Shown piece by piece: positions 1-64,000 of a DNA stretch of 64,000 nucleotides. The notes under the pieces were generated by a model that did not search any database, was not told the origin of the DNA, and was given only the letters and a program-made list of their open reading frames with translations. A program made the position numbers and the translations under genes. Every line of letters starts with the position of its first letter. Position 1 is the stretch's first letter. The stretch is from Magnolia sinica (taxonomy: Eukaryota > Streptophyta > Magnoliopsida > Magnoliales > Magnoliaceae), in contig NC_080585.1 of NCBI RefSeq assembly GCF_029962835.1, positions 57,585,443-57,649,442 of the forward strand, given 5' to 3'.

Positions 1-365
1 GTCAACCCAAGAGTTCTTAGTCCTCGGTATTTGACTGATGATGTAGTCCTTGAATTTCTCTGACAACTTCCGAACTTTGGCCAAGTAAGCTATCATCCTT
101 GCTTCCTTGGCCTCGTACTCGGCAGATACTTGGTTCACAACAAGCTAGGAATCGCAATGCACATCATGGAGCTGGACTTCCAGACTATTAGCTAATCTGA
201 GTCCAGCCAATAGGGCTTCATACTCTCCTTCGTTGTTAGATGCCTTGAAACCGAGCCTGATCGCGTACTGAATGGTGGTCGCGTCCACGACCAGAACAAT
301 CCCTGCTCCTCATTTTGAATTATATGACCCATCTACGAATAGGGTCCATCTATCACTTGCCTCTA
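1..365 (-). pseudogene. second (archaeal-type) RNase H domain of the Tat gypsy element
   Basis: Minus-strand translation gives the core of an RVT_3-type RNase H. It reads DRWTLFVDGS, then a GAGIVLVV-like strand, then SNNEGEYEALLAGLRLA, which contains the glutamate-bearing helix typical of the fold. A stop replaces one residue after VHCDS. The domain continues past the left edge towards integrase. A second RNase H downstream of the ordinary one is known from Tat-lineage plant retrotransposons. It is contiguous with the RNase H segment at 375-855. Confidence 0.75.
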
Positions 366-366
366 C

Positions 367-855
367 CTAGATGCTCTTGAGAAGAGGAAGGGTCAGGGGA
401 AAAATAGATGCTCTTGATGGTGCATCTGGACTGGTGTCTCCAATCTCGCAACTCGGAGCAGTGAATTCAGCTAAGAAGTCAGCCACAGCTTGGCCTTTGA
501 TCGCTGTCCTTGGTTGATATTGAATATCGAACTCTCTGAGTTCCACCGCCCACTTGGTCAGATGTCCGGACACTTCCGGCTTCTAGAGCACCTGTCGGAG
601 AGGTGAATCTGTGACGACGATGATGGAATGTGCGTGGAAGTATGGGCGCAGCCTCTGAGCGGAGACAACCAGACTCAAGGCTAGTTTCTCCATACTCAGG
701 TATCTGGTCTCAGCTGGAACCATAGCCTTGCTAGTGTAGTAAATAGGACATTGTTTGCCCTCAGCTTCTCGGATAAGTGTCGAGTTGACAGCTGAGGCGG
801 AAACTGCCAAATAGAGAAATAAGGGCTCCCCCTCTTCGGGTTTGAACAACAACGG
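367..855 (-). pseudogene. RNase H domain of the Tat gypsy polyprotein
   Basis: Two minus-strand reading pieces, about 583-852 and 367-573, together encode the RT-linked RNase H. Visible motifs are LFLYLAVSASAVNSTLIRE, then PIYYTSKAM, ETRYLSMEKLALSLV, and ending HLTKWAVELREFDIQYQPR with AIKGQAVADFLAEF. The last phrase marks the end of the RNase H in this family. A stop breaks the frame between the pieces. The order relative to the reverse transcriptase at 1099-1336 is as expected for a gypsy pol. Confidence 0.8.
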
Positions 856-1098
856 TGGTGACCCTAGGTATTTCTTTAATCGCTGAAAGGCCTACTTGCA
901 GCCAGAGGCCCATTCTGCCTTCTTGTGGCCCTTCAGCTGTTGGAAGAAGGGGAGACACTTATCGGTGGCTTTGGATATGAAGCGACTGAGTGCGGTGACT
1001 CTTCCAGTGAGGCAATGGATCTCCATCATCCAAGGCGAGCTCATGTCGAGCAGAGCTCTAATCTTGTCGGGATTTGCCTCAATACTCCTCTGACTAAC

Positions 1099-1336
1099 CT
1101 AGAAACTGAGAAATTTACCTGATCCCACACCAAAGGCACACTTAGCCAGATTCAACTTTATTCGATACTCTCGCAAGATCAAGAAGGTCTCTCTGAGGTC
1201 TACAATGTGGTAGGATGCTTTAAAGCTCTTTACGAGCATATCGTTAACATAGACCTCCATGGTCTGACTGATTTGTTGGGCAAACATTTGGTTGACCAGC
1301 CTCTGGTACATTGCACTATCATTCTTCAGGCCGAAG
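1099..1336 (-). pseudogene. C-terminal part of reverse transcriptase, Tat gypsy
   Basis: The minus strand encodes PFGLKNDSAMYQRLVNQMF followed by a YVNDMLVKS segment. The latter is the catalytic YVDD box with D changed to N in its third position. Next come DLRETFLILREYRIKLN and LAKCAFGVGSGKFL, the usual thumb region. The domain is cut exactly before the PFG of the MPFGLKN motif by the solo LTR at 1342-4214. The missing upstream part resumes at 4220. Confidence 0.85.
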
Positions 1337-1579
1337 GGTATTGTCACGCCCCAAACCCGGAAATCGGATTCACAGGAATCCCGATCACCGAACTCGGTGC
1401 CGACAGCCTCCATAGTACCCCATTCTCGGCCCCCAGCGTACATACACCAGGTTCCGATCCTGGGATCCTACAAGGAGGATTTTTTTTTGTACATTTAACT
1501 CGTAATAAGCATAACCACATGTATACCCAAATCATAAAGGCAACATCATCATCACGTCAAGCCTCGCCAAAGGTCACGA

Positions 1580-3200
1580 ACACATCACAGTGGGCCTTCT
1601 CACGTGGAGCATATATGCATCAATGTGGGCCTCACCAAATGGGTCACAAATACATCATAATGGGCCTCAACCCATGGGCCTTAGATTTAAGTAAGTGGTT
1701 CCATCATATGGGCCTTAAATATACATCATGATGAGCCTTATCATATGGGCTTCAAACACAAATAGATGGGCCCCATTACATAGGCCAAAAGTACAAACAA
1801 GTAAGCCCCACACATGGGCCAAAATACATCATGATGGGCCTCATGGATGGGCCCACCAATGGGCCTCAAATGGGCCTGGAGTACGCCAATTTTTTTTTTT
1901 AATAGTTGTAGGTGTAACATGTGTACCACTGTACACTATCATTGCGTGGTGCACATGGCCCAATAATGATGATCAGCAATGTCCAAACATCGTCCAACAT
2001 CGTCTAAACCCCCTGGACGGCGTGGATGAAACATGTGCTATGGTGGGTCTCGGCAGAACAGATGGATGACGTGAAGAACACATACATCAAATGGGACCCA
2101 CAGAACTTACTGACATCATGCAGCATGGGACCCACTGTCCATATGGATGGACGGTTTGGATATAACAAATACATCTAGTTGGGTCCCACATGGGGCCACC
2201 ACTCACGTGCATATACATATATACAATATTATATTATATTTAATATTTTATTATTATTATTATTATTTTAAAAACGTCCTATCTCTGCCCCTGGTCAATG
2301 TATACTCACATACAACGTGAGTTTCCACCGTCCAGAAGATCTGGACGGTGTAAATATAATAAATACATCAACGTGGGTCCACCCACACGTGTGGGGTGGG
2401 CCACGGATGGACGGTACCATGAAACACATACATCATGGTGGCACAACAAATGCTGACGCTAGTCAGTAGCTATACCATGGATGTGAGGTACTCCAACCAA
2501 CTGCATCCACCGTCCATGGATTCGACGGTGTGGATGCAACATATGGAATCAAGGTGGGATCCCACGTGGGGCCAGCAGCGTGGATAAAACACTGAGATCA
2601 CGGTGGATCCCACTTCCTGGATGGTGGGATGCAACGCATGCATCATGGTGGGGTCCACATGCGGCCCACCAACTGAATGGACGGTGAGGTTGCTGATGTC
2701 CACACACAGCTATATAGTTGGTGTGAGGCAGACCGGCCAATCTACTATCTCAATAGGTGGGTCCCACATGGGCCCCCAGAATATAATAATATATATATTT
2801 ACTATAATTACGTTATTATTATTATTTAAAAATAAATAAATAAATAAATAAACACAAGCATCTAGTCAGCGTCCAGTGTCCAGATGGTTGGACGCCTGTC
2901 CAACGGACGGACCGGATTCACATGCTTCAAGGTGGGGTTCGCAGCACTCGCTGACGTAATGCTACAGCAGCTGGAAGCCGTTGGATGGCTTAGATTAAAA
3001 ACATATCTCAAGTGGGTCCACACGTGTGGGACCCACCAGCTTGGATAAAAGCTGCTATTTGTGTTTCAATAGTCTAGATGTGCTGGACGATCAGGACAGC
3101 CGATCACGGCCCATCTGGCCCGCTGTAGGGCGGCCAGGGGATGTTCGAGGTGGATATACATCACATGCATCATAGTGGAGTCCATATGGTGGGCCACACT
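1580..3200. repeat. degenerate tandem words inside the solo LTR
   Basis: From about 1580 to 1885 the word ATGGGCC recurs every few tens of bases. From about 2100 to 3200 a longer unit recurs with drift: a GGACGG word, then a GTGGAT...ACATACATCA stretch, then GGTGGGTCCCAC and GGGGCC. Clear copies are near 2140-2200, 2340-2410, 2510-2575, 2580-2665 and 2745-2775. Copies are too diverged to give a single period by eye. The same composite word recurs in the foldback MITEs at 47160-47215 and 48540-48595. Confidence 0.5.
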
Positions 3201-3397
3201 ACTCTAGATCAGGCTGATATTTGAGGTTTTTCCTTAGCCAGGCCGACCCAAAAATTCAGGTAGCAAGACTACTGGACGGTGAGTGGCAAGGTGGGTCGAT
3301 CCTACTATTAGGGCGGCCATGTGGTCCTCCACTTGGACAGCATGGAGAACTCTCACACACTCATCAAGTGGGCCATCAAACAAAAAAAAAAGAAAAA

Positions 3398-3398
<1 letters not shown>

Positions 3399-3441
<43 letters not shown>
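3399..3441. repeat. (AG)n microsatellite
   Basis: About 21 uninterrupted AG dinucleotides preceded by an A-rich tract, lying inside the solo LTR. Confidence 0.95.
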
Positions 3442-3445
<4 letters not shown>

Positions 3446-4219
3446 TCGGATGATGGAGGGACCCCGCCACTAAGGGCCCCTCATAGATACAAAACATACA
3501 TCAAGATGGGTCCCACCAAAAGTGGCCCCTCAAACCATCAAAATCACAAAAATCAAACCTTAGAAAAACACCCACCTTAGATCTCCCCTTCCTTCTTCCG
3601 CCAATGCATGCTAGAGCTCTAAAAGAACAATTACAACGGTTGAGATGGACTTTGGATGGTGGAGATGAGAGGTAGGAAGGTGGGCCACACAAGCTCTATC
3701 CATGGAGCTTGGAGCTTGGACATTTTGGCTTTCATGAATTGCTTGAGAATTGGTTTGAAAAAGAGAGAGAGAGAGAGATGTGAAGTAATAAATGGAGGAT
3801 ATGGTACTTGTTGACTTGTTGGTAAGAAAGGAATGAGATGAGTATGGGTGTTGTTGACTTTGGGTGAGAGAGGTATGGGTAAGGTATGGGTTCATTTGAC
3901 TTGATTGATTGACGGATTGATGTGACATGTCGTAGAGATTTCCTCAGAATTCGTAACGCACGACGTTTTCCTAGAACTGAACGCGGCCTACAACTTCTAG
4001 CCTAGGTATCGGATCGGTGCGTGAGTCATGGCGTTGGAACCTCAGTGACAGCGCGGTAGCTAAGGTACAAGTTTCGGTTCGAGCTGACTTCGGTATGTAG
4101 AACCCGGCTTAGGATCGCTCGCAAACATCGGATATGGGTCGAGGATTACCGGAATTCGATTAGAAGGACCGTAGAAGCCTACGGAATGGTACGGACTAGG
4201 ATACAGGTCTTACAGGCAT

Positions 4220-4710
4220 GAACCGGTAACAGTAGAGCCCCTTGTCAGTGACAAAGCTCATCTTTTATATGTTTAGAGGGTACATCACTATTTGGTTGTA
4301 ACCAGAGTATGCGTCCATAAAAGTGAGAAGCTCGTGCCCGGCCGTGCTGTCGACCAACTGGTTGATCTGAGGTAGGGGAAGCTGTCCTTGGGGCATGCCT
4401 TGTTTAGGTCCAAGTAATCCACGCAAACCTGCCATTTCCCGTTGGCTTTCTTTACAAGGACCACATTTGCGATCTAGTCCGGGTGATGGACTTATTTGAT
4501 GAAACCAGCGCCGAGGAGTTTAGAAAACTCATCGGCTATTATCGCGTACCTTTTAGGCTCGAAAGGCCTCCTTTTTTTCTTCACTGGTTTGTGTTCTGGG
4601 TCCACATTTAGCTTATGTACCATGACCTTCGGAGAGATACCTGGCATCTCTTGGTGGGACCATGCGAAGACGTCATTGTGCTGTTGTAGGAAGGTCAGAA
4701 TCTAGCTTCA
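4220..4710 (-). pseudogene. N-terminal part of reverse transcriptase, Tat gypsy
   Basis: The minus strand reads NVVLVKKANGKWQVCVDYLD, LNKACPKDSFPLPQINQLVD, then HELLTFMDAYSGYNQI, MYPLNI, a stop, and KMSFVTDKGLYCY. These are the finger and palm blocks of gypsy reverse transcriptase, with the first catalytic aspartate in FMDAYSGYNQI intact. The stop lies where the family usually has aspartate or glutamate after NI. The domain is interrupted at 4219 by the solo LTR and continues at 1336. Confidence 0.85.
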
Positions 4711-5290
4711 CTACTCGGCATTCAATGACGATCCGAGTTGAACCGTTTTACTTAGGTCAGAGTCATCGAGTGGAACGGTCACTAGACCCTCAGTGGGGGA
4801 ACCTTCCGTGGAAGCATCTACTCTAGGGTTGAGTACATTTATTGTGAGGGCCTGCTTTGCTGATCCCTTCCTAACTGCTATCGAATAACACCTCCGAGCT
4901 TTTCGCTGATCTCCTCGGACATAGCCGACTCCTCCTTCGGCAGGGAACTTCATCATCAAATGGTATGTGAACACGACCGCTCTCATGGTATTAAGGGACG
5001 GTCACCCAATGATGGCATTGTGGGCTGATGGTACATTTACCACCAAGAAGTCCACCAGTAGGGTCACCTGGTTATTCCCTTCTCCTTCTGTGATAGGAGA
5101 GAAATTGCACCCTCGGAGATCACCTTATCACCCGCGAATCCGTGCAGTGGTGTCTTCACAGGTCGGAGACACGGCTTGTCTATCCCCATTTTGTTGAACG
5201 CCTCCGAGTACAATATATCGGCTGAACTCCTGGTGTCGACCAGGATGCGATAGACCTTGTGGTTGGCCATCATCATCACGACCACCAAAG
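4711..5290 (-). pseudogene. aspartic protease and linker of the Tat gypsy polyprotein
   Basis: The minus strand encodes MANHKVYRILVDTRSSADIL around 5200-5280. This is the retropepsin active-site loop, normally DTGSSADIL; here the invariant glycine is arginine. It continues YSEAFNKMGI, CLRPVKTPLHGFAG and, after a gap, NAIIGRPSLNTMRAVVFTYH and LMMKFPAEGGVGYVRGDQ, a linker typical of this lineage between protease and reverse transcriptase. The 4711-4986 piece ends LDDSDLSKTVQLGSSL. The glycine-to-arginine change by itself should destroy the catalytic loop. Confidence 0.8.
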
Positions 5291-5459
5291 CATCATCATG
5301 GGGATGCTGAATTCCCCATGCATCATCCTCTATAAATGTAAAGTTGCACGAACTTACTTAGAGTTCTTTCCTTGGCCTGTCGGCCGACTAGACATAGAGC
5401 TTGGGGTCGGTCCTTTGGGAATGGGCTTTACGATCCCGATTCGAGTCACCGCCTCCGGA

Positions 5460-6813
5460 CGGACTACCATAGATTATTCGGATCTTTGTAGCTTCATCTG
5501 CAGCTCTACCCGGCTAGTCATCCTTCCGGCCTTGTTTCTCTTCCTTCACATATTGATGCAAGTGACCCTTTCGAATGAGGGTCTCAATTTCTTCCTTTAA
5601 GTCGACGCAATCACTAGTGTTGTGCCCATGATCACGATGGAAGCAGCAATACTTGTGTTTATCTCGTTGTCCAGCCTCCGTCTTCATGCTACTCGGCTAA
5701 TGTAGTAGCCTCTAGTCTCAGATATCCAGAAGGATTTGCTCTGGAGACGTGTTGCGGGGAGTGTACGAGCTGAACTTGCTATCGGGCCTCCTGCTAGGCC
5801 TCCGGTCTCGGGAGGCATTGTTGTCCGACCTTCTTTTATTTGCTTGTTATGACACTTCATCCTTTCATCTTTTCTCTTTAGAAGAGTGCTCCAAGGTTTG
5901 GTTTCTCTTGTGCAAGCTGAAGAACTCCTTAGCATATGTATACTTTTGGGCACGGTTGATGAGCTTGCTAAGAGTAGATGGCGGGTTCTTCCTTATCGAG
6001 AAGAGGAATCTCCCTTCCTTGAGTCCGCTGATCATTACAGATAGTGCCATTTTGTCGGAGTAGTCATCCACCTGCAAAGCCTCCTTATTAAAGTGAGAGA
6101 TGTAGTCTTTCAATGACTCTCCGCTCTTTTTCTTGATGGTAAGCAAGTGGGTTGATGGTTTCCGACTCTTCTTTTCGACGATGAATTGCGTCAGGAACGA
6201 TCTACTGAGCTCGACGAAGGTGCTGATCGACCTCGGCTTTAGCTGTCGATACCAATTCCTGGTGGCCCCAGTGAGGGTTATCGAGAAAGCTCTACACATC
6301 ATCGCCTTCTACGTTGATTGAATTTGCATCCACGAGTGGTAAGACTCCACAGCTCTATCGGGTCCAAGGACCTTAAGTACTGAATGACAGGGGGCATCCT
6401 GAACCTCGGAGGTATTTTTGTGCTCATAATATCACTGGTGAATGGAGGTTTAGTTTCTTCCATCATTGCTTCTACCGCAGTCAGAGCCGGGGTCTGTTGA
6501 TTCCACTGCAGAGTCTTAATTCAGTTTCGAAGTTCATTAAGTTGGGCTTCCCACGGATATCATTTTTTAGCAATAGTTTCTTGAGGAGCCTTGACCTCAG
6601 GCGTTTTGTCCCTTCTCATCCTCTCCAATTCATGGCGAAGGTCAGTCAGGGCTAGCGCTGAGGTAACTGATACGTAGGTCAGGGCCTGAGTCGTTGCATT
6701 CCGTGCGGGATTAGGAGCTCTAGTGGATAAGTTTTGGGATGCTCTGACATGCGAACTCACAAGCGCTGGCTCTTCCGCTTTTGCTGGGGTAACCTCTTCC
6801 CTGTTGAGAGGTG
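5460..6813 (-). pseudogene. gag (capsid and nucleocapsid-like region), Tat gypsy
   Basis: From right to left: an N-terminal helix-rich segment (6560-6760) with LRHELERMRRDKTPE; then PRFRMPPVIQYLKVLGPDRA (about 6350-6420); then the retrotransposon gag domain (5865-6302) with CRAFSITLTGATRNWYRQLK and FVELSRSFLTQFI. After a basic linker comes [20 protein letters not shown], a Cys/His motif at about 5590-5670. Frames change several times. The 5' part of gag is displaced to 16478-16685 by the copia insertion that starts at 6819. Confidence 0.8.
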
Positions 6814-6818
6814 GTTGC

Positions 6819-9163
6819 TGAAATTACGGTAATGACCGATCTAGTAGAAGTAGGAATAGGTCAAAGTGTCCTAGAGGGGGCTGAATAGGACTTTATACAA
6901 TTTTATGACAATTTAAAATCCTATTACCATTATCTTGATCTAATATAACAATTTATCAAGATATCTTCAACTTAACTGTAATGGCTTCCAATCGAAATAG
7001 AGAATCTAATCACAAGACTATATAATATCTAAACAGTATATAAATTTAGTCTATGATGGATGCACTGAGTGACTATGTGTGAGATGTGATACTTATCAGT
7101 TCTAAATAATCATGCATCATGTGATCAGAATACACAATAAAAGAATATGTAAACAACAATCTCAAACACAGTCATTTTATAGTGGTTCGATTATATGCCT
7201 ACTCCACTCCCGGCGGACGCACTCAACCCTTGAGTGTACCGGATTTCACTAACAGAGGTTTCAAATCAGGTTTACCTCAAACCAGTATAACCTACACAAG
7301 GCTGACTCTAGGACCTACACAAGGTAACTAACATGTCTCCACGAGACACAAGTTTATGCCCCACACAGGAGCAAAGGTCAACACACAGCACCTAAGTTTT
7401 ATGCCCTACACAAGAGTAAAGGATCCACAAAAGGAACCTAGGGTTTTAGGCCACACAGGCCAAAGATCCACATAAAGACCTTAGAGTTTATACCCTACAC
7501 AAGAGCAAATGTCAACACAGAACACCTAAGTTTTATGACCTGCACAAGAGCAAAGGATCCACACTAAGAAACCTAACTTTTAGGCCACACAAACTAAGGA
7601 CCTAAGTTTATGCCCTACACAAGAGCAAGGGTCAACACACAACACCCACACGTACTCTCCCGTCGGAGGCCTCCTATGAGGACTTGAAAGGGGTGAGAAG
7701 CACCTTTGACCTAAACCTACAAAAGGAATGATCAAAAGGGTCACTAGACTCTAATAACTTATAGGTGAGCCCCGTTCCACACGTTGATGAAGATCTTCTC
7801 CTTGTTGATGAAGATTCTTCAGCTCCCTTGATCTGCAACACTCGAAGATTTACCAATAAAGGTGACGGGTTGGGTCAAGGTTATCTCAGAATATACTTTA
7901 ATAAATATTACCTATTAAAACAATGGAGAGATTCCAAGGTCTTAGGCATTCAAGGGATCTCAGCTCAATGATTTTCCATTAAGGTGTTAGCTGGATGATC
8001 CTAGAATGCGGAAGTTCATTCCCCAATCCACTCTATTAAATATCAATGATGAGGGTGGATTGAAGGATGAACTCCCATGAGAAAAAGGGCTTAGGGTAAA
8101 TAATGTGTAGTTACTCTCTCGAAGCTCTCTCTCTTTTTCTTAACACAGCAACCTAGAACAACCTCTCCTTAAATAGACAAAAAGTTCCAACAGTAATTAA
8201 GATGTCAAATTCTGACTAAGTTCGATATCATCGTGTTTGCTTTGATGTCATCAAACGTATACTTTCAATGCTATCGAAGCAAGGTTCAATGATACAAACT
8301 CCACTGAAGTATATACCTGAAACTTTTTGTCTAAGGATCGATGTCATCGAGCGTGTGTCGATGTCATCAGAGTTTGAATTCCGATTTCATCAACAATATG
8401 TTCGATACATTGATCACTTCCACATGATTTTCAAAAGAGTTTGCTGGACAATCTTTGATCCATTTCGATGATATCGAGTAGATATCGATTTCTTGGATAT
8501 TTGAATTACGATCATATCGAGACATCATCGATTCCTCGGTCATTTTCAGAGGATTTTCCTATTGAGCTCGCTGTACTAGTTTGGTCCGAATTCAATATCA
8601 TTGAAGCTCCCTTAATATCATCGGATTTTGAGTTCCGATGGAATCGAGGCTCACTTCGAGTCATCGATAATTATGAGATTTACCTTAACTACACGCTGGA
8701 CACAAACTAGCCAAAATTCAATTATATTAAGATGTCTCGATGTGATCAGAATTTGAAATCCGATGATATCGAAGAGTCCATCAATTCATCGAGAATTTTG
8801 TCTAAGGATCAAGTTGGTTGCTGGACACAATAGGTCCTCAATTCAATGATATCGAGTACTTTCTGAGGACATTGATAAAAGGTGTTCGATCATATCGATG
8901 TGCTATCGATATATCAAGCTGAAAACTTATAGATTTTCTTGTTTTGCAAAATAAATTTTCATACTAAAACACCTATGTTGTTTTACTCATTTTAAGGGTT
9001 TATGTACCTGGGTGTTTTGGGACATGGGACATGAGGCTTAGTTTACCTGTGATGAGTTCGGAGCACACATCCAGTTGAGGCAAACGCTTGATGATCTTCA
9101 TATGAGGCCCACTTGTCTTACCGACTCAACTCTCGCGCTAATTGACAAACCCGAGCACTTTCA
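6819..9163 (-). repeat. 3' LTR of the copia element
   Basis: On the plus strand it begins TGAAATTACGG and ends GAGCACTTTCA. It matches 14145-16471 along its whole length with scattered substitutions and short indels. Between 7260 and 7650 it has a run of units of about 50-60 bp built on CCTACACAAGAGCAAAGG. Between 8220 and 8930 it is rich in GATATCATCGA-like words. It ends beside the polypurine tract, which makes it the 3' LTR of a minus-strand element. Confidence 0.9.
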
Positions 9164-9181
9164 ATCTTCCCCTTCCCCTTT
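9164..9181 (-). other. polypurine tract of the copia element
   Basis: The minus strand reads AAAGGGGAAGGGGAAGAT immediately before the 3' LTR, the standard place for the plus-strand primer in LTR retrotransposons. Confidence 0.85.
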
Positions 9182-10098
9182 GTCAATTACATGACAAAAC
9201 ACCTAAAACAAACCTAGAACGACGTCCTAAATTGTGTGTACATGAAATTTACACAATTTTACAAAGATACTATGGAGTTTACACACAATCTTGATTCAAG
9301 TAGCTACTCCCCCTATCATCTTGCAGCTGCTCCCCCTATCACCTGCATCACCATGCTTAAAAACATACATCCAATGTATTCTCATGGTGAGATTTGTTCT
9401 CCCCCTTTTTGTCAGTCATTGACAAAGGTTAATGTACTAATAACAGATCGAATGACTGAAGTTGACATTAAAGAAACTGGGAGAATTAAGGCAATAGGAG
9501 AGGTGTAAGTTTCCATGTGAGCATATAATCAGTAAAACATTTCAAGATAGATATGCATTGTAAAGTTGGGAATCACCACATCACATAGTAAACCACTTCT
9601 ATGGGCATTCAATAATCAGCAGAGAATCAATTATCATTTGTCACATAACATGCATCCCATAGACAGTTCCTATAAAGCTCAAACAGATCATTAGTAAATA
9701 ATATGAGCAAATAGGCTTAGCAGGAAGTAGGCACGAAATATATATAACATCATTCATGTACCAAAATATCCAAAAGACCTGCCCAAGCTTGGAAGTATTT
9801 GAAGCATTAAAAACAAACATCCATCAAAGTATTCAGCCCATCCATGGGCATATCAAAACAAAAAGTATTTTCCTCATTCAGAGGACGAACAACTACAAGA
9901 AAAAAGAAAACTGACTAACAACCACCACAAAAGGTTAATCTGTCCAATGTTAGCTGACCACCACATACACTCATAGGTACGTAGGGCATTCAAAAAGATA
10001 CTCATGCCCAAAGTATAAATACATAATCGGTGTATGTGATGGCATAAGAGCAACTGTCATTATGGTGCTGGGGCTGAGTGAGATGGCGTCATGTCATC
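9182..10098. other. non-coding 3' interior of the copia element
   Basis: No domain is recognisable on either strand. AT-rich; it lies between the polypurine tract and the end of the env-like frame, where Sireviruses often carry long untranslated sequence. Confidence 0.6.
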
Positions 10099-10915
10099 TC
10101 AATAGCATGTCATTAGATCAACGAGCTGTTGTACTGTGTGCTGCACTCCAACCACCATTTTATCCGAGGTTGAGAAACACTCTTCATGCTTCTCTACTTT
10201 CTCTTCTATTCGTGCCACTCCACGTAATGTTGCCCTGACCCAATCTTGATGAAATTGGAACCATAGAGTCGGTGTAGAGTCCGTCGGAGTCAGAATTAGC
10301 TGAGGCTCCTGTGGATCTCCTTCTAGTTGAGCCGCCCCTTCCCCCATGTCTCCTTTTCCTTGGATTTCTTCCTCAGGCTATTCTTTTGTGAACTCATGGA
10401 ACTTAAGGTCCATTTTTCAGATGTTGACTTTGTTGAAGTGTTGCAGTGGACGCTCAGGATCGTCTGTCAGAGGAAGTCCAATTTTATCGCATATCACATG
10501 GATGATATGAGGGAAGGGTAGATAAGTTGCTCTGGAAGTGTGAATGATGCTGGCTAATTGGTGAAGAATTAAAGTGGGCAGACAAATCTTGACACCAGTT
10601 GAAATGCAGTATAAAATTATGGCCATAAATCCAGTAAGATCTGCTCGATTCCCTATCAAGCCGTCGCTCATACACAAGTCACCTTCCTATATATTTTTCA
10701 AGGATATGTGGAGGAGGAGCTACAACAGAGGGTTGAGGTGCAGGGGCCGTAGCCGGAGCTTCACTGTGCGACATTTGTCGGGTAGTGGTGCTCTGTTAGC
10801 GAGCCGAGGATCTCTGATCCTGTGCCCTAGCCTTTTCTTTTGGGGCTAGGGTTTTCATCCCGGTAGGCCTGGAGGATTCCCCTATAACAGGTGGTTTTCC
10901 CTTGTCTTTACTCAT
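10099..10915 (-). pseudogene. env-like / plant transposon protein remnant of the copia element
   Basis: The minus strand starts with MSKDKGKPPVIGESSRPTGM (ATG at 10915-10913). It goes on through proline-rich TAPAPQPSVVAPPPHILEKY to a helical domain with ILHQLASIIHTSRATYLPFP and HIIHVICDKIGLPLTDDPE. It ends in a segment with FQFHQDWVRATLRGVARIEE and VGVQHTVQQLVDLM, coiled-coil-like. This pattern resembles the putative plant transposon (env-like) proteins seen after pol in some copia and gypsy elements. It has at least two stops in the first half and frame changes. I cannot say whether it ever worked as an envelope, and the family call is by resemblance only. Confidence 0.5.
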
Positions 10916-11640
10916 TTAGACAACCAACAATTCAAAACGAACTAACAGATGAAAGGAATCTGATAGATGACAAAAAGCTATGGAGACCAACCAGAGAGAA
11001 TATGCCAAGAAATGAGCTTTTAATCAACCTAGGGAGACCCAAAAATGTAGAATACCTTGAGGAATCAAAAGGATATGCCAAGAAATTACCAGATTTGAGC
11101 CATGCTAGACTGCTTGTGGTCTTCAAAAGAGGGAAAAACGGCTTGGGAAGATGGATAGAACAAAATAGAATTTTCCCGCTTGTCCGTCATTTTATTCGGC
11201 GGTGAACTTCGACATCATCAAATTTGGATTCAATGATATCGATATGCCCCATTCGATGTTATCGAAGAGGTCTTCAATAACACTTTATAACATGTGATGC
11301 TTCGGATTCTGAAAGGTTGTTGATGATATTGATATCGATTTGATATAATCGAGGATTAGTCCGATTCATTGACTGACTTATCGAAGAGTAAAAGTATGAC
11401 ATTGATTTAAGCACTTTGATGATCTTTCACATATGCATATCACAGTATAAGTTCATATCAACTTGTATACACATCAAAATTTATATAAAAAGTTGTAACC
11501 TTCAAAATTATAAACCTTCAAAATTATAAACACTTGTAGTGTTTATATTCAAATTTTTTTTTGAGGAGTATTATCCTCAGATATATCATGATAATCACAA
11601 AAAGAATACATCTTTTCACATATGTATGTCGTAGGCTTTA
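10916..11640. other. copia interior where pol has been lost
   Basis: This stretch lies between the truncated gag-pre-integrase region and the env-like frame, exactly where integrase, reverse transcriptase and RNase H should be; none is present. It holds GATATCATCGA-like words shared with the LTRs (about 11205-11400) and a small direct duplication of CCTTCAAAATTATAAA near 11500-11530. Confidence 0.6.
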
Positions 11641-12334
11641 GATGTTGTAGCCTGGACATATTCTCTGTGTTCCATACTAGTAGGGAGAAGGATCATCCTT
11701 CCTGTTTTCTCTAATAATATAGCATTGATCAGTAGTGTGAAGACCGTTCATAATTAGTTTTCTTGATAGGTCCAAGATCTTGCACTCTTGTGTGGAGAAT
11801 GTTACCACATGCTTGTTGTCACATATTTGAGAGATGCTTAGAAGGTTGCGTGTTAGACCTTCTACACAAAAGGCATTCTCATTTTTTGAGCATCTCTAAT
11901 CCAACAATAGTTCCATGCCCTAGTACCTTAGTGGTGCTTCCATCACCAAAAGTGACCTTCCCATTAGCAAGAGGTGAGTAGTTGGAGAGAAGTGTCTTGT
12001 CACCTGTGACATGTCTTGAGCACCCGCTATCTAAGTACCACTTAGTATTATTGCCTATTTTTGGACTTAAATGAGTTACTAGGCAATTTTTCTTTCCTTT
12101 AACCACCCATTTTGTGGCAAGTTTCTGTGAGGATGGTTCTTTCATTTTGCTAGGAACTTGTCTAGGTACAGTGGGTAACTGAATCACTTTTCTTCGTTTC
12201 ATTAATTCATTCATTTTCTGATTTAGTTGAGCCACCTGACTTAGTAGTTCCTCTATTTTCTTGGTCATCTTAGGTGGGGACGGATATGTCTTACCTTTGG
12301 GTATGAACCTTGGTAGACTCTTAACATTTTGCAA
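11641..12334 (-). pseudogene. copia protease and truncated gag-pre-integrase region
   Basis: The minus strand encodes KWYLDSGCSRHVTGD at about 12010-12060, the copia protease active-site motif with DSG intact. Next come SNYSPLANGKVTFGDGSTTK and VLGHGTIVG. After a break it reads CVEGLTRNLLSISQICDNKH and CKILDLSRKLIMNGL down to about 11640, the gag-pre-integrase segment. Homology then stops before the zinc-binding domain of integrase. Upstream it joins the gag pieces. Confidence 0.8.
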
Positions 12335-12352
12335 TGTTCTTCCGGTTGGTTT

Positions 12353-14100
12353 CTATTTACCAGTAAAGTTCAAACCGAAATCGGCGTGAGTCCAAACAAA
12401 GGTATGACATTCAAATTTGTAATGTCCTGAATCTCCACATAAGTGAAAAATAGGAGTAATCCTTGTATTACTTCCTGAAGAAGCTGTTTTCTTAGTTGTT
12501 GTTGCTGCAGGGGTAGGAATTGGTTTGAAGTTTTCATATCCTAATCCCCTTTCGTCCTTTTGTGGTCTCCCCATTCCCAAAAGTTTTTCTAATTTTTCAC
12601 TACTTTGGGAGAATTTGTAACTCAACTCAACCGATTTTTTGGATTTTTCTGTATCAAACATGAGTGTGTGATTTTCATTCTTAAGACACATGTTTTCATC
12701 TTTCAATGACTCAATCTGTTTGTTCAGTTTCACGGACTCAGATTTCAGAAATGAGTTGATTTTTTCTAGCCTATCATTATCTGAGTGGTGTTACTGAAGA
12801 TCATTAATTATGTGTGTATTGTTCTCTAAAATTTTATCCAGATCCATTTGTAGCAATTTATTCTTGTTTTCAGTAATGCCAAGTCTTTTAAGGATGTTGA
12901 TGCTATGTATGTAAAGTTGATTATAGGCATCCTGTAAATTATCCTTTTCTTCTTCTTTCTCCTCATCTGATGGAAATGTCTCTTCGACTCGCGATTCATC
13001 AATTTCCTTGATAACCAATGGAATGTTTGTGTGTGTGGAGACCATGAGTATTTTCAGGGATTTCTGGTCTCCATCACTTTCTAAACCACTGAAGTCTGAG
13101 TTTGATTCTTCAGTATCATCCCAAGTGGCTGCCATCACCTTTCCTTTTGTTTTTCTATTGGGGCATTCAGTAAACAGGTGCCCAAACTTTTGGCATGTGT
13201 AACATTGTGGCTCTTTGGACTTTTTAACAGGTTTACCTATATAATGCTTGTTGTCCGACTGTTTCCCTTTAAATGGTCGGCCACGGTTCTTATGGAAGAA
13301 TTTTCTGAACTGTTGAGCTAAGAGGGCCACTTCTTCATCTTCATTTTCCCTTTCACTTTCATCGTCCTCATTTGTAGTATGTGTTTTGAAGTTTTGAGGG
13401 CATTATTTTTGGATTTGGGAACAGGTTTAAAGTGTAGTTCAAATGTTTGTAGGGAACCTAAGAGTTCTTCTACTTTCATTTCATCCACATTTCTACACTC
13501 TTCAATAGTTGTTACTTTGGAGTTGAATCGTTCCGGTACGGATCTTAGTATTTTCCTACAAAATTTTGACATCGGAACCATCTCACCCAGTCCACCCATG
13601 GAATTACAGATGATATTCAGTTTGGTAAAGAATTCCATGGAAGTTTCATGCTCCTCCATTCTAAGATGTTCAAATTGTGATGTTAAGAGCTACAACTTAG
13701 ATCTTTTCACTGTGCTAGTTCCCTCATGGGTTGTTTCCAACAAATCCCATGCTTGTTTTGATGTGTCGCAGATACTAATTTGATTAAGTACTTCTTGAGA
13801 CAGCATAGTAAATAACATTCATTGCTTTAGTTTCAACGGTTTGCTTTTCTTTATCAAATGCAGTTCACATTTCTTTGGATTTTGGTTTGGAGATAGTTGT
13901 GCCATTTTCAAGTATCACTTGATCAGTTGGGGGCACATATCCATTTTCAACAATGTCCCAAATATCATGATCCAAAGATCTTAGGAAGTAATGCATCCTA
14001 GCCTTTCAGTAAGTATAATTTGATCCATCAAATACAGGAGGTCTAATTACAGATGAGCCCTCTCCTTTGGCCATAATTCCAACTTCAGTCAAGATCACTC
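12353..14100 (-). pseudogene. copia gag with zinc knuckle
   Basis: Three overlapping minus-strand frames form one gag. 13318-13659 has FFTKLNIICNSMGGLGE and the VPERFNSKVTTIEE segment of the UBN2-type capsid. 12791-13330 holds EPQCYTCQKFGHLFTECPNR, a complete CX2CX4HX4C knuckle, and then an acidic, coiled-coil-prone stretch. 12353-12733 continues the coiled coil and has a second Cys/His group (HLCGDSGHYKFECHTF). The start lies near 14075, where the minus strand reads MAKGEGSSVIRPPVFDGSNY, the usual opening of this family. Frames shift at several points. Confidence 0.8.
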
Positions 14101-14129
14101 TCTAGGCAGTTAAGCCCTTAAGAGAAACC

Positions 14130-14144
14130 CTCTCTGATACCAAC
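14130..14144 (-). other. primer binding site of the copia element
   Basis: The minus strand reads TTGGTATCAGAGA two bases after the 5' LTR, complementary to the 3' end of initiator methionine tRNA as in most plant copia elements. Confidence 0.85.
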
Positions 14145-16471
14145 TGAAAATGCGGTAATGACCGCTCTAGTACAAGTAGGAATAGGTCAAAGTGTTCTAG
14201 AGGGGGGTGAATAGGACTTTATACAATTTTATGACAATTTAAAATCCTATTACCATTATCTTGATCTAATATAACAATTTATCAAGATATCTTCAACTTA
14301 ACTCTAATGGCTTCCAAGCCAAATAGAGGATCCAATCACAAGACTATTCAATATCTAAACAGTATATAAATTTAGTCTATGATGGATGCATTGAGTAACT
14401 GTGTGTGAGATGTGATACTTATTAGTTCTAAATAATCATGCATCATGTGATCAAAATACACAATAAAAGAATATACAAATAACAATCTTAAACACAGTCA
14501 TTTTAAAGTGGTTCAGCTATATGCCTACTCCACTCCCGGTGAACGCACTCAACCCTTGAGTGTACCGAATTTCACTAACAGAGGTTTCAAATCAGGTTTA
14601 CCTCAAACCAGTACAACCTACACAAGGTACCTAACATGTCTCTATGAGACACAAATTTATGCCCCACACATGAGCAAGGGTCAACACACAACACCCAGGT
14701 TTTATGCCCTACACAAGAGCAAAGGATCCACACAAGGAACCTAGGGTTTTATGCCACACAGGCCAAGGATCCACACAAGGACCCTAGAGTTTATGCCCTA
14801 CAAAAGAGCAAAGGTCAACACACAACACCTAAGTTTTATACCCTACACAAGAGCAAAGGATCCACATAGAGAACCTAACTTTTAGGCCACATAGACTAAG
14901 GACGTATACTAAGGACCTAAGTTTATGCCTTACATAAGAGCAAGGGTCAACACACAGCACCCACACGTACTCTCCCATCGGAGGCCTCCTATGAGGACTT
15001 GAAAGGGGTGAGAAACACCTTTGACCCAAACCTATAAAATGAATGATCAAAAGGGTCTCTAGACTTTAATGACTTACAGATAAGTAGGTGAGCCCCGTTC
15101 AACACGTTGATCAAGATCTTCTCCTTGTTAATGAAGATTCTCCAGCTCTCTTGATTCACAACACTCGAAGATGTACCAATAAAGGTGACGAGGTTGGGTC
15201 AAGGTTATCTCGGAATCTACTCTGATAAATATTACCTATTAAAACAATGGAGACATTCCAAGGTCTTAGGCATTCAAGGGATCCTAGCTCAATGATTTGT
15301 CATTAAGGTTGTAGCTGGATGATCCTTGAATGCGGAAGTTCATTCCCCAATCCACTCTATTAAATATCAATGATGAGGGTGGATTGAAGGATGAACTCCC
15401 ATGAGAAAAAGGGTTTAGGGTAAATGATGTGTACTTACTCTCTCAAAGCTCTCTCTCTTTTTCTTAATACAGCAACTAAGAACAAGCTCTCCTTAAATAG
15501 ACAAAAAGTTTGAACGGTAATAAAGATGTCAGATTCTGATTGAGTTCGATATCATCAGGTTTGCTTCGATCTCATCAAATGTATACTTTCGATGCTACCG
15601 AAGCAAGGTTCGATGATACAAACTCCACTGAAGTATATACCTGAAACTTTTTATCTGAGGATCGATGTCATCGGAGTTTGAATTCCGATTTCATCGACAA
15701 TATGTTCGATACATTGATCACTTCCACATGATTTTCAAAAGAGCTTGCTGGACAATCTTTGATCCATTTTGATGATATCGAGCATATATCGTTTTCATTG
15801 ATATTTGAATTACGATCATATCGAGACATCATTGATTCCTCAGTCATTTTCAGAAGATTTTCCTATTGAGCTCGCTAGACTAGTTTAGTCGAATTCGATA
15901 TCATCGAAACTCCCTCGATATCATCAGATTTTGAGTTCCGATGGAATCGAGGCTCGCTTCCAGTCATCGATAAATATGAGATTTTCCTTAACCACATGCT
16001 AGACACAAACTAGCCAGAATTTGATTATATCTAGCTGTCTTGATGTGATCGGAATTTGAATTCCGATGATATAGAATAGTCCATCGATTCATTGAGAATT
16101 TTGTCCAAGGATCAAGTTGGTTGCTAAACACAAAAGGTCCTCAATTCGATAATATCGAGTACTTTCTGAGGACATCGATAAAAGGTGTTCGATCATATCG
16201 ATGTGCTATCGATATATCGAGAAAGGCTGAAAACTTAAAAATTTTCTTGTTTTACAAAATAAGTTTTCATACTAAAACACCTATGTTGTTCTACTCATTT
16301 TAAGGGTTTATATACCTGGGTGTTTTGGGACATGGGATGTGAGGCTTAGTTTACCTTTGATGAGTTAGGAGCATACATCCAGTTGAGGCAGACACTTGAT
16401 GATCTTCATATAGGCCCCACTTGCCTTACCGACTTAACTCTCACGCTAATTGACAAACCATGGCACTTTCA
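14145..16471 (-). repeat. 5' LTR of the copia element
   Basis: Plus-strand start TGAAAATGCGG, end GGCACTTTCA. Aligned with 6819-9163 it shows the same order of CCTACACAAG units and GATATCATCGA-rich part, with small indels (for instance a shorter unit array near 14620). The differences show that the insertion is not recent. Confidence 0.9.
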
Positions 16472-16477
16472 GCTGCC

Positions 16478-16685
16478 CCTGCTGTGTCTTCATCCGATTG
16501 ATCTCATCCATTAACGCATGCACCTAGTTTTGCAAAGATCTGTATTTGCTTCCTCGGCTTTGGGACCTTTGGGACAGCCCTGTCAAAGCCAACTCAGTAT
16601 GGAGTACTGAAGACGAGCGTGGTTACCCATTTGGCTCATGTTCCATAGTTGCTACTGGGAGCGCTTTCTTCTTCCCTTTGACCAT
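16478..16685 (-). pseudogene. N-terminal gag of the Tat gypsy element
   Basis: A minus-strand ATG at 16685 opens MVKGKKKALPVATMEHEPNG, then a stop, then a helical stretch ending near ALMDEINRMKT. The piece connects across the copia insertion to gag at 6813. Upstream, the sequence TTTTGGCACTGTATGTGGG next to the LTR corresponds to a decayed primer-binding region. Confidence 0.6.
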
Positions 16686-16739
16686 CTTTTTGTAGAGCTA
16701 TCAAGTCTTTTCATTTCTTTCCCACATACAGTGCCAAAA

Positions 16740-17570
16740 TGTTGATACAAAAATCTGGCTTCTCCAACCGTGCCTCAACGGCTAGCTCCAAGCCCTCTAA
16801 TCCTGCACAAGAGAAGGACAAAGGAGACCCTGGCTAGAGCAGGGGACCCTCCGATGCTAAATTCAGGCTAGGAATCTGGGTCTAAGTGGTGTAAATGGGT
16901 GTTAGGGTGCGAGATGTTGCATCCCCATTTCTGTTATTATGTCCTCTATTTATACCTTTGGATCGAAGTTGATGTGCCCGTCAATCTCGGTACGATCTCT
17001 TCCATCAAGTGGGAGCTACGCGTGCACTGATGTCGACCGTTATCTTAAGATCGTGCACCGGACAACTCTCCAGCATCCCTTATTAGGGTTAATCCCTTAG
17101 CGTGATCCTCGGCCGCGTATGCATCCGAGTTGATCTTAGCCCACGGCCCTCCGAGCCCATGAGCGAGTTAATCTTGGTTGGATCTCAGATGACTCATATC
17201 GTCACTAAGTACTAGATCTCCATCTCTGGCATTCGAGTCAAACGTGTAATGCCATATTCTCATCTGAGCCGGGCTTCACTTATGATCCTCCGAGCTACTA
17301 GTCGAAGTTGACAAGTCGGGCATGTAATAGCTTCTTCCGAATTCCAGGCCGGTGTCAAAGCTCTAGTGCGTGATTTACGGCTAAGTTCTTCGGATGAGAT
17401 TTCCAATCATTGGTGTGGCCCATCTTCATTTCTTCAAAAGCCCTAGTTTTAGAATCGTAGTTTGGGGGCACGATTGGTTCGGATGTAGTGCTATTAGTCT
17501 GAGGCTCTGCTCATTGATTTCTCTAAGTCGGCGTTTGTCAGGTTCGGCTCAGATTTTCCTATAATAGTCA
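16740..17570 (-). repeat. 5' LTR of the Tat gypsy element
   Basis: On the plus strand it starts TGTTGATACAAAAATC and ends CTATAATAGTCA. The inner end is set by the adjacent primer-binding-like sequence TGGCACTGTATGTGGG. The outer end is set by resumption of the MULE reading frame at 17571. The partner LTR is outside the window, so neither the target duplication nor the length can be confirmed. Confidence 0.65.
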
Positions 17571-18842
17571 CCATCCATGGGTTGGCCCTCCTCAGCTCAT
17601 GCAAATAGACTGAGAGTTCATTGTAAAAGTCTTCATAAGATCCCATTATGCGCTTGATTGTGATCTCCTTAACCTGTCATGCATTCTTATAACTAATAAG
17701 AATATTATATTTCTCATGCATAGCCAATATAATGTCACTCGGCCTTAATCCCATGTGTTGCTTAATACAACTAATAACCAACTCCCTGGCCAGCTTATTC
17801 CTTGCTTGTAGGTGATCCCTCTTCATCCATGACATGTCACATGTATGTTTGGAGGTGTAAGTCCTTATCTTGAATATCCCTACATCATTCACCCTATATG
17901 CATGAACCCTTCATTCATAATTATCTTCGAAACACACCACGGTGAATCTCTTGGATGATGAGTATAGGACTCTATATTGGAAGTTTTTACGAATTGCAAA
18001 TTGACTCAAAACATACTGGCATCGGCTCTTGTCCTTAAACATCAAACTTCATAGCTAGCCAAGTTAATTTGCCTTTTAAGAAAGGCACATTAATTTGGCC
18101 AATTATGAAGTTTGATGTTCAAGGCAGCTCGGGCAGTGGAATGTCACTAAGACGTACACATTCGTCACTGGTGGTGGAGGATGAAGGCACATATACTCTT
18201 GTAGATAAAGATAATGCCATATATTCACATTTGAGGTTAAGGTCATCTGCCCAAATAACGCCATGTTCCTGACACATATTTCCATCCTTAAAAGGCATGT
18301 TAACTTGACTAGTCATGAAGTTTGACGTTTGAGGTGACTCGGCGGTGGAATATCGCTTAGACGTACTCATAAAGGTGATGTTATATATTCACATTTCAGG
18401 TTAAGGTTAGCTTACCAGCTAACGCCACATTCCTCACACAGATTTCCAACTGCATGGGGCATTATGTTCAACGATGACATCGTATTCAATACCACTACAA
18501 CTAACAGGGTCTTCGTGTATTGTCTCATTAATGTGTTGCACTGTCTCTATGATTAAAGGCATGTATGTATTCGTATGCTCTGACTTTGCTGCCAAGAATA
18601 CTCGCACATTTTTGTTGTCTTGGAGGAATTGATTGGTTTAAGTATGGGTACAATACTTTAATCCTAATATCATAATCCTTTGGTGTAGTCTTAATAATCC
18701 TGTACATTTAAGATAGAAGCTCCTCATATGTATTCTCGATACTCAAAGCAATACTTTTTTACTTTCCGCCCTTATATGTGTATCCATTGTTTTCACATAT
18801 TAACTCTCCACCATAAGAGCATACAATGATTCTCGCAGCCAT
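17571..18842 (-). pseudogene. Mutator-like (MULE) transposase, N-terminal half
   Basis: The minus-strand ATG at 18842-18840 opens MAARIIVCSYGGELICENNG, followed by YTYKGGK, a stop, and SIALSIENTYEELLS, the N-terminal domain of plant MuDR transposases. Further on: FAIRKNFQYRVLYSSSKRFT, then TYTSKHTCDMSWMKRDHLQA, and LRPSDIILAMHEKYNILISY. These are the MULE DNA-binding region. The last piece reads IKRIMGSYEDFYNELSVYLH and ELRRANP, where the Tat gypsy element cuts it. The catalytic DDE half must lie beyond the gypsy element, outside the window. It has several stops and an internal duplication (18079-18465). Confidence 0.85.
18079..18465. repeat. internal duplication in the MULE reading region
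   Basis: 18079-18287 and 18288-18465 are two diverged direct copies. Both contain ATGAAGTTTGA, a GGTGACTCGG/GGCAGCTCGG word, TATATTCACATTT and a CCATGTTCC/CCACATTCC word. The second lacks about 30 bp in its middle. A third trace lies at 18040-18078. They encode the acidic spacer after the N-terminal MULE domain. Confidence 0.6.
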
Positions 18843-18904
18843 GAACTGAAAGCAAACACGTCAAAATAGTCTTAGCGAATTGTTGAACAATAAGAGCATA
18901 CCAT

Positions 18905-19256
18905 AATAGAAAACTCGGTGAATTTTCACCTGTACTCGGTCAATATTCACCTATACTCAGTGAAATTTCACCTATATATACTAGGTGAATTTAACTGATT
19001 ACTTGGTGAATTTGCACATGTACTTGGCCAATATTCACTTGTACTTGGTGAATTTTCACCTGTACTCATTCAATATTCACATGTACTCGGTGAAACAAAT
19101 TTCACCTGTACTCGGGGAATTTGCGCATGTACTTGCTCAATATTCACCTGTACTCGATCAATCACATGTACTTAGTAAATTTGACAGAGTACTCGGTGAA
19201 TTTGCACATCTACTCAGTGAAATTTTCACTTGTATTCGGTGAATTTTCACCGATCA
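18905..19256. repeat. minisatellite, about 21 bp unit
   Basis: About 16 diverged copies of a unit like ACTCGGTGAATTTTCACCTGT. Each unit contains the small palindrome GGTGAATTTTCACC, so each copy can fold on itself. The array begins about 60 bp upstream of the MULE start codon. Confidence 0.85.
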
Positions 19257-20393
19257 ATTTCACTGTGAAAAAATACATTCATTTTTTATTCTTACCTTCC
19301 ACATCTGCCATTCCAATGAAACATGAGTTTAAGAAGAAAAAGAATAGTGTGGTGAAGTGAAACACAATTTCAAAATAGAACCTGGAGAAAGATTGTAGAA
19401 AACCCTTATGGACAAAACTTGGAAGATTCCAAGTTTATCAATGGGACCAGTTTGAAGTAATGAGCAAAACCTTCGGAAAGATTGTAGATGTAAAATGACA
19501 ATAACTAGAGCTTCAATTGGAGACTTTATGAAGAAAAATGAAGACAAGAAGATGGGTTTTTGGGTATAGCTGAATGAAAGGAATATAACCTAAAAAAACA
19601 AAGGTATTTTTGTCTAAAAAAAGTCAATCCGTAAACGTTTAGAAATGGAAAGTAAAGTTTTGGAGGTTTAGTTAGGCTGGTTAGTCAAAAGTGAAGTTTA
19701 TAATGGGAAATTTCTCTTTAGGTTTTTCACTTAAAAAAAATAGAATTGGATTTGAGGGTTCTTTGAAGACTATGCTCTTTCGTTATCCTACCACCTATAT
19801 GTCGTAGCATCGGCTGATCTGACCTGATGGTTGTCTCTGTGGCTTGCCGTTAGCCATGTAAGCGAAGTGCTTTGAGTGAGATCCATTTGAAGTCGACGGG
19901 CGGGGATTAATTATGTTTAATGTGGAGTGTCTACAGATATCTAGTACCAATGAGGTCCAGTGGAAAAAAAAATCAGGCTGATATGTGATTTTAGTGGGCC
20001 ACATCAAAGGAAATAGTTGGGAGATGAGGCTCACCCTTGATTTTTAGAGGGCTCACGGTGATAATTATATGAAATCCACTCCATTCATTAGATTCCAAAC
20101 AAACATTTAGACCTTTGTCTAAAAAATCATACCCGTATGTAATACATGCAGGACAAACTAACCAAAATGTTTAGAAGGCAAACATTGTGGTATGCACTTT
20201 TTCCATCCTCCGCCAACTCACTTGCTCTAGAAAAAAAGGTGGTGGAATGATAATTGTACCAATTATTGTGATTAATGCGGTAACTTTTTGAATACTTTTG
20301 AAAAAGACAACATAATGTAAATCCCATATTAATTAATTAGGTAGCTTTTTAAAAAATACCCAATAACATGATAGGAAAGCATTAATACTCTAA
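19257..20393. other. no gene seen; decayed repeat DNA
   Basis: AT-rich. Around 19800-20120 there is a segment with GTGGGCCACATCAAAGG and AATCAGGCTGATATGTG, words typical of a diverged dispersed repeat. I see no coding domain and could not find a MULE terminal inverted repeat. Confidence 0.5.
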
Positions 20394-20481
20394 GGGCGTG
20401 TTTGATTTCCAAGAGCCTGGGTAAATACCCAGGAAATGGGTAATTATTACTATTTCATCCGTTTGAAAATCCAGAGAAACT

Positions 20482-21395
20482 CACTACAAGAAAGAGGATT
20501 TTTAGCGACGAAACACATTTTCGTCGCCAAAAGTCACTTTTAACGACGAAATAATTTTTCGTCGCCAAAAGTGTACTTTTAGTGACGAGACTTTTAGCGA
20601 CAAAAATTTTCGCAGCTAAAAATCATGGATGAGACTTTTAGCGATGAAAATTTTCGTCGCTAAAGGCTGCAAACAACTTTTCCTAAAAATCGAATGGATT
20701 ACTTTTAGCTACGAAAATTTTCGTAGCTACAAATCGTGGATGAGACTTTTAGCGACGAAAATTTTCACCCCGAAAGGGTGCAAACGATTTACTTTTAGTT
20801 ACGAAACTTTTCGTAGCTAAATATCGTAGATGAGATTTTTAGCGACGAAAATTTTCGTCACCAAAAGCTACCAACAATTTCTCATTTTAATTGAATCGAT
20901 TACTTTTAGCTACGAAACTTTTTGTAGCTAAAAATCATGGAACAGACTTTTAAGGACGAAACTTTCGTCGCCAAAAGCTGCAAACAATTTTTGAAGCCGC
21001 TCGAATGGATTACTTTTTGCTACGAAACTTTTCGTAGCTAAAATTTGTGAATGAGATTTTTAGCGACGAAAATTTTCGTTGCCAAAGGCTGCAAACAATT
21101 TTTCAAAAAATTGAATGGATTACTTTTAGCTACGCAACTATTCGTATCTAAAAATCATGGAATAGACTTTTAACGACGAAAACCTTCGTCGCTAAAAGCT
21201 GCAACAAGGATTTAAACAGTTAAGATTACTTTTAGCTACGAAATGTTTCGTAGCTAAAAAACCTAGATGTGACTTTTAACGACGAAAAGTTTCGTCGCTA
21301 AAGGCTGCAACAATTTTAAAAACGTGGATAAGACTTTTAGCGAGGAAAATATTCGTCGCTAAAGACTTTTACCTACGAAATATTTCGTAGGTAAA
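20482..21395. repeat. left subterminal palindrome field of the CACTA element
   Basis: About 17 short palindromes spaced about 50-70 bp apart. From 20633 on two classes alternate: GCGACGAAAA facing TTTTCGTCGC, and GCTACGAAAA facing TTTTCGTAGC. Examples of the first are at 20638-20661 and 20835-20863; of the second at 20703-20727 and 21233-21256. Spacers share GGCTGCAAACAATTT and GAATGGATT words. In En/Spm, subterminal repeats are the binding sites of TnpA, so this field is the likely transposase-binding region. Confidence 0.9.
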
Positions 21396-21404
21396 AGTCT
21401 CTTT

Positions 21405-21585
21405 TTTTATATATATACACCTATTAGAATATAATTCATCATATTCTTCCTGATATACACCTGTTATATAATATATTTCATCATATTCACATTCACATCC
21501 ATCTAAACCCAAACTATGTAAATTCATCCAAACATAAACTACATTCATCCAAACATAAACTGCATCCATCCAAACACAAAAATCT
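21405..21585. repeat. left inner inverted arm of the CACTA element
   Basis: This is the reverse complement, with drift, of about 45655-45890. Shared words on this side are ACACCTATTAGAATATAATTC, CTGATATACACCTGTTA, ATTTCATCATATTCACATTC and CATCCAAACATAAACTACA. The left arm has an extra tandem copy of the CATCCAAACATAAACT word (21525-21575). Confidence 0.75.
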
Positions 21586-21652
21586 TATGGAAAAAAAAAT
21601 AAATGAAAAGAGAGAGAACATATGAGAGGTGATCCAGACAAATGAAAAGAAA

Positions 21653-24600
21653 TCAGGTTTAGGTTATAGGTTATAGGTTATAGCTTTAGGGAATTGAGAA
21701 TAGGTTAAGGTTTAGGTTTAAGAAATCAGGTTCTGGTTCGGGTTCGGTATCGGGTTTAGGTTTGGGTTTTCAAGTTTAGGTTTAAGTTTAGGTTAGGGAG
21801 TTGAGATTAGGATTAGGTGTAGGTTTAGGTTTAAGGATTTGAGATTACATTTAGGTTTTAGGTTTAGGTTATATGTTTAGGTTTAGGTTATAAGTATAGG
21901 TTATAGGTTTAGGTTTAAGTTAGGTTATAGGTTAAGGTTTAGGGAATTGAGAATAGGTTAAGGTTTAGGTTTAAGTTAGGTTATAGGTTAAAGTTTAGGG
22001 AATTGAGAATAGGTTAAGGTTTAGGTTTAGGAAATCGAGTTCGGGTTCGGGTTTAGGTTTGGGGTTTCAAGTTTAGGTTTAGGTTAAGGAGTTGAGATTA
22101 GGATTAGGTGTAGGTGTAGGTTTAGGAATTTGAGAATACATTTAGGTTATAGGTTTAGGTTTAGGTTATAAGTGTCGGTTATAGGTTTAGGTTATAAGTG
22201 TCGGTTATAGGTTATAGCTTTAGGGATTTGAGAATAGGTTAAGGTCTAGGTTTAGGAAATCGGGTTCGGGTTTAGGATTGGGTTTAGGTTTGGGTTTTCA
22301 AGTTTAGGTTTAGGTTTAGGTTAGGGAGTTGAGATTAGGATTAGGTATAGGTTTAGGTTTGGGGATTTAAGAATACATTTAGATTTTAGGTTTAGGTTTA
22401 GGTTTAGGTTTAGGTTTTAGGTTTTAAGTTTAGGTTAAGGTTATAGCTTTAGGTTAGGTTTAGGTTATAGGTAATAGGTTATAGGTTATAGCTTTAGGGA
22501 ATTGAGAATAGGTTAAGGTTTAGGTTTAGTTTTAGGAAATCGAGTTCGGGATTGGGTTTAGGTTTGAGTTTTCAAGTCTAGGTTTATGTTTAGGTTAGGG
22601 AGTTGAGATTAGGATTAGGTGTAGGTTTAGGTTTAGGGATTTGAGAATATATTTAGGTTTTAAGTTTAGGTTTTGGTTTAGGTTATAGGTTTAGGTTTTG
22701 GTTTTAGGTTAAGGTTAAGGTTATAAGTTTAGGTTATTGGGTTATAGGTTATAGGTTAAGGTTTAGGTTAAGGTTATATGTTTTGGTTTAGGTTTAGGTT
22801 TAGGTTTAGGTTTTAGGTTTAGGTTAAGGTTATAGGTTTAGGTTTAGGGAATTGAGAATAGGTTAAGGTTTAGGTTTAGGAAATTGGGTTCGGGTTCGGG
22901 TTTAGGTTTGGGTTTTGAAGTTTATATTTAGACTAAGGAGTTGAGATTAGGATTGAGTGTAGGTTTAGGTTTAACGATTTGAGAATACATTTAGGTTTTA
23001 GGTTTAGGTTTAGGTTTTAGTTTATAGGTTTAGGTTTAGGTTTAGGTTTTAGGTTTAGGTTAAGGTTAAGGTTAGGTTTTAGGTTATAAGTTTAGGTTAT
23101 AGGTTTATGTTTAGGTTATAGGTTTTGGTTATAGGTTATAGGTTATAGCTTTAGGGATTTGAGAATATATTTAGGTTTAGGGATTTGAGAATACATTTAG
23201 GTTTTAGGTTGTAAGTGTAGGTTATAGGTTTAGGTTTAAGTTAGGTTATAGGTTAAAGTTTAGGGAATTGAGAATAGGTTAAGGTTTAGGTTTAGGGATT
23301 TGAGAATACATTTAGGTTTTAGGTTTAGGTTTAGGTTTTAGGCTTAGGTTTAGGTATAGGTTATAGGTTATAGCTTTAGGGAATTGAGAATAGGTTAAGG
23401 TTTAGGTTTAGGTTTAGGTTATAAGTTTTGGTTTAGGTTTAAGTTTAGGTTTAAGTTTAGGTTATAGGTTATAGGTTTTGGTTTAGTTTAAGGTTATAGG
23501 TTTTGGTTTAGGTTTAAGTCTAGGTTTTAGGTTTAGGTTAAGGTTATAGGTTTAAGTTATAGGTTTTGGTTTAGGTTATAGGTTTTGGTTTAGGTTAAGG
23601 TTATAGGTTTTGGTTTAGGTTATAGGTTTAAGTTATAGGTTTAAGTTAGGTTTAGGTTTAGGTTATAGGTTGTAGCTTTAGGGAATTGAGAATAGGTTAA
23701 GGTTTAAGTTTAGGACATCGGGTTGGGGTTCGGGATCGGGTTTAGGTTTGGGTTTTCAAGTTTAGGTTTAGGTTTAGGTTAGGGAGTTGAGATTAGGATT
23801 AGGTGTAGGTTTACGTTTAGGGATTTGAGAATACATTTAGGTTTTAGGTTTTGGTTTAGGTTTTAGTTTATAGGTTTAGGTTTAGGTTTTAGGTTTAGGT
23901 TAAGGTTAGGTTTGAGGTTATAAGTTTAGGTTACAGGTTATAGGTTATAGGTTAAGGTTTAGGCTATAGGTTTTAGTTTAGGTTAAGGTTATAGGTTTTG
24001 CTTTAGGTTTAGGTTTAGGTTTTAAGTTTAAGTTAAGGTTATAGGTTTAGGTTAGGTTTAGGTTTAGGTTTAGGTTATAGGTTATAGCTTTAGGGAATTG
24101 AGAATAGGTCAAGGTTTGGGTTTAGGAAATCAGGTTCGGGTTCGAGATCGAGTTTAGGTTTGGGTTTTCAAGTTTAGGTTTAGGTTAGGGAGTTGAGATT
24201 AGGATTAGATGTAGGTTTAAGTTTAGGGATTTGAGAATACATTTAGGTTTTAGGTTTTAGTTTATAGGTTTTGGTTATATGTTTAGGTTTAGGTTTAGGT
24301 TTAGGTTTAGGTTTTAGGTTTTAGGTTTAGGTTAAGGTTTAGGTTTAGGTTTAGGTTTTCGGCTTTAGGTTTAGGTTTAGGTTTGAGGTTATAGGTTTAG
24401 GTTTTCGGCTTTAGGTTTAGGTTTAGGTTTGAGGTTATAGGTTTAGGTTACAGGTTATAGGTTAAGGTTTAGGTTGTAGGTTAACGTTTAGGTTATAGGT
24501 TTTGGTTAAGGTTTATGTTTAGGTTATAGGTTATAGGTTATAGCTTTAGGGAATTGAGAATAGGTTAAGATTTAGGTTTAGGAAATTGGGTTCGGGTTCA

Positions 24601-27600
24601 GGATCGGATCTAGGTTTGGGTTTTCAAGTTTAGGTTTAGGTTTAGGTTAGGGAGTTGAGATTAGGATTAGGTGTAGGTTTAGGTTTAGGGATTTGAGAAT
24701 ACATTTAGGTTTTATGTTTAAGTTTAGGTTTAGGTTTTAGTTTATAAGTTTAGGTTATAGGTTTAGGTTTTGGTTTTAGGTTTAGGTTATGGGTTATAGG
24801 TTATGCGTTATAGGTTTTGGTTTAGGTTAAGGTTATAGGTTTTGGTTTTGGTTTAGGTTTAGGTTTTAGGTTTAGGTTAAGGTTAAGGTTAAGGTTATAG
24901 ATTTAGGTTATAGGTTTTCGTTAGGTTTAGGTTTAGGTTATAGGTTATGGTTATAGGCTATATAGCTTTAAGGAATTGAGAATAGGTTAAGGTTTAGGTT
25001 TAAGGTATCAGGTTTCGGTTCGGGATCGGGTTTAGGTTTGGGTTTTCAAGTTTAAGTGTAGGTTAAGTAGTTGAGATTATGATTAGGTGTAGGTTTAGGT
25101 TTAGGGATTTGAGAATACATTTAGGTTTTAGGTTATAAGTGCAGGTTATAGGTTTAGGTTTAAGTTAGGTTATAGGTTAAGGTTTAGGGAATTGAGAATA
25201 CATTTAGGTTTTAGGTTATAAGTGTAGGTTATAGGTTTAGGTTTAAGTTAGGTTATAGGTTAAGGTTTAGGGAATTGAGAATAGGTTAAGGTTTCGGTTT
25301 AGGAAATCGGGTTCGAGTTTAGGTTTGGGTTTTCAAGTTTATGTTTAGGCTAAGGAGTTGAGATTAGGATGAAGTGTAGGTTTAGGTTTAGGGATTTGAG
25401 AATAGATTTAGGTTTTAGGTTTAGGTTTTAGTTTATAGGTTTAGTTTATAGGTTTAAGTTTAGGTTAAGGTTAGGTTATAGGTTATATGTTATAGGTTAA
25501 GGTTTAGGTTATAGGTCATAGCTTTAGGGAATTGAGAATAGGTCAAGGTTTAGGTTTAGGAAATCGGGTTCAGGTTCGGGATCGGGTTTAGGTTTGGGTT
25601 TTCAAGTTTAGGTTTAGGTTTAGGCTAGGGAATTGAGATTAGGATTAGGTGTAGATTTAAGTTTAGGGATTTCAGAACACATTTGGGTTTTAGGTTTAGG
25701 TTATAGAATATAAGTTTAGGTTAAGGTTTAGCTCATAGGTTTTGGTTTAGATTAAGGTTATAGATTTAGGTTTGGGAAATCGGGTTCGGGTTCGAGTTCG
25801 GGATTGGGTTTAGGTTTGAGTTTTCAAGTTTAGGTTTAGGTTAGGGACTTGAGAATACATTTAGGTTTTAGGTTATAGCTTTAGGGAATTGAGAATAGGT
25901 TAAGGTTAAGGTTATAAGTCTAGGTTTAGGTTATAGGTTAAGGTTAAGGTTTAAGTTATAGGTATAGGTTTAGGTTATAGGTTAAGGTTTAGGTTTAGGA
26001 AATTGGGTTCGGATTCGAGATTGGCTTTAGGTTTGGGTTATAGGTATAGGTATTGGGATTTGAGAATAGGTTTAGGTTATGGTTATGAGTCTAGGTTTAG
26101 GTTATAGGTTAAGTTTTAGGTTTAGGCTATAGGTATAGGTTTAGGTTATAGGTTATAGGTTAAGGTTTAGGTTTAGGAAATCGGGTACGAGTTTGGGATC
26201 GGGTTTAGGTTTGGGTTATAGGTATAGGTTTTGGGATTTGAGAATAGGTTTAGGTTAAGGTTGTAAGTATAGGCTATAGGTAAAGGTTAAGGTTTAGGTT
26301 TCAACTATAAGTATAGGTTTTGGGATTTAAGAATAGGTTTAGGTTAAGGTTATGAGTCTAGATTTAAGTTATAGGTTAAGGTTTAGGTTTAGGTTATAGG
26401 TTAAGGTTTAGGTTTAGAAAATCGGGTTCGGGTTCGGGATCGGGTTTAGGTTTGGGTTATAGGTATCGGTTTTGGGATTTGAGAATAGGTTTAGGTTAAG
26501 GTTGTAAGTATAAGTTATAGGTTAAGGTTAAGGTTTAGGTTTCGGCTATAAGTATAAGTTTTGGGATTTGAGAATAGGCTTAAGTTAAGGTTATAAGTCT
26601 AGGTTTAGGTTATAGGTTAAGGTTTAGGTTTAGGAAATAGGGTCCGAGATCGAGTTTAGGTTTGGGTTATTGGTATAGGTTTTGGGATTTGAGAATAGGT
26701 TTAGGTTAAGGTTACAAGTCTAGGTTTAAGTTATAGGTTAAGGTTTAGGTTTAGGCTATAAGTATAGGTATAGGTTATATGTTAAGGTTTAGGTTTAGAA
26801 AATCGGGTTCGGGTTCAGGATCGGGTTTAGGGTTGGGTTATAGGCATAGGTTTTGGGATTTGAGAATAGGTTTAGGTTAAGGTGGTAAGTATAGGTTATA
26901 GGTTAAGGTTAAGGATTAGGTTTCGGCTATAAGTATAGGTTTTGGGATTTGAGAATAGGTTTAGGGTTAAGGTTATAAGTCTAGGTTTAGGTTATAGGTT
27001 AAGGTATAGGTTTAGGTTATAGGTATAGGTTTAGGTTATACGTTAAGGTTTAGGTTTAGGAAATCGGGTTTGGGATCAGGTTTAGGTTTGGGTTATAGGC
27101 ATAGATTTTGAGATTTGAGAATAGGTTTAGGTTAAGGTTGTAAATATAGGTTATAAGTTAAGGTTAAGGTTTAGGTTTCGGCTATAAGTATAGGTTTTGG
27201 GATTTGAGAATAGGTTTAGGTTAAGGTTATAAGTCTAGGTTTAGGTTATAGGTTAAGGTTTAGGTTTAGGTTATAGGTATAGGTTTAGGTTATAGGTTAA
27301 GGTTTAGGTTTAGGTTATAGGTATAGGTTTAGGTTATACATTAAGGTTTAGGTTTAGAAAATCGGGTTCGGGTTTGAGATCGGGTTTAGGTTTGGGTTAT
27401 AGGTATAGGTATTGGGATTTGAGAATAGGTTTAGGTTAAGGTTATGAGTCTAGGTTTAGGTTATAGGTTATGGTTTAAGTTTAGGCTATAGGTATAAGTT
27501 TAGGTTATAGGTTAAGGTTTAGTTTTAGGAAATCGGGTTCGGGTTTAGGTTTGGGTTATAAGTATAGGTTATAGGTTATGAGAATAGGTTTAGTTAAGGT

Positions 27601-29755
27601 TATGAGTCTAGGTTTAGGTTATAGGTTTTGTTTTAGGTTTAGGCTATAGGTATAGGTTTAGGTTATAGGTTTAGGGAATGGTTTAGGAAATCGGGTTCGG
27701 GTTTGAGATTGGGTTTAAGTTTGGGTTATAGGTATAGGTTTTGGGATTTGAGAATAGGTTTAGGTTAAGGTTGTAAGTATAGGTTATAGGTTAAGGTTAA
27801 GGTTTAGGTTTCGGCTATAAGTATAGGTTTTAAGATTTGAGAATATGTTTAGGTTAAGGTTATAAGTCTAGGTTTAGGTTATAGGTTAAGGTTTAGGTTT
27901 AGGTTATAGGTTAAGGTTTAGGTTTAGGAAATCGGGTTCGGGTTCGGGATCGGCTTTAGGTTTGGGTTATAGTATAGGTTTTGGTATTTGAGAATAGGTT
28001 TAGGTTAAGGTTATGAGTCTTGGTTTAGGTTATAGGTTAAGGTTTAGGTTTAGGCTATAGGTATAGGTTTAGGTTTAGGAAACCGGGTTGGGGTTCGGGA
28101 TCGAATTTAAGTTTGGGTTATAGGTGTGGGTTTTGGGATTTGAGAATAGGTTTAGGTTAAGGTTGTAAGTATAGGTTATAGGTTATAGGTTAAGGTTAAG
28201 GTTCAAGTTTCAGCTATATGTATAGGTTTAGGGATTTGAGAATAGGTTTAGGTTTAGGTTTAGGTTTAGGTTATAAGTCTAGGTTTAGGTTATAGGTTAA
28301 GGTTTAGGTTTAGGTTATACATTAAGGTTTAGGTTTTGGAAATCGGGTTAGGGTTCGGGATCGGGTTTAGGTTTGGGTTATAGGTATAGGTTTTGGGATT
28401 TGAGAATAGGTTTAGGTTAAGGTTATGAGTCTAGGTTTAGGTTATATGTTAAGGTTTAGGTTTAAGCTTAGGTATAGGTTTAGGTTATAGGTTAAGGTTT
28501 AGGTTTAGGAAATCGGGTTTGGGTTCGGGATCGGGTTTAGGTTTGGGTTATAGGTATAGGTTTTGGGATTTGAGAATAGGTTTAGGTTAAGGTTGTTAGT
28601 ATAGGATATAGGTTAATCTTAGGGTTTAGGTTTCGGCTATAAGTATAGGTTTTGAGATTTGAGAATAGGTTTAGGTTAAGATTATGAGTCTAGGTTTAGG
28701 TTTAGGCTATAGGTATAGGTTTAGGTTATAGGTTAAGGTTTAAGTTTAGGAAATCGGGTTCGGTTTCGGGATCGGGTTTAGGTTTGGGTTATAGGTATAG
28801 GTTTTGGGATTTGAGAATAGGTTTAGGTTAAGGTTGTAAGTATAGGTTATAGGTTAAGGTTAAGGTTTATGTTTCGGCTATAAGTATAGGTTTTGGGATT
28901 TGAGAATAGGTTTAGGTTAAGGTTATAAGTCTAGGTTTAGGTTATAGGTTAAGGTTTAGGTTTAGGTTATAGGTATAAGTTTAGGTTATAGGTTAGGGTT
29001 TAGGTTTAGGAAATCGGGTTAGGGTTCGGGATCGGGTTTACGTTTGGATTATAGGTATAGGTATTGGGATTTGAGAATAGGTTTAGGTTAAGGTTATGAA
29101 TCTAGGTTAAGGTTATAGGTTAAGGTTTAGGTTTAGGCTATAGGTATAGGTTTTGGGATTTGAGAATAGGTTTAGGTTAAGGTTATGAGTCTAGGTTTAG
29201 GTTATAGGTTAAGGTTTAGGTTTAGGCTATAGGTATAGATTTAGGTTATAGGTATAGGTTTTGGGATTTGAGAATACATTTAGGTTTTAGGTTTAGGTTT
29301 AGGTTTTAGGTTTTAGGTTAAGGTTATATGTTTAGGTTAAGGTTTAGGTTTAAGTTAAGGTTGAGGTTTAGGTTATAGGTTAAGGTTTTAGGTCATAGGT
29401 TTTGGTTTAGGTTAAGGTTATAGGTATAGGTTAAGGTTTAGGTTTAGGTTTAGGTTTAGGTTATAAGATATAGGTTTAGGGAATTGAGAATAGGTTAAGG
29501 TTTAGGTTTAGGAAATCGGGTTCGGGTTCGGGATCGGGTTTATGTTTGGGTTTTCAAGTTTAGGTATAGGTTTAGGTTAGGGAGTTAAGATTTGGATTAG
29601 GTGTAGGTTTAGGTTTAGGGATTTGAGAATACATTTAGGTTTTAGGTTTAGGTTTAGGTTTTAAGTTTTAGGTTAAGGTTTAGGTTTAGGTTAAGGTTGA
29701 GGTTTAGGTTATAGGTTAAGGTTTTAGGTCATAGGTTTTGGTTTAGGTTAAGGGT
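21653..29755 (+). repeat. telomere-like array A, TTTAGG orientation, 8.1 kb
   Basis: Dense repeats of GGTTTA (TTTAGG) mixed with GGTTATA, GGTTAA and GGTTTTA variants, with the G-rich strand on plus. Superimposed are longer units. One type (about 21653-25990 and again 29270-29750) carries GGGAATTGAGAATAGG, a TCGGGTTCGGG cluster, GGGTTTTCAAG and GGAGTTGAGATTAGGATTAG. A second type (about 25990-29270) has GGGTTATAGGTATAGG, GGGATTTGAGAATAGG and TTTCGGCTATAAGTATAGG. No open frame of note occurs. The motif is mainly a hexamer, not the usual plant heptamer TTTAGGG. Confidence 0.95.
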
Positions 29756-29759
29756 ATGG

Positions 29760-30150
29760 TCCCTGCAAATATAGATATAAACACGGCCATCCGGCGCAAA
29801 TGGCCAGGCCCTTCCAATGTTGTCCATAAAAAATGGACAGCTTCATCATGGTCATAATAGCGGTTCCCTCTTTCCAGGGAACCCCGCTCTTCCGAATAGC
29901 TCCGACGCACATCCGGGTCTGCTCCATTAATTTCGATCAAATACATAAACACAGCCTGTCCAAATGGCCAGGCCCCTCCAATGCTGTCCATAGGAAATGG
30001 ACAGCTTCATCATGGTCATAACAGCGGTTCCCACCTTCCAGGGACCCCCGCTCATCCGGATAGCTCCGACACACATCCGGGTCTGCTCCATTAATTTTGA
30101 GCAAATACATAAACACGGCCTGTCCAAATGGCCAGGCCACTCCAATGGTT
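29760..30150. repeat. tandem duplication, about 164 bp unit, 2.3 copies
   Basis: The word GTCCATAAAAAATGGACAGC at 29822 recurs as GTCCATAGGAAATGGACAGC at 29986, giving a period of about 164 bp. Each copy also has AAATGGCCAGGCC, CAGGGA-CCCCGCTC and CACATCCGGGTCTGCTCC. A partial third copy ends near 30148. The array starts immediately where the telomere-like repeats stop. Open frames across it on both strands are by-products of the repeat. Confidence 0.9.
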
Positions 30151-31095
30151 TAGGCTTTCCTTACCTTCCATTGTATGCTTTCAAGGTGCAGATGGCCATT
30201 GAAACACACATACATCTTGGGAATCGCTTCTCAAAACCGCAAACTGTTTTGTTTTGAAACTCGTTCATCTCACCTGAAAACCTGTGTTATAAAACATAAT
30301 TGGTTATTTGCTGTAAAAAATAAGGTAATTCGAAAAATCAAATACACCTAGAAAAATAAATAAATAAATAAATAATTTTGAATTGTGAGTAGTAAAACCA
30401 AAAGCATTTGAATTTGTAAACGTTAAACAGGCCCATCCCATCCATTCACTTAGATATTATGATCTGAGCCATTGATCATATATGGTGGGTCATCCTGCTT
30501 GTGAATCAGAGGGGTGGTTCTAATAAATTTCCACTCTACTAGTTGATTAGATGGGAAAATAGAAGTAGACTTGCAACATTCATCTGTAAAATGTGAACAA
30601 CAAAACCAAATGATGCATTTTACAGGTGTTTACAGCAACATAAAATATTTTTCTACTAGTGTAATGACTTAGGGTGTGATGCATTAGGCTTGTGTGGAGC
30701 AAGCCCTAGACATTATCCTTTCTTTTGTGATTATCCATGACTCTAGATCTGACACATAAAACTTCAGGTTCCAGTGATTTCCTTCTTTCAACTCTAGTTG
30801 CATCAGCCTACTTGGCTCAACTCCCATTCAACTCTTATTATACAAGAACAAAGCTGAATGGTGATTTCAAACTGGTTTGCCGGATAGAAAAAAATACATC
30901 AGGCGAACTGTCCATTGTACATGGTCTTTTTCAAATATTTGCAACCCTCAACCTCAATTAAGAATGGTGGAAAGAGCGTTGAACATCAATTTTGGAGCTT
31001 TCCAAACACAAACTAATTATTGCAACTCAGTTCAGTAGTGCATCCAAAAGCAGCCTGAAACTTTTATGTTCAAATAGAGATTTATCAATGAGAAT
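30151..31095. other. CACTA interior island, left part; no gene identified
   Basis: AT-rich unique-looking DNA. A short plus-strand open frame at 30737-30961 has no feature I recognise. It lies downstream of the eIF2-alpha-like fragment in that fragment's orientation and may be flanking sequence taken with it (inference). Confidence 0.4.
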
Positions 31096-31098
31096 ATA

Positions 31099-31200
31099 AC
31101 TCACAGCTCTAGGTGCCTCCTTCACTACAAGTTTCCCCTTGTGTCGGTCTATCTCTTCTGTGCAAGCTTTAATTGCATCATTTAGAACTGATATGCCTTG
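31099..31200 (-). pseudogene. captured fragment resembling one exon of eIF2-alpha
   Basis: The minus strand encodes QGISVLNDAIKACTEEIDRH followed by KGKLVVKEAPRAVS. By recall this matches the segment near the C-terminal end of plant translation initiation factor 2 subunit alpha. It is a small piece of a protein of about 340 residues. The match begins just after a T-rich stretch and AACAAGG, like a splice acceptor, and ends at GCTGTGAGTTAT, where GTGAGT could be a splice donor. On both sides the frame continues into sequence that does not look like eIF2-alpha. It therefore looks like an exon with intron flanks, copied as genomic DNA. No other eIF2-alpha exon was recognised. Confidence 0.65.
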
Positions 31201-31319
31201 TTTTTGCCAAAATGGAAAAAAAAAATTAAAAAATTTAAAAAATGGCAAATTTTGAAGAACAATAGACATCGGGAAACAATAAAATTGATCCACAACCAAA
31301 ATATAGCAATTTTCTTTTA

Positions 31320-32080
31320 TTGGCAACATACAAAAAAGGAGTCCCCATCCATCAGCTAAAACATTGGTGATTGTGTTGGCCACTTGTATGAATACCGATA
31401 GGTTGCTTCTCTAGAATACGCGAGATATCTAGAGAATAATGAAGAATTATAATGGATGACAATAGAGGAATCCAATAATATGATAAACACTACAGATAAG
31501 CATTGCAACTCTGCCTACTAGTGACACTCTAGCTGGTCCCAAGCCCAGGCAAAAGAGAGTTGATGTTAGGTGGACAGCCAGTGGTAAAACCTTTGCAAAG
31601 CAAATCATGAGAAACCGACCTCGAATAGCTGGGACAAGGTTATGATAAGGATGATGACGATGATGGCACCATAGATAAGTAAATGGTTAGAAGGTTTTAT
31701 GTTTGAAGGAATATATTTCTAAATGGAAAACAGATGCAGGAAAGGAAACACAATCCATTAAGATCATGAATAAATGAATCCTATAATCAAAAAAGGTCTA
31801 AGTTCCATCCCTTAGCTAACACATCAATGAGCATGTTGCCCTCTTATAGAGAACATCTGAGGGGCTAGTTCTCCAAAGCATACAAGATTCTAGAGATCAT
31901 AGAAGAATTACAAAATAAAATATTAGAGGAATCCAAATGGTATGATAGACATTAGTTAAGCATTGTAATTCCACATGGTAGTAACAGGCCAACCATTCCC
32001 AAGGCACGGTAAAGTGGGGTTGATGCTAGATTGGTAGTAAATAATCAAACTCGGTCAAACAAATCAAGGTAATCCAACAA
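31320..32080. repeat. diverged direct duplication with a retroposon-like tail between copies
   Basis: 31320-31620 and 31795-32080 are similar in order: CCCATCC..CAGCTAA, a TCTAGAGA(A/T) segment, GAAGAATTA, AGAGGAATCCAA and TTGATG(T/C)TAG. Between the copies, 31595-31665 reads ACCGACCTCGAATAGCTGGG, then ACAAGGTTATGAT and a run of GATGATG-like triplets. That resembles the 3' tail of RTE-type LINEs or derived SINEs. Both calls are by eye. Confidence 0.45.
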
Positions 32081-32083
32081 ACC

Positions 32084-34525
32084 TTGATTTTCAGGAGAAG
32101 TTGTAGAGATTCTCATATTTTTCTATTACGGTCCTCTTTATTTGGCTAACATAATTAGGAAGAAGAAATTTAGACTCTCTGTTTGTAATTAGAGAACTGG
32201 GTATACCCAATTAGGACTTCAACTTGGGTTTGAGACAACCTGAGTTTGGGTCATTTTGGCTGAGGCTGTCAAGGTCATTGAGTTGGTTCGGTTTGAAAAC
32301 AATAATCCAATTTGAATTCAGGCTGTGTTTGGGTTGAGCAAATGCAGGTTGAGTAAGGTCAAGTTCGGAATAATCCATGGAACTTGGGGCATTCAAACAT
32401 TGGAAATCTCGAGTTCCATGGAATTCAACAGAGGATTCAACACATCCCAACAACGAGTAAGTGAAGAAAAAATAGCCAAATTCCCCATTGATGGTCCTTG
32501 ATCGGATACAGAAGATGGCCAAACAACAACACCAACATTTTTGCATAAAACACATGCATGGAAAATCTTTGAGTGAATCCAAACTGCACAACTTGAGACC
32601 AAAGTTGCTCTTTCAAATCTGGAAGGTGAAATCCCTAATTCTAAAATTCTCAGATTCCCAAAATCCTAAAACCCCCAAATCCCCAATTTATAAAATCAGA
32701 AAAACTCAAATTCAAGGTCCACATTCAAATCTGTAAGCCCTAAAATCTGTAAATCCCTAAATGAGGGTACACATTCGAATTGCAAATCCACAAATTACCA
32801 AATCCCCAAATTCATAAATCAACATTGAGATTGAGAGAGAGAGAGAGAGAGAGAGAGATGCCTCACGTTCGTGGGTAGGGCGGGCGGCAACAGTGGGGTG
32901 GAGAGATCAGAGAGAGAGAGGAAGAGAGAGAGAGAGAGAGAGAGAGAGGGTGGAGAGATGAACTCATTAAGGAGCAAGAACATACCTCTTGCAAGCTCAA
33001 GAAGAGAGATTCAATCAATCAAAAATCTAAAAATTACAATTTCATAGCCGCATGTATGCGGAAAGGGGGAAATCTGATTTTCTCCTTCATTTCAACTCCA
33101 ATGCTCTTGAAAAAAACAACAACTGGACCCTCTTGCAAGCTCTAATGATCGGCTGAAATCTCCCCTTCAATGTCCTTGTGGATTGAGAGAATCAAAGAAA
33201 TGGAGGAGAGCTTGCGTCGCATGCTAGGGTTCAAAAAAGGGGTTTTCGAAAACCCCTTTTTAAGACTCTTTTCTTTTAACATGAGTTTTCTAGTTTGTTT
33301 ATGGTGTGAGTTCAACACCAACTTTAACAAAGAAACACCACCATTTAAAGTTAAAATCAATAAAGAAATATTCAGTATCAACTTTACATTTTAAGGTTTT
33401 TAAAAATATGAGTTTTCAACCATTTAACATAAAGTTTTTTTCTGACATTTACTACTACCATTGGATTTTTTGTTTTAGATTTGTTTTCTTCATGAAATAC
33501 ATGCGACAACAATTTATCTCCCTGCCATTCTCAAGGTTCCATTTTGGATCGGTTTCCATCTTGTAACTTAAACATTAGTATTGCAGTATTTATATCTGTC
33601 ACCATCATTACCATAACCTTAGTAACATGAATCTTCTAAGGTGCTCAGTCTATTTGGTATTCTGCTTCTATATCTTGGGATCTGTCTCCCACACTGCATA
33701 TCATGTGTCTGCTTCAAATCCACCTTTGTTTTCGTAAAGTGCAGTTATTGTTGGATGTTAAGTGTTTTATTAATCAAATTCTTGAAGATATATCAAATTA
33801 AAATTTTAAAAAAAAAATTTTAAAACAGAAGAAGAAGAAGAAGAAAGAAAGAAAGATAAGAAAATCAATTCCATCTTAAAAGGTTCCCCTTTCCATCTCA
33901 ACCAAAATAGTAGATATAAGGGCTGACCTCTACCATACCGGTGGCTCAGTAAGAACTGTCTTTGTGCTGCTTTTTGGACACTGGATATTTTATCAGGCCA
34001 ATTCCTAGAGATCTATCTAATTGGCATCTACACAAGAAAAGAAAATTAAAAGAATTCAAATTACAGGGCTCCCATTTTGATAGGAATAATGGGCATACTT
34101 GGCCCAATCAAGATGGTTGATATTGGGTTCTCTCTTCCATACATGTAGCTCATGTGTATGTCTGACAATATCATTGTGTTGGTTCCACAATGATTAGTTC
34201 TTACTTCTTAGCTAAACATTACACTGATTTATGATCCAAACTGTCTGAACAAGGGGCTCTAAATGGATGATTAAAAAGTATTTACAAAATTACACATTCA
34301 ATATGTGTAAGTCCATCAATCAGTATACTAGGATCATTTGATCATATCATTTTTCAGGTTATGACCCATCAAAGGTGGGATCCAACTCTTGGACTGTCCG
34401 GGTTCATGTACACATGTATGAATGTAGGGGAGATGGCATGGGTATCAACCGTCATACTCATGCTGAGCTTGTTGTATTTCCTATAAATATTGTTGCATGA
34501 ACCTAAAAATGAATAAATCTAATTC
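32084..34525. other. CACTA interior island, central part; no gene identified
   Basis: Contains (AG)n tracts at 32833-32858 and 32908-32948 and A-rich words near 32640-32830. A short minus-strand frame follows AACCCTAGC at about 33220 (MRRKLSSISLILSIHKDIEG). CT tracts and AACCCTAG upstream of a short frame are what plant 5' untranslated regions often look like, so this could be the first exon of a captured gene, but I cannot identify it. A purine-rich run (AAG)n is at 33827-33856. Confidence 0.35.
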
Positions 34526-34745
34526 TTAGGTGGACCACACAATTGAGATTGACTGCCTACTGTTGAATACTTCTTAGGCCCATAATAGTTTAGATCAAGC
34601 TGATATTTGTTTTTTTTTTTTCCCTCCATCCGAGTCTATATGACTTTATAAACAAGTTGGATGACAAATAAACATTATGGTGGGTCCTAAGAAAGTTTCA
34701 ACAGTATAGTGTGGTCTACTTGAGTGTTAGATCTACCTCATTTTT
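34526..34745. mobile_element. remnant of the foldback MITE family
   Basis: Begins AGGTGGACCACACAATTGAG and ends with the inverted TGTGGTCTACTTGAG...CTACCTCATTT. Between these it has ATCAAGCTGATATTTG and GTTGGATGACAAATAAACAT, the internal words of the MITE copies at 48114-48650 and 48740-49000. No target duplication was identified. Confidence 0.6.
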
Positions 34746-34811
34746 TTATTTATAATCTAAAATTATATGACAAAATTTTGATGGGTTGCTTCCTACCACT
34801 ATGACTTTCAT

Positions 34812-34905
34812 ACTTGCTCCATCTAAAGTCCTATAAGACTATCTCCTATAGTGCTTGCCTGGTAACTTGCTCCATCTAAAGTCCTATAAGAGTATCTCCT
34901 ATCAC
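34812..34905. repeat. 53-bp tandem duplication
   Basis: ACTTGCTCCATCTAAAGTCC at 34812 recurs exactly at 34865, followed in both by TATAAGA-TATCTCCTAT. Confidence 0.9.
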
Positions 34906-35169
34906 TCCTCAATTGTTGTGGGATGATGATTTGGATGGTGTGAACTTATATACATGTATGGCATGTGTAATGGATGGTTGCCACACCATATGAAAACCTT
35001 AACCTTAGATATCCATCATTTATAATTCATAGATACTTTCAAAATCCTATTCATTTAATGGCCCACAGTCTTATCAAAGACGAGCGGATTTCGTTAGGTA
35101 TTTGTGAGTTCTGACTATGATTGTGGGGCCCACCTTGATGTATGTTCATGTTGTCTATACATTTTGCTA

Positions 35170-38100
35170 GCTTATTTTAAGTGTATAACCTATAATCTAA
35201 CCTAAACCTATAACTATAACCTAAACCTAAACCTATAACCTTAAGCCTAATATATAACCTTAACCTAAACCTAAACCTATAACCTAAACCTATTCTCAAA
35301 TCCCTAAACCTAAACCTAAACCTAAACCTATAACCTAAACCTATTCTCAAATCCCAAAACCTATAACTATAACCTAAACCTAAACCTATAACCTATAACC
35401 TAACCTAAACCTAAACCTATAAACTTAACCTAAACCTAAACCTAAACCTATAACCTTAACCTTAACATATAACCTTAACCTAAACCTAAACTTATAACCC
35501 AAACCTATTCTCAAATCCCTAAACATAAACCTAAACCTATAACCTATACCTATTCTCAAATCCCAAAACCTAAACTTAAACCTTAATGTATTCTCAAATG
35601 CCTAAACCTAAACCTACACCTAATCCTAATCTCAACTCCCTAGCCTAAACCTAAACCTAAACTTGAAAACCCAAACCTAAACCCGGTCCTGAACCCGAAC
35701 CAGATTTTCTAAACCTAAACCTTGACCTATTCTCATTTCCCTAAAGCTATAACCTATAATCTAACCTAAACCTATAACTATAACCTAAAACTAAACCTAT
35801 AACCTTAAGCCTAACATATAACCTTAACCTAAACCTAAACCTATAACCTAAACCTATTCTGAAATCCCTAAACTTAAACCTAAACCTAAACCTATAACCC
35901 AAACCTATTCTCAAATCCCCAAACCTATAACTATAACCTAAACCTAAACCTATAACCTATAACCTAACCTAAACCTAAACCTATAAACTTAACCTAAACC
36001 TAAACCTATAACCTTAACCTTAACATATAACCTTAACCTAAACCTATAACTATAACCCAAACCTATTCTCAAATCCCTAAACCTAAACCTAAACCTATAA
36101 CCTATACCTATTCTCAAATCCCAAAACCTATAACCTAAACCTTAATGTATTCTCAAATGCCTAAACCTAAACCTACACCTAATCCTAATCTCAACTCCCT
36201 AGCCTAAACCTAAACCTAAACTTCTAAACCCAAACCTAAACCCGGTCCCGAACTCGAACCCGATTTCCTAAACCTAAAGCTTGACCTATTCTCATTTCCC
36301 TAAAGCTATAACCTATAACCTAACCTAAACCTATAACTATAACCTAAACCTAAACCTATAACCTTAAGCCTAACATATAACCTTAACCTAAACCTAAACC
36401 TATTCTCAAATCCCTAAACCTAAACGTAAACCTAAACCTATAACCTAAACGTATTCTCAAATCCCAAAACCTATAACTATAACCTAAACCTAAACCTATA
36501 ACCTATAACCTAACCTAAACCTAAACCTATAAACTTAACCTAAACCTAAACCTATAACCTTAACCTAAACCTATAACTATAACCCAAACCTATTCTCAAA
36601 TCCCTAAACCTAAACCTAAACCTATAACCTATACCTATTCTCAAATCCCTAAACCTAAACCTAAACCTTAATGTATTCCCAAATGCCTAAACATAAACCT
36701 ACACCTAATCTTAATCTCAACTCCCTAGCCTAAACCTAAACCTAAACTTGAAAACCCAAACCTAAACCTGGTCCTGAACCCGAACCCGATTTCCTAAACC
36801 TAAACCTTGACCTATTCACAATTCCCTAAAGCTATAACCTATTCTCATTTCCCTAAAGCTATAACCTATAACCTAACCTAAACCTGTACTTATAACCTAA
36901 ACATATTCTCAAATCCCAAAACCTATAACTATAACGTAAACCTAAACCTAAACCTATAAACTTAACCTAAACCCAAAACTATAACCTTAACCTTAACATA
37001 TAAACTTAACTTAAACCTAAACCTATAACCTAAAACTATTCTCAAATCCCTAAACTTAAACCTAAACCTATAACCTAAACCTATTCTCAAATCTCAAAAC
37101 CTATAACCTAAACCTAAATGTATTCTCAAATGCCTAAACCTAAACCTACACCTAATCCTAATCTCAGCTCCCTAACCTAAACCTAAACCTAAAATTGAAA
37201 AATCAAACCTAAACCCGGTCCCGAACCCGAACTCGATTTCCTAAACCTAAACCTTGACCTATTCTCATTTCCCTAAAGCTATAACCTATAACCTAACCTA
37301 AACCTATAACTATAACCTAAACCTAAACCTATAACCTTAAGCCTAACATATAACCTTAACCTAAACCTAAACCTATAACCTAAACCTATTCTCAAATCCC
37401 TAAACCTAAACCTAAACCTAAACCTATAACCTAAACCTATTCTCAATTCCCAAAACCTATAACTATAACCTAAACCTAAACCTATACCCTATAACCTAAC
37501 CTAAACCTAAACCTATAAACTTAACCTAAACCTAAACCTATAACCTTAACCTTAATATATAACCTTAACCTAAACCTATAACTATAACCCAAACCTATTC
37601 TCAAATCCCTAAACCTAAACCTAAACCTATAACCTATACCTATTCTCAAATCCCAAAACCTATAACCTAAACCTTAATGTATTCTCAAATGCCTAAACCT
37701 AAACCTACACCTAGTCCTAATCTCAACTCCCTAGCCTAAACCTAAACCTAAACTTGAAAACCCAAACCTAAACCCGGTCCCGAACCCGAACCCGATTTCC
37801 TAAACTTAAACCTTGACCTATTCTCATTTCCCTAAAGCTATAACCTATAACCTAACCTAAACCTATAACTATAACCCAAACCTATTCTCAAATCCCTAAA
37901 CCTAAACCTAAACCTATAACCTAAACCTATTCTCAAATCCCAAAACCTATAACTATAACCTAAACCTAAACCTATAACCTATAACCTAACCTAAACCTAA
38001 ACCTATAAACTTAACCTAAACCTAAACCTATAACCTTAACCTTAACATATAACCTTAACCTAAACCTATAACTATAACCCAAACCTATTCTCAAATCCCT

Positions 38101-39345
38101 AAACCTAAACCTAAACCTATAACCTATACCTATTCTCAAATCCCTAAACCTAAACCTAAACCTTAATGTATTCTCAAATGCCTAAACCTAAACCTACACC
38201 TAATCCTAATCTCAACTCCCTAGCCTAAACCTAAACCTAAACTTGAAAACCCAAACCTAAACCCGGTCCCGAACCCGAACCCAATTTCCTAAACCTAAAC
38301 CTTGACCTATTCTCAATTCCCTAAAGCTATAACCTATAACCTAACCTAAACCTATAACTATAACCCAAACCTATTCTCAAATCCCTAAACCTAAACCTAC
38401 ACCTAATCCTAATCTCAACTCCCTAGCCTAAACCTAAACCTAAACTTGAAAACCCAAACCTAAACCTGGTCCCGAACCCGAACCCGATTTTATAAACCGA
38501 AACCTTGACCTATTCTCAATGCCCTAAAGCTATAACCTATAACCTAACCTAAACTTATACTTATAACCTAAACCTATTTTCAAATCCTAAAACCTATAAC
38601 TATAACTTAAACCTTAACCAAAAACCTATAACATAGCCTAAACCTAAACCTATAAACTTAATCTAAACCTAAACCTATAACCTTAACCTTAACATATAAC
38701 CTTAACTTAAACCTAAACTTATAACCTAAACCTATTCTCTAATCCCTAAACCTAAACCTAAACCTATAACCTAAACCTATTCTCAAATCCCAAAACCTAT
38801 AACCTAAACCTTAATGTATTCTCAAATGCCTAAACCTAAACCTACACCTAATCCTAATCTCAACTCCCTAGCCTAAACCTAAAACTAAACTTGAAAACCC
38901 AAACCTAAACCCGGTCTCGAACCTGAACCCGATTTCCTAAACCTAAACCTATAACTATAACCAATTCCCTAAAGCTATAACCTATAACCTAACCTAAACC
39001 TATACTTATAACCTAAACCTATTCTCAAATCCCAAAACCTATAACTATAACCTAAACCTATACCTATAACCTTAACCTAAACCTAAACCTATAACCTAAA
39101 CCTATTATCAAATCCCTAAACCTAAACCTAAACCTTAATGTATTTTCAAATACTAAACCTAAACCTAAACCTATAACCTATAACCTATAATCTATAACCT
39201 AACTCAAATCTCTAAACCTATACCTACACCTAATCCTAATCTCAACTCCAATTCCCTAAACTTAGACCTAAACTTATACCTAGTCTCTATTCCCTAAACC
39301 TAAACATATAACCTAAACCTATAACCTAGCCCAATCTTAAAGCTA
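35170..39345 (-). repeat. telomere-like array B, CCTAAA orientation, 4.2 kb
   Basis: The same repeat family as array A but reverse complemented: CCTAAA with CCTATAA and CCTTAA variants on plus. A longer unit is clear. The landmark CCCGGTCCCGAACCCGAAC recurs near 35682, 36240, 36768, 37215, 37772, 38260, 38468 and 38910, mostly 440-560 bp apart. Each unit also has TTCTCAAATCCC, CTTGAAAACCCAAACC, CTCCCTAGCCTAAACC and CTAATCCTAATCTCAACTCC. These are the reverse complements of the first unit type of array A; the second A type is not seen here. Confidence 0.95.
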
Positions 39346-39381
39346 TTTTCGTAAACTGACTTTAGTCATTTCATTGTAGAC

Positions 39382-42300
39382 ATGGATAAGAGTTGGATGC
39401 GAGCTAAGAATAGGTTTGGCCCAGAGTATAAGCAAGGGGCTCAAGAGTTCATGGAATTTGTCCGAAATCGGGTAGATTCAAGGAATAGGATTAGGTGTCC
39501 ATGTCGAAAATTCAAGAACATGATATATAAGACTTTAGACAAAGTAGAGGATGATTTGTTCATAGTTGGGATTGACCAGGGTTACACTTGGTGGATCTAT
39601 CATGGTGAAGATATGACCCATAGAGTTGAGCTCTCCAAAGTCCTTGCTGACCCGATTGTGCCGGATGACGAGGATGAAGACGTTGACGAAATGTAAGATA
39701 TCATAAGGGATGTATTCAGGGGAACAACTGCGGATACTGATTTTGCAGCGACAAGCAGTAACCAAGATATTCCTCCAATGGGTGATGTCGATTCAGAAAA
39801 GTTTAGTAGGTTGTTGAGGGAGGCAGAACGTCCACTTTATCCGGGGTGTCAGAACTTCTCCAAGTTGAATTTTCTTACAAAGTTACTTCATTTGAAGACA
39901 ATAAATCGTTGGAGTAACAAATCGCTTGACATGTTGCTTGAGTTGTTGAAATAAGCGTTATCGGACGGTGAGACATTGCGAAAGTCTCATTACGAGGCAA
40001 AAACATTGATGCGAGACTTGGGCCTTGGTTATGAACTCATATATGCATGTATAAATGATTGTTTATTATATTGGAAAAAAGCACGTAAGGCTGAAGAGTG
40101 TCAAGAATGTGGAGAGTGTAGGTGGAAGAATGACAAACCCAGGGGTAAGAAAATCCTGCGAAAGGTGTTAAGGTACTTCCCATTGAAACCCAGATTGCAA
40201 AGATTGTTTGTCTCGTAAGACGGCTGAAGATATGAGGTGGCATAAGGAGAAACGTGTTCATGATGATAGTACACTAAGGCACCTTGCGGACGCTGAAACC
40301 TCGTAAAATTTTGACAAGCAACATGGCTGGTTTGCAGAAGACTCGCAATATTCGATTAGGCGTTGCAAGTGATGGTTTTAATCTATTTGGTAATATGAGT
40401 AGCTCGTACAGTATGTGGCCAGTGGTACTTATGCCCTACAATTTACCTCCTTGGTTGTGTATGAAGGAGTCATTTTTCATGATGTCATTGCTTATTCCTG
40501 GACCCATGTCACCTGGGAATGACATTGATGTGTATTTACGACCGTTAGTAGACGAGTTAAACGAGTTGTGGAGTCAAGGTGTACAAACATATGATACATT
40601 TACAGGACAAACATTTCGATTGTATGCAGCGGTCTTGTGGACAATAAATGACTTTTTCGCATATGAAAATTTGTCTGGGTGGTGCACGAAGGGCAAGTTG
40701 GCTTGTCCTACATGTGGTATTGAGACTTGTTCATTGTCATTGAAGCATGATAGGAAAACATGTTATATGGGCCATCGTTGCTTCCTTCCGAGCGATCATA
40801 GTTGGCGTAGGAAGACGATGATCTTTGATGGCAAACAAGATCATAGGCCACCTCCGAAAGAGCTATCTGGAGAAGACGTGATGCAACAACTGAGTAACAT
40901 TGGAGAGGTTAGATTTGGTAAGACATCGCACTTGAAGAAGAGGAAAGTACAATATTGGACTATAATTGGAGAAAGAAGAGCATCTTTTTTGAGTTGCCCT
41001 ATTGGAGTGATCTGAAATTGCGACACAACTTGGATGTCATGCATATTGAGAAAAATATATGTGACAATGTCTTTGGAACATTGATGAACATAGAGAAGAA
41101 AACAAAAGACAGTTTTAAGACTCGATTGGATCTACAAGAAATGGGTTTAAGGAAAGAGTTGCACTTGCAACCACATGGAAATTCGTATACCATGCCATCA
41201 GCCTGCTACACGTTGACAAAACTAGAGAGAAAGCATTTATGTGAATGGTTGAGATCGGTGAAGTTTTCCAATGGGTATGCGTCAAACATATCTCAACGCG
41301 TAAACGTTACGGACTGTAAGGTAACAGGAATGAAAAGTCATGATTATCACGTCCTTCTGCAACGCCTACTGCCGGTTGCGATTCGTGGATTCTTGAGCAA
41401 GGATATCAGTGCGGTACTGATTGAGTTGGGGATATTCTTTAAGGATTTGTGTTCGAGATCGTTGAATGTAGATGTTATTAAACGACTGGAGAGGGACATT
41501 GCCGTAATCCTTTGCAAACTTGAAAGAATATTTTCACCTGCATTTTTCGATGTCATGGTACACCTAGCGATTCACTTACCGCACGAGGCGAAGCTTGCAG
41601 GCCCAGTACAATATCGTTGGATGTATCCAATCGAAAGGTGGTACCAATATGTTAAATTTTTTATTCATTCCATAAACTACATATATTCATGTTTTCATAC
41701 GTATAACATAGTGGTTTTGTGTATAGATACCTTCACACACTGAAACGATTTGTGAGGAATAAGGCACGACCGGAGGGGTCGATAGCTGAAGCGTACATTG
41801 ATAATGAGTGCCTTACATTTTGCTCCATGTATCTTCGTGGCATAGAGACTAGATTCAACCGAGAAGATCGGAATGCCGATGAAGGGCAGGAGCATGAACA
41901 AGGACCCATATCTGTATTTGCACATAACGTTCATCCTTTAGGATCCCCGACGTTTCAGGATATGGACCTTGGGGATCTAGCAAAGGCACGGTGGTATGTG
42001 TTGCATAATTGTGAAGAAATAGAGTCGTACTTGGAGTAAGTCTTCCCTCGATTATTATTTTCTCTACATATGATGATCTTAATGTTTCTTGCTGATGACG
42101 TGCCATTTATGTGTAGCGAACACATAGACGAGATGAAGTCCAAATTTTTCACAAATTATGATCGAATGCATCAGGATCATTTTCCAGAATGGTTCGCCAA
42201 CCGTGTAAGATTTCACATTGTATCTCACCACACTTAGCATTTTCGTTGTATTGCACATTATTTCAACTTATGAAAATTCCTAAACAATTATATTCTGTAC

Positions 42301-43099
42301 ATGATAATAGATGAAGATGTTGCGCACAAGCAACTCTGCGGATGCGTCTGATGCATTATACTCACTGGCATGTGGCCCTGATAGACGTGTATCTAGATAT
42401 ACAGGTTATATTGTAAACGGGATTTGATTTCACACCGAAGAACGTGAGAAGTACAAGACCACACAAAATAGTGGGGTGGTTGTGAAGGGAACAAATGAGG
42501 AGGATGAAATTGACTTTTATGGCATTTTGACAGATATTATTGAGCTGAGTTATTGTATGAGAAAGCAGGTGTACTTATTTAGATGTGATTGATGGGACAT
42601 TAGAAATAAGAAGTTGGGAATACAGACTGACAACTACTTTACGAGCGTAAATTTATCTCGGAAGTGGTTTAAGGACGACCCATTTGTCCTCGCCAGCCAA
42701 ACCAAACAAGTATTTTATCTCGCTGATACCAAGTTAGGCGGCTCTTGGCACGTGGTGCAGAAAATAAAGCCCAGGAACGTATTTGACATTCCCGTACCAG
42801 AAGTTGAAAATAGCGAGGACAGGAGAAATGACACGTTTAGGGTTGAAGAAGCATATCAAGAAGACATGCCATCTAGGGATACATGGACTGATTCAAGTGT
42901 TGATATTGATGTGGTGCAATTAGATAGAGATGATGTGCCACCTGATCATGTTGATGCCTCAATAGTACGTGATATTGTTACAGATGATAGCGGTTTCATT
43001 GATGACGATGTTGCGGACAATGAGGATGAAATACTGATCAGTAATAGTGATGGTGAAGAAATAGCTCTAAGCGATAGTGATACAGACGACGATTATTAA
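39382..43099 (+). pseudogene. CACTA tnpD-type transposase (Transposase_21 family)
   Basis: Reconstructed exons are 39382-41637, 41727-42035, 42117-42204 and 42311-43099; all three introns have GT and AG ends. Domains in order: a transposase-associated N-terminal domain (MDKSWMRAKNRFGPEYKQGA...IRCPCRKFKN); the Transposase_21 core with LGVASDGFNLFGNMSSSYSM, WCTKGKLACPTCG and LRHNLDVMHIEKNICDNV; a DUF4218-like region (LLQRLLPVAIRGFLSKDIS, PIERYLHTLKRFVRNKARPE across the first junction); and a DUF4216-like region (ERYKTTQNSGVV-like stretch, then IQTDNYFTSVNL, VFYLADTKLGGSWHVVQKI) with an acidic tail. In-frame stops occur at 39694, 39952, about 40305, 42425 and 42590. Frames shift near 40215, 40340 and 40950. 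It catalysed excision and insertion in the ancestor; this copy is dead. Confidence 0.9.
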
Positions 43100-43238
43100 A
43101 TGTACACATGATTTACATGTCATTTTTCAATTCGAATAATTTATGTATTTCATGTATACGTGAAAATTACAAGTCATGATTAATTCTTTTTATTGACTTG
43201 TTTATAATCCACATTTGCAGTTAAGTCAATTTCTGATC

Positions 43239-43625
43239 ATGTCCTCCTTAAACCGGAGCGTAGCAGAATCACACAACATACTTCATCAGCTGTTGCAGAT
43301 AGATATTTTGGTCCTATCTTCTTCTGGTAGGGCCATAGAGATACCCGGTCTGGTCGATGAGTGTAGAGTGGAATATATCGACGATGACTTAGATGAAAGA
43401 TTATGCTATCTCAAAGAAATTCCAGGGCTGATGGAGATATATAACCGCGGGAAACGAGATATGGAAGATGCGACTCTGTCACTTACACATCTGAATGGAG
43501 TCCCAAGAGACAAGATATCTCCTATTGTGACTGGCATGTTGGCTGTAAATATGTCGAGTGCTTCACACGAAATGACATATGCTTCTGAAGTATACGATAG
43601 CTTACGCAGGGAGTACTTCGGATAG
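43239..43625 (+). CDS. intact 128-codon ORF between the two CACTA genes, function unknown
   Basis: Opens MSSLNRSVAESHNILHQLLQ and ends SEVYDSLRREYFG with a stop. It has no internal stop, unlike both neighbours. No domain, signal peptide or membrane segment is evident. The composition is acidic, with two similar halves around LDERLCYLKEIPGLMEIYNR. It lies 139 bp after the tnpD stop and 275 bp before the transposase_24 gene, on the same strand. It might be a further exon of tnpD, an accessory CACTA gene or a chance open frame. The upstream bases TTTGCAG at 43214-43220 could be a splice acceptor, which would favour an exon. Confidence 0.45.
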   Translation: MSSLNRSVAESHNILHQLLQIDILVLSSSGRAIEIPGLVDECRVEYIDDDLDERLCYLKEIPGLMEIYNRGKRDMEDATLSLTHLNGVPRDKISPIVTGMLAVNMSSASHEMTYASEVYDSLRREYFG

Positions 43626-43900
43626 TTTACCTCAAAGTTGTTTCGTATTACAACAAAATATGTGTATTTAATATAGAATGACAATGTATAATGGAATTTT
43701 CAATGATTATAAATTAAAGTTTACAGTTTTATTATATTCTGCTTGCATTATAGTGTAATGGTCTAATCATATTTTAATCATCTCTCTAAGCATAAACACA
43801 TGCATTATACCGTCAACACTACTTGTACAATGTTTTAGTATATTCCACTTGTATTGACATTGTTTAAATTTATAAGTTCGTAGCTCGCACATATTCAGTG
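43626..43900. other. intergenic spacer between CACTA genes
   Basis: AT-rich, no feature seen apart from a possible promoter-like AT context upstream of the ATG at 43901. Confidence 0.4.
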
Positions 43901-45619
43901 ATGGCACCAGGTGGGAGAGTACGTCGTTCGCGCACTGGATCTACCCCTTCTACCCGTGATGCGACGGAGCCAGCATCACCGTCACATGTTGCATCGCAGG
44001 CGTCTGATCCCTCAGTCGCGCATACACCGGGCACTGCATGTAAGTCTAGACATATATTTCTTTTAATGATTTCTATTTATGTTTAAACTTATATATTTCT
44101 TTTGCAACAGCGTCGTCGACCAGCCGACGAGGACGTGGACTCACGCGTGGGTTGCTTTTAGAGCGACTTACGCGTGAGGGTAGGGTGACGGTAGAGTTCT
44201 CACAGGACTGCATTAGACCTGTTGAGAACAATGCCATGTTGTTTACGTCAGAGGTCGGTGTCTTATGCCGATCTCTGATCCCCCCCACCACCTCTCGTTG
44301 GGCAGACATGACAGATGATGTGCGACAGCTCATCCGTCAGCGCCTTTAGGTAAATTTTAGTAAATTAAAATTTATTTTATAAAAGTTTATTTACAGTTAA
44401 GTTATTTTCTTAATAAGTTTATTATCTTAATCTATCATTTACGAAACTGCAGGATAAATTTGACTTGGATTTGAGTGTTCCGCACATCTCCCATGCCGTT
44501 GACGACATGATGAAGGAGCAATTCAAGGATTACCGCAGTAAGTTACACCAGCAATACAAGCGGTGCATGAGCCACGAGGAGGCCATACAGTCCGCACCGC
44601 TGCACGTGACCGATGAGGACTGGCGGATACTCTGCGATAGATTTTCGTCTGATTCTTTTCAGGTAATATTTACATATTTATGATATCTTAACATAATAAT
44701 TAAATTCGTAATTAATAACAATGTATTATGAATAATGTGTTTAGAAGAGGAGCAAAATAAATTCTGACAATAGAGGAAAGTTAGAAGTGAACCACGTAGC
44801 TGGTTCAAAGTCATTTGTACGACTTCGTCACGACATGGTAAGAAAGTACTGGTAATTATTACGTTTATATATTCTTTCCATGCATTTATATTAATTCTAT
44901 TGTCTTTTCGATTGCGCAGTGAGATTCCGTCACTGGCCAGGAGCCCGGACCAGTAGACTTCTACAAAGGGACTCACTGTCGGCAGGCGACAGGATCTTGG
45001 GTACATCCTAGAGCCAGCGAGATTTGGGTAAAGATCCTTACATTGTAAAATTTATTTGCATTAAATTATAATAATGTCATTTATTATGAAAATTCATATG
45101 TTTTCATTACAGGAGGAGATGAACACCTTACGCAGTCAACCCACTCCCGATGGTACTCAGCGGAGGGAGCCAGAGATCCTGAGTTAGGTGCTTGGCACCC
45201 GTTCTGGATATGTGCGTGGGTTTGGCCATGGTGCCAAGCTCATGGCACCCGCTAGAGCTGCCTCCAGCCGATCCATCGTCGTTGGCGACAGCGCCGTACG
45301 CCGAGCTGATACTGTAGAGAGAGAGGTTTGGCAGCTACGGGTCGTCGTCGATGACATCAAAGATCAGCTGGACAGACAGAGGGAGGAGCAGGCGAGGCAG
45401 AGGGAGGAGCAGGAGAGGAGGATGGAGGAGGAACTGGCGAGGCAGAGGGAGGAACAGGAGAAGAGGATGGGCGATCAGCTGGCGAGGCAGAGGAAGGAGC
45501 AAGAGAGGAGGATGGAGGAGATGCGGGTGGAGCATGAGCGACGGATGATGGAGATGTTTCAAGTTATCGCTGCACGCTTATCCACTGATGCCCCAGCGCC
45601 TCCGCCTTCATCTGTGTGA
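43901..45619 (+). pseudogene. CACTA transposase_24 (tnpA-type) protein with coiled-coil tail
   Basis: Six exons fit GT-AG splicing and keep frame: 43901-44039, 44111-44349, 44453-44662, 44745-44837, 44920-45027 and 45113-45619. The product starts MAPGGRVRRSRTGSTPSTRD (basic, low complexity). It continues through TSRRGRGLTRGLLLERLTRE, the transposase_24 region with RWADMTDDVRQLIRQRL, DEDWRILCDRF, KSFVRLRHDM and VDFYKGTHCRQATGSWVHP, and then VLGTRSGYVRGFGHG. It ends in a long Glu/Arg/Gln heptad region made of repeated RQREEQERRMEEE-like units, a coiled coil. Stops are TAG at 44347, TGA at 44920 and TAG at 45185. In En/Spm the equivalent protein binds the subterminal repeats and multimerises, and the coiled coil fits that role. 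Confidence 0.85.
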
Positions 45620-45654
45620 ATTTTTTTTTATATTTGTTTATTATGTTAAGTTTT

Positions 45655-45756
45655 GAATGAATGTGATGCGGATAACATTGTTTGTGTTTGGATGAATGTA
45701 GTTTATGTTTGGGTTTGGATTAATTTAATTAGATGGATGTGAATGTGAATATGATG

Positions 45757-45816
<60 letters not shown>

Positions 45817-45890
45817 GGTGTATATCAGGATGAATATGATGAAATATATTGTTAACAGGTGTATATCAGGAATTTTGTGCGGAATTTTAA
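45655..45890. repeat. right inner inverted arm of the CACTA element, with (TA)n
   Basis: Reads GGATGAATGTAGTTTATGTT, TGGATGTGAATGTGAATATGA, GGTGTATATCAGG and AACAGGTGTATATCAGG, the reverse complement of words at 21405-21585. A (TA)n tract of about 27 units (45759-45813) is inserted or expanded in its middle and is absent from the left arm. Confidence 0.75.
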
Positions 45891-45914
45891 GAGGTATATT
45901 TTTTTAAAAAAAAA

Positions 45915-46881
45915 TAAAAGACTTTAGCAACGAAAATTTTCGTAGCTAAAAGTATTGTAATTTATTTTTAGCAGCGAAAATCTTCGCTGCTAAAAAGGCC
46001 TCTAAAGTTTTTTAGCGACGAAAATTTTCGTTGCTAAAGGTGTAACGAATTTTTTGGCAGCGAAAACTTTCGCTGCTAAAGGTCATGTAAAGGTTCTTTA
46101 CCGACGAAAATTATCGTTGTTAGAAAGGAAGGAATTTTTAGCAACGAATATTTTCGCTGCTAAAAAGTCTTGTATAGTTTTTTTGCGACGAAAATATTCG
46201 TCGCTTAAAACTGAACTACTTTTAGCAGTGAAAATTTTCGCTGCTAAAAGTCATGTACAGTTTTTTTTGTGAGGAAAATAATCGTCGCTAAAAAGGAACG
46301 AATTTTTAGCAGTGAAACTTTTCGCTGCTAAAAGTCTTGTATAGTTTTTTTTACGACGAAACTATTCGTCGCTAAAAACTGAACTACTTTTAGCAGCGAA
46401 AATTTTCACTGCTAAAAGCCTTGTACAGTTGTTTTTGCCACGAAAATTATCGTCGCTACAAGTAATGAATTTTTTAGCAGTAAAAATTTTCGTTGCTAAA
46501 AGTCTGTATATGTTTTTGGTGACGAAAATATTCGTCGCTAAAAACTGAATAATACTTTTAGCAGCGAAAATTTTCACTGCTAAAAGTCTGGTACAGTTTT
46601 TGTGGCGACGAAACTTTTCGTTGCTAAAAGTAACGAATTTTTAGCAGCAAAAATTTTCGCTGCTAAAAGTCTTGTACAGTTTTTTTAGCGACGAAAATTT
46701 TCGTCGCTAAAAGTATTGCTTCGGCGACGATTTCATTTTTTCGCCGTTAAAATCCATGCACGTCGGTCTTTTAGCGACGAAGTTGGCGACGAAAATTTTC
46801 ATCGCTAAATGTATTTAGCTACGAAAATCTGACTTTTAGCGATGAAAATTTTCGTCGCTAAAAGGGGTATTTCATGTAGTG
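45915..46881. repeat. right subterminal palindrome field of the CACTA element
   Basis: About 20 short palindromes. From about 45968 to 46700 two classes alternate: GCAGCGAAAA facing TTTTCGCTGC, and GCGACGAAAA facing TTTTCGTCGC. Spacers repeat AAGTCTTGTACAGTTTTTT and AAAACTGAACTACTTT. The last 200 bp before the terminus have only the GCGACGAAAA class, as do the first 100 bp of the left end. The GCTACGAAAA class of the left field is nearly absent here. Confidence 0.9.
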
Positions 46882-47344
46882 ACTTCTACATTGGGAGCCG
46901 GTTCAAATAGCTATTTAAAATTTTTGAACCTCAAGGTAATGTATATGATATATCAATTCCGTCCATATGTTTTATCACAATATTTTAAGGCATAAGCCAA
47001 AAAATAAGGATGATCCAACACTCAAGTGGTCCACACCAAAAGAAATAATAGCCTCACAAAGTTTTTAACAGTAAGTATTCGATTGCTGTTTTCGTATGGT
47101 GTGGTCCACTTGAGTTTCGGATATACCTCATTTTTTTGCTTATGCTATAAATTCGAAAGGCATAATGGATGAACGGTGTGGATAAGCGAAATGCATCACA
47201 GTGAGACCCATATATATTTTGTAATGTTTTTGATTTCCATGTCAAAAAGTAAGTAGTCAAATCAGGTGCCTTATAAATACATAGGGAGATAATTATTACT
47301 CTTTTGCCTGGTATTTACCAGTGCACTGGAAAATCGAACAGGCC

Positions 47345-47938
47345 GTATGCGTGTTTGATTTTCTAAACATTTGGTAAATACATCGCAAGAGTAATAATTA
47401 TTTCACTGGGTTGTTATAGATGTTTGATTTGACATTTACTTTTTTGAGCTCTAAATGTGGGTTGTTATAGGTGTTTGATTTGACATTTACTTTTTTGAGC
47501 TCTAAATGTGAGAAACTGTGAAATATATGTGGGAGCCCACTAGGATGTCTGTGTCTTATCCACACCGTCCATCTGTTATACTAGCTGAATTTAGGGCTTG
47601 ACCAAAAAAATGAGGCTGATACAAAGCTCAAGTGTGCCACACCACAAGATTTAGGAAATCGAACATCTATCGTTAAAAATGTAGCAGTGCCATTGTTTCC
47701 TTTAGTGTGGGCCACCTTAGTGTTGGATTAGGCTCATTTTTTGGCTCATGCTTTAAAATATTACACTAAAATTGATGGACGGGATGGATACATCACACAC
47801 ACACACATATATATATATATATTATGGTGGGGCCCAAATATTTAAACAAATATTTATTTTCAAGACAGACTGCAAGTGCATTTTCAAACCGGTGAAGTAG
47901 TTATAATTACTATTTCATCCGGAAAATCAAACAAGCCC
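47345..47938. mobile_element. second Tourist-like MITE copy, adjacent to the first
   Basis: Begins GTATGCGTGTTTGATTTTC and ends GGAAAATCAAACAAGCCC followed by TAA (47939-47941). Inside, AGTAATAATTATTTCAC faces GTTATAATTACTATTTCATC. A 62-bp direct duplication, GGGTTGTTATAGGTGTTTG and following, lies at about 47409-47520. The TAA on the right pairs with the TAA before 20394. So either the two copies inserted one beside the other or they are one composite. The centre shares the GTGTGG..CACCTTAG-type core with the other foldback copies. Confidence 0.55.
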
Positions 47939-47941
47939 TAA

Positions 47942-48113
47942 GGAAGCGTGATGGATCTTAGGCAAGCACTCGGTAATTACTTCGGAATCTGTGCTTATAC
48001 CACTGTTGGCTCAAAGATTATACGTATCATCGACCATGTTTTTCAGTGCCAGAGTATCAAGCATACTCTGCCAATGTATCAAATAGCTTTCCTCTTGGCT
48101 ATACAGCCTACAG
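47942..48113. other. unassigned DNA between MITEs
   Basis: A short plus-strand open frame (47948-48139) covers it. I recognise no domain. Confidence 0.4.
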
Positions 48114-48650
48114 ACGTGGATTGGCTACTAACAGGTTGAGTAGCCAAACTCGCTAGTGAAGTGCCCTCATCAAGTTTTGTGGGTCCCACCATAATGTATG
48201 TGTTGTATCCACACCTTCCATCCAGTTGGAGATATCATTTTAGAGCATGATCCAAAGAATGAGGCAGATCCAAAGCTATAGTGGACCCCACCAATGAAAA
48301 TAGTGGAGAGAGTGACACCCACCATTGAAACCTTCCTAAGGTCCACCGTGATGTTTATTTGAGATCCAACTTATTCATAACTCGGGTAAAAACAAATATC
48401 AGCTTGATCAAAAACCTTTGTGGCCCTTAGAAGTTTTTAATGGTAGGCATCAGTCTCTCCACTGTTTTCTTTGGTGGGGTCCACTCGATCTTTGGATCTG
48501 ACTTATTCTTTGTATCATGCCCTAAAATGGTCTCTCCAAATGAATGGACGGTGTAGATACAAAACATACATCATGGTGGGATCCACGGAACTTGGTGACG
48601 TCACTTCAGTAGGAATCTTGCTGCTCAACCTGTCGGTAGCTAATCCGGGT
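48114..48650. mobile_element. palindromic foldback MITE
   Basis: The two halves are reverse complements with drift. GGATTGGCTACTAACAGGTT at the left end faces AACCTGTCGGTAGCTAATCC at the right. GTGGGTCCCACCATAATGTA faces TACATCATGGTGGGATCCAC. ATGAGGCAGATCCAAAGCTA faces a GATCTTTGGATCTGACTTAT segment. Arms are about 230 bp and the loop about 70 bp. No coding capacity. A clean target duplication was not found. Confidence 0.8.
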
Positions 48651-48662
48651 CCCATTTCCTAC

Positions 48663-49205
48663 TCTGTAAATTCTGTGGGCCCACTGTAATGTATGTGTCT
48701 TACCCATCTGGCTTTTCCTGCTCATTTTCAAAAATAATCCCAAAATTAAACCATATCTAAAGCTCAAGTGAACAACACCATAGGAAAAGGTGGGAATTGA
48801 ACAATCGCAGTTGAAAGCTTCTTGTAGACCACAGAAGTTTTGATCAAGATGATATCAGTTTTTTCTCGTTGTTTATGTCTGTATGACCTTATAAATATGT
48901 TGGATGACAAATAAACATCACTTAAGCTCTAGGAAGGTTTCAATGGTGAACACATTCACGTGGTGTGGTCCACTTAAGCTTTTGGACATGCTTCAATTTT
49001 GGACTTATTATTCTATTTTTTTGTTAGCTTGTTAGTACACCCTACTGTCAGTATACACTTCACTGTTAGCCACCCCCACCGGGGATCGATACCAAGACCT
49101 CAGTGTTGACACTAGGTATATTTCACTCAGCCTACCACTTCAGCTATGAATCAGGGTGTCTACAATATTAGACTTATGCCATAAAATGAACTTGAAAAAC
49201 AGATG
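48663..49205. mobile_element. second, diverged foldback MITE copy interrupted by a SINE
   Basis: Starts TGTGGGCCCACTGTAATGTA and has the internal words ATGATATCAGTTTTTTC and TTGGATGACAAATAAACAT. The inverted half runs from GTGGTGTGGTCCACTTAAGC to AACAGATGGAATTAGAG, where it decays. A 159-bp SINE plus a 10-bp target duplication interrupts the right half. Confidence 0.65.
49009..49167 (-). mobile_element. tRNA-derived SINE
   Basis: The minus strand reads CATAGCTGAAGTGGTAGGCT near its 5' end, an A-box-like element, and TGGTATCGATCCCCGG about 45 bases later, a B-box-like element of a tRNA-type RNA polymerase III promoter. It ends in an A-rich tail (AACAAAAAAATAGAATA). It is flanked by TTGGACTTAT (48999-49008) and TTAGACTTAT (49168-49177), a 10-bp target duplication with one mismatch. 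Removing it restores the foldback MITE sequence. Confidence 0.8.
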
Positions 49206-51484
49206 GAATTAGAGTATACTCAGTGCACTATAGCGTACTAAGTACCAATCCGCATCTATGCCAGGTCTAGTGGTCCACACTCTTGGTGCCAATATGATAA
49301 GTGTGCGAGAATATGCTTTCCCGCCGGTGGCCCACCGGATGGAAAGCCCAGATCTTACACTTTGCGTTTGAGGATGATCAGGCTTCTGTACAATTGCGTA
49401 TGATGATCTGAACCATCCAGCGGCCAAAAGTTTCCTTGATCAGATTGTGCTAACCATGTAAACAAATGAACTTATATTTTTCCCTGAATGTAAGTGATTG
49501 CTGATTGTTCTTTCAATGGTCATTATACGCCACCATTATAGGGTTAGGATCGTCCAAACAGTGTGACTTAGTTCTTTGACCCATTCACTGTTGGACCTAA
49601 TCAATAAGCGGTTCTGATCTTGTCAATGAATACAAGATGTCAAGCACTAATATCATACCAGTGTATACAAAAAGTCAAGAGATTGGTGAGTTAATCGGCA
49701 CAGCTTCGGAAGTGGAGTGTAAGGTTTGGTAAGCCAACCATAGGTCTGATGGAGTCGCTGACATTGCACGTGGACCGTCGGTGTATTATTATTATTATGT
49801 TTTTTCTTAAGCTTATATTTGTACGAAACAAGCTGGTTTGGATCGTCTTGTCAAGGAGAGTTTTGGGGTGTACACCTGGACCTATATTGCCTAAGCTGCC
49901 GCCCCCAACCACCATGTGGAGCCTACTGAAATGTGGCCAGCTGTTGAGAGATTGGTAAGAGAGGCTTGTTAGAATATACACGCATCTTCTCTTGAGTAAA
50001 CGGGCCCTCAATGTGTAAGGTGCATTGTTGAAGACACATGGGACGACGAGATACTCAAGTAGATGGGACCTCCATGCGCAGGGCATGACGAGGATGATGA
50101 GACCCTCGAGTAAATGGGTCCTCCATGCTCAGGATGCGTTATTGAAGATACATAGGACGATGAGAGGGAACAGAAGTATATACACTTGTGGAGATGCTAG
50201 AGGCAGCGGTGTGTCTTTTGGGACCAGTTGATTGTGGTCTAGAACTGGCTAAAACACTAGTTGGGAGAAAACCTAACAAACCCTAGCCATAGAGGCAGCC
50301 GCAGCCCAAAGGTGGACCTTCAAAGGGGTGATAATAGAGGTTACGACCTTAGCCTGCATAGTTGTTTTGGTGAGGAGGGCTGAGCCATTGCAAGAGTGTT
50401 AGCCCAGAAGGGGGCCTTGGCCGCTGAGCCAACTTTTGCTGTTGAGGCAGCATTGTTCCTAGTGGCTGCCTTGTTCGTTGCATGGGCTTTTGTCTCGAGT
50501 AGATACTTTGGCCACTGCGGTGGCCTTAACTTGATTAGGAGTGAGGGTGAATGGCATAGGAGGTTAACAGGGTATGGCCACCACAAAACCTCCTTAGAAG
50601 AGGAAAAGAGAAAATGGTTAGGAGTGAAGGAGGGCTATTTCTTAACTGAGTGTTGAAGGTATGATTCCTATCAAACATATCAACAACAACAGCACCCCCG
50701 GAAGGGGTGATTAGATCATATTCCTAAGAAAATAAGATAATTTCCTTTAATTTTGACCCTAAAAATGAAGAATGTCTAGCGGGGGGGGGGGGGGGGGGGG
50801 TGTAGCAAGTTTGGCACCCGAATGTAGTGCCAAGGTAGCCATTCAAAAATAGATACGTTTTGTGTGTTAGGTGCATAACTTGTATATCTTTGCATATGGG
50901 GAGAAAATGACAAATAACAGATTCTAGGGCTCGACCTGTCCTCAACTATCATGCCAGCACTTGGGTATGCTTGACTCTGATTCTGTACCTATAGACATGG
51001 CTCATATATTAAGCATTCACAAACCACAATTCCATGAACCATCACACAATATCAATCCACACTTTCATAAAATAAACCAATTAACCAATTACTTATATAA
51101 AATAAAATATCCAAATCATCATCACCATAATCTAAAGTCTTAATCACTCTTTCAATGTAAATTATATTACAATGTCTTTACAAGTTTGGAAACACATTCA
51201 ATCCAATTACTGTAAATTCAATACAACGCTTAAAAACTAAAGGCTAAATAACCAAAGATTTCAATGCAATTTCATGTAAAATAAAACAAATGAATCGATG
51301 CAACCTTCAAATGCAAAATAAAACTCTTATGTAAACCTAGTATTTAAGGATTTCATGAACAAGCTCTAAAAATAAAACCATATGGCATGCATCAGGAATG
51401 CGATTATAATGCATGAAATATCCACAAGGGTCATTACAGTTTAAATTTTGAGCACTAAGGCCGTTTCACACTAGTTAGCCAACA
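49206..51484. other. no gene identified; mixed low-complexity DNA
   Basis: Contents seen: a diverged direct repeat of about 100 bp at 50005-50165 (TGGGACCTCCATGCGCAGG / TGGGTCCTCCATGCTCAGG and GAAGACACATGGGACGA / GAAGATACATAGGACGA); a 20-base G run at 50781-50800; and an Ala-rich open frame at 50396-50656 with no recognised domain. 50945-51480 is AT-rich. Nothing points to a host gene. Confidence 0.4.
50781..50800. repeat. 20-base G homopolymer
   Basis: An uninterrupted run of 20 G between CTAGC and TGTAGC. Confidence 0.95.
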
Positions 51485-52203
51485 TGACGCAAGGATGAAC
51501 ATGATGAGGTCGAGCACCGTCTTCCTCAAGGATAACTACTCCGAATCCACGAAGCTTCTCTGGACTCCTCACAGAAACTTCTCGAATCCCGAGGACAAAA
51601 AAAAAAAAGCAAGAAAAAATATAAATAAATTCTATAAAATTCATAATTTGATTGATGAATGAAATAAACGAGTTCACAACCCTTTAAATAGGGATTCTAA
51701 GCAATGGCAGAAATTTCAAAATCAAACTACAACTAAAACACCTAGAATTTTGTAACTTACTATAAAAAGTAAACTTACTATTTATAGACGGTCGTGGTGT
51801 CTACTAGTGCACAAGGTTTTCGGCCAAAAATAGTAAGTGTCCTATTTGGCTTCACCACGCTGTTCTCCTAATTATTCTAAGCACTTTTCACGTTTGACAC
51901 AATTCCGAAAGGCCAACACATAAAGAGTTATAATACTATTTATAGTAAAAACAGAATTAAAACAGGAATGACCGCCGATCTAATGGTATTTCACAAATTC
52001 GTCGTGAGCAACCCGGCGTAGCGGGGTTGGGTGGCTAAAGTAACTCGTCCTACCTTAACATCATATATGGTACGTTGAATAACTCATTTCGGATTGCGAG
52101 ATACACCCGATCTAAGGTTTAATAGTCCGGATCACTTCTGTCGTCAACCGGACCATTTCTGATCCAATTTGGCCATGAAACCATCCATGACCCCTCTACA
52201 TCA
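51485..52203 (-). repeat. 3' LTR of gypsy element 2
   Basis: 719 bp, plus-strand start TGACGCAAGGATGAAC and end CCCCTCTACATCA. It pairs along its length with 56609-57330 with many scattered differences. The neighbouring minus-strand tract TTTGAAGTGGAGGAGAC (52204-52220) is the polypurine tract. Confidence 0.9.
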
Positions 52204-52235
52204 GTCTCCTCCACTTCAAAAGAACTCGTCCTGCT

Positions 52236-53010
52236 TTAGTAATGATACTCGGTCAGGTCCACGACGTTGAAAGTCCGTGAGATCGATATGTCATTTGGAA
52301 GATCAACAATGTAAGCGCTGTCATTGATCTTTCGGATGATTAGTACTGGTCCAATTTTCTTACTCTTCAACTTTTTGTATGTCCCGGTAGAAAATCTCTC
52401 TTTACGTAGATTGACCATAATGTGGTCGCCCATCTCGAACACTTTTCATCCCTATGCTTGTTCACTAGCTCCCTGTACTTCTCGTTCGAGGCATGTAGCT
52501 TGGTCCGCACCTCCACATGAATGCCTATGATCTTGTCTACCATATGTTCTACTGCAATGCTCATGCCTGTGAGTTTGGGCGGAGGGACCAAGTCAAATGT
52601 GTGGCGAGGCATTTGTCCATAAATAATCTGGAACGGAGACTTCCCTGTCGAGCGGTTCACTATGTTGTTGAATGCAAACTCTGTTTGAAACAAGGTCAAA
52701 TCTCACTGCTTTAGTTTTTCACATGAAATACATTGAAAGAGGTTTCCCAATGTGTTATTCACAATTCAATCTGCCCATCAATCTGTGGGTGGTAAGCACT
52801 ACTGAACTGAATTCGTGTATCGAATTGAGTCAACAAAATTCGACAAAAGTGTCTAATGAACTTCATGTCACGGTCAAAAGTAATGGTCTTGGGGACCCCA
52901 TGTAGCTGTACGACCTCTCTAAAGAATAGATTCACCATGTGTGTTGCATCGAGGGTCTTCTTGCATGGGATAAAGTGCTCCATTTTGGAGAAATTACCTA
53001 CCACCAGAAA
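52236..53010 (-). pseudogene. integrase of gypsy element 2
   Basis: Pieces from right to left: 52759-53004 with [36 protein letters not shown] and [14 protein letters not shown]; 52367-52699 with FQTEFAFNNIVNRSTGKSPF; and 52236-52442 with [20 protein letters not shown] and [20 protein letters not shown], the C-terminal fold, ending TEYHY. In the catalytic core the first aspartate of the DDE triad, expected as D in VDRFSKM, is glycine here. The second (FDRD) and the glutamate (GQIE) are present. Confidence 0.85.
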
Positions 53011-53441
53011 TACTTAATCCATGCCGCGTTGTATTCATGTGAGACCAAGCACAAAGTCTATAGATAAATCCTCCCAAGGGCCATTAGGCACGAGTAATAG
53101 GGTTTAGAGGCCTGTATTTTGAGATTGTCCCTTGGAGGTATGACAAACATGACAACGTTGTATTGCTTTTCCCACATCACGTACTAATTGCGGCTAATAA
53201 TGCAGCTCCTCCATAAGAGTTCGCATCTTTTCTTACCCAAGGTTTCCACCAAGGCCACCTCCATGTAGCTCCTGAATAAAATGCTCCCTCGGAGAACTTT
53301 GGGAGATGCATAATTAATTCTCTTTGAAGATGAAACCGTCGTGTATAGGTAGGTCATTGGAATGACCTTCTTGACACTTCATCGAAGAATATTTAAAGTC
53401 CTCGTCCTCGGTATATAACTCCTTGAGACAGTTGAAGCCAA

Positions 53442-53860
53442 TCACATCATTATTATTGTAACAAGTAGTGATGCATGACGGCTAAGTGCATCAACCACCT
53501 TATTCTGTTGCCCTGACCTGTGCTTCAAAATGAACATAAATTCTTGCAAAAACACAACCCATCTAGTATGCACACGATTCATGTTAGTCTGACTATTAAT
53601 AAATTTTATTGCTTGATGGTCAATGTACAAAACAAACTTTCTTTGAATAAGATAATGCCGCTAATGTCTCAGTGCCTAAACAACTATGTACAACTCAAGC
53701 TCATATGTCGACCACTATTTTTGGACTTCGCTGAGCTTCTCACTATAGAAGGCTACCAGCCTGCCTTTCTATGATAATACTCCTCCAATTCTGACATATG
53801 AAGTGTCACACTCAACCTCGAACAACTTGTCGAAATTAGGAAGAACTAAGATAGGTGTTG
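53442..53860 (-). pseudogene. RNase H of gypsy element 2
   Basis: 53442-53630 reads YIDHQAIKFINSQTNMNRVH, TRWVVFLQEFMFILKHRSG and QQNKVVDALSRHASLL, the end of the RT-linked RNase H with its last catalytic aspartate (DALSR). Upstream on the same strand are broken pieces of the N-terminal half. 53011-53441 between it and integrase holds the decayed integrase N-terminal linker. Confidence 0.85.
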
Positions 53861-54099
53861 TGGACAACCAATGCTTGATCTCATGAAAGTTCTTGTCAGC
53901 CTCATCGGTCCACTGAAACGATCCATTTTTCATGCAATTTGTAATAGGTGCAACTATCGCGCTAAAATTTTTAACGAATCAAGATTGGTCATTCCCCAAT
54001 GGCTCGCACCTTTTTATCGTTCACACGGATGCCCATGGATGTTACAACAAATCCTAAGAACAACAGACTGTCCATTAAAACTCTACACTTCTTCAAGTT

Positions 54100-54660
54100 G
54101 AGGTACAACTTGTTAACTTGTAGGACTTACAACACCTGCCTGAGATGTTCCCTGTGCTCTGTCTCTTCCTTGCTATATATCAGGATGTCATCAAAATATA
54201 CTACTACAAATCGGCTAGTGAACGGTTTAACACTTGATTCATCAAACGTATAAAAGTGCTTAGTGGGTTCGATAGATAGAAGGGCATGGTCAATCACTCA
54301 TATAATCCTTCCTTAGTCTTGAATGTCATTTTTTACTCATCACTGGGTCGGATATGAATCTGATAGTACACACTTCTCTGGTCTAGTTTAGAGAACACCT
54401 TAGCCCTTTCTAACATATCGAGAATGTCGTCCAACTGCGGTATTGGGAATCGATATTTGATGGTGATTTCGTTGATTGTCCAGATGTTGACACACATGCG
54501 CCAGCTCCCATATTTTTTTTGTGTTAACAATGTTGGCACGACACATGGGCTCATGCTCTCTATCAAAAGATCCTTACGAATCAATTCCTCCACCTACCCC
54601 TGAAGTATCTCAAACTCCTTCGGACTCATCCGATAATGGGGACGGTTGGGCGGGCTAGCC
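54100..54660 (-). pseudogene. reverse transcriptase of gypsy element 2
   Basis: 54333-54593 has [40 protein letters not shown] and [20 protein letters not shown]. Near 54190-54210 the minus strand reads [11 protein letters not shown], an intact FDD catalytic box. In CVNIWTIN the usual aspartate of CVD is asparagine. Stops and a frame change lie between the two blocks. Confidence 0.85.
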
Positions 54661-55030
54661 TAGTGACAAGGTCTGTGTGATGTTGGATGTGCCTCATAGG
54701 GGACTAATTCATCGGGTAAATCTTCAGGCCAGACTTCTTTGAATTTGTTTAGTAATAGCCTTAAACATGGAGGAATGTTTGAGGGCTTCGATTCATCGCC
54801 CTTCACCAATATAACGTATATCTCGCCGATTTCCTTGGATTCCTCCATGAAATCTCAAATTGTCAGGGAACTCATCTCTACTTTAGAAGCTTCAGGGTAG
54901 TTCTCTGGTGCCATATGGACAAGGATTATCTTTTGACCATCCTTAACGAAGACGTAAACATTGTCTCATCCTCAATGAGTCGCATCACGGTCCAACTGCC
55001 ATGGTCGACCGAGTGATATATGACATACTT

Positions 55031-55505
55031 TCATGTTGAACACATCACAAAATATTTGATCTTTTCAGTTACCTTGGTCTCATTCACCTTTTTTATCCAG
55101 CCAATTAAGTACGGGGAAAGACGTTTTGTCGTTGGTAGCTGCAACTTGTCCACCATCACTCTCGAGACGATGTTCTCACTACTGCCATTGTCTATCATTA
55201 CATCATAGACTTTGTCATTGACGGTGCACAGCATACGAAATATATTGTGTCACTATGGATGTAATTCCTTTCATGGGGTGTACAGTAATCACCTCACAAC
55301 TAGAGATTCGCCACGATCCTCGCCCGTCCACTCATCATCATCTGCCCATTCCTTAGTAGCTTGTTCATATTTACCAAAGTTAGGGTCTTCTTCTGCGGCC
55401 TCACATTCATTGCCCCCTTCGTTTATGGTCAAGTATGTTGCAGGATGTTGAGGACACGTGTTTGATAAGTGGCCCGGTTGGCCATAGCGGTAACAATTGT
55501 TCGAC
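55031..55505 (-). pseudogene. protease and zinc knuckle of gypsy element 2
   Basis: 55031-55234 reads VNDKVYDVMIDNGSSENIVS, the aspartic protease loop with its catalytic D. Around 55440-55500 the minus strand reads NNCYRYGQPGHLSNTC, a CCHC knuckle in which the second cysteine is tyrosine. The knuckle should therefore no longer bind zinc normally. Confidence 0.75.
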
Positions 55506-55615
55506 CTTGGCCGAATGTAAGGATTTAAAATCCTACTCGGGCCCGCTGTTATGGGTGCTACACGTTGAGGCCTAGATGAGTCACTCCCCGTATCATGGTT
55601 TGCGGTTGAAGGAGG

Positions 55616-56542
55616 TTAATGACGTTCTCCTACTGGTTCTTTCCTAGTACTAGCACTGGATCCTGTGTGGGACCCGTCCTGGGGGTCGAGATGAAGGATA
55701 AGGCTGAGTAGAAATCTTACAAGTTGTGTTTCTGCCCTACTTGCCAATTGAACTGCTTCATCCACGATCTCGACTGGGTGCATCTGAACTCGGTCTTGAA
55801 TCGTCGATTGTAACCCACCTATAAATTGTGTTAGCTTCTGTGATTCGATTTTTGATAAATCGTTTCGCATTGTCAACTGCTGGAATTTTTTGGTGTAGTC
55901 GGTGACGATTTGATTACCCTGTCAGTAGTTTTAGTATTGTTGGAACAATACCTACTCGTAATCACTAGGAAGGAATAGAGATCGAAGAAGGCATCTCATC
56001 CGTGGCCATGATGAGATGGTCGCCTTATTCTGTCAGGCTCATAAGAGTTGTAATTTCTTCCACCATGTAGAAGCACCAGATTTTAATTTAAATGCTACTA
56101 ATTTTACCTTTTTATACTCTAGCATGTCCATGTAATTGAAATATCTTTCTACTTCGGCTAACCAGTCAAGGAAATCTTTTATGCATAATAAACCGTTAAA
56201 ACTAGCAAGTTCGGCCTTACCTCGATAGTGTCTTTTAGCACGATGTATATGATGGCCTCCATGAATTGGTCGTCGGACAAAGTCTTCATTAAGGTGCTCG
56301 ACGCTAGAGCTCGAATCGCCTGGTGTAGCCTTACGATTTACCACTGGTAGTGTTCTACGAAAATTAGGATTATGTCGTATAGCAACCATAGGCGGTGGAG
56401 CATCACTTAGGGCTCGGGGTGGAAATAATGAATCCATAAGACAGTCAAGGGTTGCCTGCAGTCCTTGCATAGTTAATTGACTCTCTCGATCGAAGGTTTT
56501 CATTCTTTCTGAAAGATAATGAATCCCTGGATCACCATCCAA
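55616..56542 (-). pseudogene. gag of gypsy element 2
   Basis: 56039-56542 contains YRGKAELASFNGLLCIKDFL, DWLAEVERYFNYMDMLEYKK and VKLVAFKLKSGASTWWKKL, the retrotransposon gag domain. 55616-55876 continues with FIGGLQSTIQDRVQMHPVEI and a basic linker. The start codon at 56542 fits the position after the PBS and leader. Confidence 0.85.
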
Positions 56543-56608
56543 GGATTTTGGTTCATATCTATGTTGTTTGCTATCAGCCAGAGGGGAAACCTAACTCTCA
56601 TACCAATT

Positions 56609-57330
56609 GACGCAGGGATGAACATGATGAGGTCGAGCACCGTCTTCCTCAAGGATAACTACTCCGAATCCACGGAGCTTCTCTTGACTCCTCACAGAGA
56701 CTTCTCGAATCCACAAGGAAAAAAAGTAAGAAAAATATAACTAAAATCTATAAAATTCGTAATTTGATTGATGAATGAAATAAATGAGTTCACAACCCTT
56801 TAAATATGAATACTAAGCAATGAGAGAAATTTCAGAATCAAACTACAATTAAAACTCCTAGAATTTGCAACTTATTATAAATAGTACACTTATTATTTAT
56901 AGGCAGTCGTGATGTCTACTAGTGCACAAGGTTTTTGGCCAAAAATAGTAAGTGTCCTATTTGGCTTCATCACGTTGTTCTCCTAATTATTCTAAGCACT
57001 TTTCACGTTGGACGCAACTCCTAAAGCTCAACCGTTGAAGAGTTATAATCAAACTAAAACTTACTATTTATAGTAAAAACAAAATTAAAACAGGAACGAC
57101 CGTCGATCTGATGGTATTTTGCAAATTCATCGTGGGAAAGCTGGCGTAGTGGGGTTGGATGCTAAAATAGCTCATCCTACCCCAAAATCATATATGGTAC
57201 GTCGCATAACTCATTCTGGATTGCGAGATACACCTGATTTAAGGTCTGATGGTCTGGATCACTTCTGTCGTCAACCGGGCCTTTTCTAATCCATCTTGGC
57301 CATGAAACTGTCCGCGACCGCTCTACATCA
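56609..57330 (-). repeat. 5' LTR of gypsy element 2
   Basis: 722 bp, plus-strand start TGACGCAGGGATGAAC and end CGCTCTACATCA. The adjacent ATTGGTATGAGAGTTAGG on the minus strand is the decayed initiator-methionine PBS. Confidence 0.9.
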
Positions 57331-57349
57331 GGTTTAGTGAACAATCAAT

Positions 57350-57665
57350 GGTCATAATTGGGCGGGGTTAATGCCTAGGCCAATAGTCTTATTTGGACAA
57401 ATTCAGGACATGGATTGACGGTCATAATTTGGATAGATTTGGTGCATAGATCTGTGGTCATAATTGTGTAAATATAATGCTCAAGCCAACTATCATAATT
57501 GGGTTAATTTAGGCTTAGATTTATGGTCATATGTGGGAAAATTTTGCTATATAGTTCAATTGTTAAAAAGATAGATCTCACACACATATCAATGATCACA
57601 CCCTAGAAAATTTTAATACATAAACAATGGTCAAAATTAGGTAATTTCAATACACAAATTAATGG
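57350..57665. repeat. degenerate minisatellite, about 35 bp unit
   Basis: About nine copies headed by a word like TGGTCATAATTGGG, at 57350, 57385, 57420, 57456, 57492, 57526 and onward, each followed by an AT-rich stretch with ATT(T/C)AG or similar. It starts just 20 bp after the gypsy LTR. Confidence 0.7.
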
Positions 57666-57699
57666 TGTTGTCATTGTACAAACTAGTTTGATGGATGTA

Positions 57700-57835
57700 T
57701 AGTTGGTCATGTATGAATGTATGTAAGGATGGATGGATGGATGTGTGTATTCATGATTGCATAAATGAATGTATGGATGTATGCATGTGTATGCTTGGAT
57801 GGATGTGAGTGTACAAGTATGCATGTACAAGAACA
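57700..57835. repeat. ATGGATGTATG-type microsatellite
   Basis: Imperfect run of GGAT and GTAT tetramers (GTATGAATGTATGTAAGGAT, GGATGGATGGATG and others). Confidence 0.85.
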
Positions 57836-60189
57836 TTGTGCAAGAATCTAGGGTTACTACATCAGTAGAGTTGCCAATTTTGTTCATAACAAAATGTCTT
57901 TTGTCATTGAGATTGACTGAGGACAAGATGGTGTTTCATGCAGCCATTGGGTGTCATGCACTCATATAGCCGGAGGGTGTCATGTACTTTTCTAGGGAAG
58001 TAGTGACATTAGATAACTACCTCACTAGCGAGGCGTCAAATAGCTAATATATTTAGGACATTTGTGAAGGTGGAGCTTCTGATCTATGAACTATGTTGAA
58101 GTATTAGTGCTTATGGTTGCAAAGCTATGTAAGATATACCTAGCATGCACGCAAAAGTAGTCGGGTGGCTTTCATCACCATCTAGTATAGGCCCTAAGTT
58201 ACATCCTTAGAAAAAGCTTTGGATTAAAAGGTAAAACCATAATTACCTTTTAAAAAGAAAGTGGTAAAACTAGAGTTTGACCATTGGTCATGGTTAATAC
58301 CAAGCCTATTTTGCGACGGACCAAATCCATCATAAAATCCATCGCAAATTTACAATTTTGACTTGGTGGCTATAAGACTGGCCTCATGTTGGTTGTGCTC
58401 TTAATCCTTAGACAGGGGTTGAGGAAGTACTTTGCACCTAAGTACTCTGCGCTCAGAAGATTTCCTAGCTGCTTGCTCATTAGTTGTAGAATCCTTTAGT
58501 CACTTTTCAGTGTAGGTGAAACCATGATGACTCAGAATGGTGCAATAGTGACATTGGACATGGGGAGTGGGGGTTATTAAATTTGCAAATTTTCATGTCA
58601 AGATACTCTTAAAAGAATATACTCATGAGGAGATTACAAGTACTTTCAAGACTTGAGAGAGTGAGTAGAATAGAGAGAATAGATAGTAGAGTGAGAGTAG
58701 CAATAAGAGTAAGAGGTGTACCCCACTCATCCCAGCCTTACAACCTAGCCTACACAAGCATCTAAGCCATCTTTATAATTCAAAATCAACGAAGTGATCC
58801 AAAATCTACAAACATGTCCTCTTAGGAGGAGTGTCTTAGCACTCCTTTCCTCCCAACACATCACCATGTGCACAAGCAGCCATCTGACCATCTATTTTTA
58901 TCTTCTATCTTTGCATTTACATATCGTCCTCTCATACACCCCTACTTATAATTTAACCAATTTTGGATTATATGCTCTACACCTTATTATACTCTCAAAT
59001 TGGTGTATCAGAAGTCCAGTGTTGCTTGAACTTTCTTTTTTATTTTTATTTTATTCATTAGCGCATTGTGTTCATCCTTTTCTCCTTTGCAACTATCATC
59101 TCCTCTAGTCTAACCCATGTGAGACATTACAATCTCCTCGGTGTTAATTCATGTGAGTAGTGGTTTATTAGTCAATTTCTAATGTTGTCAGCAACCGTCT
59201 AATCAATTAGTATAAGGCCATCTGGAACTCTGAAAATCCGTAAAAATCATAAATCACATAAAGTAGAAACTGCATGTAAGTGCTGGTAAAGAAGAGCACC
59301 TAACCTCTTCATTATCCATCATTAAGGTCCTTACCTAAAATTCGCGATCACAGACCTTGCCCAGGTGTCATCTTCAAGTTAGGTAGTCTCCCATTCCCTA
59401 ACCCAAGGCAATGTACAAGTCTAGCCTACCACATATTCTAGGCCTTCATTGGCTAGTAGTAACTCTAACCCGTTCAAACATACTATCTCGAGTCCATGCC
59501 ATACCCATTTGGTACTAAGTGACCACATGAGACACATTCTTTTCTTCTTTTTTTGGAGAGCACACCTGCCCACCCATGGGATGAGGTTCCTACATATCTA
59601 ATATGTGTTCTATGTAATGGTAAGAATGAGACAAATACCCACCTATTTATATACTTCAATTTTAATGACAATTATCCATATTGTTAAGGTGACATGAGCG
59701 AGTGTTACGGATGATGGTGAAAAAATGATGATGGAAGTCATTAGTGGATAAAAAATTGTCATTATTCAATGATGAATCAATAAAGTTCAAGCTAGATTTA
59801 GGCACCCTATGAGCAACTTAGTGAAGGCAGAATAAAAACCAAAAAGCCATATTATGAGCAACTTAGCAAAGGGAGAAGAAAAACCAGAAACCCATACTAT
59901 GAGGAATTTAACAATGGGAGAATAAAAATCAGAAAGTCAGAGAGTATGTGGCTAACTAATATCCTTGTAACATGTTCACCAAATGGAAGTTGATATTCTT
60001 ACAAATACACATCAATTAGAGTCATTAATATTCTTGGAGCATAGTTGTTAACCAGAGACACGAGAGCCATTGACATTCCACCACTTGGATTATGAAGAGA
60101 TATAGAATCCTCTCTTTATTACGGGATTAAAATGCCTTCTTCCTTCCATTTCACAAACAAGACAAACAAATTTTATAAAATGAGCTTTG
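57836..60189. other. no gene identified
   Basis: AT-rich intergenic DNA. The only structure seen is the minisatellite at 59805-59940 and a short GCGACGGA / TCCATCGC inverted word near 58310-58355. No domain on either strand. Confidence 0.45.
59805..59940. repeat. three-copy tandem repeat, about 45 bp unit
   Basis: TATGAGCAACTTAG at 59809 and 59853 and TATGAGGAATTTAA at 59898. Each is followed by a GGGAGAATAAAAA-like word and CAGAAA. Confidence 0.85.
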
Positions 60190-60279
60190 AGTGGATGGTC
60201 ACAAGAAAATTGAATGGAAACAGCGAAAGCTGGATGAGAGTGCTGAGAATCTCCTTCCCTGCCGGAACCCTTGGACTAG

Positions 60280-62640
60280 ATGGACAGGGGGGAGCGTTGG
60301 CGGCACCGGGCTCCCTCTAGGGGTAGAGAACCCCATGCTTGGCCCCCACCTCCCAGATTTCCCCAAGGGGTCGGCGGAGACCACAGCCTTTTCATAGGTA
60401 ATATCCCTTTCTCCTACTCCCGCTTAGACATTCTGCAAATCTTCCAGAGGTATGGTCGTGTCCTGGATGTCTACATTCCCACCTTCCCGAACTCAATTCG
60501 CCCAAGGGGTTCTGGATTCGTCAGATACATATACGAAGATGACGGCAGTGATCGGTGTCCTAAATGGCTAGAAAATCGATGGCAGAGAGGTGGTTGTTAA
60601 TGCGGCCAGACCTTGTGCTCGTCCTACTGCCCCACCCTCCCTCCCCCCTCCACCCCCTCCACCCCCTACAAGAACCCTCCCCGACCATGGATCCTTCGCT
60701 GAAGCAGTCCACAATGAGGGTCGAGTCACTACTCCTCAAATCACGGATAGTCGGATTATATCTGTAGCCGATCCAGACGCTGTGGCGGCTCGCCTGCGAA
60801 ACCTCAAACTAGGGCATATCGGTCACGCCATGGCTAGGTCTGTCTCCATTACCAGACTTCAGAGGGCAATTATGGACTCTCGCTTTGCATCCTCGGGAAT
60901 GGACATGGCTAGGATTGCCCCTTCCCTCTTCCTTATTGTCCTCAAATCGGAATAGGATTTCCTCAACTTCTAGGCAGATACACACCTCCACGACGAAATG
61001 GGAATAGCGAGGGTCATTCCCTAGTCATCCAAGGCGATTCGCGAAAAAGACGGCATTTGGATTTGCTTGTTTGGGGTTCCCTCACAGGCTGGATGGAATC
61101 AGTTTTCCTGGACCTGGGCAACTACTTCTGGAAAGTCATCCATCTTGATGCTTGTAGTAGATATAGCCTTTTCCAGAGATATGTCAGGATCAAAGTCCAA
61201 ATCAGACCGGGTATAAACCTTGGACAGGTTCTAAACTTGGTGGTTGAGAATGAAATGTTCCCAGTCTACGGGGTATTGGAAGGGGAATCCGTTACTCAGG
61301 GGCTATGTTCGGTTGCCCAGAAGGATGATCGCCTCAATGTAGTGAGGGAATCAACCAGAGACTGGGTGGATAGAAGCTTTGGTAGAGACTCTGGAACCAC
61401 AGATAAAGGCCCTGCCACTGTTTGTGTAATTGTGCCAAAGAACGAGAAGTTGGCTGAGCTCATTGAGGAAGGCATGACATATCGAGAAAACGCCCCTACT
61501 CCAACTCCACCGGCACCTGCAACTATTTGTGTGAAATGCACCTGAGAACTTGAGGTTGGTTGAACTCAACATCGAAGGTACGACACTATGTACGAGTGAC
61601 CCTATTCCTATTCCACCAAACCCTGCAGCTATTTGTGTTATTGTACTTGAGAACCAAAAGTCGGCTGAACGCATTATCGAAAGTACGACACACTGTGTGT
61701 CTGCCCCTACTCTAGTTCCACCAGACCCAGCAATTGTTTGTGTGATTGAGCCTGAGAAACAAAAGTCGGCTGAATCCATTGTGGAAGGAACGGTACAATG
61801 TGAGAGCACCCCTTCTTCCATCCCTGCAGTTCTTTCACCCAAACTGGATCCTCCTGCTCCCCAGGTAGTCATCTCCCCAAACAGAAGACTTGCTAATGCT
61901 TGTGCTAATCAACCAGCCGAGGAAGTGATCCATAGACAACCTGTTTGCTTCATGGATGATGCTGCCCACCTCCCTATCCCAGAGTTCTTGGCACCTCACC
62001 CAATACCTGAGGGAATCGATCTTATGTATATCGAAAGCTCCCTGGGTACAGCGGACAACTTCGATTAGGAAACTACGGCAGAGCAGCCTGCTTCAGCTCA
62101 GCCACCTAATGACAGATTCGAGGTGATTGACAGTATGCGCTCTAGAAGGAGTGTCCCAGAGTTAAGAAGATCTAGATCGGAAGGATGCCTTCCTCTTCAT
62201 TTGTGTGAATATTTCACAGACATAGAGAGGTCTTCACAGAGACGCTCAGGCTTATCCCTAGACGATATTTGATCCCCAATGACCCCCGAGAATGACCAAG
62301 CCAGCAACGTCGACTCTAGTTGCCATTTGGCTGTTGACCTCTAACCTTACTTCCCTCAGGACCTACTAAACAGTAGAATGGGAACAGTCCCCACCTTGGC
62401 AGTTTCTCCAACCAGGAAAGAACAACAAAATGTCTGTTTCACAGTCCCTACATTGGGCACTTCCCCGTCAGCTTAAGCTCAGGATAACCAAAGGGAAGAC
62501 ACAGACACCACTACTCAGACCATTCAGAATAATCCTACGGTAACCAGGAAAGGCAAGCGATCTAGGAATGCTCGCACCAAAACTTCAGGGATGGTGGTGG
62601 GCGATTGGCAAGTTAGGCTGCAAAGACTCAGCAGACAGGC
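60280..62640 (+). pseudogene. LINE ORF1 (RRM and DUF4283-like)
   Basis: Begins with an RNA-recognition motif: DHSLFIGNIPFSYSRLDILQ, IFQRYGRVLDVYIPTFPNS and RGSGFVRYIYEDD (60360-60540). A frame shift near 60552 and a stop interrupt KIDGREVVVNAARPCARP. Then comes a proline run (PPPPPPPPT), GSFAEAVHNEGRVTT and an intervening helical domain to 60955. After two stops a DUF4283-like segment follows (61057-61300: LLVWGSLTGWMESVFLDLGN, SLFQRYVRIKVQIRPGINLG). 61411-61825 holds four tandem units of about 35 residues with CVIVPKNEKLAELIEEG-type cores. The rest is low complexity. ORF1 of L1 binds the element RNA. Confidence 0.8.
61411..61830 (+). repeat. 105-bp tandem repeats within LINE ORF1
   Basis: Copies start at 61411, 61516, 61622 and 61727 (periods 105, 106 and 105), each with CCTGC-ACT-TTTGTGT, AAGTTGGCTGA or AAAGTCGGCTGA, and CCCCTACT. 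The 106-bp copy accounts for one frame change; the unit is 35 codons. Confidence 0.9.
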
Positions 62641-62663
62641 CGTTGCTTCAGGTTGTGTAACGG

Positions 62664-64000
62664 ATGGATAACATCCTCATCTGGAATGCCCGTGGAGTGG
62701 GAAACACTCTCACTTTCAGGGTGCTTTCGCGTTTAATCAGATCATCTCGTCCTAGGTTCCTAGCCATTCTTGAGCCCATGATTAGGGACTCGAGGAGGGC
62801 TGGTTTTGGTTTGAAGCTTGGCTTCCACTCCTCCCTCTCGAATATTGAGGAAGGAGGGAAGATCTGGCTATTCTATAACACTGACCTAACAATTCAGATT
62901 TCTGTTCTCTCCTCCTCTAACCAGCTTCTGTCCATTTTAGTGTGTTTGCAGAATCCTCAGCTCTCTATCTTGCTATCCTTTGTATATACCAAATGTAGTA
63001 GAGATCAACGGAAGGCCTTATGGGATGATATATCAGCTACCAACAGAGTTTTCCATGGACCTTGGGCGATCGGGGGCGACTTCAACTCAGTCATTGATTC
63101 AACTAAGAGACTGGGCTGCAGATCCTTTGGCGCTGCAAGTGTTGCTGACTTTCGAGACGCCATTGACTGTGCTGGGCTGAATGATGCTGGCTTTGAAGGG
63201 AAAAACTTCACTTGGAGCAACAACAGAAACAGGACAGCCAGAGTCTGGGCAAGACTCAACTGGGTACTCATCAACGCTGACTGGCAGTACAAATTTCCAA
63301 CGTTCAAGGTTACTCACCTCCCCAGAGTGGCTTCTGACCATGCTCCTCTTCTGCTGACGGCCCCTCCCCAACTATTCTCAGGCCCGAAACTCTTTCATTT
63401 TCAAAGAATGTGGTCCCTCCACGATGATTTTCTGCAGGTAGTTCGATCAGCCTAGGAGGAAAATCATTCTTCATCTCCTCTCATCAACGTCCAGTTGAAG
63501 CTAAGGAAAACAAAGATGGCCCTGAAACTCTGGAACAAATAGACGTTTGGAGATGTTTTCCTTCAGGTCAAGCAAGTGGCCACCAAAGTAAATGAGCTGG
63601 AAAATCAGATGCAACATACCCACGGCCAGGAGGACATTGCTGAGCTTAATGAAGCTAAGAAGGAGCTAGCTAGAGCGGAACTGCTAGAGGAAGTTTTTTG
63701 GAAACAGAAGTCTAGAAATCGTTGTTTGCTTGAGGGAGATCGTAATACGAAGTTTTTTCACAGCATTGCAAATGCCAGAGTAAGAAAAGCAGGGATCTCC
63801 ACAATAAAAACCGATCAAGGCATCTCTCTTTTCGATCCGGATTTCATAAAGGCTAAAGCTTTCAGGTTCTTCCAAGAGGTGTTCTCGTCTACAACAGGGT
63901 ATATAAATCTAGAGGACATCTCTTCCTTTATTCCCTCCCTCGTTTCCCCCCAAGACAATCAATCCCTGACCGAACCCCCCCCCCCCCCCCCCCCTCTGGA
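62664..64000 (+). pseudogene. LINE ORF2: endonuclease and start of reverse transcriptase
   Basis: Opens MDNILIWNARGVGNTLTFRV. The endonuclease/exonuclease/phosphatase domain shows the N-terminal WNARG, ILEP (residue 37 Glu), GDFN (138-141) and SDHAPLL (224-226), all as in active plant L1 enzymes. The usual RLDRVL motif reads RLNWVL (Asn at 199), which removes a conserved active-site aspartate. A stop at about 63453 and another in WNK-stop-TFGDVF (about 63540) break the frame. It then continues RNRCLLEGDRNTKFFHSIAN, the region just before reverse transcriptase, up to the window edge. Confidence 0.88.
63975..63994. repeat. 20-base C homopolymer
   Basis: An uninterrupted run of 20 C in the LINE ORF2 region close to the window edge. 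Confidence 0.95.

What the first reader, a model, noticed from the sequence alone, without database searches (positions are those of the whole stretch)
21653..39345. Two opposed telomere-like arrays inside one DNA transposon
8.1 kb of TTTAGG-type repeat on the plus strand and 4.2 kb of its reverse complement face each other across a 5.4 kb island. The order (G-strand then C-strand) is that of two fused telomeres, yet both lie between intact CACTA ends, so the array travels with a transposon. The hexamer TTTAGG is not the plant telomere heptamer TTTAGGG, so either a telomeric seed decayed or the repeat arose independently. Such an element could seed interstitial telomere-like blocks, confuse telomere FISH, and, if transcribed, make long hairpin RNA. 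I do not know of a described CACTA family with this architecture.
Basis: partly seen in the sequence, partly recalled or inferred. Interest (0 to 1): 0.88.

Follow-up and report, generated by a model that had tools for sequence, protein, structure and literature searches.

The report
Plant transposon with opposed telomere-like arrays
A family of plant jumping genes carries two long telomere-like repeat arrays facing each other as a built-in part and has spread them through the chromosome interiors; they do not look like remains of real telomeres.

Summary
A 26.4-kb CACTA element (20482-46881, TSD ACT, subterminal repeats, decayed tnp2-type transposase ORFs) holds a G-strand array (21655-29757) and a C-strand array (35185-39335) around a 5.4-kb island. 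In the host genome (1.84 Gb, unnamed) this is the layout of a CACTA family, not a one-off. Dense arrays lie in 16 of 20 sampled stretches of other copies; the C-array/transposase junction is base-exact in 13 of 20 and its motif occurs 146 times. The outer G-array junction occurs 69 times; 29 of 69 pair with a listed right junction, none in the wrong order. A 164-bp repeat caps the inner array edges (1,840 cap motifs). In 19 of 20 arms compared, the most similar arm is one of the same side in another copy, so the opposed layout predates the family's spread. A telomere fusion is not supported: the telomere here is TTTAGGG, the arrays keep a mainly 6-bp register and have no exact TTTAGGG dimer. 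The C array ends 46 bp before the transposase ATG, beside a conserved splice-acceptor-like motif, so the arrays may be intronic (inference). CACTA elements with satellite arrays are in print; this opposed, capped, family-wide, telomere-like form was not found in 8 searches.

The parts
20482..46881 (+). CACTA element, 26,400 bp, with TSD ACT at 20479-20481 and 46882-46884
   Evidence: TIRs CACTACAAGAAA... and, reversed, CACTACATGAAA...; TSD read from sequence
20500..21400 (+). left subterminal repeats, TTTTAGCGACGAAAATTTTCGTCGC type
   Evidence: TRF rows 20500-21395; sequence
21592..21654 (+). leader segment ending AAATCAG at the array edge; edge conserved at 21652-21654 in several copies
   Evidence: junction motif at 69 places, 47 exact
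21655..29757 (+). G-strand array (TTTAGG/TTAAGG/TTATAGG with longer words), 8.1 kb
29758..30147 (+). inner cap: about 2.1 copies of a 164-bp repeat; reversed caps stand before the C array in other copies
   Evidence: cap motif at 1,840 places
30148..35184 (+). centre (island), shared by 6 other loci at 95-96%
31099..31209 (-). fragment like eIF2-alpha, about 35 residues
   Evidence: phmmer E 1.1e-4 (9hd7_W, entry label PSII 6.1 kDa protein, 447 aa) and 0.019 (9h74_A, eIF2 subunit 1); no Pfam match
31551..32428 (.). about 880-bp repeat also found alone elsewhere
   Evidence: five places matching only this part, at 94-95%
35185..39335 (-). C-strand array, 4.2 kb, complement of the G-array type
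39356..39379 (+). splice-acceptor-like stretch CTGAC...TTCATTGTAG directly before ACATGG
   Evidence: conserved in 14 aligned copies; motif at 146 places with up to 3 mismatches, none for the reversed pattern
39382..43099 (+). transposase region in broken ORFs: Transpos_assoc, Transposase_21, DUF4218, DUF4216
43215..45619 (+). further ORFs (43215-43625, 45188-45619) where a tnpA-like gene would be expected; not identified
45920..46870 (+). right subterminal repeats

Best explanation
This is one decayed copy of a CACTA (En/Spm-type) family whose standard structure includes an internal inverted module: 5' end - G array - 164-bp cap - centre - reversed cap - C array - transposase. Shown by sequence: fixed outer junctions at many loci, caps on the inner edges, arms that keep their side-specific identity across copies, and variable arm lengths. 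Inferred: the module arose once by inverted duplication of an array-plus-cap unit in a founder element and has been carried by transposition since; the arms change length and exchange sequence by slippage, unequal exchange and gap repair; the centre picks up host gene pieces during such repair; and the whole stretch is tolerated because it lies upstream of the coding region, probably inside an intron of the transposase transcript ending at the acceptor at 39379. The likeness to telomeres is most probably convergent.
For: 16 of 20 stretches from other copies hold dense arrays; the right junction is exact at 39336 in 13 of 20; the left junction is fixed at 21654 in L016 and L024, at 21653 in E11 and at 21654 in L045. 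Genome counts: right-junction motif 146, left 69, cap 1,840, each 0 for the reversed control. 29 of 69 left junctions pair with one of the 100 listed right junctions (of 146) at 4.5-49.5 kb, 0 in the wrong order. In the first 100 of 777 array-marker places, opposite neighbours within 30 kb are + then - in 5 of 5. 31-mer sharing: the closest arm is a same-side arm of another copy for 19 of 20 arms; window G shares 45% with L016 G and 5% with window C. In-register identity is 83-87% between same-side arms of different copies, against 74-76% between the two arms of one element. A second junction subtype also has the C array right up to the junction in 8 of 8 sampled loci. 5 of 5 sampled caps without a marker nearby abut array on the expected side. 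Acceptor: CTGAC in 12 of 14 copies and TTGTAG in 14 of 14.
Against: Side identity is blurred in E28 and L024: E28 G and E28 C share 20.5% of 31-mers, more than E28 G shares with E11 G (10.6%) or L016 G (14.5%). One G-oriented array (L026) is of C type and joins the transposase at another point. 4 of 11 right junctions on C1 and on C2 below 68.5 Mb have no marker upstream within 45 kb (the marker is a strict 22-mer). 40 of 69 left junctions have no listed right partner within 60 kb. No transcript was available, the donor-like site CAG/GTTTAG is weak, and E28 and L046 lack it, so the intron is not shown. Only 2 full-length comparison copies (E11, E28) plus L024 were read from left end to transposase.
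Confidence: 0.78

Rival explanations
1. The arrays began as a free satellite captured by a CACTA founder, as proposed for the C. quinoa 171-bp satellite, and then spread with it.
For: A satellite array inside CACTA elements is in print for C. quinoa (PMC8978399, abstract and passages). Nothing here dates the arrays before the element.
Against: No array free of the CACTA context was seen: of 4 isolated marker arrays sampled, 3 lie between a CACTA 5' end and the cap, one of them (L048) with interrupted junctions, and the fourth (L047) is all array. That is a small sample.
Confidence: 0.2
2. The arrays derive from telomeres: a fused or captured telomere, or a telomeric seed that decayed to TTTAGG.
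For: The G-then-C order is that of a telomere fusion; the unit differs from TTTAGGG by one G; 31 TTTAGGG occur in the G array and 27 in the C array. One contig end is itself noisy, with TTTAGG variants among TTTAGGG (C1 right end, 13 TTTAGGG and 5 TTTAGGT in 400 bp).
Against: 6-bp register, no exact TTTAGGG dimer, fixed non-telomeric junctions and caps, dispersal through chromosome interiors in the listed part; the arms are arm-specific and old.
Confidence: 0.1
3. The inverted arrays work for the element: read-through RNA forms a hairpin that feeds small RNAs and limits transposase, or the arrays bind host telomere-repeat or Myb proteins and set local chromatin.
For: Where the arms abut, 991 nt of L024 fold at -631 kcal/mol against -254 (sd 8.6) for 20 shuffles. 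The module is kept in many copies.
Against: No small-RNA, expression or binding data. The strict plant telo-box core is nearly absent (0 to 3 AAACCCTA per arm). The two arms of the window are 74% alike only, and conservation by descent explains the module without function.
Confidence: 0.2
4. Assembly artefact.
For: Arrays are hard to assemble; exact lengths may be wrong.
Against: The same junctions recur at tens of separate loci with different flanks.
Confidence: 0.02

Closest known systems
Jozin-type CACTA of Chenopodium quinoa with a captured 171-bp satellite array (PMC8978399; abstract and passages seen)
   Same: A CACTA element with tnp2 transposase carries a long tandem array (5.5 kb, 32.5 monomers), found in several copies; gene fragments are captured in the 5' region upstream of the coding part.
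   Different: There a single array of 171-bp monomers near the 3' end; here two opposed arrays of a telomere-like hexamer type, capped by a 164-bp repeat, in the 5' part, family-wide.
Telomere-like (TTTAGG)n arrays of pea (PMC2206039; passages seen)
   Same: The same hexamer as long arrays in a plant whose telomere is TTTAGGG.
   Different: In pea FISH placed them at the termini of all chromosomes and no transposon link is given in the passages seen; here they are internal and lie in a CACTA family.
Tandem repeats carried by DNA transposons (MITEs with repeats, Tetris foldback element) as reviewed in PMC9659126 (passages seen)
   Same: DNA transposons that carry or generate tandem repeats.
   Different: Those named are MITEs or a foldback element (known to me from titles and the review's table); here the arrays are internal to a large transposase-bearing CACTA.
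En/Spm of maize (recalled)
   Same: TIR CACTA, 3-bp TSD, subterminal repeats, tnp2-type transposase; one transcript from the 5' end with a long first intron (recalled).
   Different: No telomere-like arrays (recalled).

Membership tests
CACTA / En-Spm superfamily | TIRs that begin CACTA | tested here: met
   CACTACAAG at 20482 and, reversed, CACTACATG at 46881
CACTA / En-Spm superfamily | 3-bp target-site duplication | tested here: met
   ACT on both sides (read)
CACTA / En-Spm superfamily | subterminal repeats in both ends | tested here: met
   20500-21395 and 45964-46712
CACTA / En-Spm superfamily | tnp2-type transposase | tested here: met
   Transposase_21 E 5.7e-88, Transpos_assoc 1.4e-20, DUF4218, DUF4216, in broken ORFs
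CACTA / En-Spm superfamily | second gene, tnpA-like | tested here: inconclusive
   ORFs at 43215-45619 have no significant Pfam family
plant telomere | tandem TTTAGGG | tested here: not met
   no exact dimer in either array
plant telomere | position at chromosome ends | tested here: not met
   window at 57.6 Mb of an 84.3-Mb contig; markers listed on C1 and C2 are internal
satellite-bearing CACTA of Chenopodium type | tandem array inside the element, in several copies | tested here: met
satellite-bearing CACTA of Chenopodium type | array close to the 3' end | tested here: not met
   arrays lie between the 5' end and the transposase
foldback elements | terminal inverted repeats made of tandem repeats | tested here: not met
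   the opposed arrays are internal; the ends are CACTA TIRs

The most novel reading that the evidence does not exclude
The opposed arrays are a working organ of the transposon: a many-kilobase palindromic 5' intron, bounded by the site at 21654 and the acceptor at 39379, whose RNA folds into a giant hairpin that tunes the element's own expression through small RNAs, while the inverted arms act as a recombination chamber that flips, swaps and refills its centre with host gene pieces.
Probability: 0.12. Interest if true: 0.85.

Novelty: new variant of a known kind. Interest (0 to 1): 0.6.

Why it matters
A DNA transposon family that carries long telomere-like arrays as a fixed part gives a concrete source for interstitial telomere-like blocks without telomere fusion, and a warning for FISH and k-mer telomere calls. 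The cap motif occurs at 1,840 places, so the arrays may add up to several Mb (a rough estimate). Arms that keep their identity across copies, swap at edges (E28) and invert (L026) make the family a natural experiment on how long inverted repeats evolve in plant chromosomes. Whether the module is intronic and makes small RNAs can be tested directly with existing kinds of RNA data.

Tried and rejected
Telomere fusion, free satellite insertion and assembly error were weighed and set low (see rivals). The idea that the cap is a separate transposon sitting in an otherwise plain array was raised by its 1,840 places; 5 of 5 sampled caps far from any marker still abut the array on the expected side, and insertion into one array would not reverse it, so I dropped it; the sample is small. 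Rfam gave 0 matches in 20000-47500. The parent eIF2-alpha gene was not located: the PF07541 search did not complete. Pfam gave nothing for either host gene fragment.

Paper searches for a CACTA with telomere-like arrays. Only listings were seen, except PMC8978399 (outline, abstract, passages), PMC9659126 (passages) and PMC2206039 (passages). The library lacks most subscription papers.

Full report
What is there. The window lies at G000:C13:57585443-57649442 of an unnamed 1.84-Gb genome in 127 contigs. The two arrays are real and at the stated places. They lie in a CACTA element of 26,400 bp, 20482-46881, with TIRs, a 3-bp TSD (ACT), subterminal repeats and tnp2-type transposase domains in broken ORFs. 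The order is: left end; leader to 21654; G array to 29757; about 2.1 copies of a 164-bp repeat to 30147 ('cap'); centre to 35184; C array to 39335; 46 bp; transposase ATG at 39382.

Family-wide. The 3' 303 bp gave 634 matches in the genome (1,162 candidates, 40 scored). From the next 20 rows I fetched the stretch 5-15 kb upstream of each 3' end. Dense arrays (at least 20 units in a 500-bp bin) are in 16 of 20; L010 is weak (12), and L009, L013 and L015 have none there. For these four the genome listings show a piece of the module elsewhere upstream of the same 3' end: marker and left junction for L009, right-junction motif for L013 and L015, left junction and cap for L010; whether these belong to the same copies was not checked by reading through. 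The array/transposase border falls exactly at 39336 in 13 of 20. A reversed cap stands before the C array in 7 of 20 (L011, L014, L017, L021, L022, L023, L028). In L024 the arms abut with no centre. Two copies were extended to the left end: E11 (L043+L011) and E28 (L044+L028) have 5' end, G array, cap, centre, reversed cap, C array and transposase in the window's order; in E28 the G-side cap is cut short and the leader is lost.

Genome counts. With up to 3 mismatches the right junction has 146 places, the left 69 (47 exact) and the cap 1,840; reversed controls gave 0 each. The lists are capped at 100 rows for the first and third. 29 of 69 left junctions have a same-strand right junction (from the 100 listed) in the expected direction at 4.5-49.5 kb, median 21.8 kb; in the opposite direction there are 0. 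An exact 22-mer found in all 20 arms compared has 777 places; the 100 listed (C1 and part of C2) form 48 clusters, 5 with both strands, 5 of 5 as + then -. 7 of 11 right junctions on C1 and the covered part of C2 have such a marker within 45 kb upstream; 1.2% of C1 lies that close downstream of a marker. The right junctions come in two subtypes (GTCATTTC, GTCTTTTC); 8 of 8 sampled of the second have the array up to the junction. Of four isolated markers, three lie between a CACTA 5' end and the cap block (L045, L046, L048; in L048 other sequence interrupts both array edges, and L046 has a short reversed piece at the left edge), and L047 is array from end to end. Five caps far from any marker all abut array on the expected side.

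Age of the opposed layout. Among 20 arms, the highest 31-mer sharing is with a same-side arm of another copy for 19; the exception, L026, is G-oriented but of C type, joined to the transposase at 40155 by way of a cap, that is, an inversion. Window G shares 45.4% with L016 G, 27.1% with E11 G and 5.0% with window C. Against the simple picture, E28 G shares 20.5% with E28 C, more than with E11 G or L016 G, and both inner edges of E28 are of the window's G type, so arms do exchange sequence. Same-side arms align in register at 83-87%, while opposite arms of one element reach 74-76%, the level of any shifted alignment of such arrays (72-78%). Transposase pieces of 13 copies are 93.8-96.9% identical (median 95.1, 78 pairs). 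Hence the two-arm layout predates the spread of these copies.

Not a telomere. A perfect TTTAGGG 31-mer has 991 places; the listed ones cluster near contig ends of C2, C3, C4 and C7, with a few internal ones, and 1 of 14 contig-end stretches of 400 bp shows it (C1 right; L029 is N from first to last bases shown and L040 ends in N). In the arrays the step is 6 more often than 7 (286 against 105 in G, 152 against 48 in C) and no exact TTTAGGG dimer occurs.

Centres. The window's centre recurs almost whole at six other loci (95-96%): C2:37.10M, C5:77.19M, C7:77.57M, C16:18.27M, C1:4.80M and C9:47.64M; five of these (all but C5) lie beside left or right junctions or 3' ends of this family. It has a 35-residue eIF2-alpha-like piece on the minus strand (best E 1.1e-4 to a 447-aa chain labelled PSII 6.1 kDa protein, 0.019 to an eIF2 subunit 1). 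The 466-bp centre of E11 instead has a 40-residue RBM48-like piece (E 1.2e-5). Neither has a Pfam match. These are short matches; source genes were not located. The window lacks the reversed cap; L022 has the end of the window's centre followed by 4.7 kb and then the reversed cap, so a deletion in the window is likely (inference).

How it may work. Directly before the ATG, CTGAC (12 of 14 copies; CTAAC in E28, CTGAT in L023) and TTCATTGTAG (14 of 14) look like a branch site and a 3' splice site; the ATG itself is ACG in L023. At the other border AAATCAG/GTTTAG could be a weak donor. By analogy with En/Spm (recalled), a transcript from the 5' end would cross both arms and splice them out. Where arms abut, 991 nt of L024 fold at -631 kcal/mol against -254 (sd 8.6, 20 shuffles). 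None of this is shown by transcripts.

Known and new. CACTA elements with a captured satellite array are in print (PMC8978399), and TTTAGG arrays are known at pea chromosome ends (PMC2206039). I found no paper on opposed telomere-like arrays in a CACTA family. I therefore call it a new variant of a known kind.

Noticed in passing
G000 C12:58502094 and 58518732; C13:34772767 and 34789405; C13:38356338 and 38372973: Three pairs of 3' ends stand 16,635-16,638 bp apart in the same orientation, as if a tandem double element had moved or been copied as a unit.
   Followed up: no
E11 (L043 reversed), about 216-6376: A 6.2-kb insertion TGTCACGCCCC...CTTACA with CTTTT on both sides in the left subterminal repeats looks like an LTR retrotransposon; similar letters (TGTCACGCCCC) interrupt the C array of L020.
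   Followed up: partly
window 31551-32428: An 880-bp piece of the centre occurs alone at five other places at 94-95%, so it is probably a separate small mobile element.
   Followed up: no
left-to-right junction intervals: Intervals up to 49.5 kb point to very large CACTA copies; nested insertions were not excluded.
   Followed up: no
window 62664-63455: ORF with an Exo_endo_phos domain (E 8.3e-6), perhaps from a LINE.
   Followed up: no
window 7353-7591 and 14656-14963: Two related 45-bp tandem repeats (TTTATGCCC...ACACAAGAGCAAAGG) 7 kb apart.
   Followed up: no
window 47407-47510: A 51-bp unit in two copies, 98% alike, just outside the CACTA right end.
   Followed up: no
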